In this document: positions 1-64,000 of the stretch, piece after piece
Numbering within the stretch: the stretch's first letter is position 1
Layout: each line of letters opens with the position of its first letter
Source: Haematococcus lacustris
Taxonomy: Eukaryota > Chlorophyta > Chlorophyceae > Chlamydomonadales > Haematococcaceae
Length of the DNA stretch: 64,000 nt
Assembly (NCBI GenBank): GCA_030144725.1
Contig: JASKMD010000021.1
Span: forward strand, 2,191,768-2,255,767
Direction of reading: 5' to 3'
Made by a program: the position numbers and the translations under genes
Notes under the pieces: model-generated
Told to the model about the DNA's origin: nothing
The model's database searches: none
Seen by the model: only the letters and a program-made list of their open reading frames with translations

Positions 1-632
1 CCCATTGAAAGGGCACATTAACTGTTGAGCAGAGCCTGGAGGATTCTGGCCCATAGCTGCCAAGGCCAGGAAGCTCATCCTATGAATCGACCCTCGGTGG
101 AAGGGAGCACCCAACCTTCAACTCCATCATGTGGCTGTTGTGGGACCCCTTGATAAGAGAAACAGGACAACCTAAACAATCGACTTCCCACTGCTGCTGC
201 CAACCCCTGACCACCCTTCATGCAAACCATGAACTCTTCAGCCAGACCCCCAAGGAGGTGGGTGGAGGTAGAGGGTGAGGGGGAAGACGTCTTTGTGGAG
301 GAAGGGGGGCTGCTGAGGGTGGGAGGAAGGACTTCAGGAAACATCATCAGGGCATCAGGAAACATCATCAGCGCCACAAATAACGCACGTCATGATGCCA
401 GAGCTGTCGAACATTCGCGTCCTTAGCTGCTGGCTAGGTCGTGGGCACCTAGGCAAACGTTATCTAGGACTGCAGGGCCAACATCGTTACACATCGTTAC
501 GCGTTGACATGCTTACAGCTCCTGGCAGCAGGCTCGCAGCACCGTGGCACTGTTCGACACAGTCATAGCGCTTGCGAGCGCTCTAGTCCCTCAGCCATCT
601 CATACACACACCAACAACATCACGGTTACTGT
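1..632. other. Gene-free left edge, downstream of the EXD1-like gene
   Basis: No coding region is supported here. The minus-strand gene that ends at 633 has two candidate poly(A) signals in this stretch: TTACA on the plus strand (TGTAA on the gene strand) at 513-517 and at 487-491. A short direct repeat containing CAGGAAACATCATCAG lies near 345-372. TGTAA as a poly(A) signal is known from chlorophyte algae; its use here is inferred. Confidence 0.5.
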
Positions 633-3600
633 CTATGAGGGGGGCCGGGGCCTTTGCAATGCAGGCTTTTGCAACAGTGTAGGGCTGGCAGGGGCGGCTG
701 GCCCCTTTCCCCCTCCTGAACCCTGACCCGAGCCGCTAGTCCTATGATCAGGGTTGGGGGCAGCCTGCCACGTCAGGAGCGCCGGCTTGGGCAGCAGGGG
801 CCCCCCTCGCCCTTGAAGCCCGACAGCTGCTGGCCCTGACCCCACACCCCCTGCTGTGGAGCCGTCTGCTGGTCCAGTCACCTGCTGACCCCCCTGACCG
901 CCCTCCCCTGCCGCCCCATCCTCGACCCCTCTCCCCTGGCCCCCCTCCCCCTCGCCAGCAGTGCTCCCCTGCCCCTGTGCTGCTGCCTGCTGCTCGCGCT
1001 CAGCCAGCTGCAGGCTGTCGTAGATCCACAGGGGGGCCACCTCTCCGGCCGCCCTCCTCCTAGGCTGCAGGACCAGGAGATGAGGAGGTGGGGGGCGGCC
1101 CGCCTGCCCTGCCCCTGCCCCTGCCCCTCCTAACCCCTTGGCACTGCCGCGGCCTGCCCCCAGTGCCACCCTCGCACCCTCTACACCAGCTGCCTTGTGC
1201 ACTTCTGTTGCGTCACCTGGAGGGGGCTCTGCAGCTGCTGCTGCCTGCGGCCCTGCACCCTCAGCAGCATCTGCCAGCGCTGACCCTGCTGCCCCACTAG
1301 TGCCCTCTGCAGCGGCTGTCTCCTGCATGGCCCCCACCGCCGCTGCAGCAGCAGCCTGTGGATGGTCTTGTGTGGGAGGAAGGGGGTGGGGGTGGGGAGT
1401 TTGAGCAGGAGGAGGGCTGCTGGAGCTGTGTGGGTCATGAGGGCTGATGGAACCACCATCCCCACCACCCTGTTCCTCGCCATTGCTGCGGCTGAAGTGG
1501 GAGCTGCTGTCCAGACCTGCACTGGAGTGATTGTGTAACTCATGGCTTGCATGGCTTGCATGGCTTGGAGAGTGAGCTACACTTGCAATCGCTGGCTGCT
1601 CTGTTTCAGACTCGACTGAGGTGCTGCCACCACTGCTTTCACTGGCTTGAGGCAGCGCAGAGGTTGCATGGTTTGCATGGGGTGCATGCTCCACATGGGC
1701 AGCATGGGCTCCCGCCACAGCGGCTGGCGTCTGCCACACTTCCACAGTCAGAGTGTGGGTAAACGGGAGGGTGGGTGGGGGAGGCCTCTGGACCTTTTCC
1801 TCCTCCGGTTGCTGCTCCTCCTCCTGCCCTGCCCTCCTTCCCCCCTTACTGCCACCCTTCCGGCCCTTCCCTAAGGCGCCCCGACTGCCCTCTGAGCCGC
1901 CTTCCCCCACCCCTACTGCTGCCCCGGAGCTACTGCGCCCCTGGCCCTGCTCCCGCCCCTGCCGCTTATCCTTTTTGCTCGCAGGCCGGTTGCTCAACAA
2001 GGCTGCCATGTCGGCTGACTTGACTATCTGTGGAGCAGCAGCAGGGTGAGCTTTAGACACCTTCGCCCAGGAGCTAGTGGCGGCCCACACACGGCTGCTG
2101 CTGGCATCGAGGACCTGGGCAGCAGCAGCGGCGAGGGGGAGGCAGGGGAGGGGGCAGGGGAGGCGGGAGGTAGAGATGGGGTCAGCAGGGGGGCGAAGAA
2201 GTGGACTACTCCGGGTATCAGGCGGGACGTCAGGGAGGCTTGTGTGCGGGCAGGCAGACTCAGCCGTGCATGCGGCAGGCTCAGACTCAGGCTCAGACTC
2301 AGTTGCCATGTATGCAGCAGACTCAGACTCAGACTCAGACTCATACTCATACTCATACTCATACTCATACTCATACTCAGTTGTCATGCATGCGGCAGTC
2401 TCAGACTCAAATTGAGCTAAGTCAGCCATGCATGCGGCGGGCTAGGCAGGAGGGTGGACAAGGAGGCAGCAAACAGGGGTCAGCAGATGGGTGGTGTCAG
2501 CACAACCTCTAACCGGCATTGTCGTGTTACATGTGAGGGAGGGGGAGGGGGGGGAGAGCAGGGCGCAGGTAGGGGAAGGGGAGGGGGGGCTGGGGTGGCT
2601 GTGTGTGCGTGTGGCACTCCTGTGTGGCGGACCTTGCGGGTGACCAGGCCCGGCAGGCGCTTGTCCAAGACCATGGCTAGTGCATGGAGGTGACGCACAT
2701 CCGTGGCGGCGTAGCGCAGCAGCTCAGGGGTCAGAGGCCGCTCCGCCCACACCTGCATGCGCATGTGGTGCGCATGTGGTGCGCATGGAGGTGTGATCGC
2801 ACATGATAGCATGATACTTGGGGATGATGAAGGGGGCAAGCAGCATGGAGGTGTGATCGCACATGATAGCATGATACTTGGGGATGATGAAGGGGGCAAG
2901 CAGCAACGGAGCTTTGATCGAACCTTTGACCTCTAGAACAACCAGCCACACAGGCCCCTGCACACCGCCCTCGCAGCCCTTTTCACCTCCACACTTCTCT
3001 CCACTACATTTCTCGCCTCTACAGCCATTATTGCTGAAACCACTGCTTCTGCTTCTGTCAGCGTCCCCCTCCCCTTCACCTCACCCGCCTGCGTTCTCGC
3101 CCTCCCTCTCACCCTCCCTCTCACTGAAGTCCTTCCTGCTGCTGCTGTTGCCTTCAACCTGCCCCACCTCACGTCCACACACCTCTGTTCTGTTGCCCTG
3201 GTGGTATGTCTTAGCCACGGCCATGCTGTGCAGGAGGTCTTTATCCAGAGCTGGGGTGCGAGGCAGGTGGAGCCCCAGCACCTGCAGCAAAGACCGGCAG
3301 GGGGTCGGGGGTTCAATTCCTCTCGACCGCGGTGCATCGCCCCTTTTCACACCAAACACCCCCCTGACGCCTGCTCCTGCTGTCCATCTCCTCTTCACAC
3401 CTTCCACTCCTCAACACGCAGCCATGTTACAAATCTAGCTGCCTTGCTCTGACCTGGGTGTCACCTACTTTGCATCAGACCACCACCACCACCACCACCA
3501 CCACCACAATCATCATCAGTCCCACAAATACAGTCATGAAGCCAAAGCTGTCAAACACACAGGTGTTAATGCCAATCAGCCATATACAGACATGACAGAC

Positions 3601-5844
3601 AGATCACGGACTGAAGCCTGGTTGCCTCGATTTCACTGTGTTGGTTGGTTTTGCCACAATGTAAGGAATGCCATCAATGCACACTGTCAGAGGCAGAGCA
3701 GCGCAGGAGAGCACGCACTGAAGCCTCATTGCCCATATCTTGTTACACATAGGTTTATAACATGATCTTGCCACAAACCAACCGACGCCATGAAAGCAGA
3801 ACAAGAGTCTACCCACAGCAGCCTAGCCATGCATGGGTGTAGCTGGTGCCGCCATGCCAGATGTGCTGGGGCCACCTGCAACACACCGCTCAGACCTGAG
3901 CCTCAGAGCAGAGCCCCAGAGCAGCACTCAGACCAGAGCCTCAGCCTCAGCCTCAGACTTGCCTCCACCCAGGCCCTCCCCACACCTCACCTTGTCCAGG
4001 GGCATCACAAAGGAGGTGGGGATGGACTGCAGCTGGCGCAGCGCCACCTCAGCCAGCTGCAGGTCATAGCAGCCTCGCAGACGCACCCGGTACTCCTGCT
4101 GCAGCTGGGCGCTGTCGCTGCACACACCACCAGCAGCAGCAGCAGCAGCAGCTATTGCAGCAGCAGGAGTAGTGGCAGCAGCACCAGCAGTAGCAGCAGC
4201 TGTTGCAGCAGCAGGAGTGGTGGCAGCAGCACCAGCAGTAGCAGCAGCTATTGCAGCAGCAGGAGTGGTGGCAGCAGCACCACCAGTAGCAGCAGCTATT
4301 GCAGCAGCAGGAGTGGTGGCAGCAGCACCACCAGTAGCAGCAGCTATTGCAGCAGCAGGAGTGGCGGCAGCAAGTGCAGCAGGACCGGCAGCAGCAGTAG
4401 CAGACGTAACTACAGCAGGGCTAGGTGCAGACCTTCCCCCCCCCCTTGGTGCCCCTGCCACTTCCGCCGCCCCTGCTGTTCATGCTGCCCCCACTGCCCC
4501 TGCTGCTGCTGCCGCCCCTGCTGCTGCTGCTGCTGCCCCTACTGCCCTCACTGCCCCTGCTGCTGCTGCCCTCACGGCCCCTGACGCCCCCACTGCCCTG
4601 CCACTGCTGCCGCCCCACTGCCTCCGCTGCCCCTGCCGCCCGCACTGGCCCCGCTGCTCCTGCCACCCCTGGTGCCCCTGCTTTCCCGCAGCCCCTGCTC
4701 CTCACTTGCGCAGGTCAAACATGAGCTTGACCACCTCCTCAGACTCTAGCAGCCCTCTCAGGCTGACTGCCCGGTCAGGCGTGGCGTAGTTCAGGGCTCG
4801 CCACCCCAGCGTGGCCACATCCACAAGCCAGGTGTGCACCGCACCGCCTGACTGGCTCAGCACTGCCTTCACGCTGCTGGCCAAATTGCCGCTTTTGCCA
4901 CTGCTGCTGCCACCATTGCTGGTCTCTGTGCTGCCATCTCTAGATGAGTTGGTAATGGCACTGGGTATGCTGCTGCTGGTATTGCTTGGAGGGGTGCCTT
5001 GACTGCTGCTCTCTGCATTGTGATGGTCTCCATCGTTGCTGAGGTCACTGCTATCACTGCTGCTGCCTAATACCTTTGCTGCCTCCTCCTGCTGCCCACC
5101 TCCTGTGCTGGACATGCAAGTGGGGTCATTGCTTTTACCCTCTGCCTTCACTTCCTGCTGACTTGCTGTGGCTGTCCTGTCGTTTCCTGCTGCTGTACGA
5201 TGTCGCAAGCCATGCTGTTGAGAAGCACGGCGACTTGACTTCTCAGCTGCAGTTGCTGCTTTCTGTAATTTGGCTGACTTTGATGGGGGTGGGGCAGCAA
5301 TTTGGATGAGGCACAGCTTGCCGCCCTCCTGGCTGCCAAGCTTCACTCCTTCTAGGTCTACCGCCATGCTGGCTACGCCACGCAACTCCTCCAACATGGC
5401 CAGCAAGAGCTCAGGCGTGTCCACCAGCACATCGTCTGCTGGCCTGGGCTTGCTGCGGCCATGCACCTGAGGCAGCATTAACCATGCAAGCGAGAGGTTT
5501 TCACCTAGGTCAGTGGGAGGCGGGGAGTGCGCCAAGTCAATGGCGAGGAAGACATGCTGGCTAACCTGTGTCTCCACTGGCAGGACGCTAGGCGTGTCCG
5601 ATGTTGTGATTGCGGAAGCGCTGCGCTCAGCTGTCTCTGTGGCTGTTGGCCGCGCCAACAGGACCAGCTTCCGGGCTCTCGCATCGCTGCTGCACGTATG
5701 GGACCGACGGTGGCAAGGGTAGGGGCTGCGGACTGGCAGCAGGTGTTGTGGCTCACTCCGTGCCTGGCATGGTGGTGCTAACGGCAGGCTTAGCATGCTG
5801 TGTGCTTGCATCACCCAGAGCCGCGACGTCCATTGAAACCGCAT
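633..5844 (-). CDS. EXD1-like DEDDy 3'-5' exonuclease domain protein, five or six exons
   Basis: Exons on the minus strand are 4706..5844, 3991..4117, 3183..3281, 2633..2752 and 633..2114. All joins keep phase and use GT-AG, giving about 988 residues. A 99-nt in-frame intron (5467..5565) with good sites may also be removed. Exonuclease motif I is VDLEG near residue 160 (D and E), motif II is FDLRNDS formed across the first splice, and motif III is YAATDV after the block WAERPLTPELLR. Together these give the DEDDy catalytic set of the RNase D/EXD1 family, which trims or binds RNA. The N-terminal 120 residues and the long last exon are low-complexity (Ala, Ser, Gly, Pro) and unique to this protein. 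Introns hold several tandem repeats. The exact start and the last exon's single-exon status are uncertain; the domain call is firm. Confidence 0.82.
2281..2413. repeat. Hexanucleotide microsatellite in an intron
   Basis: Runs of CAGACT followed by CATACT hexamers lie in the fourth intron of the EXD1-like gene (plus-strand reading). They are open in several frames and give a false Glu-Tyr/Glu-Ser repeat if translated. Confidence 0.85.
2785..2904. repeat. Two perfect 60-bp tandem copies in an intron
   Basis: The 60-bp unit starting CATGGAGGTGTGATCGCA occurs twice without visible differences, immediately after exon 4 of the EXD1-like gene on the intron side. It looks like a recent tandem duplication. 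Confidence 0.9.
4130..4385. repeat. 48-bp minisatellite rich in CAG
   Basis: About five copies of a 48-bp unit (GCAGCAGGAGTGGTGGCAGC and following) lie in the first intron of the EXD1-like gene, just upstream of the acceptor at 4118. Copies differ by single bases. Confidence 0.85.
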
Positions 5845-6007
5845 GGAGGTTCTTTAGCATGGAGTGTTGTGTAATGCACACTCCTGACCGCTCCTCTTCA
5901 CTCTACCCGTGTGCATACACGGAACCATAAATCATGAAGCCTGAATAGCTTCTTGCATGCGGGCAACCTCGACATGATGGTGTCAAATATCATAGCTGAG
6001 CCCAGAC

Positions 6008-6600
6008 ATGGTCCTAGGCACCAAGGCCATGGAAGTGAAGTGGCTCGAGAGGTGGGGGAGGCGTTGGGTTGGGTTTGAGGGAGACCCTAGATTGCCTGAG
6101 ACGGTGCATCGGGAGAGATGTTCGTATGCTGCATGGTTCAAGCATGGGGACGGCATTGGCATCAATCACATGGCACCACACCTGCTTAACAGACAGCTAT
6201 CTACAGAAGTTCGCACGAGCTTGACTAGGTTCAGGTTAGGCAACAGCGGTCTGGGGGTGGAGAAGGCTCGGTTTGAGGGGGTAACTTTCATTGATCGCAC
6301 ATGCACCAGATGCACAGAGGGGGTAGTGGATGACGCCATGCATTTCATTTTTGAGTGCACTGCCAGGAGTTCCATCAGGGAGCAGCCGGAGTTTGCCATG
6401 ACTTTACAGAACAATAATGAGAACTTGCATGACTTCATGTTGAGCCCATGTGCACCTTTGTTTGTGCACCTTGCTTTGAAGTGCGTTACAGAAAGTCCCG
6501 AACCCCCAGAGGGGGAGGGCGGCCTAGCAGCCTAATGGCTGACGGCTTAAGCGGTGTAAGCCACATCATCATCAAACAATATCATATCTGCAGCAGGTCA
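6008..6600 (+). mobile_element. 5'-truncated LINE 3' end with C-terminal zinc-knuckle ORF
   Basis: A 175-residue open frame (6008-6535) matches the C-terminal tail of non-LTR retrotransposon polymerases. It has LTRFRLGNSGL followed by a Cys-x2-Cys ... His-x4-Cys knuckle (CTRCTEGVVDDAMHFIFEC). No reverse transcriptase core is present, so this is a 5'-truncated copy. Sequence just after the stop (GGCTGACGGCTTAAGCGGTG, then CATCATCATCA) is the element's 3' end; the same 20 bp recurs inverted at about 37.63 kb. No target-site duplication was resolved. Confidence 0.7.
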
Positions 6601-7184
6601 CCCCACCACTGGACCAAAACACACTGCGCTCCACTGCTATAAGTGTGGAGCACAACATTGCGATGAGCTGGTCATCTTGGACAGCATTGCGATCAGTAGC
6701 TCAGCTTGTCATCTTAGTCAATCCACACAGCAAGCCGCAAGGGTACCAGATGCAGACTGTGTAAACATCCTTGTGATAAGCAATGTTGTGTAGCTCAAGC
6801 ACATACCCATCACAAAGGCCGACGAGCTGGACTAGTCTGACCATGGCGACGGGCCAGGGTAGGGGGCTGACGTGGCGAGGATGCTCAGGCTGCAGAGGAT
6901 CACCTCAGCTCAGGCACATAGGAAGGGCCAGCGTCAGGTGATCCCAGGTAAATCAGGTAGGGTAGGGGGACGGCTGCTATTCCGCACTCACTTCTAAGTC
7001 ATGCCCTCCAGCTTAGTAACGATGGCTACAGAGCATGGACATCTCCGACGCTGTGCATAGCTGCATTAAGAAAGTGAGATGCATGCAATCCTGACATGCA
7101 AGGTGTGAGGATGTGTGATGTGTGAGGACACGAGCATCAACTGGACTACAATACTACTTGGTTGGAATACTACTTGGTTCTCAT

Positions 7185-7330
7185 CAGCCCTTGGCCTGTC
7201 ATCTTTGAATGCACTGTCAAGAGCTCCAATAGGGGATAGCTTAATCCAGCTATCCTCCCATGCAGCAGCCCTGCAGACATCACACTTGAGTAGGGGGTCA
7301 GCAGGGATCGAACCTCCGACCAATGGGTGG
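7185..7330 (+). mobile_element. Decayed LINE-like fragment
   Basis: The stretch CATCTTTGAATGCACTGTCA with the bases after it parallels the zinc-knuckle codons of the copy at 6345 (CATTTTTGAGTGCACTGCCA). Conceptually it reads IFECTVKSSN against IFECTARSSI. The similarity is short. The following 40 bp contain GGGATCGAACC, an antisense B-box-like motif. Confidence 0.45.
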
Positions 7331-7776
7331 GGGTTTCAGCAGGGTTTCAGCCTGTGGTCCACCAGGGCTGACCCACTCAAACACAAAACCATGCAAATGA
7401 CAACAGCGCATGTTGCTGAGTTAACCTAGCCAGCAAGCATGGTGGTGGCAGCAGGCAGCTGGGGGCGCAGACGGGGTGCCAGCTGGTCATTGAAAGGCAT
7501 TTGCTGCTGGCAGCTGACATCTGTCAAACGCATGTCACCGCAGTGCCTTCAACCCTAACTTAAACCTAGACCAGTACCCCCACACCCTGCCCCACTTTGT
7601 CCCCCTAACCCCCACACCCTCCCCCCACACACCCTGCCCCCCAATACCCTACCCCCCAACACCCCACCCCACCCCACCCCCAGTCCCTCCCCCATGCTGG
7701 GCTGGCTGCATGGGGCAGCTCTGTTCTCACTTGAGGCCATGTCCCCCCAAGCCCCCCAGCTGGCCTTAGCCACCCG

Positions 7777-10695
7777 TCAGGCCGTGGCAGGCAAGGGAAT
7801 GCGCGCCACCTCCAGCAGCTTGCTGCACTGCTCCGGGCTGATCAGCCCTGCTGGCCGCTCCAACAGCCTCAGCACCTCGTCAGCCACCGCATACACCTGA
7901 AGCCCCAGCGGTGGCAGGCAGGGAAGGGGAACTCACACACATCAACTGCTGCTCTGATCAGTCAGTTAAACAGGTGGTTAGGTTGGCTTTTTTTACTTAA
8001 GTCAAAAATTTTGTTAGCTGCCCGGTGCATGACCCCCAACACACCCACACTCCCTCCCCCACACACCCCACCCCATCCTCCCCATCACACTTTCTTTACA
8101 CCTCCACCCTGCCTCACCTGCTCCCACTCCACCTTCAGCCCACCCAGCCACTCCTGCCATGCCCAGGCCTTGGCCCCCACAGCCGCCACCTGGCCAGCCA
8201 CCCCCCCCACCCCTCCACCGCCCCCCTGCTGCTGTCCAGCCTCCCCGCCTGCCACCCCACCCTGAGGCCCAGAGGCGCTGCACAGGGCCAGGGCTGGCTG
8301 GCCAGGCTGACTGGCAGGCAGGGAGGCGGAGAAGGGGCTTTGCATGGCGGGTGGCGCTGCCCATGCCCCCTGGCCCTGCCCAGCTGGCCCCACCCTGAGG
8401 ATCTCTGCTGACGGCTGGGGGGGGTGGCTAGGTGGGGGGGGGCCACTCAGAGCCACCGGGCCCTGGCTGGTTGGCAGTGAGGTGGGGGGGAGGTGGGGGG
8501 GCTGGGTGGCTTGGCTATGCACAGCCCAAGCGCAGGTCAGGCAGGCCAGGGCGAGGATGTGGGGCGGGGCGGTCAGTGTGGCATCACAGCTGCATGGCAG
8601 GGGCCAAGGGGAGAATGGCAGGGTTGGGGTCAGGTCTGGGGAGGATTGAGGTCAGGGCTGGGTTAGGGCCCACCCCCTGAGCCCTGAGCCCTTAGGGAGA
8701 GGGCAGGCAGTGTGTGCAGCCATGAGTGAACCCTGTGTGGGATGGCCTGGAGGACTGCTGCTGCTGCTGCTGCTGCTGCTGACAAACACACTCCCTACAC
8801 CACCTTACACCACCCCATACATAAACTCAGCCTGAGTACCGAGCCAGCAAGTCAGCACGGCCCTGTGCCCTCTGCCCTTACTTCCCTGCCCAGCCAGGCT
8901 GAGCCGGCCAGGCTATTCAGGGTAGGGTGAGGGTGATGCCCTGCAGCCATCCAGCCATGCCTTCATGGCAGCAGCGTCAATGATGCATCGTGGCTCAATG
9001 TCATCACCCCAACGCCGAGCCCCTCCGCATGTCCCCGTCCCAGCGGTCCCCTGCTGCCTGCCCGCCTGCTCCCCTGCTGCCTGCTGCCTGCCCCCCTGCT
9101 CCCCTGCTGCCTGCTGCCTGCCCCCCTGCTGCCTGCTCCCCTGCTGCCCTGCTGCCTGCTCCCCTCTGCTGCTCCCCTCTGCTGCTCCCCTCTGCTGCTC
9201 CCCTCTGCTGCTTCCCTCTGCTGCTCCTCTGCTGCTCCCCTGCTGCCCCTCACCCGCAGCGGTAGCAGTCGTTCATGGCACCCCAGGCCAGCTGGGCCAC
9301 GTCAGGCGGCGCTCTGCTGTCCTCCAGCAGCTGCAGCAGCGGCCGGTAAGGGTTGAAGACCACCAGGTTGAAGTCCAGGTCCTTGAGGATGATCTGGAGG
9401 CAGGCAGGCAGGCAGGCAGGCGGGCAGGGTAGGGCAGGCAACTGTTGCCCTCCTCCCTGCCCTCCCGCCCTCCCCCCCCTTCACCCCCAACCCCCCACCC
9501 CCTGCCTCACCCCATCCCCTCCCCTCTCCCGCCTCTCCTCCCCGCCCCTCACCATCTCAGCATCAAGGATGTGCCTGGTGTCATAGGGGTAGCCAGGCCA
9601 CTTGCGGGCCATGGTGGTGGCAAAGTAGCGCGCATTCAGCACAGTCTCCTCCGCCTTGCTGGCCAAGTACAGGCAGCCAACATGGATGAGTGTGGGGTCG
9701 TGCTCCACGCCCCCAAAGCTGTTGCGCAGGTAGAACTTGCGGAAGTAGGTGATGGCCACGGCAGCAACCCTGCACCGGCAGGTCAAAGGTAATGGTGGTG
9801 ATGGTGGCACGAAAAAACACTCTTATCTTACTTAACGCTGGTAATAATCGGGCATGGGCGTGCATGGGGAGCAGAGCTCCTGCTGGGGGTGTGGCCTGCT
9901 CCCTCACACCCCAAGGAGTGATGGCAATCAGTGGGTGAGGATGGTTCTTGGGTGGACGTGTAGTGAGGGGTGGCTGTTGGTTGGGTTGACGCCACGTCAG
10001 CTTGACGGCCCTCAAGAGGTTTCAGTACATCAGCAGGAGTCGGCCAAGGATAAGTATATCAGCAGGAGTCATGCATGTGGCTCACAATCCAGCCATGGCC
10101 CATCTAAGTGATGCACATAGTGATGGTTGTGGTTGTCTCCCCGGCTGCACCCAACCTCTGCTCAACAGTGTCTACACGTGGCATCTCAAGATCTATTTAT
10201 GGCCAAAGCAAATACCCACTTCAAGTGGGCATGCCTTCCCTGCTCACAGCTCACCACTCCTTGCCTTCCAGGTATCTGCACCCTACCTTGCACCCACGCT
10301 GTGACCTGTGGCTGACCTACTTGCCTGCCTCTCAGCTTGCACAAAGCTGCCAAGTCCCATATGTCTGCGGCAGAAGGCCGAAGCAGCAGCAGATGCCCGT
10401 CGGGGTGTTCACACTTGACAACATGCTATCACGCACGGTGCGCGAAGTAGGCCACGATTTGCTGGATGTGCTCCTCAGTTAGACCGCGAGCCCGGTCTTC
10501 CAGGTGGGACGCGGCGATGAGTCGGGTGTTCACGAGGGTTAACCTGCGCTGGTCACCACTGTCCAGTAAGTCATCCGTGCCTTTAACCAGCTGCAACGAA
10601 GGGAAGGGCAACTCACGACGCTTGAGATTCCCAGAAGTTTGCGGCCATAATCTACCGGAACCAGCCTTGGGGTTCGCAGCAGAGTGCTTAGTCAT
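7777..10695 (-). CDS. CycC: Cyclin C (Mediator kinase-module cyclin), six exons
   Basis: Exons on the minus strand are 10437..10695, 10325..10364, 9553..9769, 9254..9393, 8118..8589 and 7777..7896, about 415 residues. Conserved cyclin C blocks read straight through the joins: HHIWDLAALCKLRGR, VAAVAITYFRKFYLRNSFGG, LIHVGCLYLASKAEE, HILDAEM, VVFNPYRPLLQLLEDS, QLAWGAMNDCYR, PPHILALACL and WLGGLKVEWEQ. In the family, cyclin C activates CDK8 in the Mediator kinase module and acts in the nucleus. About 100 Gly/Pro/Ala/Gln-rich residues interrupt the second cyclin fold in exon 5. The 40-nt exon 2 ends at a GC donor (AG followed by GCAAGT), needed for phase. The start at 10695 is the least certain point; an upstream ATG at 10806 is in the same frame. 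Confidence 0.87.
8757..8782. repeat. CTG microsatellite in a cyclin C intron
   Basis: Nine CTG triplets lie in the intron between exons 4 and 5 of the cyclin C gene. Confidence 0.85.
9050..9248. repeat. CTGCTCCCC/CTGCCTGC minisatellite in a cyclin C intron
   Basis: A degenerate array of CTGCTGCCTGCCCCCCTGCT and shorter CTGCTCCCCT units sits next to the donor of exon 4. It is a polypyrimidine tract on the plus strand and polypurine on the gene strand. Confidence 0.75.
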
Positions 10696-10889
10696 ACATA
10701 TTACTTGCTGTAATTTATTTGATAATGGGTCCCACATGGCGTCAGCCCATGTCATGATTAACTGGATGTCAGTGCAGGTTGGCATTGATGTCCAACTGAG
10801 GTTCACACCACTAGCTTAGATTAGGTATCCTGGGTACCGAGGGGGCTGGCCTGGCCACGTGACTAGCTGCGGCTGGCGATCGGTCCAGG
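10696..10889. promoter_or_regulatory. Divergent promoter between cyclin C and RRP45
   Basis: The two start codons face away from each other and are 194 bp apart, so both promoters must lie here or inside the first exons. A CACGTG palindrome (G-box/E-box) is at 10856-10861, 29 bp before the RRP45 ATG. No TATA box is obvious. Shared regulation is inferred from geometry alone. Confidence 0.6.
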
Positions 10890-13292
10890 ATGCAGCGGGA
10901 TGCGGACACTGCGATATCAAACAACCAGGCTGAGTTCATCCTTCAAGTGCGCGGGGTGTACTTGCTGCCGCGCATTCCGATGGCATGCGGGCCTTTCATG
11001 ATGGCGTGCGGCCGATGCAGGCGCTCAAAGATGAATGCCGCTTAGATGGGCGCCGGCCCTTTGACTTTCGTCGCATCAAATTCGCGGTATGTCTTGCACA
11101 ACGCTCAACCTGAGCCGCCCATCGTTTGCTTGCCCCCTAATCTATCTCTAACCTGCACATAGCCGGTTCCCCTGTCCCCTGGCAGTCCCTGCTTTCCTCA
11201 CATGCATGCTGATCTCCTGCCACTCGCCCTCGTTGGCAGCAGACTACCAGGCTGCACCATCATGGTCACCATGGCAGTTTGCAGCAGTGCTTGCCACAGC
11301 CACTGCTTGTCAGTGCATGCCAAGCTGGGCTTGCATAAGCATGACGGCCTGATGTGGCACTCCAGCAACAGTGCCCACCCTCCGCCCCGCAGTTCTCCCC
11401 TGATGACAGCGGTGTGACCTTGACCTTGGGTGCCACCCGGGTGATGGCAGTCATCACAGCAAAGCTGGTGCCACCCTACCCAGATCGACCAAGCGAGGTA
11501 TGCCTGACTGTCCACGCCCACCCCCGGTTGCTGCTCCCAATTGCGCCCACCCCTGCTGCTGCTGCTGCTGCTGCTCCCACCTCTCCTGCTCCCGCTGCTG
11601 CTGCTGATGATGATGATGCGGATGCTGCTGCTGGGGTCTGGCGGCAGGGCTCCATTCGCTTCAAAGTGGAGGCAGGGCCCATGGCCTCCCCCGCCTTTGA
11701 GGCCGGGCGCCCTGGCCAGCTTGCGGTGGAGGTCGGACGGCTGGTCGAGCGCGGTCTGAAGCAGAGCGGGGCGCTGGACACTGAGGCGCTGTGCGTCATG
11801 GCCGGCCGCAAGGTCAGGCGGGGGCAGGGGCAGGGGCAGGGGCAGGGGCAGGGGCAGGGGCAGGGGCAGGGGCAGGGGCAGGGGCAGGGGCAGGGGCAGG
11901 GGCAGGGGCAGGGGCAGGGGCAGGGGCAGGGGCAGGGGCAGGGGCAGGGGCAGGGGCAGCATGGGGTGAGGGGCATGGGTGAGGGGCAAGGGGGCGGGCC
12001 TGGGGGGCGGGGAGGCCAGAGGGAAGGTGGGGCCAGGGGGTAAGGGAGGCACGTTGTAGAGGTCACTGGATGGGCCAAGGGAGGTCTCCCCACGGTTCAA
12101 GGTGCCTGTAGTTGAGGAGTGAGGGTGGGACGCCAGGATGCATGGCGGAGCGAGGTGTAAAACTAATGGTGGGAAAGAGTGAGCAGTAAGAAAAATAGCA
12201 TGCATGCATGCATGTGCAGGTGTGGGATTTGAGGTGTGACTTACACATTTTGGACCATGAGGGGAACCTGGTGGATGCATGCCACCTAGCTGCCCTGGCC
12301 GCCTTCATGGCCTTCAGGTGAGATCCAGGGCCACTGACATAGTCTGTGTGGCCCCCTCAGCCTCCTGGCCTGCCTGCCTGCTGCCTGACCACCCTGATCT
12401 GCATGCTGCCGACCTCATGTGCGCTAGCATGCCATGATGTGGTCACCCCCATGCTCCGGAGCTCACTATGCACCACAGCAGGCAGCAGCAGCAGCAGCAG
12501 ATGGATCAGCAGCAGCAGCAGCAGCAGTAAGAGCGAGAGCAGGAACAGGGGCAGCAAAAGCAACGGCTGCCCTCCTTCACATGCCCCCTGCCTCCCCCAC
12601 CCCTGCCCCCCCCACCCCTACCCCCCACCCCCTGCCCCCCACCTGTGACCCCCCCCCTGCAGGCGGCCTGACGTGAGCTTTGGAGGGCCGCAGGGCAGCA
12701 GCCTGGTGGTCCACCCCCCTGAGCAGCGCGAGCCGCTGCCCCTCACCATCCACCACCTGCCTGTCAGCGTCACCTTTGCCCTGTATGAGGTGCGCACCAT
12801 GGGCCTACCCCCCTGGCCCACCCCCTGGGCCTCCCCCCCCAGGGTTTCCCCCCTGCAGCCCCCCCTCCCCCTGGGCTCCCACCCCAGGCATACATTGTCT
12901 GGGCAGCAGCAGACCCAGACAAGGGTGCCCTGTATGAGCTGCGTGCCCTGGGCCTCCCCCCTGCGGCTGCCTCCTGGGCTTCCACTCTGGGCCTCCCACC
13001 CTGGGCATTGCCCCTGGGTCTTCCCCCTGGGCCCCCCCGCCGGGCCACCCCGCCGGGCTACCTCCTTTACGTAGCTCCTGTCATGATGGCATGATGGTGT
13101 GATGGTGACCTTTCCCAGGCTCGGTGCAACTCCTCTGCCCACCCCCTCTGGGTAAGGAAAAAACAAGAATAAGAAAAACAAATCTATGCAAAGCATTTGC
13201 CTGCGTGCCCCTTCACCCCTCAGGGCTACACCTAGCACCTGGTTTGGTGGCTGCTGCAGCCGCACTCCCTTAGCACCCCACCGCTCCTGGCA

Positions 13293-13333
<41 letters not shown>

Positions 13334-13846
13334 ATGATGGTCAGGCAAGTGATGATGGCAGCCTTGGAAACCCCACCGCTCCTGGCATGATGATGATGAT
13401 GATGCTGGTGATGATGCTGCTGATGCTGATGACGATGGCAGGCAGGCCTACCCCTCAGTACCCTGCTGCTGCTGCCCCCTCCTCCTGCCACCCACTGATG
13501 CAAGAGGGGGGATCAGGGGGAGGCAAGGGGGCACCCTCCTCCTGCCGCTCTTACTGCCACTGCCGCTGCTGTCATTATCGCTGCCGTCGTGGCTGGCATT
13601 GACCTATTTTGTGGGTGTGTTGCGCGGGGGTGTGGGGGGCAGGATGGCGACACAGTGGTGGTGGACCCCAGCCGGCAGGAAGCTGCAGCCGCTGCTGGCA
13701 GCGTTACCCTGGTGGTCAACACGGGTCAGGAGGTGTGCGCGGTGCAGAAGGCTGACGGGGTTGGCTTAACCCAGAGCCAAATCATGCGGTGAGGGGGAGG
13801 GGGGGGGGAGGGGAGGGGCGGTGAGAGGGAGGGCAGGAAGGGGGAG

Positions 13847-13904
<58 letters not shown>

Positions 13905-16580
13905 CATGACGTTTGTTTGCCAGCTGTGTCAAAGGTAGGCGCCTGCTGTCTGTGCTGTCCAGTCTATAGCCAGCCTATGTGTTAATAGCCGCCCATGTGA
14001 TGCTTGCATGGCCATGCAAGCATGCAGGCTCATGCGGATAGCATGCAGCAAGGCAGAGGAGATGGTGGCAGCGCTGAAGCAGGCTCTGCAGGAGCATGAG
14101 GTGGCAAGAGTGGCGGCTAGGGTGCGCAGGGCACAAGCAGCAGCTGCACCGGCCGCGGCGAATGCATCCCGCCATGTGTTAGGAGCGGCTCTTGGGCCTG
14201 CATTAGCAGCAGGTGGGTCAGGCAGCAGCAGCAGGTGGGGCGGGAAGGAGCAGCAGCTGGTGGGTGAGGCAGACCAGCAGCAGCAGCGGATGGTCAGGCA
14301 GCAGCAGCAACAGCAGCAGCAGGTGGAGTAGGGGAAAGGGGGTCTCGTGGTAGGGGGAGGTGAGGGTGAAGAGTGAGGGAGTAGGTAAAGCGTAGGCAGC
14401 AAGAAGGTAGACAGGGACACATGACTGCTGCCAATGTCCTGAGCCCTTCACACCCCCTGTCACATTTTGTGTGTCACACCTGTCCTCACACCTGCATGTC
14501 GCCCGCAGCCACACTTTCTGCCACATGTCACATCTTCACACCCAGCCTGCTCAGCATCATCTAGGGTGTGAGCTGCAGCCCTGCCCTGCCGTGACCTCCT
14601 GTTGCAGGGGGGCCAGCCAGAGGCATGGTGGTGGACGGGGAGGGGGCAGGGCAGCAGCAGCAGCAGGAGGACGGGGCAGCAGCACAACTGGCTGCCGGTG
14701 GGTGCCAACCACCTGGCCCCCCCACCCCCCCTAAAAGCTGTGCACTTGCGCTACCCAACCATGGCCATCATACAACCTGCCGCCCCCCAGCTGCACCCGC
14801 CATCGCACCCTCCGCCCGCACCCGCCCCCTGCCGCCCCCTGACTGCACCTCCCACCACTCACGCATGGTTTCTTGGCCTGCCAACTCGGTCCCTTCCTGC
14901 CCCTGGCCTGAACCCTGCTGACCTGCCTGGGCACCTTGGTGCTTTCGCCTGTGCCCGAACCCCAACCCCAGCGCTGCTGCCCTGCCACACCACCCAGCCT
15001 TCCCCCTGGTGGTCAACTCCTACCCAGCCACTTCACCTCCTGGCCAACCCTCCTCCCCCAACGCCCTCAGCCAGCAGGGCCTCCCTCCCGCCCCGCTTGC
15101 CCAAACACCTCGCCTCACCTCATCGGGCATGAGTCTAAGTGTGACCTGACATGATGAGATTTGAAAGGAGTGATGAGCTGCTGTTTGGCCGTGCCTCATC
15201 CAATGCCTTGGGCATGCAAAAGAGAGTGCGGGCAGCAGGGTCCAGGTACTGCCCCCCCCGTATCCCCTACCTCCACCCTGCCTGCCTGCCTGCCTGCCCG
15301 CCTTGCAGACCTAGGCATCTCTTTGCCCTCCTCCTCCTCTTCCTCCTCCTCTGACGATGACAGCAGCAGCGAAGGGGGGGAGGAGGGGGAGGCCATGGAG
15401 GAGGGTGCGGCAAGGGCCGGGCAAGGGCCTCAGACAGCAGCCAGTTCAGTCAGTCCTGCCACAGACCCCACAGCAGGCAGTTCAGCTCTAGGCAGGTCTA
15501 CAGCCACAACAACCCAGCAGGGGCGTGGGGGCGCTGGTGGGGGCAGCAGCCCAGCAGCCGGCGCCCTCCCTGCTGCCGCCAAGGCAGGGGTGGGGGCCAC
15601 ATCAGGTCAGCAGGGCCTGCCCAGCCCTAGCAGCGTACTGCAGCTAGTGGGGGGAGGGAGGGCGGGGGGAGGGGCCAAGGGGCTGGCAGTGGAGGTGGGC
15701 GCAGGGACTAAGGCGGCGCTGGCACGCAGCAGGTCGCCCCTGCAGAGCCCAAGAGGTGGGGGGAGCCGGGCAGTGGGGGGCCGGGGCTGATAGGCGGGTG
15801 GGTGGGGCAGGCGGGTAGGTAGGAGGGTGGGCAGTTTTGTTATTATTTGAGGTATGCATTTGAGGTACACTTGAGGTATGTATTCTTTAACAACACTGCA
15901 TTGTTTTGTTGTTGCAAAGTAACACTGGCAGCCTAACTAATTTGTGTGTGTGTGGGGCGGGCGGGCGGGCGGGCGGGCGGGTGGGTGGGTGGGGACCCCC
16001 TGGTAGTCAGCCCTTCTTGTTTTCTAGCACCAAGCAGGCTGGCAGGGACCTTGCGCCATCTGTTGACACGTGTTTGGCTGCGCAGCCTCTGGTCCGCGTG
16101 GCGCACCCAACCCTCTGTCGTCTCCCTCCCAGCCTTCGCCCCTCCCTGCTGCAGCACCCAGCCAGCCTGCCACAGCTGCCGTGGACACGCCTGGGCAGCT
16201 GGGTAACAGCCAAACAGGGGGTGGGGGGGATGGCAAGCGGCCACGCACCATGTTCGAGTCCGAGGACCAGATGGAGCAGGTGGCAGCCGTCATTGCAGGT
16301 GAGGGCTGCACTGCAGCCCCTGACCCTCCTCCTCTCCCTCCTCCTGCCCCCCCCTCCCCCCCAACCCCACCCCACCCTTGCACCTCCTCGCTCTCTCCCC
16401 TCTTCCCCACTCCCTTCCCCCTCCCTCACCCCCTCAATCCCTCCTCCTTTGCCATGTTGGCCTCGCCTTGCTCTGTATGCAGGGGCTGCCTCCGACCCGC
16501 GCAGCGACGGACCAGTGTCACAGCTCAAGGACGCCGTGAAGCCTAGAAGACCGGCGGGCCGGCAGCAGCCAGCGGTGTAA
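10890..16580 (+). CDS. RRP45: Exosome core subunit RRP45 (EXOSC9-like), 13 exons
   Basis: Exons are 10890..10946, 11021..11086, 11393..11497, 11648..11812, 12220..12317, 12663..12789, 13643..13788, 13924..13934, 14021..14212, 14608..14697, 15309..15755, 16155..16298 and 16483..16580, in phase throughout (581 residues). The first 250 residues are an RNase PH fold: RLDGRRPFDFRRI, VTLTLGATRVMAVI, PMASPAFEAGRPGQ, LDTEALCVMAGRK, VWDLRCDLHILDHEGNLVDA and PLTIHHLPVSVTFALY, all diagnostic of RRP45. It would form part of the inactive hexameric ring of the RNA exosome in nucleus and cytoplasm. The C-terminal half is a Ser/Asp/Glu/Gly-rich tail with the basic patch KRPRTMFESEDQ, as in plant RRP45. The tail exons 9-13 are less certain than exons 1-8. 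A TGTAA signal lies at 16816-16820. Confidence 0.87.
11820..11960. repeat. GGGGCA hexamer array in RRP45 intron 4
   Basis: About 23 uninterrupted GGGGCA hexamers start eight bases after the donor of RRP45 exon 4. The transcribed strand is the G-rich one, so the pre-mRNA would carry a guanine-run array that could form quadruplexes. Confidence 0.95.
13848..13903. repeat. CAG triplet array in RRP45 intron 7
   Basis: About 18 CAG/GCA triplets lie some 20 bases upstream of the 11-nt exon 8 of RRP45. Confidence 0.9.
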
Positions 16581-17514
16581 CAAGGGCAGCTGTCTTCTGC
16601 CGACTGCACAGTGGCGCTGGCAAGCGCTGGTCGCTTTCCCTTTAAGCAGGCCCCTGCCTAAAATGCGGCTCTCCGTCAGGGACCGAACGAGTCTCGCTTT
16701 ATGCTGAACGTGACCAGAATGGGCGATTGGGAGGTGGTCGACGATCGCCGGACGGGGGGGAAAGGCGGTGCGCAAAATGAGAGATGGGCATGTCGGGTTT
16801 GGTATAGTTGGTGGTTGTAACCTTAGAAGTCCCGACTCCTAGGTTAGGGACACACACCGGTCTCTCACTGCTGTGGAGAAGTGTAGGGGCTCCACAGGAG
16901 GATAGGGATACAGCATGGGTGATATATCCATTCACTGTGTCATACAGGTAGTGAGCTGAGAGATGTCCCCGTATTTTATGGCAAGTCCAGTTATTTTGTT
17001 AATGCAAAAAAGACGTTGGCTACAAAAGTACACCTTGGCTACATGCACTGTTATTGAGAGCATTAATCCTAACCTTTACCCTAACCCTGATCATCCAGGC
17101 AGTAGAACGCGGCCAGGTCATGACTGGCCTTTTCTCCACAAGCAGTGGCCCAACCGCGGACTATCGCATGTTGCACGGGCAGGGATTTTGAACAGGCAAT
17201 CCCTAGCTTCCGCTTCATTACTGAGATGTAGAACACCTTCAAGTATGCAGGCCTAACCCCAGCCCTAGTCATAGCACCAGACTCAGCCCTAGCCTTAAAT
17301 TGGTCATCTACTGCAGGTTGCAGTCGCGCAGAAGTCAGGTCTGACAGGGAACTACATGAAATGATGCCCGCTCGATAGGAGGGTGGTGTCGGTTAAGGTC
17401 ATTCTTCAAAACAAGCTCAAATTGTTGGGTCGGCGACTCTGCAAGTCATCAAAGCCTTGCAGCAACTCAGCCTTGGTGATCATCTGATCCACTCCCCGGT
17501 TGGGATCTGTCGTC
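16581..17514. other. Intergenic stretch between RRP45 and Ran
   Basis: No gene is seen. It contains the RRP45 poly(A) candidate TGTAA at 16816-16820 and some CCCTAACC-like words near 17,065-17,095 that are too few to call telomeric. The Ran promoter should lie in its right half; no clear TATA box was identified. Confidence 0.5.
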
Positions 17515-18364
17515 ATGGCTCTGCCTGGCCAGAACACCCCAGCAGGAGTCCCGTTCTTTAAGCTGGTGCTGGTGGGCGACGGTGGCACAGGTACCTAGTG
17601 GCCGCGCGTCTAGCCCCATTTCACTGACGTTTTCGCGTTCCGTTGAGCAGCCTGGTGCTCGCTACACGTAGCTTCTAGCATATCCGCAGTGTCGGCGCAG
17701 CGAGCTGTCACTCGCCGACCCTTGACTGCTGCCTTAAACCAGACAGCACCGAACCTGTTGTGTTGCAGGCAAGACCACCTTTGTTAAGCGTCACTTGACC
17801 GGCGAGTTCGAGAAGAAATACGAGCCCACAATTGGCGTGGAGGTCCGGCCTTTGGACTTCACTACTAACCGTGGCAAGATCAGGTTCTTCTGCTGGGACA
17901 CAGCTGGGCAAGAGAAGTTCGGAGGCCTGCGCGACGGATACTACATTCACGGCCAGTGCGCCATCATCATGTTTGATGTTACCTCGCGGCTTACCTACAA
18001 GAACGTGCCTACCTGGCACCGCGACCTGTGCCGCGTGTGCGAAAACATCCCAGTCGTTCTCTGCGGGAACAAGGTGGACGTCAAGAACCGGCAAGTCAAG
18101 CCCAAGCAGGTCACGTTCCACAGGAAGAAGAACCTGCAGTATTATGAGATCAGCGCCAAGAGCAACTACAACTATGAGAAGCCGTTCTTGTACCTGGCCC
18201 GCAAGCTGACCGGCGACCCCCACTTGACTTTCGTCGAGGAGATTGCGCTGCCACCTCCTGAGGTGCAAATCGACTTGGCTGAGCAGCAGCGCAATGAGGC
18301 AGAGCTCGTGGCTGCAGCCCAGGCCCCACTGCCAGCTGATGACGATGATGAGTTACTGGAGTAG
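17515..18364 (+). CDS. RAN: Ran GTPase, nuclear transport, two exons
   Basis: Exons are 17515..17590 and 17769..18364 (223 residues). All Ras-family motifs are intact: P-loop GDGGTGKTT (formed across the splice), switch I PTIGVEV, switch [23 protein letters not shown] and [13 protein letters not shown]. The C-terminus ends in an acidic DDDDELLE tail, the Ran hallmark, and there is no prenylation CaaX. Ran-GTP drives importin/exportin cargo release and spindle assembly. The single intron interrupts the P-loop glycine codon. Length matches Ran orthologues (about 215-225). A TGTAA poly(A) candidate lies at 18906-18910. Confidence 0.97.
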
Positions 18365-19242
18365 GTCAGCAGCAGGAGCAGCAGCAGGTATTGGACCAGG
18401 TGCAGCAGCGACAGGTGTGGCATCACGGGCTGTGTTTGTTGAATATCTGCGTGTCTTGGTTTGGCCTCAACTGCTTGCTCCCATATGTACAGGCTGCTGT
18501 TCACAATGCACAGGCTCATACTTTGGCATGCAATGCTACAGGTGTGCAGTGTGCTCGTGACATGCCATGGACAGGTTGCATACAGCTCACGCTTCACGGC
18601 ATAACGCAGTGCTCTGGCTAGGCTAGAAGCGTGCATGCCAGGGCATCGCAAGCTTGTCAGGACAACACAAGCATGTCAGTGCGGCTGAGATTGATATCTA
18701 ACATTAGACACAGATTCTTTATGGCAGGGGTGCTGGCCGGCAGTTGTTCTCTTGAGATGCCTTGCGCAGTAGGTAATGCCGTGTCGCTTGCAAGTGCTTG
18801 CAGTTGTGCTTTGACTGCTGATGGTGGCTTGTGTGGTGGCCACATCAGTCGCCAGGGTCAGGACTGGTTGTGCCAGCGGCTATGCCTAACAAATGAGTGC
18901 AAGTATGTAAGCAACTGCGCACATATGATGGTACGGGCGCAGGAGTGGGTCGTACTAGGATAAGACGTGTCAAAGCTGAGGTAAATGCTTAGAACGCGGA
19001 GCTGGTTAGCATTGTTACAACGCATTCATCTGCGCACTATCGTAACAAGCCCCGTGACACTGTTAATGATCTCAAGTACGGCGTGCGTGCGCAGGAAGTC
19101 GTTGATGATACGTACTGTCGTAGCTTGGTCGTCAGTTACGCGTTGTGTTGAACATGCAGCCGTTCAAATGAAAGCATGCAGCATGTACAACGACATAACT
19201 TTGTACTAAAGGCACCGCAGCGTAGGGCTCCTAGCACAGCAA
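18365..19242. other. Ran 3' UTR and spacer
   Basis: No gene is seen. The first part is probably Ran 3' untranslated sequence up to the TGTAA at 18906-18910; the remainder carries the promoter of the next gene. Confidence 0.55.
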
Positions 19243-22200
19243 ATGGGGACACCAGTAATAGACCTAATGCGTGCGGCGGAACTTATTTGGCAAGCGACAT
19301 CAAACGACCCTGATGCGTGGATGCTACGATGCTGCGCTGAGTACCTCATCGAGCGTTCTGTCAACGATCCACCTTACACGGCACGCATTCTTGACGCAGG
19401 TACGCCGCAGGGACGCGCAGTTAAAGTCTGGCGCTTTTAATTCTGCTCGCACTCGCCGTGTACCTGCCATCTCAGGGCCGGGTTTAATTCTTTGATGGCA
19501 GCTTTGCTTGCAACATCTATACAAGCAGCGGGATTCTGCTGAAATGTGTGCTTTACAGACAAGCATGTGGCGGCCAGCTGGCGCAGAGCCTTTAACCCGG
19601 CCAAGCCACCCAAGCTGTTGAGAGACCTGGTCACCAACGACCCTGCTTTCAAGTGAGCAGTAGCGCAGCAGCTGCAGCAGTGGATCAGGGAGCTTGCCAG
19701 GACTATGCTACAGTGTGTCCTAGGGCAGGGAGTGGATACAGGCAGCCAAACATCCAGGTCGACCCTGATGCAGATGCAGGGATAGCAGCTGAGCAAAGGT
19801 AACACGGTGATTTGCAAGCCTGTGATGGGTCCAGGCGCCAGGGTCCAGGATCCTGGGCAGGTGGAGAATAGAGGTAGCTGCAATGGGTGAGGGGTAGTTT
19901 TCACATTCAAATTTAGTCCCCCACGGCACCAACCTGTGTGAGTGGCTGTGCAACTTCAGTGCAAGCCTGTGTGTGCAGTGAGTTGTTCTATCTCTTCCCC
20001 TCATCCCATCCGTTTGCCTGCACTGTTTGCTTGAGCATGTTCTCTGTGTGCTGCATGTGCACCAGCCCACACAGGTTGTTGCCTTGACTGTCTGCCCATC
20101 ATGACTGCCTGACCCACGCTCACTCACTGCCACTTCTCGCCCACACTTTGAAGCATTACTCCTGCCTTACTCCCTGCTGCCTGCCCATCCAGGGTGGTGG
20201 TGGGCGCAGACCAGCTGACCTCCAATGTGCAGCTGTTGGCGTCCGGCCTGCTCGAGCGCGCTGGCTTGGCTGCCCCCTCCAACACAACGGTCCTGACTAA
20301 GGCCAAGCAGGATGCCCCTGGCCCCACAGACGCCACCCCACCCCCTGCCCCAGGTGCTGCCGGCATCAGGGCCGTCACCCATCGCCAGATGCGGGCAGCA
20401 CACCAGCTAGTGGCAGGCCTCTCTACTGTGGACGCTGTCACGCTGGCCTTGATGACAGCAGCGTTGATGTTGGGGGCTGAGGAAGAGGGGGAGCAGCAGG
20501 TGTGGGTCGACATGCTCCTGACAGCGCCAAGCCCTCCTCCGCCTCCCTGCCCCTCCCAGGCCTCCCTCTGCCCCATGCATCACCTGGCCCAACCTTACCG
20601 GCCTCCCCTGTCCCTACTCTGTCTTACCATGCACCGTCTGGCCCCATTCTGCCCTGGCCCTGCGCTCCACCCTACACCACACTCTGTCTAACCCTGACCT
20701 ACACTGAACAGAATGCCTGCGGTCTGGTCTAAGCACTGCCTCACGGGCTTCACTCCTAGGACTCCCCACAACCTATGCATCGCTGCTGTTGCCTGTGAAG
20801 GGGCAGGCAGCCTGGTGGCGACCCGCACCTACATGCAGAGGCTTGCATGTGTGCTTGCATGCAGGACACCCACCTCGCTGTGCTCTCCTTGATCACTCAA
20901 CCTGATGATGTGGCGGCAAAGTACGGCGACTACAAGGCCACGCTGTATGGTGTGGCTCAGACGCTAGACAAGGTGCGACTGGTCACCACCAAGACCACCA
21001 CCACCACCACCTCCACAGCCACCACCATCGCCATTGCAGCCAGGAAATGACTGCAGCAGCAGGAGCAGCAGGAGCAGCAGGAGCAGCGGCAGCAGCAGGA
21101 GCAGCAGCACGAGCAGGAGCAGCAGCAGCAGCAGCAGCAGCAGGAGCAGCAGCAGCAGGAGCAGGAGCGGGAGCTGCAGCAGCTCTGACAGAGCCCACAG
21201 CCCCACCTATTCTCAGCTCAAGTGAGCAGGAGGGGTCTTTTGTGACCCAGGCCTGCAGGTGGAGAGCAACGCATTGCGTGTGAACAAGTCCTGGTCATCA
21301 TCCAGGGCAGGAAGAGGAGCAGGGGCAGCATTCTAGCCCCACCTCCTGAGCCGCCGCCCCCACCTGCTATTTGGCAGGGCCGCAAGCTGTCCAAGAGCCT
21401 GAAACCGCCGGCCGTCACCCCAGAAGTTGCCGACCAGGTGTGGTGCACAGCTTGCACCCTGGCTGCACAGGCTCGGGGAGAGAGGTGGCTGAAAGCCCAC
21501 ACACCAGTGTTGTATTTTGTTCGTTTCGCCCTGATGCTCGACCTTACTTTGAGGTGGCGGACAGCCCACACACCCCATGCACCCCCCATGCACGGTCCCG
21601 AAGCTGACCGCTGGTGAGGGCCCTTTTGGTTGACCTGGTGTGGTTGACCTGGTGTGGTTGACCTGGTGTGGTTGACCTGGTGTGGTTGACCTGGTGTGGT
21701 TGACCTGGTGTGGTTGACCTGGTGTGGTTGACCTGGTGTGGTTGACCTGGTGTGGTTGACCTGGTGTGGTTGACCTGGTGTGGTTGACCTGGTGTGGTTG
21801 ACCTGGTGTGGTTGACCTGGTGTGGTTGACCTGGTGTGGTTGACCTGGTGTGGTTGACCTGGTGTGGTTGACCTGGTGTGGTTGACCTGGTGTGGTTGAC
21901 CTGGTGTGGTTGACCTGGTGTGGTTGACCTGGTGTGGTTGACCTGGTGTGGTTGACCTGGTGTGGTTGACCTGGTGTGGTTGACCTGGTGTGGTTGACCT
22001 GGTGTGGTTGACCTGGTGTGGTTGACCTGGTGTGGTTGACCTGGTGTGGTTGACCTGGTGTGGTTGACCTGGTGTGGTTGACCTGGTGTGGTTGACCTGG
22101 TGTGGTTGACCTGGTGTGGTTGACCTGGTGTGGTTGACCTGGTGTGGTTGACCTGGTGTGGTTGACCTGGTGTGGTTGACCTGGTGTGGTTGACCTGGTG

Positions 22201-25200
22201 TGGTTGACCTGGTGTGGTTGACCTGGTGTGGTTGACCTGGTGTGGTTGACCTGGTGTGGTTGACCTGGGTGGCTGGGGGAGGTGTGACACATGGCGCTGT
22301 TGCTTTTCCCCCTGCCTAGCACCCCTCCCCTGCACCCCTCTGCCCCAATCATGCATGCAGCCTTTCACCCACGTGTGCATGTGAGGGGTCTTTGTGGAGG
22401 TATCTGTGCAAGAGAACACCAGCTGCACTCCATTGCTCATGTGTCCCATGCACTCCCACAGTGCCATGGGTGACCAGGTTGGCCAGGTAGCCAACAGGCC
22501 AAGTGACCGACCTGCATCAGGGTGCATCAGGGTGGTCCACCTGCTGACCGTGTCACACAGCTTGGCTGGCTGGCCGACTGTCAGGCAAGGTGTGCTGTGC
22601 GGGACTAAGGCTAGACCAAGGGCTGGGCTAAGCTGCTCCATCAGTGCTCCATCAGTGCTCCAGGAACTGCTCCATCAGTGCTCCAGGAGCCGCTCCAGTA
22701 AAGAAGTGCTACAGTGCTCCAGAAACTGCTCCAGTGCCGGGGCAGGGTGTAGAGCGTGCGTTGCCCAGCCTCCAGCGATCAGTGCAAGGCTGCCGGCAGC
22801 CAGTGTGCCGTGAATGGAGCCACCCACCCACGCTGTGCGTTGTGTATGTCCCCGCTACCCATGCCAGGTGGCAGCTTGCTCACTTGAGGCGGCGGCCAGC
22901 AGGTGCCACAGCAGACAGCAGACTGGCCAGCAGACAGCTGCATGGCCCTGGGTTGTTGGACAGGCACCGTCTAGACACTGCCATCTGTGCCTTCTTAACA
23001 AGCCTTGCACACCCCCGGTGCCACCCTCCTCTCTCTCCATGCACGCCCACAGGCAAGGGCGCAGTATTTTTCTTTGTTTCTTCCCGTCTTAAATACCATT
23101 TTTATATCATTTTTCCCATTGCGCAACACAGGTCATGTGTTAGGCCAAGGGGCAGAGGGGGAGCCCCCATGCATGGTGCCTGCTACCTTGAGCCCTTGCC
23201 GGACTCCCACGGGGCCTTGCCTCGCTCATGCAAACTCTCACTCCTCACTTTTTATTCTCTTCTCGCTACTCCTTTCGTCTTCAATCGCCCATCACTCCTC
23301 AAACCTGTGACAGCCAGCAGCAGTCAGGCTTCAGTCCAGGGATTGCACACGCACAGCCTACTGTGTTTATTCTGGATCCCTGCCCACATGACCACATATG
23401 ATGAGCCGACAACATGCATGGTGTGACCTGCATGGCGTGACATGTATGTCAGTGGTCGTGTGTTGTGCATCGTGCTCACAGGTCCTCCGCTTACTGAAGC
23501 GCACCATCCCTGACTACCTCATCTACAACACGCTGAAGCCTTCAGACCGCTTCCCAACTGGCCAGGTGAGTTTACACACAAACACCAAGGTATAACACAC
23601 CCCATCACCACCATCACCACCATCACCACCACCCGCACGCTCATGGCAGCACAGACATCAATGAGGTCAAGCTGGCTTGAAGCGGATGAGTAGAGCCGCC
23701 CTGCCCTACCATGTTGTGCCAGCTTGTGGCTACAGCCATGCTCGATGGTGTTGATCCAAGCTGCACTGGCCATCTGACTGCACTGCTCGATACCTTCCCA
23801 CCCACCCGCCCTCTTCCTGCACTGGCCTTAATCCCTCCGCGCCCGTGCCCCTTCCTCCACCTTCTTCCTCATACCAATTGCCTCCTGGCCCTACAGCCCC
23901 TCTATCCTCTTCATTTACAGGTAACAACGTGACAAAGAACACATGTGAGTCTATGGTTTATGTGTAGGGGGGTGTGTTGCAGCACCGCTGCCAGGCAAAT
24001 GCCACGTAATGATGCACATGATGCTGATGCTGGTCCCCACTTGTAGTGACAGCATGAAACATGACACATGGGAGTCTATGGCATAGGTATGTAGGTGTGT
24101 GTTGCAGCGAGGCCAAGAGCTACATGCTATGCAATGATGCGCATGATGCTGATGCTGATCCCCTCTTGACACCCGGTCTGTGTATGCTCGCAGCCTCTCG
24201 TGGGGCTGATGGCTGACAAGCTGCTGCTCGACACGCTAGGCAAAGCTAAGCAGACGGGCATCGACCCAAGAACCCTTCTTCACGCCCTCAACAAGCTCCC
24301 TGATAACCCTAATGTGGGTGTGGGGCTGGCCGGCGCACACCTGTTGGGCGGGCGGCACCACACTGAGCTCAGCGGGCCTTGGGCAGCATTCCAGTCCAGG
24401 CCACCTTGCCTACAGTTACACCACCCTGCCTGTCACTGCTACCGCTGCTACCGCTACGGTTGCCGCTGCCGCTGCTGCTATCACTGGTATCGCTGCTGTC
24501 ACCGCTGTTGCTGCTGGTGATACTGTGACTTTAAGGCACGACTGTAGGACACGTTCCTGCCTGACCACTTCACCCGACTGTGCTCATGCTGCTCATGTGG
24601 CTCATGCTGGGCTGCAGGTCATCCCGTGGGTGGCAAAGGCAAACTGGGTGCTGCAGCTGCCAGGGGCGGCGCAGGTTTTGCTAAAGCGGGGCTGCAAGGT
24701 TGGTCCTTCCAGGACATAGCAGGACCACCCAGCTGGGGAGAGTGCACCAGGGCTGTCACCACCACCTGTCAACATGCCCCATGCATGTTGTCCATGTGAG
24801 TATGAACTTTTTGTCTTGGTGTGTGACCTCCCATGTCATTGCTTACACTGCCAATGCATGCTCTTTGGTTATACAAAGGGAAGGGAGGTGAGGGGTACAG
24901 GAGGAAGCAAGTCTATTGCAAAGAAGATCCTTGGCTTCTGTAACTGATAGCACAGGCTGGCAGCGGTCACAGCAGCAAAGCTGAGTGAGAGTGTGAGACA
25001 GAGCTGGAAATCTCATCTTGTCGCAGCCGGCATTAAGTAACAGCAGCACAAAAGGTGTCTCATGCAGCCATGGGTATGGGTGTATGCTTCCGTTATTCAC
25101 CGAACACGGTGGAGTGTGTGAAAGAAGGAGGGATTGGACGACGGAGAGGGATTGGATGACGGAGAGGGCTGGGCTGGGCTGGGCTGGGCTGGGCTGGGCT

Positions 25201-28200
25201 GGGCTGGGCTGGGCTGGGCTGGGCTGGGCTCCTATGCAATAATGTGCCATGTGCTCATGCCTGTCGTATTGGATGCGCAGCTCCTACCGCAAGTCTACCG
25301 CCACCCTACTGGGCGCAAGATGGCGTTAAACTCCACGAACGTAGCGTTGCATGAGGACCTCGCATCCCGCTTGGCGGACCTTGTTGCCTCGCTGTCAAGC
25401 GACGAGAGTTTTGACTCGTCCGACTCCGACTTCGACGCACTGGATGTCGACGAAGATGACTGCGGGGCCGGGACTGGAGCCGGGACCTCCGCTGGTCAAA
25501 CCAAGCGTGCTCCCTATTCCCTCACGCACCATCAGTTCGACCAGCTGACCAACAACACTACCAACGGCAACGCAGAGGCACATGCCAGGCGAGACGCACC
25601 CGTCAGGGTCGCAGCCTCCCAGCCGAAGCTGCTGAAGCGCAGGAAAGTCGTGCCGCTGAGTCAGGAGGAGGCTGTAGCACTCGCGGCGGCGGCATGCTCG
25701 CTAATGCCAGGCAACACTCAATGCTCCGAAACTGGTGCGCATGTGGACCTGACCCACCCACTCGGCCGACCGACTGATGACCCACCCACCCACCAGCAGT
25801 GATCAGTTGCGCTCCATGTTTCACTTACCCAATGGATGTGTGAGTGGGGTGTGCAAGTCAGCCATGTGCGCGCCTGGCTGCCTACGCCCACAGGGTCCCG
25901 CCTGGCCACCACCCTTCAAATCCTGGCAGCACCTGACTCAGTCCGTGGAGGGTTGTGGGTGACGCACGGACCATACTCAGGCTTGCTGTCTGCCCTGGCT
26001 GCAAGCGCCAACAAGGTGGGGTCTGGCACCAGCTGACCACCTGCCTGGCATGGCAGTCTCTAGCAATCAGCATGTGGGTTGTACCGCAGCAGACCACATC
26101 ACCTACCTGCCAGCCTGCCTGCCTGGCTGCTAAGAGGGTCACCAGACCACACACGCACCCCACTACCTGCCACATCACACCCACCACCACCTGTCGCATC
26201 ACATGCCCAAACCATCGCCTGCCACATCATCACCAGCTCCCTCACCTGCCCTCCCCACCTGCCTGGCAGGTGCATGCGGAGGCCAAGCGCCAAGGCCTTG
26301 CCCCCTGGAAGGCAGTGCGGCTGCGTGACCTCATCAGGCAAGGTGAGCTCATGCTGAGGGGGAAGAGACGCAACCAGACACCCGACAGTTGAGGTTGAGC
26401 TGGAGGGTTCAGGGAAGAGCAGGGTGGTAGGGGTAGCAGATGCAGTAGGGGGTAGCAGATGTGTAGCATATGCAGAGCACATGGGAAGATAAGATTGGGA
26501 GGAAGGACCTTCACATCCTACCCGCCCGCCAGCCCTCCTACATCATCTCTCACCTTGACCCTCCTAAACACTGGCCTTCTGAAGCTCTTCGCCTCTCCCT
26601 CTCTCTCACACACACACACCCTGGCTCTGCAACCCCCCCTGCAGGCCCTCCTCTCTTCCGCATGCTCATCCCTGACACAGCCAGCAGCGATGTGGTGTTG
26701 CAGCTACACACAGCCGAGCTGGCGGCTGCTGCCCTGGCATCAGCCTCTGCCTATGATGGCGGCCAGCTCAGGAATGCCCAGGTCACTCTCTTGTGGCCAC
26801 CGGTCACACACGGGCCCCTACTACTTCCCAGCACCCTTGGAGAAGGCGCACGGAACCTGCTGGACGCCGCCCATGCACAGATGTCTGAGCCCAAAGGCCT
26901 ACTGAAGTTACGCAGGGTGAGTGGAACCACCCTGACCCTGACCCTGACCCTGACCCTGACCCTGACCCTGACCCTGACCCTGACCCTGACCCTGACCCTG
27001 ACCCTGACCCTGACCCTGACCCTGACCCTGACCCTGCGTCCTTTAACACCCTTACCCTTACCCCTGCCCCTAACCCCCCTAACCTGCTCTGCCTGCCCTG
27101 CAGCGTCTCATGCACCTGGCCTGTAATGCTGATCTGGACCTTGTGCGCAACCTGATGACCAGTGTGGGCTGTGTCCACCTCTCCCCATTCATGGCGGTCA
27201 CACCCCTGCGTGCCAGCATCACACTCAGCTCCCTGGCGGACCTGGACCCCCCCACCAGAGCCCCCACCCCGCCTTGCCATCCCACCCCGCCAGCCAGCTC
27301 CTCCCCCTCCCCGACCCCGCCCCTCCTCACATGGGATGAGCAGCTGCTGCGCTTCCAACAGCGTGTCACGTCAGAGCATCGCACTGCCGCTGGCCAGGGC
27401 GACTCTTCCTCTCGTCACTCCTCACACCAGCCAGGGGCTGGAGCGGGGGCAGGGGTGGGGCCAGAGGGAGGGTCAGGTCAGGGTGTCCAGGGGTGGGGGC
27501 ATGGGGCTGAGGCAATCACGGCTGAGGTGATAAGAAGTTTGTATGAGGCAGGTCTGGGCTTGGAGGTGCAGGCACAGGCAGAGGCGGAGTTTGGGGCGGG
27601 AGCAGAACAGGCGGTGGGGCACCCTGGCGGTGGTGCTGGCCAGCCAGGCGGGGCGCGCTTTGTGCTCGATGCTCGTGACTACCTCGCGCTTGTGAAGGCT
27701 GCAGGGGGCCATGTGTCTGACGCATCTGAGGATGAGGGCGAGGAGCCAGTCAAGGTGGCAGTGGATGGAGTGGCTGTGGCTGTGGCTGAGGCCGTCACGG
27801 ACCAGCCTGACCTGCCACCAGCTGATGACACACACTTGGCCAAGCCAGCGCCGGCACCCGCCCTTTCTAGACGCCCGCCTCCAGGCTTCCCTGCCACACC
27901 CCCCCCTGACGCCCCGCCCACGCCCAAAACCACCCCCCTCCCCCACCCCAGCTCCTCCCCCACCGCTACCCCCACAGGCCCCTCACCATCCCCCTCAACC
28001 AGCCAGGCGGTCGAAGTGGTGTTCCCACCCCAACCTGGCCAAGCAGCACTGCAGGAGGGGCCCAGCAGCCAGCTCGCTACCTCCCAGCCAGTCGGCCCTG
28101 CTACACCACTCCCTGTCATGCGCTCACTGGCCAATGGCCAGCCGCCTGTAGCTGCAGCCGTCACCCCTGCCCCCTCAGGGCAGCCTTCCCCAGCAGCTGC

Positions 28201-29557
28201 CTTGGCCCCAGCAGAGAAGCCTGAGGGACAGCCGGCTGCCGCCTCAGCGCCCTTCTTTGCAAGTACGGCGGCAAGTAGTGGCCCTGGTGCAACCACCCTT
28301 CCTCACACCCTCGTAGCCTCTGCCCCCAGCCCACTCCTTACATCTGCCCCCCCTTCCACCCCTGTGCTTGTGGCCACCACCACTCCTAGCCCCACCCCTC
28401 CCCCTGACCACCTCGCGGCCCCTGCCCTGCACCCAGTCCGCCCCGTCACCACTGTGGCCTCTCACAGCTCGTACTCCCCCTCCGCTCTGCTGCTCAGCTT
28501 GCAGTCCACCCAAACTCCACCCCACCCCCTCCGCCCAACCATCCCCCTCACTCGCCTCACCGCCACACCCCCAGCTCCCGCCACAGCCCCTGTTGCTGTC
28601 ACCGCTGCCCCAACCACCCCAACCACCATCGCTCAGCCTGCGCAAGGGTTGCCCCAACCTGCCACCCACAGCCTGTCCAAACAGAGCTCTGACCGCATGC
28701 CAGCGCCTGCCCCCACAGCACAAGTCACCCCTAGCATGGGCTTGCAACCCCCTACTGGCCTTGCCAACCAAGCTGGGTCAGCAAATGCTGCGACAATGCC
28801 CTCTGCTTCAACAGCCACCACAACCACTCCAGATCCCCGTGTTGGCTTAAGCTACCCAAGCGCCGCAGGGCTGGGCTTACCAACCAAGCCATCTCAAACC
28901 ATGCAGCTCGGGGGCTCGGGCATGTTGGGCTCTACCTTAGGGGCTACAATGCCACCGGGGCTGGGTCTTGGCCCTCTAGGCTCAATGGCCTCTACCCCTT
29001 GGGGCATGGGCACCACCACCCTGGCTCCAGCCGCAAATTCCCCTTTGTTGGGCGGTTCGTTTCCATTTCTTGGGGCTGCCACCGGCCTTCAGGGACTGGG
29101 CCCATCCCTGGGCATGAGCAACGAGTTGTTGCAGATGCAGCTGCAACTTCAACAGTACCAGCACAATGTGATGCAGCTGCAACACATGCAACAGATGCAA
29201 CAGATGCAGCAACAACTTCAACAGCTCCAACAACTTCAACAACAGCAGCAGCATACTGGGCATGCGCAACAGCAACCAAACTTCAACGGCCAAGCATCAT
29301 TTGGCTTCGGGAATGCAGGTGGATCATTCTCATTGGCTTCATCAATGCCTATGGCGATGCAAGCGCAACCGGACATCGCGGTTCTGGCCTATGGGCGACT
29401 GCAAGTGCAGGCCGCTGCTACTCTGCCTCAGTCCACGGTACAACAATACTCGGCGCCACAGACGGACGCCTTGCACGGCAAACGCCTTGACCCGGAGGTT
29501 GCGCACCCTGAGGACGTGGACTTTCAAGATTTGCTCGCTCTGTGTGATGCGAATTGA
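19243..29557 (+). CDS. Unrecognised 1461-residue protein with Gln-rich C-terminus, 13 exons
   Basis: Exons are 19243..19399, 19559..19652, 20193..20499, 20865..20972, 21378..21437, 23482..23565, 24194..24313, 24618..24698, 25281..25734, 25894..26015, 26270..26342, 26645..26916 and 27104..29557. Every junction is GT-AG and phases close exactly. I do not recognise the family. Residues 1-640 look globular and mostly helical (for example DLMRAAELIWQATSNDPDAW, PLVGLMADKLLLDTLGKAK, VLRLLKRTIPDYLIYNTLKP). An acidic Ser/Asp patch near residues 360-385 is followed by a basic KLLKRRKV that could be a nuclear signal. From about 690 the chain is Pro/Ala/Ser/Thr-rich, then Gln-rich (about 1324-1364, QLQLQQYQHN), and ends DVDFQDLLALCDAN. 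That layout resembles a transcription cofactor, but this is inference. Additional small exons between exons 4 and 6 cannot be excluded. Confidence 0.72.
21040..21195. repeat. CAG/GCAGGA-rich tract in an intron
   Basis: Imperfect AGCAGCAGGAGCAGCAGGAG units lie in intron 4 of the 13-exon gene. Confidence 0.75.
21627..22268. repeat. 14-bp minisatellite, about 46 copies, in intron 5
   Basis: The unit TGGTTGACCTGGTG is repeated about 46 times with no visible variants until the last copy. It lies in the 2-kb intron between exons 5 and 6. Because 14 is not a multiple of three, it is open in all three frames on the minus strand; those frames are not genes. Confidence 0.97.
25166..25230. repeat. GGGCT pentamer array in intron 8
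   Basis: Thirteen perfect GGGCT pentamers, 50 bp before the acceptor of exon 9. An array of the same pentamer and length is found inside the CACTA-like element at 43172-43238. Confidence 0.95.
26932..27033. repeat. ACCCTG hexamer array in intron 12
   Basis: About 17 perfect ACCCTG hexamers begin shortly after the donor of exon 12. They are telomere-like in composition but not a known telomere repeat. Confidence 0.95.
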
Positions 29558-31321
29558 CGCCACGTCAAGGGCAACGAGCAAGGCAGGCGTGTAGCGGCGC
29601 TGCGAAAGATAGAGGGTGGGGCTAGGCATTCTTAGTTGCGCAAGCTGGTGAAGGTTATGTTGACGCAACAAGAAAAATGTGATGGACGAACGGTTACATA
29701 ACATACGTGTGATGCATTGGACATGGTATTGCATGTGGGTCAGGGGTTTTATCCATGAACGCCCGTGCACTGCCTAGAAGTCGTAGTGTTGCATAGCATG
29801 TGATTCGCCTGGCATTTGGTTCTTCAGAGCGTCTTGTGCAGTGCGAACAACGAAATGGAACTTGCCCAAACGTGTAGCGTGAGGTATGTGCTAACACCGC
29901 CTACACAAAAGAGGCGAAGTGGACGGACCAGACCATTGCCCACGCTCCGATCTCTCTCATGGCAGACAGAACTAGGCAAACAGCCAGAAAATATCACTAA
30001 ACCCCCCGGATGCTGCTGCAAATCACGAGTAACCAAATAGCGTGAGGCCCGGCCAGGTCATCATTCACAAAAATGACAAAATGGGGCTGCCTGCCATGCA
30101 ACGATGTGGAGGCCCAGGTTCTGAGGCCAATTCCTCCAGCTCCCAATTCCAACTATTCCACAATGCTTGCCAAGCACGGCGGATGTATGCTTCGTGTGCG
30201 AAAAGTGAGTGGGAACCACGGAGCCCTTGATGGCTGACACATGACTGCACAACACATCAGCCACCAAAAAGCCCAATTGCCATAGTGGGCGTCGTCAGGG
30301 TGTTGCTGCCAGGAAGGTGGTGACACACAGAGCCAGCAGCAGTCCAGCCGGGGCAACCTTGAGCCGTTTCTCTGCTTGGCATCATCCGTGATGAACTTAT
30401 GGCCATGTCAATGCACAGTGTCAGTGCGGCCGTGTGACAGGTCACTACTTGGCTCCATCCCTGATGTCTCTACCACCATCAGCAGTGTCAGTGCAGCCAT
30501 GCCACAGACCTCACACAACCACGTCGCCATGGTGCGGGCCCTTGCCCTGCCACCCACCTGCCACCCATGCCTGGGCTGGGGTTTCGACTGTCAGCCTGGC
30601 CAAGACCCTATAGCCTGCAGCTGTGAAGGCTGCAGCAGCATGCCACGGTGCCCACCTCTTTCCTGCCCCTGCACTGGAGCAGCTCGAGCCTGATGCCCTG
30701 CCTGTCTACCATCCAGAACTTGGAAGGACGGGTGAAAAGACTGACCCCAGGCTGGTTCCCAGCCAGCCCCTCCCCTGCCCTGGCCAGGCCTGCTCCCGAC
30801 ACACTGGACCCACATGGTGCATGACGAGCACTTGCCTCAGGGGCGCCCCCTGTGCCCCTGCACCGCCCTGCATCACTCATTCCCACACACAGCGCTGTGA
30901 TAGTCAGCTGTGAGCTCCCCTGACTAGCTGCAGCTGCAGCATTGCGTGAGGGTCAGTGGGAGGAGGAGCAGCTCCTCCCACCATGCCTGCTCCTGTGCCT
31001 CTCTGTCCCTGTTCCTGCATGGAGCCTTGCATGGCTGCTTGACTCCACTCCAGGCTTCTCTCGATGGCCAGTGACATCTGCGCGGCTGCGCTTCCATCCC
31101 CTGCCGCCCCTGTCTCGCTGCAGATGGCATGCGGGTCGTTTGACGCGGTGCCGGTTGGCTGGCTTGCTTGGCCTGGCCCACTGGTAAGTGGATGCAGGGA
31201 AGAGGGTTTAGGGGTGCAGCTGCCTGCCCAGCCCTGCTGCCACGGCGCTGAGGCTTCTCCTGTTGAGGTTGGCTGCCTATGGCTGCCTGCGTTCCATGTG
31301 TCTGAGGGCAGGTGGTGCGGC
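29558..31321. other. Spacer between convergent genes
   Basis: The unknown 13-exon gene ends at 29557 and the GDT1-like gene ends at 31322 from the other strand. The 1.76 kb between them must hold both 3' UTRs. No conserved coding region, RNA gene or transposon end is recognised. Confidence 0.55.
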
Positions 31322-33521
31322 TCAGCTGTGCGCCCCAGTGGCCACGTCCACCAGGGTGGCGGCCGCAAACACCAGGAACAGCGCACCCCCCATGTACTGC
31401 AGGCAGACACGAGGGGGGAGCAGCCGTGGGGTCCAAGCAAGCTTGGGGCAGGGGCAGGGGCACTGGGGGATGGCTTGCATCGCGTCTGATGTTTTGAACA
31501 GTCCCCACGAACTATGGATGCTCCCTGATTGAACGCTCGTGGCGGCGAACTCAAACATGAAATGTTTTGCCCCGGGAGCACTGCCAGGTTTTGCTCAGGG
31601 CCTGGCAAAGGCAGTGTCGCCAGGTGGGTGGCCGGGCCGGACAGCGGCAGCGCACTCTGTAACTGCACTGTGCTGCGCCGGGGAGTCCTGTCAGGTGTGG
31701 CTGACGGCCTGGCACATGAAGTGCCGCCAGGGGGTTGACTTGGTCAGATGCTGCTGGCCTTCACTACTGGCTGCTGTGCTGACCTGGCTGTGCTGACCTG
31801 GCCCATGCCAGCCTCATGACAGCGGGTCTGCTGTCCCACCCTGGCCGTGCCTAACTAGGCGCCTCTGCAGCCCACCTGCAAAACCTTGGGGCTGAAGTAG
31901 CGTGTCAGCACCGCTCCGCCTGCCACGGCCAGGGCCGTTGCCACGCCGTGGCCAGCCACTGCCCCGCCAGCGACACCTGAAGCCAGTGTGCAGCCACAGC
32001 GGCGCTAGCCATCACCATCACCAACACCACCACCATCATCCACAGCCTTGAACACTGTCCTGATCACCACTTTCCAGCTGCAGCAAGACCAGCAGTCACC
32101 CCACATACTCACAGACTCACTGTTGTCCTAGCAGAGCTCCTGAGCTGCCTGTTTAGGATCGGACACACTCCTTCACCCCAATCTTCGTGCATGGAGGAAG
32201 AAACTTGTGAGGTGACTGCAGCAGGATGCCCGCAGCCGTTCAGTAAGGTGTCATTCACTCATGGCTGCAGCTGCAAGCCCCATCCCCCAGACTGGCCAAA
32301 CAAGCACTGGTCCTGTATGACTGACCTAGCCGCTTTGTGGGAGGCAGGAGTTAAACCCCGCACCCGTACCTGCCCCCACATACCCACACCTTACCTAGGG
32401 GTGAGGAGGCTGCCCCCAACGCAATGGTTGCCAGGAAGGACTTGTCGCCCCACTCAGCAGCAAACACCAGGGTGAAGGTGGACAGGATTAGCTTCAGGGT
32501 GTCAGCTGCAGCAATGGGGCACCCCAGCCCAGGGTTGGTGAGTGACACAGATTTCATGGCCAAGTCCATTGAATGTGCAACGTAGAAACATGGGACACTA
32601 GGAAGTTAAGCCATGGGCCCTGATCCTGTTCAGGCAAGGTCCTACAAGTCACACTCGAGCAATGGCAAAGCAGACATGCATTCTTGCTTGCTGTGCATGC
32701 AGTTGAATGTGTCCAGGACACGCTTGCATGGACTCACCATCAGTGATGGACTTGACTGCTTCCTTTGCCTCTTCCTTTTCCTCCTGCTCATCCTCCTCTG
32801 CACCAGCAGCACCCTGCAGATGTTGGGAAGTTTGGTTCACTACCCTACCAGCAGGGAAGCAAACAGCAGCAGCAGCAGGGGAAGGAGGGGCAGAGGGCGC
32901 AAGGCTGCACACACCCGCAATGTCTGAATGCCGAACCAAATAAGAAGGCCTGCAGCCAGAAGGTCATCAATGGGCACGCCGGCCAGCGGAGTGTTGTCAA
33001 ATGGCACTGCCTCGTCCAGGAGGTGCAGTGTGCGGCCCAACAGCACGCTAATGACCGTCATGATGGATAGAGCTCCCAGCGTGCCGATGAACACCGCAGA
33101 GCGACTATTGCGCAGCGCCAGCAGTAATGCGATGAAGAATGTCTTGTCGCCTATCTCCGAGAAAAAGATAAGGAGGAACCCAGACACAAAGCCTTCCCGG
33201 AGCTGATTGTCGCCCAGCAGGCCTGCGCCACAGCTTCCAGCCGGTCAGCAACTTGACGATGGCGGGATGACAGGGTGCGGGCGGACCTGGAATCACTAGC
33301 TTTGCAGCTTCGGCCAAGTCTCCCACACTCGTGTTGGCTGCTTGCTGCACCATTGATGCAGCTTCGGGTAAGGCTCCTGCTCTTAGTGACCGAGGCCATT
33401 GCGCGCTGATATGCGCGGCGGGACGCGATGAAGCGACAAGGCATCGCCCAACCAGCTGTGTTCTGATGGTGCGATGCTGGGTGGGGCAAACGTGAGCGTG
33501 GGCAGACAGTGGCAATGCCAT
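31322..33521 (-). CDS. GDT1/UPF0016 family Mn2+/Ca2+ transporter, probably plastid, six exons
   Basis: Exons on the minus strand are 33287..33521, 32915..33222, 32738..32813, 32395..32505, 31876..31976 and 31322..31396 (301 residues, phases close). Both signature repeats of the family are present: [16 protein letters not shown] near residue 100 and [16 protein letters not shown] near residue 225 (E-x-G-D-K-T/S). Each lies in a membrane segment; further membrane helices include [31 protein letters not shown] and the C-terminal [20 protein letters not shown]. An acidic loop ([16 protein letters not shown]) separates the halves. The first 50 residues are Ser/Arg/Ala-rich and resemble a transit peptide, so a chloroplast protein like PAM71 or CMT1 is likely. 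In that subfamily the role is manganese supply to photosystem II or calcium balance. A hAT-like insertion sits 103 bp upstream of the start codon. Confidence 0.88.
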
Positions 33522-33623
33522 TGTGTGTTGACTGATCGCACACTTTCGCACTGATTGCCATGTTTCCATTTCATCCAACGTGTGGTTTTCGATCATATTG
33601 GCAAGTGTAGCGATGCTGCGAAC

Positions 33624-36210
33624 CAGTGTTACCAAATACGGCTCTGTACGGTCTGTATTTTCCGTATAATCGTTTTGTACGGTACAGTATATACGAAAAA
33701 ACGGTACATACGGCACAGTATCTATACTATTAAAACTGCTAGGAGGGGGGGTCGGCGGAACGGCCTGCGATTGCGCGCACAGCCTCGCAATAATTATGTA
33801 AGGACTCCCTCCGCACAGAATCGCGAAAGATGCACTGTGCCGTGAGATCGACTTCCGATCTGCGGTTCTAATGCCCCACAAATAGTAGCTACCAGCGAAA
33901 CTGGCTCAGCAAACGATGGCGATGCAGCCAGCGCAGAGATAGTTCAAAGTCAGCGGACGGTCTAAAGTCAAACGGTTCACAGCCAAAAGTCAAACGAGTC
34001 AAGTCCAACGATGGCTGCGGCCACAACTGGCTGCGGCTGCGGACGAGTCACTGCGTAGCCAGCTCCAATAGCCTCCTCATGCGACCCTCCTCCGTGCCGC
34101 TCTAACAGGGCATTGCGACAAGTAGGCTGGATGATTGCAGTTGGCCTTCAAGCCGTGCCAGGCCACGCTGTAACGATGGGGCTTTGTACACAGGGTATAC
34201 GTAGCGTACCCCGAATACCAAAGGTTTGACCGTGATAGTGCAAAGCACAATTCACCGTATCTGCGGTGTGTCCGTAACCGCGGGTCAAATGCAAGTCGCT
34301 GCGATATGCAGCCAGCCAGCCATGACAGTCATTGCACGGGAACCACCTGATGATGCATACGAGGAATGTGGCGACGAGACCCGGACATGGCGGACGGGCA
34401 GCCGGTCAGGGTAGGGCAGCAGCAGGGCAGCCGGGCAGCCATCAGGGTAGGGCAGCAGCAGCGCAGCAGGGCATCAAGGCAGCCGGTCAGGGTAGGGCAG
34501 CAGCAGGGCAGCCGGGATGCCGGTCCGGGTAGGGCAGCAGCAGGGCAGCAAGTCAGGGTAGGGCAGCAGCTGGGCAGGGTAGGGCAGCAGCAGGGCATCA
34601 GGGCAGCCGGTCAGGGTCAGGCAGCAGCAGGTCATCAGGGCAGCCGGTCAGGGTCGGGCAGCAGCAGGGCATCAGAGCAGCCGGTCAGGGTAGGGCTGCA
34701 GCAGCGCAGCCGGTCAGGGTAGGGCAGCAGCAGGGCAGCCGGTCAGGGTAGGGCAGCAGCAGGGCAGCCGGGCAGGGCAGGGCAGTTGCAGGGCAGCCGG
34801 GCAGAGCAGGGCAGCAGCAGGGCAGCCGGGCAGCCATCAGGGTAGGGCAGCAGCAGCGCAGCAGGGCATCAGGGCAGCCGGTCAGGGTAGGGCAGCAGCA
34901 GGGCAGCCGGACAGGGTAGGATAGGAGCAGGGCAGCCGGGCAGGGTGTGGCAGCAGCACGGCAGCCGGGCAGCCATCAGGGTAGGGCAGCAGCAGCGCAG
35001 CAGGGCATCAGGGCAGCCGGTCAGGGTAGGGCAGCAGCAGGGCAGCCGGACAGGGTAGGATAGGAGCAGGGCAGCCGGTCAGGGTGGGGCAGCAGCACGG
35101 CAGCCGGGCAGCCATCAGGGTAGGGCAGCAGCAGCGCAGCAGGGCATCAGGGCAGCCGGTCAGGGTAGGGCAGCAGCAGCGCAGCCAGACAGGGTAGGAT
35201 AGGAGCAGGGCAGCCGGTCAGGGTGGGGCAGCAGCACGGCAGCCGGACAGGGTAGGGTAGGAGCAGGGCAGCAGCAGGGCAGCAGGGCAGCCGGTCAGGG
35301 TAGGGCAGCAGCAGGGAAGCCAGGCAGCCGGTCAGGGTAGGGCAGCAGCAGGGCATCAGGGCAGCCGGTCAGGGTAGGGCTGCAGCAGCGCAGCCGGTCA
35401 GGGTAGGGCAGCAGCAGGGCAGCCGGGCAGAGCAGGGCAGCAGCAGGGCAGCTGGACAGGGTAGGATAGGAGCAGGGCAGCCGGTCAGGGTGGGGCAGCA
35501 GCACGGCAGCCGGTCAGGGTAGGGTAGGAGCAGGGCAGCAGGGCAGCCGGTCAGGGTAGGGCAGCAGCAGGGAAGCCAGGCAGCCGGTCAGGGTAGGGCA
35601 GCAGTAGGGCAGCTGGGCAGCCATCAGGGTAGGGCAGCAGCAGCGCAGCAGGGCATCAGGGCAGCCGGTCAGGGTAGGGCAGCAGCAGGGCAGCCGGGCA
35701 CGGTAGGGCAGCAGCAGGGCAGCCGGGCAGGGTAGGGCAGCAGCAGGGCAGCCGGGCAGGGTAGGGCAGCAGCAGGGTGGGAGTTATTATGGTTGTTGTG
35801 CATACTCACTTTTGCCTACATGCTCACTTTTGCAAAATGATGACCTTGCACCTACGGTTCGCCCTACGGACCTATGCATACAGTATATACATACGTATAT
35901 ACCGTCATTTTAGTCGCCGCATACGCTTTAGGCCAACCCTACAGGTAATGTTGTGTACAGTGAGGTGTTTGCTGCATAGCCCGCTGGCCCTGACTCACTT
36001 ACTCAGACTCAGCACTCAAACTCACACATCCAGCAGTTAGACTCAGCGCTCAGCACTGTGGCCTGGTGCAAGAGCTGGTGCAAGGACTGGTGCAAGAGCA
36101 TTGTGGCCGGAGGTCCGTCTGCCCCGTCCGCTGTCGGACGGGCCCGCTGTACTAGTTTACGGGAAAACGGTATACGGTAAAATACAGTCCAGCCGTCTTT
36201 GGTAACACTG
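33624..36210. mobile_element. hAT-like non-autonomous transposon with an 8-bp target duplication
   Basis: The left end reads CAGTGTTACCAAATACGGC and the inverted right end CAGTGTTACCAAAGACGGC. The element is flanked on both sides by CTGCGAAC (33616-33623 and 36211-36218). A CAGTG terminus with an 8-bp duplication is the hAT signature. Internally there is no transposase. Subterminal zones are rich in TACGG/TACGT words, including GTACGGTACAGTATATACG near 33,675 and a related stretch near 35,880-35,910. The middle is a 1.4-kb minisatellite. It lies about 100 bp upstream of the GDT1-like start codon and so has displaced that gene's upstream sequence. Confidence 0.88.
34396..35776. repeat. 28-31 bp minisatellite filling the hAT-like element
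   Basis: Roughly 45 copies of units such as GGGCAGCCGGTCAGGGTAGG plus GCAGCAGCA, with higher-order variants (for example blocks containing ATCAGGGCAGCC). It makes up more than half of the transposon. Confidence 0.93.
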
Positions 36211-36452
36211 CTGCGAACCTTATGGGGACGTCCGCAGAGGAGGAAAGATGTGCGCCTGTGACATTTGCAAGAGTGTTTTAGCTTGGTCTGCCTCTGCCTT
36301 TGCCAAGATGCGCGCCTTGATGACACCTTTCCCCCTTTTCCTCATATTCCGTCCCCCCCGTCCCTCACCTTTCCCTATAGAGCTAGGAAAAACAATAGCT
36401 GTCTCCACTTAGCACCATCACTAGGGCAGCTCCCCCCCCAGCTAGTATGTAG

Positions 36453-36650
36453 TAGATAACGACAAAACCGCCAGTGCTAAAGGATTTAAACACGCGAGGC
36501 CGAGCACCGGCGCTAAACAGCTCGAGACCGAAGCCAGCGGCCGCGGAGCGTAGCGACGCGGCCGCTGGCTGAGGTCGAGAGCTGTTTAGCGCCGGTGCGA
36601 GGCCGAGCGTGTTTAAATCCTTTAGCACGCAGCGGTTTTGTCGCTATCTA
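36453..36650. mobile_element. Foldback element A, a 198-bp near-perfect hairpin
   Basis: The left arm TAGATAACGACAAAACCGC pairs with the right end GCGGTTTTGTCGCTATCTA. Pairing continues through GTGCTAAAGGATTTAAACAC and the core AGCTCGAGACCGAAGCCAGC to a short loop around GAGCGTAGCGAC. It codes for nothing. It shares termini, core and loop with element B at 51124-51324. Confidence 0.85.
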
Positions 36651-36682
36651 GTGTAGTGGCGTTTTCAAAGCGTTCAAGCTTT

Positions 36683-36709
36683 AGCCAGCGCGGCGGAGCC
36701 GCGCTGGCT
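36683..36709. repeat. Short perfect hairpin with GGA loop
   Basis: AGCCAGCGCGGC, loop GGA, then its exact complement. It stands 33 bp from foldback element A, in the same relation that a similar hairpin (51072-51088) has to element B. Confidence 0.85.
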
Positions 36710-36863
36710 CTGTCTCTCACATCTGGTGTGACATGTGTGATGCTGACCGCCGCGCATCTATTCCCTGCTGTCTTTGTTCGATGTCCGAGCATATCTCGCC
36801 TGCATCTGACTTCGATGACGAAGACTGTGATCGCGACGGTGGTTGCCCTGTTTACAAGTCCCC

Positions 36864-36947
36864 TCCGCTATTAACAGCCACAAACAAGTCCCCTCCCCTA
36901 TTAACAACCACAACTTTGGTTTGTGGCTGTTAATAGCGGAGGGGCCG
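36864..36947. repeat. Inverted repeat, 20+ bp arms
   Basis: CCTCCGCTATTAACAGCCAC is followed about 35 bp later by GTGGCTGTTAATAGCGGAGG. A diverged third copy (CCTCCCCTATTAACAACCAC) sits in the loop. Confidence 0.85.
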
Positions 36948-37589
36948 CGTACTAAACGTTTTAAAGATAGGGCTGCTAACGTTTTTAAACGCGTGAAAAC
37001 GCCACTACTGGTAGTATTAAAAATAGCCAGCCAACCATGTAAACTCATGTTAGCTCCAGCTCGTTGTCGCGCCTTCGTTCGCTTCCTAACGCAATGGCTG
37101 CGCCTAGCGGCGCTGCGCACCTTGCGCACCTGGTTGATGATGCGCCGTCGGATGCCGCCTCCCGGACACAAAGAATTAAGATGAAGACCCACGGTGTCGC
37201 TGCCCTGCTCACGAAGTTCAAGGCCAGCAAGGCCGTGCGCAAAAACTACCGCGCGATGGTCGACCTGAAACTCAAGAAGGTCATGATCGCGTGCGTGCTC
37301 TGCTGGGCGACGATCATCTCCTGTGACATGACGACAGGGCAGTGCCAACATAATGACTGCTGCTAACGGGCCGCTGATGCCGTCCCATCTCAGGCAAGCA
37401 CAGAGCAGCTCTGCAGTCTCGAAGCAGAAGGGTAGGTCAAAGCCTACAACCATACAAAACAACTGCCCCACATCCCTGAAGCCTTGCCCTTGCATTCAAC
37501 TTGCATGCTCTGCCCTGCCTGCCGCTGCTGCCTTCCTGCCTGCCTCTCTGCTCGCCTGCCTGCTTACCACAGCGAAGCGACTCTCTCCC

Positions 37590-37680
37590 CAACAACAACG
37601 TCTCATTGACAGATCTTTAACACCGCTTAAGCCGTCAGCCGTTAGGCTGCTTGGACTTGAACATGAAGTGCCACGTCGCC
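37590..37680 (-). mobile_element. LINE 3'-terminal fragment, second copy
   Basis: On the minus strand this contains GGCTGACGGCTTAAGCGGTG, identical to the 3' end of the LINE remnant at 6.5 kb, and AGCAGCCTAA immediately before it. Only the 3' terminus is preserved. After the shared 20 bp the sequences diverge. Confidence 0.6.
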
Positions 37681-37788
37681 TGATTACGTTGTTTCTCACT
37701 GTATGATGTCAGTAGGTTTCAAGCGAGTTGTTGTAATGCTTACGAAGAGGAGAAGAGAACTGAAGAACAACAGCCCTTTGTGCACAGG

Positions 37789-37976
37789 ATGAGGATAACT
37801 GCAACACCGAACCTTTTCCGGGTTTGTAAACGACCGAGGCCGAAGCAGTTCCGAGTGAACGCTCGAGACCGACGCCAGGGGCCGGAGGCCCCTGGCGGAG
37901 GTCGAGAGCGTTCACGAGGAACTGCGAGGCGGAGGTCGTTTACAAACCCGGAAAAGGTGAGGCGTTGCAGTTAACT
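37789..37976. mobile_element. Foldback element C, a near-perfect hairpin
   Basis: The arms start TAACTGCAAC and end GTTGCAGTTA, continuing through CCTTTTCCGGGTTTGTAAAC on the left and GTTTACAAACCCGGAAAAGG on the right. The centre CGCCAGGGGCCGGAGGCCCC is self-complementary. It shares CTCGAGACCGA and GAGGTCGAGAG around the centre with elements A and B, but its outer arms are different. Confidence 0.82.
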
Positions 37977-38015
37977 TGTATAACTTCAATTTACAGAGGC
38001 GATAAATCGATTCTG

Positions 38016-38034
38016 AGCTCGGCGGAGCCGAGCT
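38016..38034. repeat. Short perfect hairpin with GGA loop
   Basis: AGCTCGGC, loop GGA, GCCGAGCT. Same design as the hairpin at 36683-36709. Confidence 0.8.
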
Positions 38035-39199
38035 GATCATTGCCTTTAGTGTAACATTTGAGGCAGTCGCTTGTTTGTTGCTTGGTGAGGGTCAGTCGTT
38101 GTAATGCATTGCGATATGGATGAGATACAGGTGGCTTTCTTTGGAACGGAGGACTTGCACGGCGACAATGGCGGCGACAGCGGTGGCTCCGACCCTGACA
38201 TTGGTAAGTTCGACCCTCACTATTGCCGAGACGACCTGCCACGCACGGACTGCGGCTTCACAGAAATCACCAGCCCTTGATCCCTCGATTTGCTCGTAGG
38301 GACACCCGTAATCCTATCAGCGTTCTTGTGGATGTCACAGTGGCTATAGCCAGGTTTCTTGTTTCCTTAGCGGTTCTCGTCGCCGCCGCCGCCGCCGCCA
38401 CTTCAAATGCCCAGCTATCTTGCCTCAGACATTGTCATCATAACCTAATGCGGTAGGTGCTGCCCCGACCGTGCAGTCGCAGTGACTGATTTCTTGGTTG
38501 CTAGGGCAGCCATGCCATTGCTGCAGTTGCACAAGTGGTAGGGCTTGGGTTGCCTAGGTAGCAACATCAAGGGCACCATCATGTGCATGCGCAACTGTAT
38601 CCATACCATGCAGGTGCACTTGCAGTTGCTCCGTGTGCATTTGTATTTGTCACAACATGTTGTTTCGTCTCTTGCAGGGCTGCTTGGTTGTGGAGCTCCT
38701 TCTTAGCATGCTAGTGCTGTTGCTCACGGCTTGTTCATCAAGTAAAACCCAGCCTCAAAGCTCAATCAGGTGAGGGAGCAGATCCTGCAACATGAAGTCT
38801 AAACTTGTGCATGACGGCACCCATTACCCTCCTTGATGTCATTGTGCGCAGGAGTTGAGGTGAACACATGTCCGATGTTGCGGCAATGGTTGGTTGCTCC
38901 TAGCCTGCCCTTGGCCCCAGCTCAGGTCACATTGCCAGCTCCTCCACCACTTCTCAGACCTCTCTCTCTATATATCTCTACCAATCCATGACGAAACGGG
39001 CGCTATAGAGGCCGGCGCACATCACTCGGTTGGTGTTGTGCTTCTTGATGCTCTCAACCCACCCTCCACCCCAACTCAGGCTATCTCTCAGCTCAGGCTA
39101 GCTCCACCACCTCTCAGTCCTGCCATTCCCTATATACCTTGATAGCGTCGTTGTCCCTCATTATCACCAGCCTTTGGCATGCCACGCATAGTGGAGAAC

Positions 39200-39499
39200 T
39201 GTAAAGTGCGCACCTCTGGAAGAGATTGCCGCTTCGCGTCGTCTGGGCTGTCTCGTGAATGCGAGCCGTCGCGGGACGCGGGTTACACGTGTAGTGTGAG
39301 ATTTGGCAGGTTAAAGACTAGCGACATTGCGTTCGCAAGTACAACTGGTTCGATCCCAGGGAGCCCCGTTCTAAGCTCTAGCCATTCTCGCAACACACCG
39401 CTGTAACCCAACACCCTAGTCGGAAGTCACCGCCTCGACTGGACCGGCCTTCGAGCTTGTGTCAAAAGGTCATCTGACGTTGCGTCCCCGCACGTTACA
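39200..39499 (+). repeat. 5' LTR of the chromovirus
   Basis: This 300-bp LTR starts TGTAAAGTGCGCAC and ends CACGTTACA. It contains GGTTCGATCCC, which matches a pol III B-box; the relative at 58287-58539 keeps that motif. It is identical by eye to the 3' LTR. Confidence 0.95.
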
Positions 39500-39501
39500 G
39501 C

Positions 39502-39519
39502 TGGTTTCCGACCCCGAGC
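39502..39519 (+). other. Putative primer-binding site
   Basis: TGGTTTCCGACCCCGAGC starts two bases after the LTR, with TGG complementary to a tRNA CCA end. The matching tRNA was not identified. Confidence 0.65.
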
Positions 39520-40469
39520 ATTTAAGCTCGCGGTCCAGTCAACATGACTTCAACTACCCAAAATGTCGCTTCGGCGAATAAGACCAATGGCGCCTCTGGC
39601 GTCCTTCCTCCAGCTTCAGCTGTTACAGCTACAGCGGAGACGGGTCCTGCACTCGGTGCAGCACCGGAGCCGGGCGAGTTGCCCGCTTCACTTCCCGCAG
39701 GAGGCCAACAGTTGGCTGAAGAAGAGGAGCTTCTGGACGAGTTTGGCCTGGACCAATTCGACAGCACTGCGACTCCAGTCGACGAGCTCAACGCGCAAAT
39801 TGCCACCCTCCAGGCGCAACTGGTCGCAGCGCAGGCCAACAACCAGCAAGCTGGTTCGCTGGTGAGTCCTCTTGCTGCTAAGCGTGCTGCTAATGCGGCT
39901 TTGCTGTCAGCTAGCCCTAGTCCAGCTAAGAGGCCAGTCGAAGTAGCGTCGCAGCTAGTCAGGCCTTTGGCTGCTGCTCTGCGCGCACTCCAACACTTGA
40001 CTGCTGCAATGCACCAGCCTGTTGCGCAGAAAGATGTTGACTCGGGTTCACCCGGCACTTCGAACCCTCGCACACTTGCTGCTGTGCGGGACAAGTATGC
40101 TGGGGTTCGCCCCACTGCTGCGCCCCTGCCTGCCAATGCCACTGCTGTTGCTGGTCCTGATTCCAACTCACGTCGCGGGTTGCCCGTGACTGAGCGGTGG
40201 ACTGATGCCAGTTCGACCTCCGGTCGCCGTGCTCTGTCATTCCTGGAAGACCTTGAAGCACACTGTGTTGCACATGGCCTGGACCCTGCTCTTGCTCTGC
40301 CCTCTTTCCTGTCAGGAAAGGCTACACTCACGATAAACAAGGACCGGTCGCGATTGGGCCGACCATAGCTCATTGGAAAGAGGAGTAGAAGGCCGTTCGA
40401 ACGGTACAAGTCTTACGCTAATCCGCGTAGCCGTTGCGACGTAATTTGGCCGCGATTTTTATAACCAAG

Positions 40470-40850
40470 CAATCTGCACAGATGTCGTATGACCTTCATC
40501 TGCACAGCTGCAGAAAACCGACATCTGCACAGATGCAGTCATAATCGACATCTGTGCAGCTGCGGAAAGTCGACATCTGCACAGATGTCGTATACCGTGA
40601 CCAACATCTGTGCATCTGCTGACGACGACATCTGCACAGATGTCGACTATTACATTCAATGCTTGGCTGTGCAGATGTCGTGACCGACATCTGTGCAGCT
40701 GCTGACAACGACATCTGCACAGATGTCGACTATTACATTCGAGCCTTGGCTGTGCAGATGTTGTTTGTAGCATCTGCACAGATGTCGACTATTACATTCG
40801 CGGCTTGGCTGTGCAAATGTCGTGGCTTCATCTGCACAGATGTCGACTAT
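40470..40850. repeat. Left subterminal palindrome array
   Basis: About a dozen copies of CATCTGCACAGATG or its complement form CATCTGTGCAGATG, spaced 20-40 bp apart. In most, an 8-bp stem CGACATCT/AGATGTCG surrounds GCAC. Confidence 0.92.
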
Positions 40851-40885
40851 TTCATCGACTCTTACATCCGCAAAGCACATGCATT

Positions 40886-41165
40886 GACACCCAAACATCC
40901 CGCAACACCCCCGCAAAACACATGTATTGACCACCAAACACCCCGCAACACCTTGCTACACCCCCGCAAAACACATGTATTGACACCCAAACACCCCGCA
41001 ACACCTCGCTACACCCCCGCAAAACACATGTATTGACGACCCAACACCCCGCAACACCTCGCAACATCCCCGCAAAACACATGTATTGACGACCCAACAC
41101 CCCGCAACATCCCCGCAAAACACATGTGTGGACACCCAAACATCCCGCAACACCTCGCTACGGGA
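40886..41165. repeat. About 60-bp tandem repeat
   Basis: Units contain CCCCGCAAAACACATGTATT and CACCCCGCAACACCTCGC, with four to five copies of varying length. It adjoins the left subterminal array. Confidence 0.88.
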
Positions 41166-41324
41166 CTTGCAAGCACATGTCTCGATGCACCATCACTCCA
41201 CAACACCTCAATATGGCTATGCTAAGCACATGCATTGATGCACCCAATGATAATAACACCTCCCTACGATGTGACAAGGTAGCAACGACACAACACAACA
41301 AGAAGGTGACACCACACACCACCA

Positions 41325-41460
41325 CCACCATCACCATCACCATCACCATCACCATCACCATCACCATCACCATCACCATCACCATCACCATCACCATCAC
41401 CATCACTCAGGTTAAACATGCATCACCATCACCATCACCATCACCATCACCATCACCATC
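41325..41460. repeat. CATCAC hexamer array
   Basis: About 20 CATCAC hexamers in two blocks, broken at 41,409-41,421 by TCAGGTTAAACATG. Confidence 0.95.
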
Positions 41461-42496
41461 ACCACACATCACCACACATCACCACACATCACCACACATC
41501 ACCACACCTCACCACACCTCACCACACCTCACCACACCTCACCACACCTCACCACACCACACCACACCACACCACACCACACCACACCACACCACACCAC
41601 ACCACACCACACCACACCACACCACACCACACCACACCACACCACACCACACCACACCACACCACACCACACCACACCACACCACACCACACCACACCAC
41701 ACCACACCACACCACACCACACCACACCACACCACACCACACCACACCACACCACACCACACCACACCACACCACACCACACCACACCACACCACACCAC
41801 ACCACACCACACCACACCACACCACACCACACCACACCACACCACACCACACCACACCACACCACACCACACCACACCACACCACACCACACCACACCAC
41901 ACCACACCACACCACACCACACCACACCACACCACACCACACCACACCACACCACACCACACCACACCACACCACACCACACCACACCACACCACACCAC
42001 ACCACACCACACCACACCACACCACACCACACCACACCACACCACACCACACCACACCACACCACACCACACCACACCACACCACACCACACCACACCAC
42101 ACCACACCACACCACACCACACCACACCACACCACACCACACCACACCACACCACACCACACCACACCACACCACACCACACCACACCACACCACACCAC
42201 ACCACACCACACCACACCACACCACACCACACCACACCACACCACACCACACCACACCACACCACACCACACCACACCACACCACACCACACCACACCAC
42301 ACCACACCACACCACACCACACCACACCACACCACACCACACCACACCACACCACACCACACCACACCACACCACACCACACCACACCACACCACACCAC
42401 ACCACACCACACCACACCACACCACACCACACCACACCACACCACACCACACCACACCACACCACACCACACCACACCACACCACACCACACCACA
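41461..42496. repeat. ACCAC pentamer satellite, about 190 copies
   Basis: Four copies of ACCACACATC, then five of ACCACACCTC, then an uninterrupted ACCAC run from 41551 to 42496 (946 bp). Translation in any frame is open and meaningless (Thr-His-His-Thr-Pro or Val-Trp-Cys-Gly-Val). Confidence 0.98.
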
Positions 42497-42705
42497 ACCC
42501 AACAAGGTGACAACACAACAACATCGCAACAAGGCGGCAAGATGACGAGGACAACAAGCACGGGCTGACAACCACCCAAGCGCTCAACTATCCCTTTTGA
42601 GAGGGATGGGTAGGGTCATTGTGGTGTGTGGGCATGGCATGGCCAGGGTGGGCTGGGTGGGCTGCTACTCCAAGCTGCCCGCTCCAGGTTGCCCGCTCCA
42701 GGTTG

Positions 42706-42830
42706 CTACGCCAAGGGTAGGGTAGGGAGAGGGCTACTACGCCAAGGGTAGGGTAGGGAGAGGGCTGCTACGCCAAGGGTAGGGTAGGGAGAGGGCTGCT
42801 ACGCCAAGGGTAGGGTAGGGAGAGGGATGC
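42706..42830. repeat. About 32-bp minisatellite
   Basis: Four copies of GCTACGCCAAGGGTAGGGTA plus GGGAGAGGGCT, next to a piece of the module shared with the second CACTA-like element. Confidence 0.88.
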
Positions 42831-42950
42831 AGCGTGTGTCGTGGGGCGGGGGGTGGGAAAGGCGGGAGGTAGGTGGGGTGCCAGGCTTGGAGGTGGTGGG
42901 ACAGGGGAGGGGAGGGGGAAGGGGGAAGGAGGAAGGGGGGAAGAGGGAAG

Positions 42951-43048
42951 GGCTGACCGTGGGACCTGCAGTAAACAATGGGCATCTTTGCGGTTAGGCT
43001 GGGCATCCGACCACCCATATGCAAGGGCTGGCCACTCACTCTTTGCTA
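42951..43048 (+). repeat. Shared internal module, copy 1
   Basis: About 100 bp containing GACCTGCAGTAAACAATGGG, GGTTAGGCTGGGCATC and CAAGGGCTGGCCACTCACT. It is preceded by a GGGGA/GGAAG purine tract. Related copies lie at 53571, 54620 and 55313 in the second CACTA-like element. Confidence 0.85.
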
Positions 43049-43171
43049 GCGCCACTTTTATACCTACCTGGCAGCGCCTCCATGGCTGTAGCTCCTGGCT
43101 GCTCTTGCGCTCCATGCACCTGCTTCTTGTGGTAGGGTGATGAAGGAGGTGGTGGTGGGGGAGGGAGGGGA

Positions 43172-43238
43172 GGGCTGGGCTGGGCTGGGCTGGGCTGGGC
43201 TGGGCTGGGCTGGGCTGGGCTGGGCTGGGCTGGGCTGG
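43172..43238. repeat. GGGCT pentamer array
   Basis: Thirteen perfect pentamers, matching in unit and length the array in intron 8 of the 13-exon gene at 25166-25230. Confidence 0.95.
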
Positions 43239-43849
43239 GTGTAGGGAAGGGGAGGTTGGGACCATTGAACCTGCAACAATTCAGTGGTTGGCAAATAGTT
43301 TGGCAAGGTACTTGGAGCCACATGACTGCAAGATAAAATACTCACCATTCGCTAGGGTGGGGTTTGTGTGGGTGCACCCAACTTTTTTTCAAGTGCACCC
43401 AGCTTCGTCTCATGCATGGCTCCTGACCGCCTCCGGGCTCCTCCACTCCTCTTCCGCTCCGTCTCACAGGCTTCGGGCTACGTGTCCTAGTTGCACCTCA
43501 TGCATTTGCCGCATCTTTGCATCGCTGTGTCGCTGCATCGCTGCGCCTCCTTCCGTTTTCTGTCGCTATATCTTGATCCTATCGCTTAATCTGATGGCAT
43601 CTGGTCGCCTAAGCGGCTGGCTGGCTCGTAGCTAGCCTTTTGGCGACGATTTTTGTTGGCTGCTCCTGGCTGCTCATTGCTGCTATATGGGGCAATCTAG
43701 GCTCCTTCGCGGTTCCTTGGCTTCCTTCGCGCCACCTTTGCGAAAACTTCATGCAGATATCACACAGATTGTTAAATAATGGAAGAGTCTTGATTCCTTC
43801 GCGGTGACTTTGCTTCCTTCGCGGTGCCTTTGCGTAGCCTTCATGTGCA

Positions 43850-44635
43850 CATCTGCACTACTTGGCATCTGTGCAGATGTCGAGGTATTTATCTGTGCAG
43901 ATGTCGCCTTTATTAGCATCTGCACAGATGTCGTCCTTAAATTATAACCGGCATCTGCACAGATGTCGCCCTTTTGTGCATCTGCACAGATTTAATTACC
44001 GACATCTGCACAGATGTCGCCTTTATTAGCATCTGCACAGATTTAATAACCGGAATCTGCACAGATGTCGCCTTTATTAGCATCTGCACAGATGTCGTCC
44101 TTAAATGATAACCGGCATCTGCACAGATGTCGCCCTTTTGTGCATCTGCACAGATTTAGTTACCGACATCTGCACAGATGTTGCCTTTATTAGCATCTGC
44201 ACAGATTTAATAACCGGCATCTGCACAGATGTCGCCTTTATTAGCATCTGCACAGATGTCGTCCTTAAATTATAACCGGCATCTGCACAGATGTCGCCCT
44301 TTTGTGCATCTGCACAGATTTAATTACCGACTTCTGCACAGATGTCGCCTTTATTAGCATCTGCACAGATTTAATAACCGGCATCTGCACAGATGTCGCC
44401 TTTATTAGCATCTGCACAGATGTCGTCCTTAAATGATAACCGGCATCTGCACAGATGTCGCCCTTTTGTGCATCTGCACAGATTTAATTACCGACATCTG
44501 CACAGATGTCGCCTTTATTAGCATCTGCACAGATTTAATAACCGGCATCTGCACAGATGTCGCTTTTCCTAAAGGCATCGGCATGCATCTGCACAGATTC
44601 CGGGCTCATTTAACCAACATCTGTGCAGATTCCCA
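43850..44635. repeat. Right subterminal palindrome array with higher-order repeat
   Basis: About 35 copies of GCATCTGCACAGATGTCG or GCATCTGCACAGATTTAA. Spacers such as CTTTATTA and TCCTTAAATGATAACCG recur in a higher-order unit of about 180 bp. Confidence 0.93.
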
Positions 44636-45654
44636 AAAAGGGGGGGGTACCTCGCGCGCGGATCGATGTATCTTCGCAACCGCTGCGAGTTAGGACTTCA
44701 TTCAAGAGCGAGGTCCCCCTTAAACTCAACGCTCTATCGTTCTATCGGAGCAGAAAGTCCATCCGATGCAAAAAAGGCCCCCGCGTCGGCCTTATTTATC
44801 GTGAGTGTAGGGATGTGTGGTTCCAGTCTGTTAGGGACTCATATGCCCTGACCCACTCTGGCTACCCCACATGGCCCTACCTGTCACAGCAGTTCCTTGA
44901 GTTTGTAGGGGAGGACCTGACCACTGATGCTGATGCAGCACGTGCTAAGCTCCTTGACTCAACTCACCTGCGTATGACTAATGGTGTTGCCCTGTCAGCA
45001 TACATTACTGACTTCAGGAACACCCTCACCTTGGCTGGCAAGGACTGCATGACAGATTCCATGCTTGTGAATGTCTTCCAGCGTGGCCTGTCAGCAGATC
45101 TGCGTGGTCCTGTTGCCAAGGACCTGCGTGCCCTTGTGGCCCCCACTTTGGATGAAGCCATTAAGGCTGCCATCACCAACCACAAGGCCCTTGTGGCTGC
45201 TGCTGGCTCTGGTGTGCATCCTGCCTCAAGGCGCCCGGTTGCTGCTGTGCACCAGGTGGCCCAAGTGCAACGTGGGCTGCAGAACCTGGCCAGGTTCCCT
45301 GGTCCACCTCCTGGGCGTCCTGCTGCTCCCTCAGCTGACAGTGAGGGTCCCCCTCCTGCCAGTGGCTATTGCTACCACTGTGGACTGTCGTCCCACTGGA
45401 CCAAGCATTGCAAGAGGAAAGCCTCTGGCATGAGCAAGGAAGAGGCCATGAAGGATGCTGGTACCTGGGAGCTGATGCAAGACCTGAAGAAGGGTGGCTC
45501 TGCCCCCTGCAAGGCTGCAAAGCGTGACCGCAGCCCTGACCGTGGTGGTGACCATGCTGGTCCCTCCAGGCAGTACCAGGGTAGACGCCCTCAGACTGCC
45601 AGGATGGAGGCGAATGGCATGGTGAAGCACTTTCAGAAGTATCAGCGCAAATAG

Positions 45655-48600
45655 GAGTTTGCTCAGCCAGTAAACCAAAACTGTGCTGAGTACTCTGAGG
45701 CATGCATTGTGTGTGAACCTGCTCATGTGCTGACTGCTGCACATGCTGATGGGGAATCCCTGCACTTTGCCTTTGCTGGTCACCTGAATGAGCACCCTGT
45801 CCGTGTCCTGTGTGACACTGGTGCTACCCACAGCTTTGTCAGTGCATCATTTGTGGCTGCACATGCTGTACCTGTCCACATGTTGAAGCACATGCAAGAG
45901 TGGCATGCTGCTAACAACACTGTGCTGAGCTGTTCCCAGTTTGTCAAGGCTGATTTGAGTCTGCCAGGTGTTACTGTACCCTGCAAACTCAACGTTATGC
46001 CTTCTCTCCTGCCAGACTTTGATGTGCTGCTGGGGAATGACTGGTTGAATGAGCATGAGGCCGTGATGTCATACCAGGACAAGACTCTCAGCCTGGCATG
46101 TGACAAGGGTGAGCCTGTAGTGCTGCCATGCACCCCTGCTGATAAGTCTGAGTCAGGGCAGTCTGCTGTAAGCAACCCTGCTTCTTTCCTGGTCAATGCT
46201 CTACGTGCAAAACCCCCTCTGGCTTCTGCAAAAGTTGCTGCCAGGTGGTTACGAAAAGGAGGCACAGGTGTCCTGGCCCTGATCACTGTGGACAATTCAA
46301 GTACCCCTGATCCAGCTCCAGCTGAACCTGACCTACCTCCAGGTGTGTCCCAGGCACTCAATGCTTTGCTGGATGAGTATGCTGATGTGTTTGCACCCAT
46401 CACATCTCTGCCACCTGAGCGTCCTGTGGGCCACGCCATACCCCTTGTGCCTGATGCACGACCCTCTGTGGTACCTCAATACCGCATGAGTCAGGAAGAG
46501 CATGCTGAGCTGAAGAAGCAGGTGCAGGACCTACTTGCCAAGGGCATGATAGAACCAAGCTCCAGTCCTTTTGCTGCTCCTATCCTGTTTGTCAAGAAGA
46601 AGTCTGGTGAGTTACGCATGTGCCTTGATTACCGTCAGCTCAACAAGATCACCATCAGGGATCAGTATCCACTGCCCAGGATTGATGACTTGTTTGACAA
46701 GCTGTCAGGTTGCACTGTGTTTTCTTCCCTAGACCTTCAAGCAGGTTACAACCAGATCAGGATCACCCCTGAAGATGTGCCCAAAACGGCCTTCAGGACC
46801 CCTGACGGCCACTACCAGTTCAAGGTACTGTCATTTGGGCTCTGCAATGCACCTGCTACATTCCAGCGTGTCATGAATGATGCATTTGCCCCAGTCCTGA
46901 ACCAGTGTGCCCTGGTGTACCTGGATGACATCTTGGTCATGTCCAAATCTGTGGACGAGCATTTGAAGCATCTCAGAAAGGTCTTTGACCTCCTGAGGCT
47001 CAACAAGCTCTTTGCCAAGCAGTCCAAATGTGAATTCATGCGTACCACGCTGAAATTCACTCCTACAAATTAGTCCCTGCGTTTTTCCCTGCGTTTTAGG
47101 CCAACCTTGTCCGATTGGACTGAAATTTTGATAGATGGTGTTTTGCAGAAAATAAAACATATTGTTTTTTGAGAAAAGTTTTCAAAAAACAATATGTTTT
47201 AATTTCTGCAAAACACCATCTATCAAATTTTCAGTCCAATCGGACAAGGTTGGCCTAAAACGCAGGGAAAAACGCAGGGACTAATTTGTAGGAGTGTTCC
47301 TTGGCCATGTCATCTTTGCTGGTGCTATTGCTGTGGACCCTGAGAAAATCAAGAGCATTTCTTCATGGCCTGTGCCTCAATCCCTGCAACAGCTCCAGTC
47401 ATTCCTAGGTGCTGCTAATTTTGTGCGCAAATTTGTGCATAATTTCAGTGTCCTAGCTGCACCTCTCACAGATCTGTGTGGCAAAGCTGGTGACTCATTT
47501 CTGTGGCACAATTGGCCTGCTGATGAGCTGAAAGCCTTTGCTTCCCTCAAAGCTGCTGTTGCCCAGGTCCCCATGCTACGTCTACCTGATCACACCCAGC
47601 CCTTCCAGGTCTACTGTGATGCCTCACTCCAAGGAGTAGGAGCAGTCCTGATGCAAGATGGCTACCCCCTTGCATACCTCAGCAAGAAGCTGTCTTCTGC
47701 TGAGCGTAACTACACCACTGGTGAGCAAGAGCTTCTTGCCCTCATCACTGCATGCAAGGAGTGGAGGTGTTACCTCGAGGGTGTACCATTCACACTCTTC
47801 ACCGATCATAAGCCTTTGACTGCTCTGCCCACCCAGAAGGTGCTGTCTAGACGTCAGGCTAGGTGGATGGAGTTTCTGTCACGGTTTACATTTGACCTGC
47901 AGTACCTGCCAGGTGATGCTAATCCTGCTGACCCACTGTCCCGGATACCTGCTGGACCCCAGGACTGTGCCATGGTGTGTGTTGTTACCACCCGGCGGCA
48001 AGCTAAACAGTCTTTGGAGAGGGGGGAAGTGCGTGTGGCGCAGGCTCTGCCCCAGGTTCCACCTGTGGGTACTCCCTCAAATGCCCCCACTGCCGTTGAT
48101 GCTTTGGCCCCCCGGCCCACAGTGTCTGATAACCCTGTTGCTGCTCACCATAGTAGGCTCCCTGAGCTTGAGGCCCCATCTGCTGCTGACACCTCAGTGC
48201 ACTATCCTGCAGCTCCTGCCCACCCATTGGAACTGGCTGATCACCTGGTCCATGGTTACCGGCTTGACCCTGCGTTTACTGCTGAAGCTGATCTGTCTGG
48301 CATGTACATGGACGACCATGGCCTGTGGCGGCGCACTGGCAAGGGCACAGTGATGGTTCCCAATGACCCTGAACTGCGTGAGTACATTCTGCATGAAATG
48401 CATGATGCTGCCTATGCTGGTCATGTGGGTATAACCAAAACCCTTGAGAGGCTGTCACGAGTGTTCTACTGGGACACCATGCGTGCTGATGTCAGGCACT
48501 ATGTCACTACCTGTGATGCCTGCCAGCGTGACAAGTCCTCCACACTGAAGCCTGGTGGCTTACTCAACCCACTGTCCATTCCAGATTACCGTTGGGAGTC

Positions 48601-49657
48601 AGTGTCAATGGACCTGATCACCAAGCTGCCATCTGCTTCACATGGGTTTGATACCATCTGTGTCTTTGTTGACAGGCTCAGTAAAATGGTGCACTTTGTG
48701 CCCTGCAAGGAGAGCATGAATGCCAAGGGCTTTGCCCGTCTGTTTGTTGACAATGTCTTCAAACTGCATGGCCTGCCAAAAGACATGGTCTCTGACCGAG
48801 GGCCCCATTTCCACAACACTTTCTGGCACCATGTGCAGAAGTTGCTGGGCATGAGGGGATCCTTGTCTTCCTCCTATCACCCTCAGTCTGATGGCCAGAC
48901 TGAGAGGTACAACCGTGTGTTGGAAGAGATGCTACGCCATTACATCTCTCCCACCCAAGCTGATTGGCCTGACTATCTGTCACTTGCTGAGTTTGCTGTG
49001 AACAACTCATGGCAAGAGTCCATCAAGTCTACACCGTTCCTGGTTAATACCGGACAGTCCCCCATTACCCCTATGCTCCACTCTCTACCTGACAAGGGGC
49101 GGTGCCCTGAAGGCCTGTCCTATGCTACTTGGTGGCAAGAGGCTGTGGCTAAGGCCAAGCTATGCATGCAGGCTGTTCAGCAACGTCAAGTTGCCTATGC
49201 CAACCAGGACCGTCGAGATGTGCATTACAAGGTGGGTCAAATGGTCCTGCTCAGCACTAAGAACATGAGGTTGAAGCCAGGCAAAGCACGTAAGCTGCTG
49301 CCACGTTTTGTGGGCCCCTTCAAGGTGCTTGACTTGGTTGGCCAGGTTGCAGTGAACCTGCAGCTGCCTGCCTCCATGTCACGACTTCACCCTGTGTTCC
49401 ATGTGTCACTCATCAAACCCTACACTGGCACTGATGTGGGCTTCATGCCTCCGCCTGTTGAGTGGCTTGATGAGGAGCCTGTGTACTATGTTGAGCGTCT
49501 GTTGGACCACAGACATGTGCATGCAGGGAAGGCCAAGGAGTACCTGGTGCAGTGGGAAGGCTATGATGCCGACCACAACACCTGGGAGCCACGTTCCAAC
49601 TTGGTTGGCTGTGACAAGATCCTGGCTGAGTACAATGCAGCTCACAACCTGAAGTAA
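45655..49657 (+). pseudogene. pol: pol of the chromovirus, RT split by a MITE
   Basis: Open in the gag frame directly after the UAG at 45652. Without the 239-bp MITE and one TT the frame reads CEFMRTTLKFLGHV without a break, 1253 residues. Protease is VLCDTGATHSF. Reverse transcriptase has LDYRQLNKITIRDQYPLPRI and the active site YLDD (46918-46929). RNase H has VYCDASLQGVGAVLMQDG. Integrase has the HHCC finger (HVGITKTLERL, CDACQRD) and a DDE core (SMDLITKL, VSDRGPHF, SDGQTERYN). The C-terminus is a chromodomain (YLVQWEGYDADHNTWEP), which in this clade directs integration to heterochromatin. Only the MITE breaks this copy. Confidence 0.94.
47058..47296. mobile_element. Palindromic MITE copy 1, inside RT, 2-bp TT duplication
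   Basis: 239 bp, almost wholly self-complementary. Ends are CACTCCTACAAATTAGTCCC and its inverse, flanked by TT (47056-47057, 47297-47298). Removing it with one TT restores the RT frame. Sequence is AT-rich, with CATATTG/CAATATG arms meeting at the centre, and it codes for nothing. Confidence 0.92.
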
Positions 49658-49719
49658 GTCCTAGGCCATGCATGCTGGTATGCTGCTGGACTATGGCATT
49701 CTCAGCATGCTTGTGCCTC

Positions 49720-49957
49720 CACTCCTACAAATTAGTCCCTGCATTCTTCCCTGCACTTTTGGCCAACCTTGTCCGATCGGGCTGAAATTTTGATAGATGG
49801 TGTTTTGCAGAAAATAAAACATATTGTTTTTGAGAAATATTTTCAAAAAACGATATGTTTTATTTTCTGCAAAACACCATCTATCAAAATTGCAGCCCGA
49901 TCGGACAAGGTTGGCCAAAGGTGCAGGGAAGAATGCAGGGACTAATTTGTAGGAGTG
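49720..49957. mobile_element. Palindromic MITE copy 2, in the 3' UTR of the chromovirus, 2-bp TC duplication
   Basis: 238 bp with the same ends CACTCCTACAAATTAGTCCC and same internal arms as copy 1, diverged by scattered substitutions. Several differences are matched on both arms (for example GATTGGACTG in copy 1 against GATCGGGCTG in copy 2, with the opposite arm changed to match). Flanked by TC (49718-49719, 49958-49959). It lies between the pol stop and the polypurine tract. Confidence 0.92.
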
Positions 49958-50134
49958 TCTGGTCAGCTGCTACCTGTGTGGTTATGGTTTCCCTGTGTCT
50001 AGTCGGCACGATGGTCTTTGACCGCTCCCTAAGCTATGACCTGGTGCGCCCTTTGGGTTGCCCAGTAGCTAAATCAGCATGCTGTAGGCAATGCGAGTCA
50101 CGTGGTTTTACCCGTGGCGGAACGGAAGCCCCTT

Positions 50135-50148
50135 TGGAGGGGGAGGAA
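50135..50148 (+). other. Polypurine tract
   Basis: GGAGGGGGAGGAA directly precedes the 3' LTR TGTAAAG; it is the expected plus-strand primer. The related element has GGGGGGAGGAA at the same place on the minus strand. Confidence 0.85.
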
Positions 50149-50448
50149 TGTAAAGTGCGCACCTCTGGAAGAGATTGCCGCTTCGCGTCGTCTGGGCTGT
50201 CTCGTGAATGCGAGCCGTCGCGGGACGCGGGTTACACGTGTAGTGTGAGATTTGGCAGGTTAAAGACTAGCGACATTGCGTTCGCAAGTACAACTGGTTC
50301 GATCCCAGGGAGCCCCGTTCTAAGCTCTAGCCATTCTCGCAACACACCGCTGTAACCCAACACCCTAGTCGGAAGTCACCGCCTCGACTGGACCGGCCTT
50401 CGAGCTTGTGTCAAAAGGTCATCTGACGTTGCGTCCCCGCACGTTACA
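50149..50448 (+). repeat. 3' LTR of the chromovirus
   Basis: 300 bp, identical by eye to the 5' LTR at 39200-39499, followed by the duplication AGAAC. Confidence 0.95.
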
Positions 50449-50744
50449 AGAACGGCATGGCACCACTCACGTCGCGGTTGATGCTTGGTTATATGTATGT
50501 CATAATGTGTTGCAAGTGGTGTTCATGGTGCTGTGTAGTAGGCGGGGCTTCCTCTCATGCAAGCAAGCATCATGCTATGATCAGGCTATGATGAAATGCA
50601 TGCTGATGCACGTGATGAATTGCATGATGAATAAATAAAGCGCATGGGCACATGAATTGCATGAGTTGCAAGGAGGAGGTGCAAGGAGCGCGATATGAGG
50701 ATGGGGTCGTGTGTTGCCATGTGTAGTGGTTGCGACTGAGCGGT

Positions 50745-50845
50745 TGGCTATGATTGGCGGTTGGCTATAATTGGCGGTTGGCTATAATTGACGGTTGGCT
50801 ATAATTGACGGTTAGCTATAAATTGACGGTTGGGACATAATTAGC
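50745..50845. repeat. 22-bp tandem repeat
   Basis: About five copies of GGTTGGCTATAATTGACGGT with small changes (GGCGGT, ATAAATTG). Confidence 0.85.
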
Positions 50846-51071
50846 CGTCGGTTGCCCTTGTTACAGCCTTTTAAAATGTGGGCAGAAAACGTTTAGATCC
50901 GGGTAAATTGAAGTTATAACATTGTAATTGAGTTTTACTCAGTTGTAATCGTTAATAGACCTCGTTTTAAGAATCGTTAACTGTAGCGACCTGGTGTATT
51001 AACAAAAAGTGCTCCCAACGAACACGTAACAGCCGGCCAGCACCATCGCAGGGGACAAGAAGCATCACATT

Positions 51072-51088
51072 GCGCGGCTTCGCCGCGC
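51072..51088. repeat. Short perfect hairpin with TTC loop
   Basis: GCGCGGC, loop TTC, GCCGCGC, 35 bp from foldback element B. This mirrors the arrangement beside element A. Confidence 0.8.
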
Positions 51089-51123
51089 CAATAGAGCCTC
51101 GCCTACGTAAAACTCAATTACAC

Positions 51124-51324
51124 TAGATAATGGAGTCGCCAGGGCCGTTTTAGGCAGTTGAAAAAGGCTCGGTCTCGGCCCTGGCGCGGGGCAGCTCTCG
51201 ACCTCAGCCAGCGGTCACGTCGCTACGCTCCGTGACCGCTGGCTTCGGTCTCGAGCTGCCCCGCGCCAGGGCCTCGGCCTCGCCTTTTTAAACCGCCTAA
51301 AACGACCCGCGACACCATTATCTA
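51124..51324. mobile_element. Foldback element B, a 201-bp near-perfect hairpin
   Basis: Left TAGATAATGG and right CCATTATCTA are the ends. Inner arms include CGTTTTAGGC, CCCTGGCGCGGGGCAGCTC and the core GACCTCAGCCAGCGGTCACG. The loop zone CGTAGCGAC/GTCGCTACG and the core AGCTCGAGACCGAAGCCAGC are shared with element A, while the stem between them is GGTCACG instead of GGCCGCG, with the opposite arm changed to match. Element B is inverted relative to A. Confidence 0.85.
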
Positions 51325-51994
51325 CTACGTAAAACTTCTTCCTATGGTCTTCCACGGTTCTTAGTGAATTCGGGCGTTGTTGCTTCCAAACAATAGTAAG
51401 TCAGCCTTAGCGGTCCTTAGCTCCAGCGTCGAGCTGAGACCTAGCCGTAGTTGACACTACGAGACTCCTAAAAGCCGACCTTAGGCTGAAAGAAGTCCTT
51501 AGAGCCATTAACGCTTGCATTTACGGTTTTTCGGGCCCACGCATTACCACTCATGCATTTGGTTTCCCCTTTCAAGTTCATCGCAGTGACGTTAACGTTC
51601 GACGAGGCGCTCGACGTGGACCTCCCGTCCGGGGCTAACACCCCGCGGAATTCCGTCTCATCATGTAGCCCGCCCAGCCTAGAACTCAGCCCTTCGCCAA
51701 GTGGCGAAAATCAGCCCATCATCTCGGACACACTTCCAAGCGCGCACCCAGTAGCCTACTGCTAAGCCTAGCCCGCACAACCGGAGCAGCCTCACCTGCT
51801 TCTCAGCTCAGCTTTTCCTTTAGTTTCCACGGGTAACCGTCACTCGCGCCGATTAAGGCCGGAAGTCGCCTACGTCATTTCTTCCCGGGAGGCGTACTGC
51901 AGATAGCCCCAGGAAAGGCCGACTCATCGCCGTTGTAATCGTTGAAAAACTCAAAGTTGCTGCGATGTTATAACTATTTGAAAAGTTACCTAAC

Positions 51995-52870
51995 CCTGTA
52001 CCGGGTCCTACCGACCCGTGTACAGGGTCCTAGGCCACAGGGTTCTGCCGCACGGCTACAGGGTCCTGCGACACATTCTCACAGGGTTCTGCCGCACGGC
52101 TACAGGGTTTTGCGACACGTTCTCACAGGGTTTTGCCGCACGGCTACAGGGTTTTGCGACACGTTCTCACAGGGTCCTGCCGCACGGCTACAGGGTTTTG
52201 CGACACGTTCTCACAGGGTTTTGCCGCACGGCTACAGGGTCCTGCGACACTTCTCACAGGGTTCTGCCGCACGGCTACAGGGTTTTGCGACACGTTCTCA
52301 CAGGGTTTTGCCGCACGGCTACAGGGTTTTGCGACACGTTCTCACAGGGTCCTGCCGCACGGCTACAGGGTTTTGCGACACGTTCTCACAGGGTTTTGCC
52401 GCACGGCTACAGGGTCCTGCGACACTTTCTCACAGGGTTCTGCCGCACGGCTACAGGGTTTTGCGACACTTTCTCACAGGGTTTTGCCGCACGGCTACAG
52501 GGTCCTGCGACACTTTCTCACAGGGTTCTGCCGCACGGCTACAGGGTTTTGCGACACGTTCTCACAGGGTTTGCCGCACGGCTACAGGGTCCTGCGACAC
52601 TTCTCACAGGGTTTGCCGCACGGCTACAGGGTTTTGCGACACGTTCTCACAGGGTTGTGCCGCACGGCTACAGGGTCCTGCGACACTTTCTCACAGGGTC
52701 CTGCCGCACGGCTACAGGGTTCTGCGACACATTCTCACAGGGTTCTGCCGCACGGCTACAGGGTCCTACGACACATTCTCACAGGGTCATGCCGCACGGC
52801 TACAGGTTCCTACGACACACGTTCACAGGGTCCTGCCACACGCCTACAGGGTCCTGCCACAACGTATGCA
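51995..52870. repeat. 42-44 bp minisatellite with ACAGGGTCCTG core
   Basis: About 20 units, each with ACAGGGTTCTGCCGCACGGC followed by TACAGGGTTTTGCGACACGTTCTC or close variants. Two alternating ACAGGGT half-units per copy give a dimeric structure. Confidence 0.95.
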
Positions 52871-53133
52871 ACGACGCCCGAACACCTTGCAACACCACAA
52901 CAAACGGCATGTATTGCTGGTGCTAAGCACATGCATTGATGGAAGGTGACAACACCACACAACAACACCACACAACATCACTACAACAACAACACAACGA
53001 CTCATGCATTGCTCACCACCTATGCCATGTGTACAACCACAAGGACTGGCTGCACCTCATTGCTATGGGCTAACACCTCATCACGGGACTGCTAAGCACT
53101 TTGCCTTGCTGTCTATGCCCCATGGCACCAAAT

Positions 53134-53265
53134 CAGGCTGGGCTAGGCTAGGCTGGGCTAGCCTGGGGTAGGCTAGGCTAGGGTAGGCTAGGGTAGGCTA
53201 GCCTAGGCAAGGCTAGCCTGGGGTAGGCTAGGCTAGGCTAGGCTGGCGTAGGCTGGGTTAGGCTT
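53134..53265. repeat. GGCTA/GGCTG pentamer-like tract
   Basis: Degenerate GGCTAGGCTA and GGGTAGGCTA words, related to the GGGCT arrays. Confidence 0.8.
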
Positions 53266-53267
53266 GG

Positions 53268-53412
53268 CTCCAGGTTGCCCACTCCTGGTTGCCCGCTCCA
53301 GGCTGCCCGCTTCAGGCTGCCCGCTCTAGGCTGCCCGCTCCAGGCTGCCCGCTCCATGCTGCCCGCTCCATGCTGCCCACTCCGGGCTGCCCGCTCCAGG
53401 CTGCCCGCTCCA
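53268..53412. repeat. 15-bp minisatellite
   Basis: About nine copies of GGCTGCCCGCTCCAG and variants. The same unit starts the shared block in the first CACTA-like element at 42,672. Confidence 0.88.
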
Positions 53413-53570
53413 TGCTGCTACGCCAAGGGCTGCTGGGTGCCATTGGGTGGGGGAGAGGAGAGAAGAGGGGAGGAGGGGAGGAGGGGAGGAGGGTAGGTAG
53501 GTGGCAGACTCGGAAGTGGTGGTGGTGGGCTTGGGCAGGGAAGGGGGAAGGGGGAAGGGGGCAAGGGGCA

Positions 53571-53680
53571 GCAGTGTGACCATCAGACCTGCGGCAGCAA
53601 GAGGCATCCTTGCATTTAGGCTTGGCATTGGGGACCACTCATGTGCAGGGACTGGCCACTTACAGTTATGCTCCATGTCA
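53571..53680 (+). repeat. Shared internal module, copy 2
   Basis: Contains TGTGACCATCAGACCTGCGG, GGGGACCACTCATGTGCAGG and GACTGGCCACTTACAGTTAT, preceded by a purine-rich tract. Confidence 0.82.
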
Positions 53681-53983
53681 CGACGCCGGGGGAGGGTACG
53701 GGGTACGAGGAGGGTACGGTCCTTGCTGGCTCCTTGTTGGTTGCTGCTCTACCGCCATGCTTGCAATCAACCCGGCCATGCTTCACCTGCCATGCTCCAG
53801 CTGTCGACAACTGCAATCAAACATCAGCCAGCAAGCAGATGGATTAGGACATGCATGACCAGAACCGGGCAGGCTAGGCTGACACCTCCCAAGCATGTGC
53901 ACTCACCGGAAGTCCTGGCTGCCGCTCCAAGCGCCTCCTACCTGCTGCTCTTGGCTGCTACTCTTGCTTTCTGCTCATGGCTG

Positions 53984-54608
53984 CAGGGGAGGGGAGGGGA
54001 GGGGAGGGGAGGGGAGGGGAGGGGAGGGGAGGGGAGGGGAGGGGAGGGGAGGGGAGGGGAGGGGAGGGGAGGGGAGGGGAGGGGAGGGGAGGGGAGGGGA
54101 GGGGAGGGGAGGGGAGGGGAGGGGAGGGGAGGGGAGGGGAGGGGAGGGGAGGGGAGGGGAGGGGAGGGGAGGGGAGGGGAGGGGAGGGGAGGGGAGGGGA
54201 GGGGAGGGGAGGGGAGGGGAGGGGAGGGGAGGGGAGGGGAGGGGAGGGGAGGGGAGGGGAGGGGAGGGGAGGGGAGGGGAGGGGAGGGGAGGGGAGGGGA
54301 GGGGAGGGGAGGGGAGGGGAGGGGAGGGGAGGGGAGGGGAGGGGAGGGGAGGGGAGGGGAGGGGAGGGGAGGGGAGGGGAGGGGAGGGGAGGGGAGGGGA
54401 GGGGAGGGGAGGGGAGGGGAGGGGAGGGGAGGGGAGGGGAGGGGAGGGGAGGGGAGGGGAGGGGAGGGGAGGGGAGGGGAGGGGAGGGGAGGGGAGGGGA
54501 GGGGAGGGGAGGGGAGGGGAGGGGAGGGGAGGGGAGGGGAGGGGAGGGGAGGGGAGGGGAGGGGAGGGGAGGGGAGGGGTGGGGAGGGGAGGGGAGGGGT
54601 GGGGTGGG
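53984..54608. repeat. GGGGA pentamer satellite, about 120 copies
   Basis: An uninterrupted GGGGA run of about 610 bp, with GGGGT variants only in the last 40 bp. All frames are open on both strands; none is a gene. Confidence 0.98.
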
Positions 54609-54619
54609 CAAGGGGTGGG

Positions 54620-54725
54620 CGTGTGACCGTCACACCTGCAAGCAACAAGGGGCGTGCTCACGGTAAGGCTGGGCAATGGGGGCCACTGATGTGCAAGGGG
54701 CTGGCCACTCACTGTTATCTCCATG
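54620..54725 (+). repeat. Shared internal module, copy 3
   Basis: Contains GTGACCGTCACACCTGCAAG, AACAAGGGGCGTGCTC and GGGGCTGGCCACTCACTGTT. Confidence 0.85.
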
Positions 54726-55312
54726 TGCCATTGCTGAATCCTTGCTGCCTCCTTGTTGGCTGCTGCTCCTCCCTCCTGGCTGTGCCTCCTGGCTGTGGGG
54801 GGCATGGGCCTCTTGGCCTTGGCCAACCACTTGCCTTGCCCATGCCTCCTGGCTGCCACTCCTGGCTGCCGCTCCTAGCTGCTGCTCCTGGCTGCCGCTC
54901 CTGGCTGCTCCTCTTGGCTGCTCCTCTTGGTTGCGCCTCCTGGGGAGTGGTGGGTCTGGCAGGTGGTGCCACCAAGGGTGAGGGTGAGGGTGAGGATGAC
55001 AGTCACCAAGGGTGAGGGTGAGGGTGAGGATGAGGAGGAGGTGAGGAGGGGGTGGAGCGATGGTCGCACGATGAGCGCACAAGGGGGAGCCAAGGGGTTC
55101 AGCATGGCAGTTACACAGTCCTTACCTCCATGTTCCTCCTGGCCTGGGTAAGGGTGAGGGAGAGGAGGAGGAGGGGGGTGTGAGGGAAGGAGGTGAGGGG
55201 GAGGAGGTGAGGGGGAGGAGGGAGAAGAGGCATGGGAAAGAAGAGTGGAGTGGAGGGGAGGGGAGAGGGAGGGGAGGGGGCCTGTTGCTCCTTGCTGCCG
55301 CTCTGGCTGCTG

Positions 55313-55461
55313 AGCTGACCATCACACCTGCAGCAAACAAGGGGCGTGCTAGGATGAGGAGGAGGCCACTGATGAGGAGGAGGCCACTGATGGGGAGGGT
55401 TAGGCTGGGCACAAGGGGTCACTTATGTGCGTGGGGCTAGCCACTCACTGCTTGCTCCATG
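55313..55461 (+). repeat. Shared internal module, copy 4
   Basis: Contains TGACCATCACACCTGCAGCA, AACAAGGGGCGTGCTA and GGGGCTAGCCACTCACTG, with a 40-bp internal insertion of GATGAGGAGGAGGCCACT duplicated. Confidence 0.83.
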
Positions 55462-56338
55462 CGGTCCCTTGATCATTCCTTAGGGGGAGGGAGAGGGGGA
55501 GTGGGGGATCTGGCAGGTGGTGGTGGGCAGTGTGGTAGGGAGGAGGGAGGAGGGAAGAGGGAGGAGGGAAGAGCGAGGAGGGAGGAGGGTACGCTTTTGC
55601 TCTTGTCCGCCGCCCTGGCTGCCGCTACTTGTTGCCGTTGTGGTTGCTGCTTCTGGCTGATGGAAGGTGCCACTGCGCCTTGGCACCGAACCTGCTCAAG
55701 CAACACATGGCACATGACACATGCCACGCTCCAACCTCGCGGTCGCACCTCAGAATCGCATCTATGCATCGCACCTTTGCAAGCTACCTTTGTGCCGTTC
55801 GCCCTCAACTCTGTGCTTGATCACAAATACCCTATTCCTTTCGCTGATCGCTAATGGCTGCGAAACCGAGCTGCATGCTGGCCTCTTGGCTGATGACTGA
55901 TGGCTGCGAAGGCTAGCTGGCCCGCATTTCATGGCCGGCTGTGAGGCTGCGCATTTGGGCGCTGTTGATGTCGCTGCTGCTGAGTTTGGGATGGATGTGT
56001 CGCGTGTTGCGTGTTGCTGCATTACTGCGGGCTTTGCGAGGTCGACATGGTTTCCTCTCATGGCGCCTCGCGACCTCATGGCACACCAACGGCATGCTTG
56101 GTGGCAGCTAGCGCAGATCCCAATACCAAGCCCGTCAGTTTTCGCGCTCTTGCATGCAAAACACATGCAGAAAGCGGGGTTGGCGAAACCCTGCACAGCG
56201 TCTTTGAATCACTTAGGAGAAATCAACACAAGGAACGAAACCCTGCACAAGGTCGGCGAAACCCTGCACGAGGTCAGGGTTGACTTAGAAAAAGTCCATG
56301 CTTTGATCGAAACCCTGCACTAGGTTAGCAACTTGACT

Positions 56339-56600
56339 TTGCACATGCTACCTACTAGGTTGTGCTTCTATTCTGATGCCTGACAACTCCTCATACTCAG
56401 AAATTTTAAAAAGTCACTTCAGTCAGTAAGCACCATCTCCCTTAGCCAAATTCGGGGTGAGGGCCAGGCTGATGGTCCAGCAGCTCCGCAATGACCAAGA
56501 ATTTCACTTTGGCCCAAGAGAGTCTTCTCCTCCACTAGGTCACAGCAGCCTACATGCCAAGTCTCAGACCTCAACTCGCAAGTTTGCCGAGCCAGCCAGC
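56339..56600. repeat. Direct repeat of about 260 bp, copy 1
   Basis: Shares ACCTACTAGGTTG, CTCATACTCA, AAAAGTCACTT, CTCCCTTAGCC, TTTCACTTTGGCCCAAGAGA and CAGACCTCAACTC in order with 57908-58170. The CAGGACCCTGT array lies between the two copies. Confidence 0.88.
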
Positions 56601-57690
56601 CCCTGTGGGCCAGGACCCTGTGGTGAGGTGCCAGAACCCTGTGGTGTGGTGCCAGGACCCTGTGGTGTGGTGCCAGGACCCTGTGGTGTGGTGCCAGGAC
56701 CCTGTGATGTGGTGCCAGGACCCTGTGGGAGTGGTGCCAGGACCCTGTGAGTGTCCAGGACCCTGTGGGTGTGCGGCAGAACCCTGTAGCCAAACGTCGC
56801 AGGACCCTGTAGGCGTGCGGCAGAACCCTGTAGCCAAACGTCGCAGGACCCTGTAGGCGTGCGGCAGGACCCTGTAGCCAATCGTCGCAGGACCCTGTAG
56901 GCGTGCGGCAGGACCCTGTAGACTAACGTCGCAGGACCCTGTGTGCCAGAACCCTGTGGGTGTGCAGCAGGACACAGTAGGCCAGGACCCTGTGGTGCCA
57001 GGACCCTTGTGATGTGGTGCCCGGACCCTGTGGTGTGGTGCCAGGACCCTGTGGTGTCTGGACCCTGTGGTGTGGTGCTAGGACCCTGTAGGCCAGGACC
57101 CTGTGGTGTGGTGCCAGAACCCTGTAGGCCAAGACCTGGTGGTATGGTGCCAGGACCCTGTGGTGTGGTGCCAGAACCCTGTAGGCCAGGACCCTGTGGT
57201 GAGGTGCCAGGACCCTGTGGTGTGGTGCCAGGACCCTGTGGTGTGGTGCCAGGACCCTGTGGGCCAGGACCCTGTGGTGTGGTGCCAGGACCCTGTGGTA
57301 CCAGGACCCTGTGGTGAGGTGCCAGGACCCTGTGGGCCAGGACCCTGTGGTGAGGTGCCAGGACCCTGTGGTGAGGTGCCAGGACCCTGTGGTGCCAGGA
57401 CCCTGTGGTGTGGTGCCAGGACCCTGTGGGCCAGGACCCTGTGGTGAGGTGCCAGGACCCTGTGGTGCCAGGACCCTGTGGTGAGGTGCCAGGACCCTGT
57501 GGGCCAGAACCCTGTGGTGAGGTGCCAGGACCCTGTGGTGTGGTGCCAGGACCCTGTGGTGTGGTACCAGGACCCTGTGGGCCAGGACCCTGTGGTGTGG
57601 TGCCAGGACCCTGTGAGCCAGAACCCTGTGGTGTGGTACCAGGACCCTGTGTAGAAAGACACTCATCGTAGGACCCTGTACAGGGTCCTG
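56601..57690. repeat. CCAGGACCCTGTGGTG array
   Basis: About 50 units of roughly 13-25 bp built on CAGGACCCTGT, such as GCCAGGACCCTGTGGTGTGG. The core is the reverse complement of the ACAGGGTCCTG core at the other end of the element. Confidence 0.95.
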
Positions 57691-57907
57691 GCACACATGG
57701 TCAAAAGCATCCAAACGGGGTCAACATGACCAACAACCGGGTATGTAGGAATCCTAACAGGGTTCTATCACATAGGGATGCAAAGAATGATTATAATATC
57801 AACACTCATAGGGTACACAGGACCCTGTACAGGGTCCTACGACCATGATGACGCTAGGAACCTGTACAGGGTCCTAGGACACGGGCCATAGCTCATTCCT
57901 TGTTGGG

Positions 57908-58170
57908 ACTTTTTGCATGCCACCTACTAGGTTGGGCAGCTGTAACCACCCTTTACAACCTCTCATACTCACATTTCATGAAAAGTCACTTTGGTCACAC
58001 GGTGCCAACTCCCTTAGCCAAAATCAGGGTCTCAGCCCCACACCTGGCCCAACAACTCGACACCGAGTGAGAATTACACTTTGGCCCAAGAGAGTCTTGT
58101 CATCCCCTAGGTCACAGCAGCCCACATACCAAGTTTCAGACCTCAACTCTCAGGTTTTTCAAGCCAGCCA
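57908..58170. repeat. Direct repeat of about 260 bp, copy 2
   Basis: Second copy of the repeat at 56339-56600, diverged by substitutions and small gaps. It ends 20 bp from the right terminus of the CACTA-like element. Confidence 0.88.
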
Positions 58171-58286
58171 GGCCTTAATTTGCACGAGTGGTGAGGCGCA
58201 CCAGGCGCTGCCCGGGTGTCAGCGGTGCCAGTCTTTCAATGTAACGTGCAGCCTCATAAAGGCGACGTTGGACCGTTTGAACCATA

Positions 58287-58539
58287 TGTAACACTGAGCC
58301 GGCCGCGAGGGCACTCGAGCCGCGGGCACTGTAACAGTCGGCCACAAGGCACCACCGTGAGAAGGCTAGGGCTTAGAACGGGGCCCCCTGGAATCGAACC
58401 AGTTGTCCTCACAGCTTACGCTGCTAGGCTTTACCTGCCAACTCACACTAATGCGGTGTGACCGATATCCTGTAGCTGCCTCGGGTTAACCGCGACAGCC
58501 CAGACGACACTAAGGGACTACGCGGAGCGCGCCCTTACA
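58287..58539 (-). repeat. 3' LTR of the decayed chromovirus
   Basis: On the minus strand this runs TGTAAGGGCGCG to CAGTGTTACA, 253 bp. It shares CGTCGTCTGGGCTGTC, GGTTCGATTCCAGGG and CCCCGTTCTAAGC with the 300-bp LTR of the complete element. GGGGGGAGGAA directly precedes it on the minus strand. Confidence 0.9.
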
Positions 58540-58871
58540 TTCCTCCCCCCCAAGGGGATGTCCGTTCCGCCTCAGGTTGAACCCGAGACTCGCAAGACCT
58601 AGGTCTCACTGGGGTCAGCTACTGGGTACCATGAAGGTAGAGCCAGGTCACAGCTGGGTGTGGTCAGAGACCAACTGTAAAAGGGGGAGTGTAACACATA
58701 ACAAGAGGCTTTGAAAGCACAGAGAGAGAGTGCCTCAATGCAGCAGCGCGACAGCATGCATGCATGGGACTTATGTAAGATGATGGATAGCATTGTATTC
58801 AGCCAAGATCTTGTCACAGCCAGTCAGGTGGACCTGGGCTCCCAGTTGTTGTGAGTTGAGTCATAAAGCTC

Positions 58872-61800
58872 TCACTGCACAAGGTAGAAACTGGCTTTGT
58901 TGTCTTTCACACCCTTGTGGTCAAGCAAACGCTCAACATAGTACACAGGAGTCTCATCCATCCATGTCACAGGAGGTGGCATGAAGCCAACATCAGTGCC
59001 AGTATAAGGCTTGATGAGTGACACATGGAAGACAGGGTGCAGACGGCTCATGCTGGCAGGCAGGTCTAGCTTGACAGCTACTGCACTAACCAGAAGCAGG
59101 ATCTCAAAGGGACCCACATACCTAGGTATGAGCTTTCGAGCCTTCCCAGGCCTAAGCTTGAGGTTCTTGGTGCTGAGCAACACCTTCTGGCCCACCTTGT
59201 ACTCAACGTCACGCCTGGCCTTATTGGCATAGGCTGACGGGATTGGGCTGCAGCCATGCACTTCCTGGCATTGGCAACAGCATCCTGCCACCAACGGGTA
59301 AAGGCATGAGCAGAGGGACAACGGCCACCATAAGGCAGGTCACGTAGGCCAACAGTCAAAGGGGACTGACCTGTGTTGACTAGGAAGGGGGTGGACTGGA
59401 TGGACTCCTGCCACGAGTTGTTGACAGCAAACTCAGCCAAGGCTAAGTAGTCAGGCCAGTCAGATTGAGTAGGTGAGATATAGTGCCTAAGCATATCTGC
59501 TAACACACGGTTATACCTCTCTGTCTGGCCATGTGACTCAAGATGATAAGATGATGAGAGGGCAGGCTATGAGCCACAGCGCCTCATGACCTCCCGCAAG
59601 AACACACTGGTGAACAGTGAGCCACGGTCAGAGATCAGCTCAGCAGGCATGTTATGCAGCCTATACACATTGTCAATGAACAGATGTGCAAAACGGCATG
59701 CTTTCATGTCTTCACAGCAGGACACAAAGTGCACCATCTTGCTGAGCCTGTCCACAAAGACACAGATAGCATCATACCCGTGTGACCCAGAGGGTAGCTT
59801 GGTAATGAAGTCCATGGACACAGACTCCCAGCGGCAGTCAGGTATAGACAGCGGGTTGAGTAGGCCACCTGGCTTCAAGTTGGACGCCATGTCACATTGA
59901 CAGGCATCACATGTGGACACATAGTACCTGACGCTTGCACGCATTGTGTTACACCAAAACACACGTGACACACGTTCCAGGGTTTTGTTGATGCCCACAT
60001 GACCTGAATAGACTGCATCATGCATCTCGTGTAAGATGTGATTGCGCAGCTCAGAATCATTGGGGACCACTACCTTATCCTTACTAGTGAGCCGCCATAG
60101 GCCATGTGTGTCCTGGTACATGCTGGACAGATCAGCTTCAGCAGTAAACGCAGGGTCAAGCCGGTATCCTTGGATGTGTTGATCAGACAGATCCAAAGGA
60201 TGGGCAGGAGCCGCAGGATAGTGCACTGAGGTGTCAGATGTAGAGGTGACCAAGGGGACAAAGTCCCTGTTATGGCTTGTATCAGTAGTATTTGCAGTAG
60301 CTTCTAGAGTTAAGGAGGATTTCGCAGTGACTGCAGCAGGGGCATTGGCCTCAAGGGCACGAGCCACACTAGCTCCCTCCCCCTCACAGGAAAGTTGGGC
60401 CCGCCTTCTGGTGGTCATGACACACACAGTGGCACCTTCCTGGAGGCCAGTAGACAACCGGGATAAAGGATTTGCTGGGTTGACAAGGCCAGGAATGTAC
60501 TCCAGCCTAAAGTCAAACCTGGACAGCAGTTCCATCCACCTAGCCTGACGCCTAGACAAAGTCTTTTGTGTAGGCAGTGAAATCAAAGGCTAATGATTGG
60601 TGAACAGAGTGAATGGCACACCTTCAAGGTAGCAACGCCATTCTTTTCAGGCAGAGACAAGAGCTAACATCTCTTGCTCACCTGCGGTGTAATAGACCTC
60701 AGCAGAGGACAACTTCTTGCTGAGATAAGCAAGGGGGTACCCATCCTGCATCAGGACTGCGCCTACTCCTTGGAGTGAGGCATCACAGTACACCTGGAAG
60801 GGTTGGGTATGATCTGGCAGGCGCAGCATGGGCACGTTAGCCACAGCAGACTTAAGCTCATGAAAGGCAAGACGTTCATGGTCAGGCCAGGAGTGCCATG
60901 GGAATGTGGCACTGAGCTTCCCACACAGATCAGTCAAGGGTGCTGAGATGGCACTGAAGCCTTGCACAAACTTGCGAACAAAGTTGGCAGCACCCAGGAA
61001 TGACTGCAGCTGGGTCAGGGAGGAAGGGAGAGGCCAGTCAGCGACGGCTCTCACCTTATCAGGATCCACTGAGATAGCACCAGCTGTGATCACATGGCCA
61101 AGGAATTTCAGGGTGAGCTGCATAAACTCACATTTGGACATCTTGGCAAACAACTTGTTAGCACGCAGCAGGTCAAAGACGAGGCGTAGGTGTTGCATGT
61201 GATCAGGTAAAGACTTGGACATGACCATTATGCCATCTAGATAGACTAGTGCACACTTCCCCAGAACAGGTGCAAAAGCATCGTTCATGACACGCTGGAA
61301 AGTGGCAGGTGCATTGGTCAGGCCAAAGGACAGTACCTTGAATTGGAAGTGACCCTCAGGAGTCCTGAAGGCAGTCTTGGGGACGTCCTCAGGGGTGATC
61401 CTGATCTGGTGATAACCAGCTTGTAGGTCAAGGGAGGAGAAGACAGAACACCCTGATAACCTGTCAAACAGATCATCAATCCTGGGCAAGGGGTACTGGT
61501 CACGTAATGTAAGCTTGTTGAGCTGACGATAGTCAATGCACATACGAAGCTCACCAGACTTCTTTTGCACAAACAGGATGGGGGCAGCATAGGGAGAGGA
61601 GCTGGGCTCAATCACACCTTTGGCCAGGTAGTCCTTGATCTGCTTCTTGAGTTCCTCCTGCTCAGGTTTACTGAGACGGTACATGGGTGTCACAGGTGGA
61701 CGAGATTCAGGGACCAGGGGTATGGTATGACCCACAGGACGTTCAGGGGGGGTACTAGTGAGTGGTTCAAACACATCACTGTACTCATTGAGGAGAGCTT

Positions 61801-62431
61801 GGAGCTCAGCTTTAATAGCTGCAGGTATGTGAGGATTGTCATTGTCACTGGGATTACCAGGACTGGCAGAGGCAGAGCCATCAGCCATGACCATAGCCAC
61901 CACAGCACGGCCTCCATTACGGAGCCACCTGGACGCCTGGGTTGCTGAGATTAACTCAGGCTTGGCTCTGAGAGCATTGATTAGGAAGGCAGGGGTTGGT
62001 CTTACAGAAGAACAGAACCCAGCACCCTTTGGAATTGCCACAGCAGGACATGGCAGTGTTACATCAGTCTTGCAACCAGCAGCCAAAGAAAGAGTTTTAC
62101 TCTTATAAGAAAGGGTGGCCTTGTTGGCAAAAAGCCACTCATCACCCAGGAGCACGTCATAGCCTTGCACAAAGCTGGGCATGACTGTCAGCTTGCTTGT
62201 GACACAGTGACCAGGCAGACATAAGTCTACAGTGGCAAACTGATTGCAAGACAGAGTGGTGTTGTCAGCCAGGGACCACTGTTGTGCTTTGGGGAGAGAC
62301 TCCAATGGCAGTGCATGCTTCAAAGCAAAGGCAGTGCTGATAAAGGAGTGTGTGGCACCAGTGACCAGCAGCCAGCAGCCACTGACGAGCTTTGGAGTAC
62401 AAGCTCTATGACAATGCGTGCTTGACAGCAA
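58872..62431 (-). pseudogene. pol: pol of the decayed chromovirus
   Basis: Protease, RT and part of RNase H are open from 62431 to 60647. The protease active site reads VTG in place of DTG. The RT active site reads YLDG in place of YLDD (GGC at 61232-61234 on the plus strand is gcc). RNase H is broken by TGA near 60,648 and TAG near 60,590. Integrase (60586-59567) keeps the HHCC finger and D,D residues, then is frameshifted. The end of integrase and a truncated chromodomain (PVYYVERLLDHKG) lie at 59506-58872. It cannot be functional. Confidence 0.9.
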
Positions 62432-62460
62432 AGTCGGTGCCGATCAATGAGTGTGTGGGG

Positions 62461-64000
62461 TTACAGCATACAGCCAGTCATCACCCAAAACCACATCATA
62501 CCGCGGTAGGCGGGGCAGCAGACGGCGGAGCCGTGGGAGCTGCAGGATAGGCACGGGAAGTGGCGGAGCCACCAGCGCCACCGGCGCGACCGGAGTGACC
62601 AGGCCGGAGTAAGAGTGAGGGCTGCCAGGACGGCGGCGATCTGCGGACGAACAGCAGCCACAACACTGACACCACCACACTTGCTTGGGGTGACCCCAGA
62701 ACCAGCAGCAGCTACAATGCCCTTGTGGTTGTCTATGGCTGAAGCCACAGCATCGTCAAGAGTGGGGTGTGCCAAGGACATGAAGTCCTTTGCCACTGGG
62801 CCAGTTGGGGGGTGAGGCCCCTCTAAACAGTGACCACAGTCAATGCCATGTTCATGCACCCTGTACCACCCAAAGTGATGGTATTGCTGGAATTTGTAAT
62901 GTACTCCTGCAGGGTCACACTTAGAGACATGCACAGCAGCTTAGAGTTGATTAGCTCGCCATGAGCATGGTCAAGGTCAGGCACAAAGCCTTCCCCTACC
63001 ATCTCAATGAAGTGCTTGCAAAGATAGTCCCATGGGGTATACCCACTGTGTGTCAAGGCATCTGAATACCTGATGGACTTGAACATGAGGATGGCAGTGC
63101 AAGGGCAGGATTAAGGTTATTGTTAGCACAGTGCACCTCCAGATCCTTAAGGAAGGTGACAGCACGTTTACCCTGAGCAAGGCTGTTATCAGACCAACGC
63201 TCAACAGGGGGCAAGCCCCTGTGGGGGTGCACCACAGCGTCAGGTGCCAAAGGCACAGCAGCAGGTGGGAGTGGGGCAGAGCCACCAGCTAGCCCAGCAT
63301 ACTTCTGACGGATTGCAGCAATAGATGCTGATGGCTTGGGGACAGGCCTACTAGGGCTCTGTCCTACGGGAGTCCAGCCAGAGGCAGGAGCACCCTGGGC
63401 CACTGTGGCTTGTGCAGCAGTGTATGCAGCACGTGCAACAGATGCAGCAGCAGCAGTAGTGCATGGAGCATTGTGCACAGCAGGTTGGGCAGCAGGTTGG
63501 GCAGCAGAGGCACCATTACCTTCATGGGCTGCAGCATAAGCATGGGGACCTGTAGACCCACCTGCAGGCTGGGGACCAGCCTCCTGCAAGCCAGCAGACT
63601 GGTGTGCAACAGCAGCAACACTGTGCACAGCAGGCTGGGCAGCAGGTTGAGCAGCAGAGGTGCCATTGCCTATAAGGGCTGCAACAGAAGCATGGGGACA
63701 TGTAGACCCACCTGCAGGCTGGGGACCAGCCTCCTGCAAGCCAGCAGACTGGTGTGCAACAGCAGCAACACTGTGCACAGCAGGCTGGGCAGCAGGCTGA
63801 GCAGCAGGCTGAGCAGCAGAGGTGCCATTGCCTATAAGGGCTGCAACAGAAGCATGGGGACATGTAGACCCACCTGCAGGCTGGGGACCAGCCTCCTGCA
63901 AGCAAGCAGACTGGGGTACACCAGCATTAGCAGCAGGTCGACGAGCAGTGAAACATTGCATGTCGAAGATGCTAGCCACAGTATTGCAAGGCTGCATTTC
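62461..64000 (-). pseudogene. gag: gag of the decayed chromovirus, partial, with internal repeats
   Basis: The fragment from 63997 to about 63,090 is open and contains VERWSDNSLAQGKRAVTFLK, which matches VTERWTDASSTSGRRALSFL in the complete gag. It has three in-frame repeats of about 50 residues (AGLQEAGPQPAGGST, GNGTSAAQPAAQPA), with periods of 150 and 162 bp. The capsid part (YSDALTHSGYTPWDYLCKHF, 63086 downward) is in another frame and frameshifted again. The beginning of gag is outside the window. Confidence 0.82.

What the first reader, a model, noticed from the sequence alone, without database searches (positions are those of the whole stretch)
40325..44807. Satellite-filled CACTA-like transposon whose removal with one TA restores gag exactly
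The 18-bp inverted termini (CACTCACGATAAA...), TA on both sides, and exact restoration of the gag frame (SGKA joined to RDVWFQ) fix the insertion to the base. The 4.5 kb between the ends codes for nothing. It is a set of tandem arrays: a palindromic 20-mer at both ends, then 60-bp, CATCAC, ACCAC, 32-bp and GGGCT repeats. An insertion made mostly of satellites suggests a transposon that acts as a carrier, or nursery, for satellite DNA.
Basis: partly seen in the sequence, partly recalled or inferred. Interest (0 to 1): 0.88.

Follow-up and report, generated by a model that had tools for sequence, protein, structure and literature searches.

The report
Algal jumping gene packed with satellites
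A recent insertion in a retrotransposon of the green alga Haematococcus is one copy of an abundant mobile element that seems to carry no genes of its own and consists mostly of an ordered set of repeat arrays whose lengths differ from copy to copy, so the transposon carries satellite DNA around the genome, although the one satellite tested was not seen to spread without it.

Summary
Window 40325-44807 is a 4,483-bp insertion with CACTCACGATAAA termini, flanked by TA, in the gag of a young Ty3 element (LTRs 99.35% identical). All 11 sister Ty3 loci read have the empty site with one TA and an open gag frame across it. The terminus occurs 1,256 times (18-mer, up to 2 mismatches; reversed control 3). 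Of 29 end-paired copies with readable flanks, 28 have equal dinucleotides of varied sequence at both sides, none equal trinucleotides. Long copies share an array order, with losses in some: palindromes, 53-bp, CACCAT/CACCA, 31-bp, GGGCT, palindromes. Array lengths vary widely, also in one pair 99.9% identical in unique DNA. The palindromes look like protein-binding sites. Best reading: a non-autonomous CACTA-like (CMCT-type) element, mobilised in trans, with hypervariable satellite cargo. 'Carrier' is supported; 'nursery' is not shown: 27 of 30 listed clusters of the 31-mer lie near a terminus or in element DNA, 3 were not read. No matching transposase was found. A second such family (TIR CACTCG...) lies at 51841-58190.

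The parts
40325..44807 (+). Whole element 1 (4,483 bp), non-autonomous CACTA-like transposon, GC-type palindrome subfamily
   Evidence: Ends, TSD and empty sites:
40323..40324 (.). Target-site duplication TA (left copy)
44808..44809 (.). Target-site duplication TA (right copy)
40325..40470 (+). Left end: TIR CACTCACGATAAACAAGGACC plus about 125 bp of conserved subterminal sequence
   Evidence: alignment of 28 copies
40472..40855 (+). Left subterminal array of the palindromic motif ATCTGCACAGAT (often within CGACATCTGCACAGATGTCG), putative protein-binding sites
40868..41247 (+). 53-bp minisatellite array (CCGCAAAACACATGTATTGAC...)
41309..42496 (+). CATCAC / CACCA microsatellite arrays
42668..42830 (+). 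14-bp and 31-bp (TGCTACGCCAAGGGTAGGGTAGGGAGAGGGC) arrays
43172..43239 (+). (GGGCT)n array, 13 units here, up to 254 uninterrupted in the 23 copies compared
43868..44630 (+). Right subterminal palindrome array, about 28 motifs, 164-bp higher-order repeat (outer limits read by eye; TRF 43891-44567)
44648..44807 (+). Right end: 160-bp conserved end with TIR (read inward CACTCACGATAAATAAGGCC)
39193..50448 (+). Host Ty3/gypsy element with LTRs 39193-39499 and 50142-50448 (99.35% identical over 307 bp)
51841..58190 (+). Element 2: related family, TIR CACTCGCGCCGATTAAGGCC / CACTCGTGCAAATTAAGGCC, TSD GT/GT, subterminal motif ACAGGGTCCT in opposite orientation at the two ends, interior (AGGGG)n and other arrays

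Best explanation
Element 1 is a recent insertion of a high-copy, apparently gene-free cut-and-paste DNA transposon of the CACTA/CMCT type in Haematococcus pluvialis. Shown: defined inverted ends, a 2-bp target duplication, empty sister sites, many paired copies, a shared order of arrays, and array-length differences between near-identical siblings (one pair). Inferred: a transposase encoded elsewhere recognises the TIR and the roughly 150-bp ends, which are shared by two subfamilies whose interiors have diverged; a second DNA-binding protein occupies the conserved palindromes at both ends, as TNPA does in En/Spm; the interior satellites are passive cargo that expands and contracts by slippage, unequal exchange or template switching during replication or gap repair, and each transposition seeds the current arrays at a new site.
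For: Terminus counts 443+437 against 3+0 for the reversed control, and 634+622 against 2+1 with 2 mismatches. 28 of 29 copies with equal 2-bp flanks, 0 of 29 with 3 bp, shifted control 2 of 29. 11 of 11 sister Ty3 sites read are empty. A 110-bp copy (L011) holds only the two ends and still has a 2-bp TSD, which suggests that the ends are enough to be mobilised. Same palindrome type at both ends in 29 of 29 long copies. Motif identity between adjacent units 0.97-0.98 (0.83 in left GC-type arrays) against spacer 0.21-0.50, in 22 of the 29 long copies. Ends are hardly differentiated between subfamilies (right end 0.962 between, 0.963 within GC type), while the interior is (0.757 against about 0.95 in the most divergent segment aligned in both). 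L028 and L029: unique DNA 99.86% identical, 100-bp flanks unrelated, yet 31-mer 7 vs 3, GGGCT 25 vs 43, palindromes 30 vs 18.
Against: No CMCT transposase was found between these ends: of 110 frames of 100 aa or more, the only transposase-like matches are hAT-type (PF05699 in 1 frame, PF04937 in 1 frame), a class that makes 8-bp TSDs (recalled) and is probably a nested remnant; repeat-rich frames and most LINE frames of L037/L038 were not scanned, and introns could hide a gene. PF02992 gave no match in the genome, but its controls did not ring either. Six Plavaka-like loci exist, but the one whose surroundings were read has none of these termini within its 6 kb. 42 of the 100 termini listed do not belong to the pairs fetched. 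The matching palindrome type at both ends is confounded, because each subfamily inherits its interior with both arrays. Units were picked by at most 3 mismatches to the motif, which favours motif identity. Binding by a protein is inferred from conservation only, and L011 has no palindromes. That array lengths change because of transposition is not shown. L019 lacks equal flanks and appears composite (two right-type ends).
Confidence: 0.85

Rival explanations
1. Satellite nursery: the transposon is a place where new satellites are born and from which they are released as free-standing arrays.
For: Arrays reach 281 units of GGGCT in L010 and 644 of GGGGC in L020. A 2,054-bp tandem array with 8 unit starts on C1 carries 132 bp of the transposon's right end in each unit, 99.4-99.8% identical to the reference unit, showing that a piece of the transposon can enter a new tandem array.
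Against: 31-mer clusters in the capped list (C1 and C2 only): 25 of 30 lie within about 5 kb of an exact terminus, 2 more lie in element DNA when read, and 3 were not read. The 2,054-bp array is mostly other DNA. The other interior satellites were not tested.
Confidence: 0.12
2. Classical CACTA (En/Spm) element with the usual 3-bp TSD, containing a captured satellite.
For: CACT termini, subterminal direct and inverted motif arrays, gene-free derivatives; satellite arrays inside CACTA elements are described in Chenopodium (PMC8978399, passages and section 10).
Against: TSD is 2 bp: 28 of 29 with 2, 0 of 29 with 3. The arrays are not a recent capture: the order is shared by copies of both subfamilies in the part that was shown, and part of the interior is recognisable in element 2, whose ends differ (about 71% over 205 bp and 90% over 51 bp of G-rich DNA). 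No Transposase_21 found (controls silent).
Confidence: 0.25
3. The palindrome arrays are ordinary satellites amplified by unequal exchange, without function.
For: The right arrays show higher-order repeats of about 164 bp, 97% identical in the window copy, so amplification does occur. The 110-bp copy L011 has no palindromes and yet has a TSD.
Against: Conservation stops at the 12-bp motif: the two bases on either side of the 8-bp seed carry 1.3-2.0 bits, spacer positions mostly below 1 bit. In TA-type right arrays 201 hits are exact and 24 have 1-3 mismatches, against 3 hits in shuffled sequence. Adjacent units share 0.97-0.98 of motif and 0.21-0.50 of spacer (0.83 and 0.32 in left GC-type arrays). 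Element 2 has a different motif, in opposite orientation at its two ends.
Confidence: 0.15
4. Not a transposon but a segmental duplication or assembly artefact.
For: Repeat-rich DNA in a Hi-C assembly; L036 contains 5,000 N and L031 has N in its flank.
Against: Empty sister sites and 2-bp duplications at 28 sites with different flanks; the paper describes HiFi reads of 16.6 kb mean length (PMC10400597, section 5), longer than a typical copy.
Confidence: 0.02

Closest known systems
En/Spm-CACTA elements, e.g. soybean Tgmt* and Tgm1 (PMC2613891, passages read)
   Same: CACTA termini with 13-bp TIRs; asymmetric subterminal arrays of a stem-loop motif (4 left, 24 right in Tgmt*; 12 and 28 in the window copy); two families within one species that differ in the subterminal motif; motif thought to bind a TNPA-like protein
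   Different: 2-bp instead of 3-bp TSD; no CMCT transposase recognised in the copies read; interior made of satellites
CACTA-like Jozin of Chenopodium with satellite arrays (PMC8978399, passages and section 10; PMC9659126, passages)
   Same: A CACTA element containing a satellite array; transposon-linked satellite origin
   Different: One 171-bp array in a coding element there; here several different arrays in a shared order in a family of hundreds of termini without recognised genes
[quoted passage not shown] PMC12730594, passages)
   Same: CA..TG ends and TSDs of 2-5 bp; Plavaka makes 2-bp (type A) or 2- or 3-bp (type B) TSDs; Plavaka-type genes exist in this genome
   Different: Plavaka termini are described as TGT..ACA or CATCA..TGATG; no link between those genes and these ends
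Jordan of Volvox carteri (original paper recalled, not read; called En/Spm- and CACTA-like in PMC5093975, passages)
   Same: Abundant CACTA-like DNA transposon of another volvocine green alga
   Different: Recalled as about 1.6 kb, without ORF, with 3-bp TSD; no ordered satellites known to me
DINE/Helitron central tandem repeats and Tetris foldback element of Drosophila (PMC9659126, passages)
   Same: Transposons carrying tandem repeats that relate to satellite DNA
   Different: Other transposition mechanisms and structures

Membership tests
CACTA/EnSpm sensu stricto | Termini 5'-CACT..AGTG-3' in inverted repeat | tested here: met
   CACTCACGATAAA at both ends
CACTA/EnSpm sensu stricto | 3-bp target-site duplication (as stated in PMC8978399 and PMC2613891) | tested here: not met
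   0 of 29 copies have equal trinucleotides, 28 of 29 equal dinucleotides
CACTA/EnSpm sensu stricto | Subterminal arrays of a short direct/inverted motif | tested here: met
   29 of 29 long copies of family 1; the 110-bp copy L011 has none
CACTA/EnSpm sensu stricto | Transposase_21 (TNP2) gene in an autonomous partner | tested here: inconclusive
   PF02992 search of the genome: no match, control genomes also silent; none among 110 frames
CMCT clade in the wide sense | CA..TG ends and a 2-5 bp TSD | tested here: met
   criterion from PMC12730594
CMCT clade in the wide sense | DDE transposase with C(2)C and H(3-4)H motifs acting on these ends | tested here: inconclusive
   Plavaka-type genes at 6 loci; none linked to these ends, only one locus read
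Plavaka | Termini TGT..ACA or CATCA..TGATG | tested here: not met
   criterion from PMC12730594
Satellite nursery | Same satellites as free arrays outside the transposon | tested here: inconclusive
   31-mer only: 27 of 30 listed clusters near a terminus or in element DNA, 3 not read; other satellites not tested
Tc1/mariner | TSD always TA | tested here: not met
   TA in 6 of 28 duplications, 13 other dinucleotides in the rest

The most novel reading that the evidence does not exclude
A clade of CACTA-like transposons without genes of their own works as a genome-wide distributor of satellite DNA. An ordered cassette of several satellites is copied to hundreds of sites, and its arrays change in length within very short times. 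The mobilisation module, the roughly 150-bp ends, stays common property, exchanged between subfamilies whose cassettes have diverged, in places beyond recognition. At times parts of the element are swept into new macrosatellites, such as the 2,054-bp array on C1.
Probability: 0.35. Interest if true: 0.75.

Novelty: new variant of a known kind. Interest (0 to 1): 0.58.

Why it matters
How transposons and satellite DNA feed each other is an old question, usually argued from single cases. Here one genome offers many base-exact copies of the same ordered satellite set, with empty sites, a near-identical sibling pair and two subfamilies sharing ends. That makes rates of array growth and loss per transposition measurable. 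It also gives a clean test of whether subterminal palindromes are binding sites that co-evolve with a transposon protein.

Tried and rejected
Rejected: Tc1/mariner (TSD is TA in only 6 of 28). A conserved 108-aa frame as a gene. The 19.4-kb pair L037/L038 as an autonomous copy: its 2,216-aa frame gives RVT_1, RNase_H and Exo_endo_phos, so it holds a nested LINE. The 9.7-11.3 kb pairs L018, L019, L026/L043 and L033/L034 as autonomous copies: they contain additional nested arrays or elements, and among 110 frames from the copies only hAT-type matches were transposase-like; the tool did not name the members, by my reading they are in L033. Matching palindrome type at both ends as proof of function: withdrawn as independent evidence because the interior is inherited as a block, although 39 of 46 end sites conflict with it. 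TIRs around the Plavaka-like gene in L064: none convincing.

Nothing is claimed about absence from print.
Full report
Source. The window is G000:C100:2191768-2255767 in a 308-Mb, 597-contig genome. Lengths of C1, C2, C11 and C22 (4,970,000; 8,246,294; 7,935,624; 12,546,000) equal Chr1, Chr10, Chr11 and Chr12 of the Haematococcus pluvialis SAG 192.80 assembly (PMC10400597, section 5 read).

Observation. The insertion runs from 40325 to 44807 with TA on both sides. The host is a Ty3 element with LTRs at 39193-39499 and 50142-50448 that are 99.35% identical over 307 bp, so the host is young and the insertion younger. A search with the left gag flank gave 40 scored matches of 211 candidates, 99-100% identical. 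Twelve loci were cut out; one is the window itself. In the other 11 of 11 the left and right flanks are contiguous, sharing just the TA (in L055 only the first 85 bp of the right flank align). The gag frame is open through the junction in all 11 (stop to stop 547 aa in six, 548 in two, 532, 455 and 308 in the rest).

A family. The 13-bp terminus occurs 443+437 times, reversed control 3+0; as an 18-mer with up to two mismatches 634+622, control 2+1. That suggests about 600 copies, or roughly 2.8 Mb at 4.4 kb each (inference; not all termini need be paired). One search lists the first 100 places only (C1, C2, C11, part of C22). In that list, by my reading, 58 places form 29 inward-facing pairs 110 bp to 19.4 kb long, all of which I fetched as 32 regions; one further inward-facing pair within 20 kb (C1:4653013-4664790, two right-type ends) was not fetched, and the other 40 places stand alone, in clusters, or face a partner too far away. 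Eight more regions with single ends or gaps were also fetched. Adding the window copy gives 30 pairs, one of which (L031) has N in its left flank. Of the remaining 29, 28 have equal dinucleotides, 0 equal trinucleotides, shifted control 2. The exception, L019, has two right-type ends and is probably composite. The dinucleotide varies (14 kinds, TA in 6 of 28).

Anatomy. Long copies have a left end of about 130 bp, a palindrome array, a 53-bp array, CACCAT/CACCA-type repeats, 14- and 31-bp arrays, GGGCT repeats, unique DNA, a second palindrome array and a right end of about 150 bp. Part of the output was cut, and some copies lack a block (in one search the 31-mer count and the GGGCT run are 0 at the minimum). 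L011 is 110 bp and has only the ends, yet has a 2-bp TSD. Tandem repeats cover 0.66 of the window copy and 0.54 of element 2, against 0.11 elsewhere in the window; 80 overlapping control windows reach 0.33 at most. No random genome sample could be fetched.

Coding. Frames of 100 aa or more with under 35% tandem repeat number 149, in 27 of the elements examined, window copy, element 2 and the LINE-bearing copy included. I scanned 110 of the 149, all except those of L037/L038: Lamprin (5 frames) and Agouti (4) are composition-driven by my reading; PF05699 hAT (1 frame, E 3.3e-6), PF04937 DUF659 (1 frame, 0.0024) and PF12607 (1 frame, 0.0093) remain. A hAT makes 8-bp TSDs (recalled), so I take it as a nested remnant. 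Of L037/L038 two frames were scanned: one is a LINE, one gave nothing. The 108-aa frame found in many copies varies evenly over codon positions (40/47/48 in 26 copies) and is broken in others, so it is not coding.

Arrays change fast. Over 23 copies (nested, composite and N-bearing ones left out) the 31-mer count runs 0-18, uninterrupted GGGCT 0-254, palindromes 12-48. L028 and L029, 14 kb apart, with unrelated 100-bp flanks, are 99.86% identical in unique DNA but differ in 31-mer (7, 3), GGGCT (25, 43) and palindromes (30, 18); the next closest pair is 98.6% identical. This fits a short-distance hop followed or accompanied by array change; which of the two is not shown.

Palindromes as binding sites. 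In 29 of 29 long copies of family 1 both ends carry the same palindrome type: 19 ATCTGCACAGAT, 10 ATCTGTACAGAT. In 22 of these copies (8 TA type, 14 GC type), neighbouring units share 0.97-0.98 of the 12-bp motif and 0.33-0.50 (TA type) or 0.21 (GC type, right) of the spacer; left GC-type arrays give 0.83 against 0.32. Units were picked by at most 3 mismatches to the motif, which favours motif identity; the fairer figure is that TA-type right arrays hold 201 exact hits and 24 with 1-3 mismatches, against 3 in shuffled sequence, whereas GC-type arrays hold more inexact hits, many of them the reverse form of the motif, which differs at two positions. Element 2 uses another motif, ACAGGGTCCT, with 38 near-matches in the left array against 0 of the opposite orientation, and in the right array 56 against 5 the other way. 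This resembles the subterminal arrays of CACTA elements: soybean Tgmt* has 4 and 24 repeats left and right, and two soybean families differ in the motif (PMC2613891, passages). Against over-reading: the interior is inherited with the palindrome type, so concordance of the two ends is partly descent.

Interiors differ, ends are shared. Before the CACCAT block the types are 0.757 identical, against 0.956 and 0.940 within; in two middle segments the difference is smaller (0.921 and 0.912 between, 0.923-0.980 within); in two segments after GGGCT none of the 10 TA-type copies matched the window copy over 60% of its length, while all 17 GC-type copies did. At the ends the types are hardly separated: right end 0.962 between, 0.963 and 0.960 within; left 0.902 between, 0.919 and 0.898 within. 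Some association remains: the nearest neighbour has the same type in 20 of 27 copies at the left end and 18 of 27 at the right. 39 of 46 variable end sites show all four combinations with type, and 252 of 360 left-right site pairs do so with each other, in 28 copies. Exchange of ends between subfamilies, by gene conversion or template switching, is the simplest reading (inference).

Carrier or nursery. The 31-mer has 1,383 exact copies (675+708), control 0; only the first 100 places, on C1 and C2, are listed. By my reading they form 17 clusters on C1 and 13 on C2. Of these 30, 25 (14 and 11) lie within about 5 kb of an exact terminus. Two more (L062, L063) were read and contain element DNA, 93-98% identical over the longer pieces, one piece 88%. 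Three (C1 near 902038, C2 near 1185805 and 3988747) were not read. Thus the 31-mer travels in the transposon and was not seen free. The one sign of release is a 2,054-bp tandem array on C1 (8 unit starts at 4213508-4227886; 99.4-99.8% identical to the reference unit), each unit beginning with 132 bp of the right end at about 95% identity.

Transposase. PF02992 found nothing, but its control genomes were silent. PF18759 (Plavaka, a CMCT lineage) has seven matches at six loci; five of the loci are 35-41% identical to the sixth, at C166. The C166 locus is a gene in several frames, probably exons, with none of these termini in 6 kb. The CMCT clade is described as having CA..TG ends in most cases and 2-5 bp TSDs, and Plavaka 2- or 3-bp TSDs (PMC12730594, passages). 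I therefore file the family as CACTA-like within CMCT by structure, not as a proven CACTA member.

Novelty. Satellites within CACTA elements (PMC8978399, section 10) and transposon-derived satellites in general (PMC9659126, passages) are known, as is the CACTA-like Jordan of Volvox (PMC5093975, passages). Unusual here are an ordered multi-satellite interior kept through two subfamilies and, by weak similarity, in part in a second family with other ends, the 2-bp TSD, and shared ends over diverged interiors. The two H. pluvialis genome papers were seen only in passages and one section; the passages seen speak of repeats in general terms.

Holding the draft against the calls changed these points: the 31-mer count now includes C2; the array identity is 99.4-99.8%; the Pfam scan was extended to 110 frames and showed hAT-type matches; bias and partial coverage are stated.

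Noticed in passing
window 51841-58190: Second satellite-filled CACTA-like element of another family, TSD GT/GT; its TIR 20-mer occurs 456+463 times in the genome, control 0. A relative is nested in L026/L043.
   Followed up: partly
G000:C1:4213508-4227886 and beyond (L047 from 409, L041 from 124): Tandem array with 2,054-bp unit, 8 unit starts, each starting with 132 bp of the transposon's right end; frames resemble parts of a dienelactone hydrolase by my own reading (not tested)..
   Followed up: partly
L033/L034, element coordinates 589-5136: Nested element with perfect 18-bp TIR CACTGTTACAATCTGCGC and AT on both sides, a possible third family.
   Followed up: no
probably L033 (my reading; the tool names no member): hAT-type transposase remnant: PF05699 in one frame and PF04937 in one frame of 110 scanned.
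   Followed up: no
L018 (817-5670) and L019 (5095-5547), element coordinates: Further palindrome or motif arrays (CTACAGTACTGTAG; ACAGAGCAGTATC) inside larger copies, hinting at more such families.
   Followed up: no
L064 (G000:C166:7833500-7839500): Plavaka-like transposase gene in several frames; six loci with such matches in the genome.
   Followed up: partly
L037/L038 (G000:C22:94732-114125): 19.4-kb copy with a nested LINE (endonuclease, reverse transcriptase, RNase H) and a CA/CA TSD.
   Followed up: partly
window 58872-63926, minus strand: Second Ty3 element, its coding region split over several open frames.
   Followed up: no
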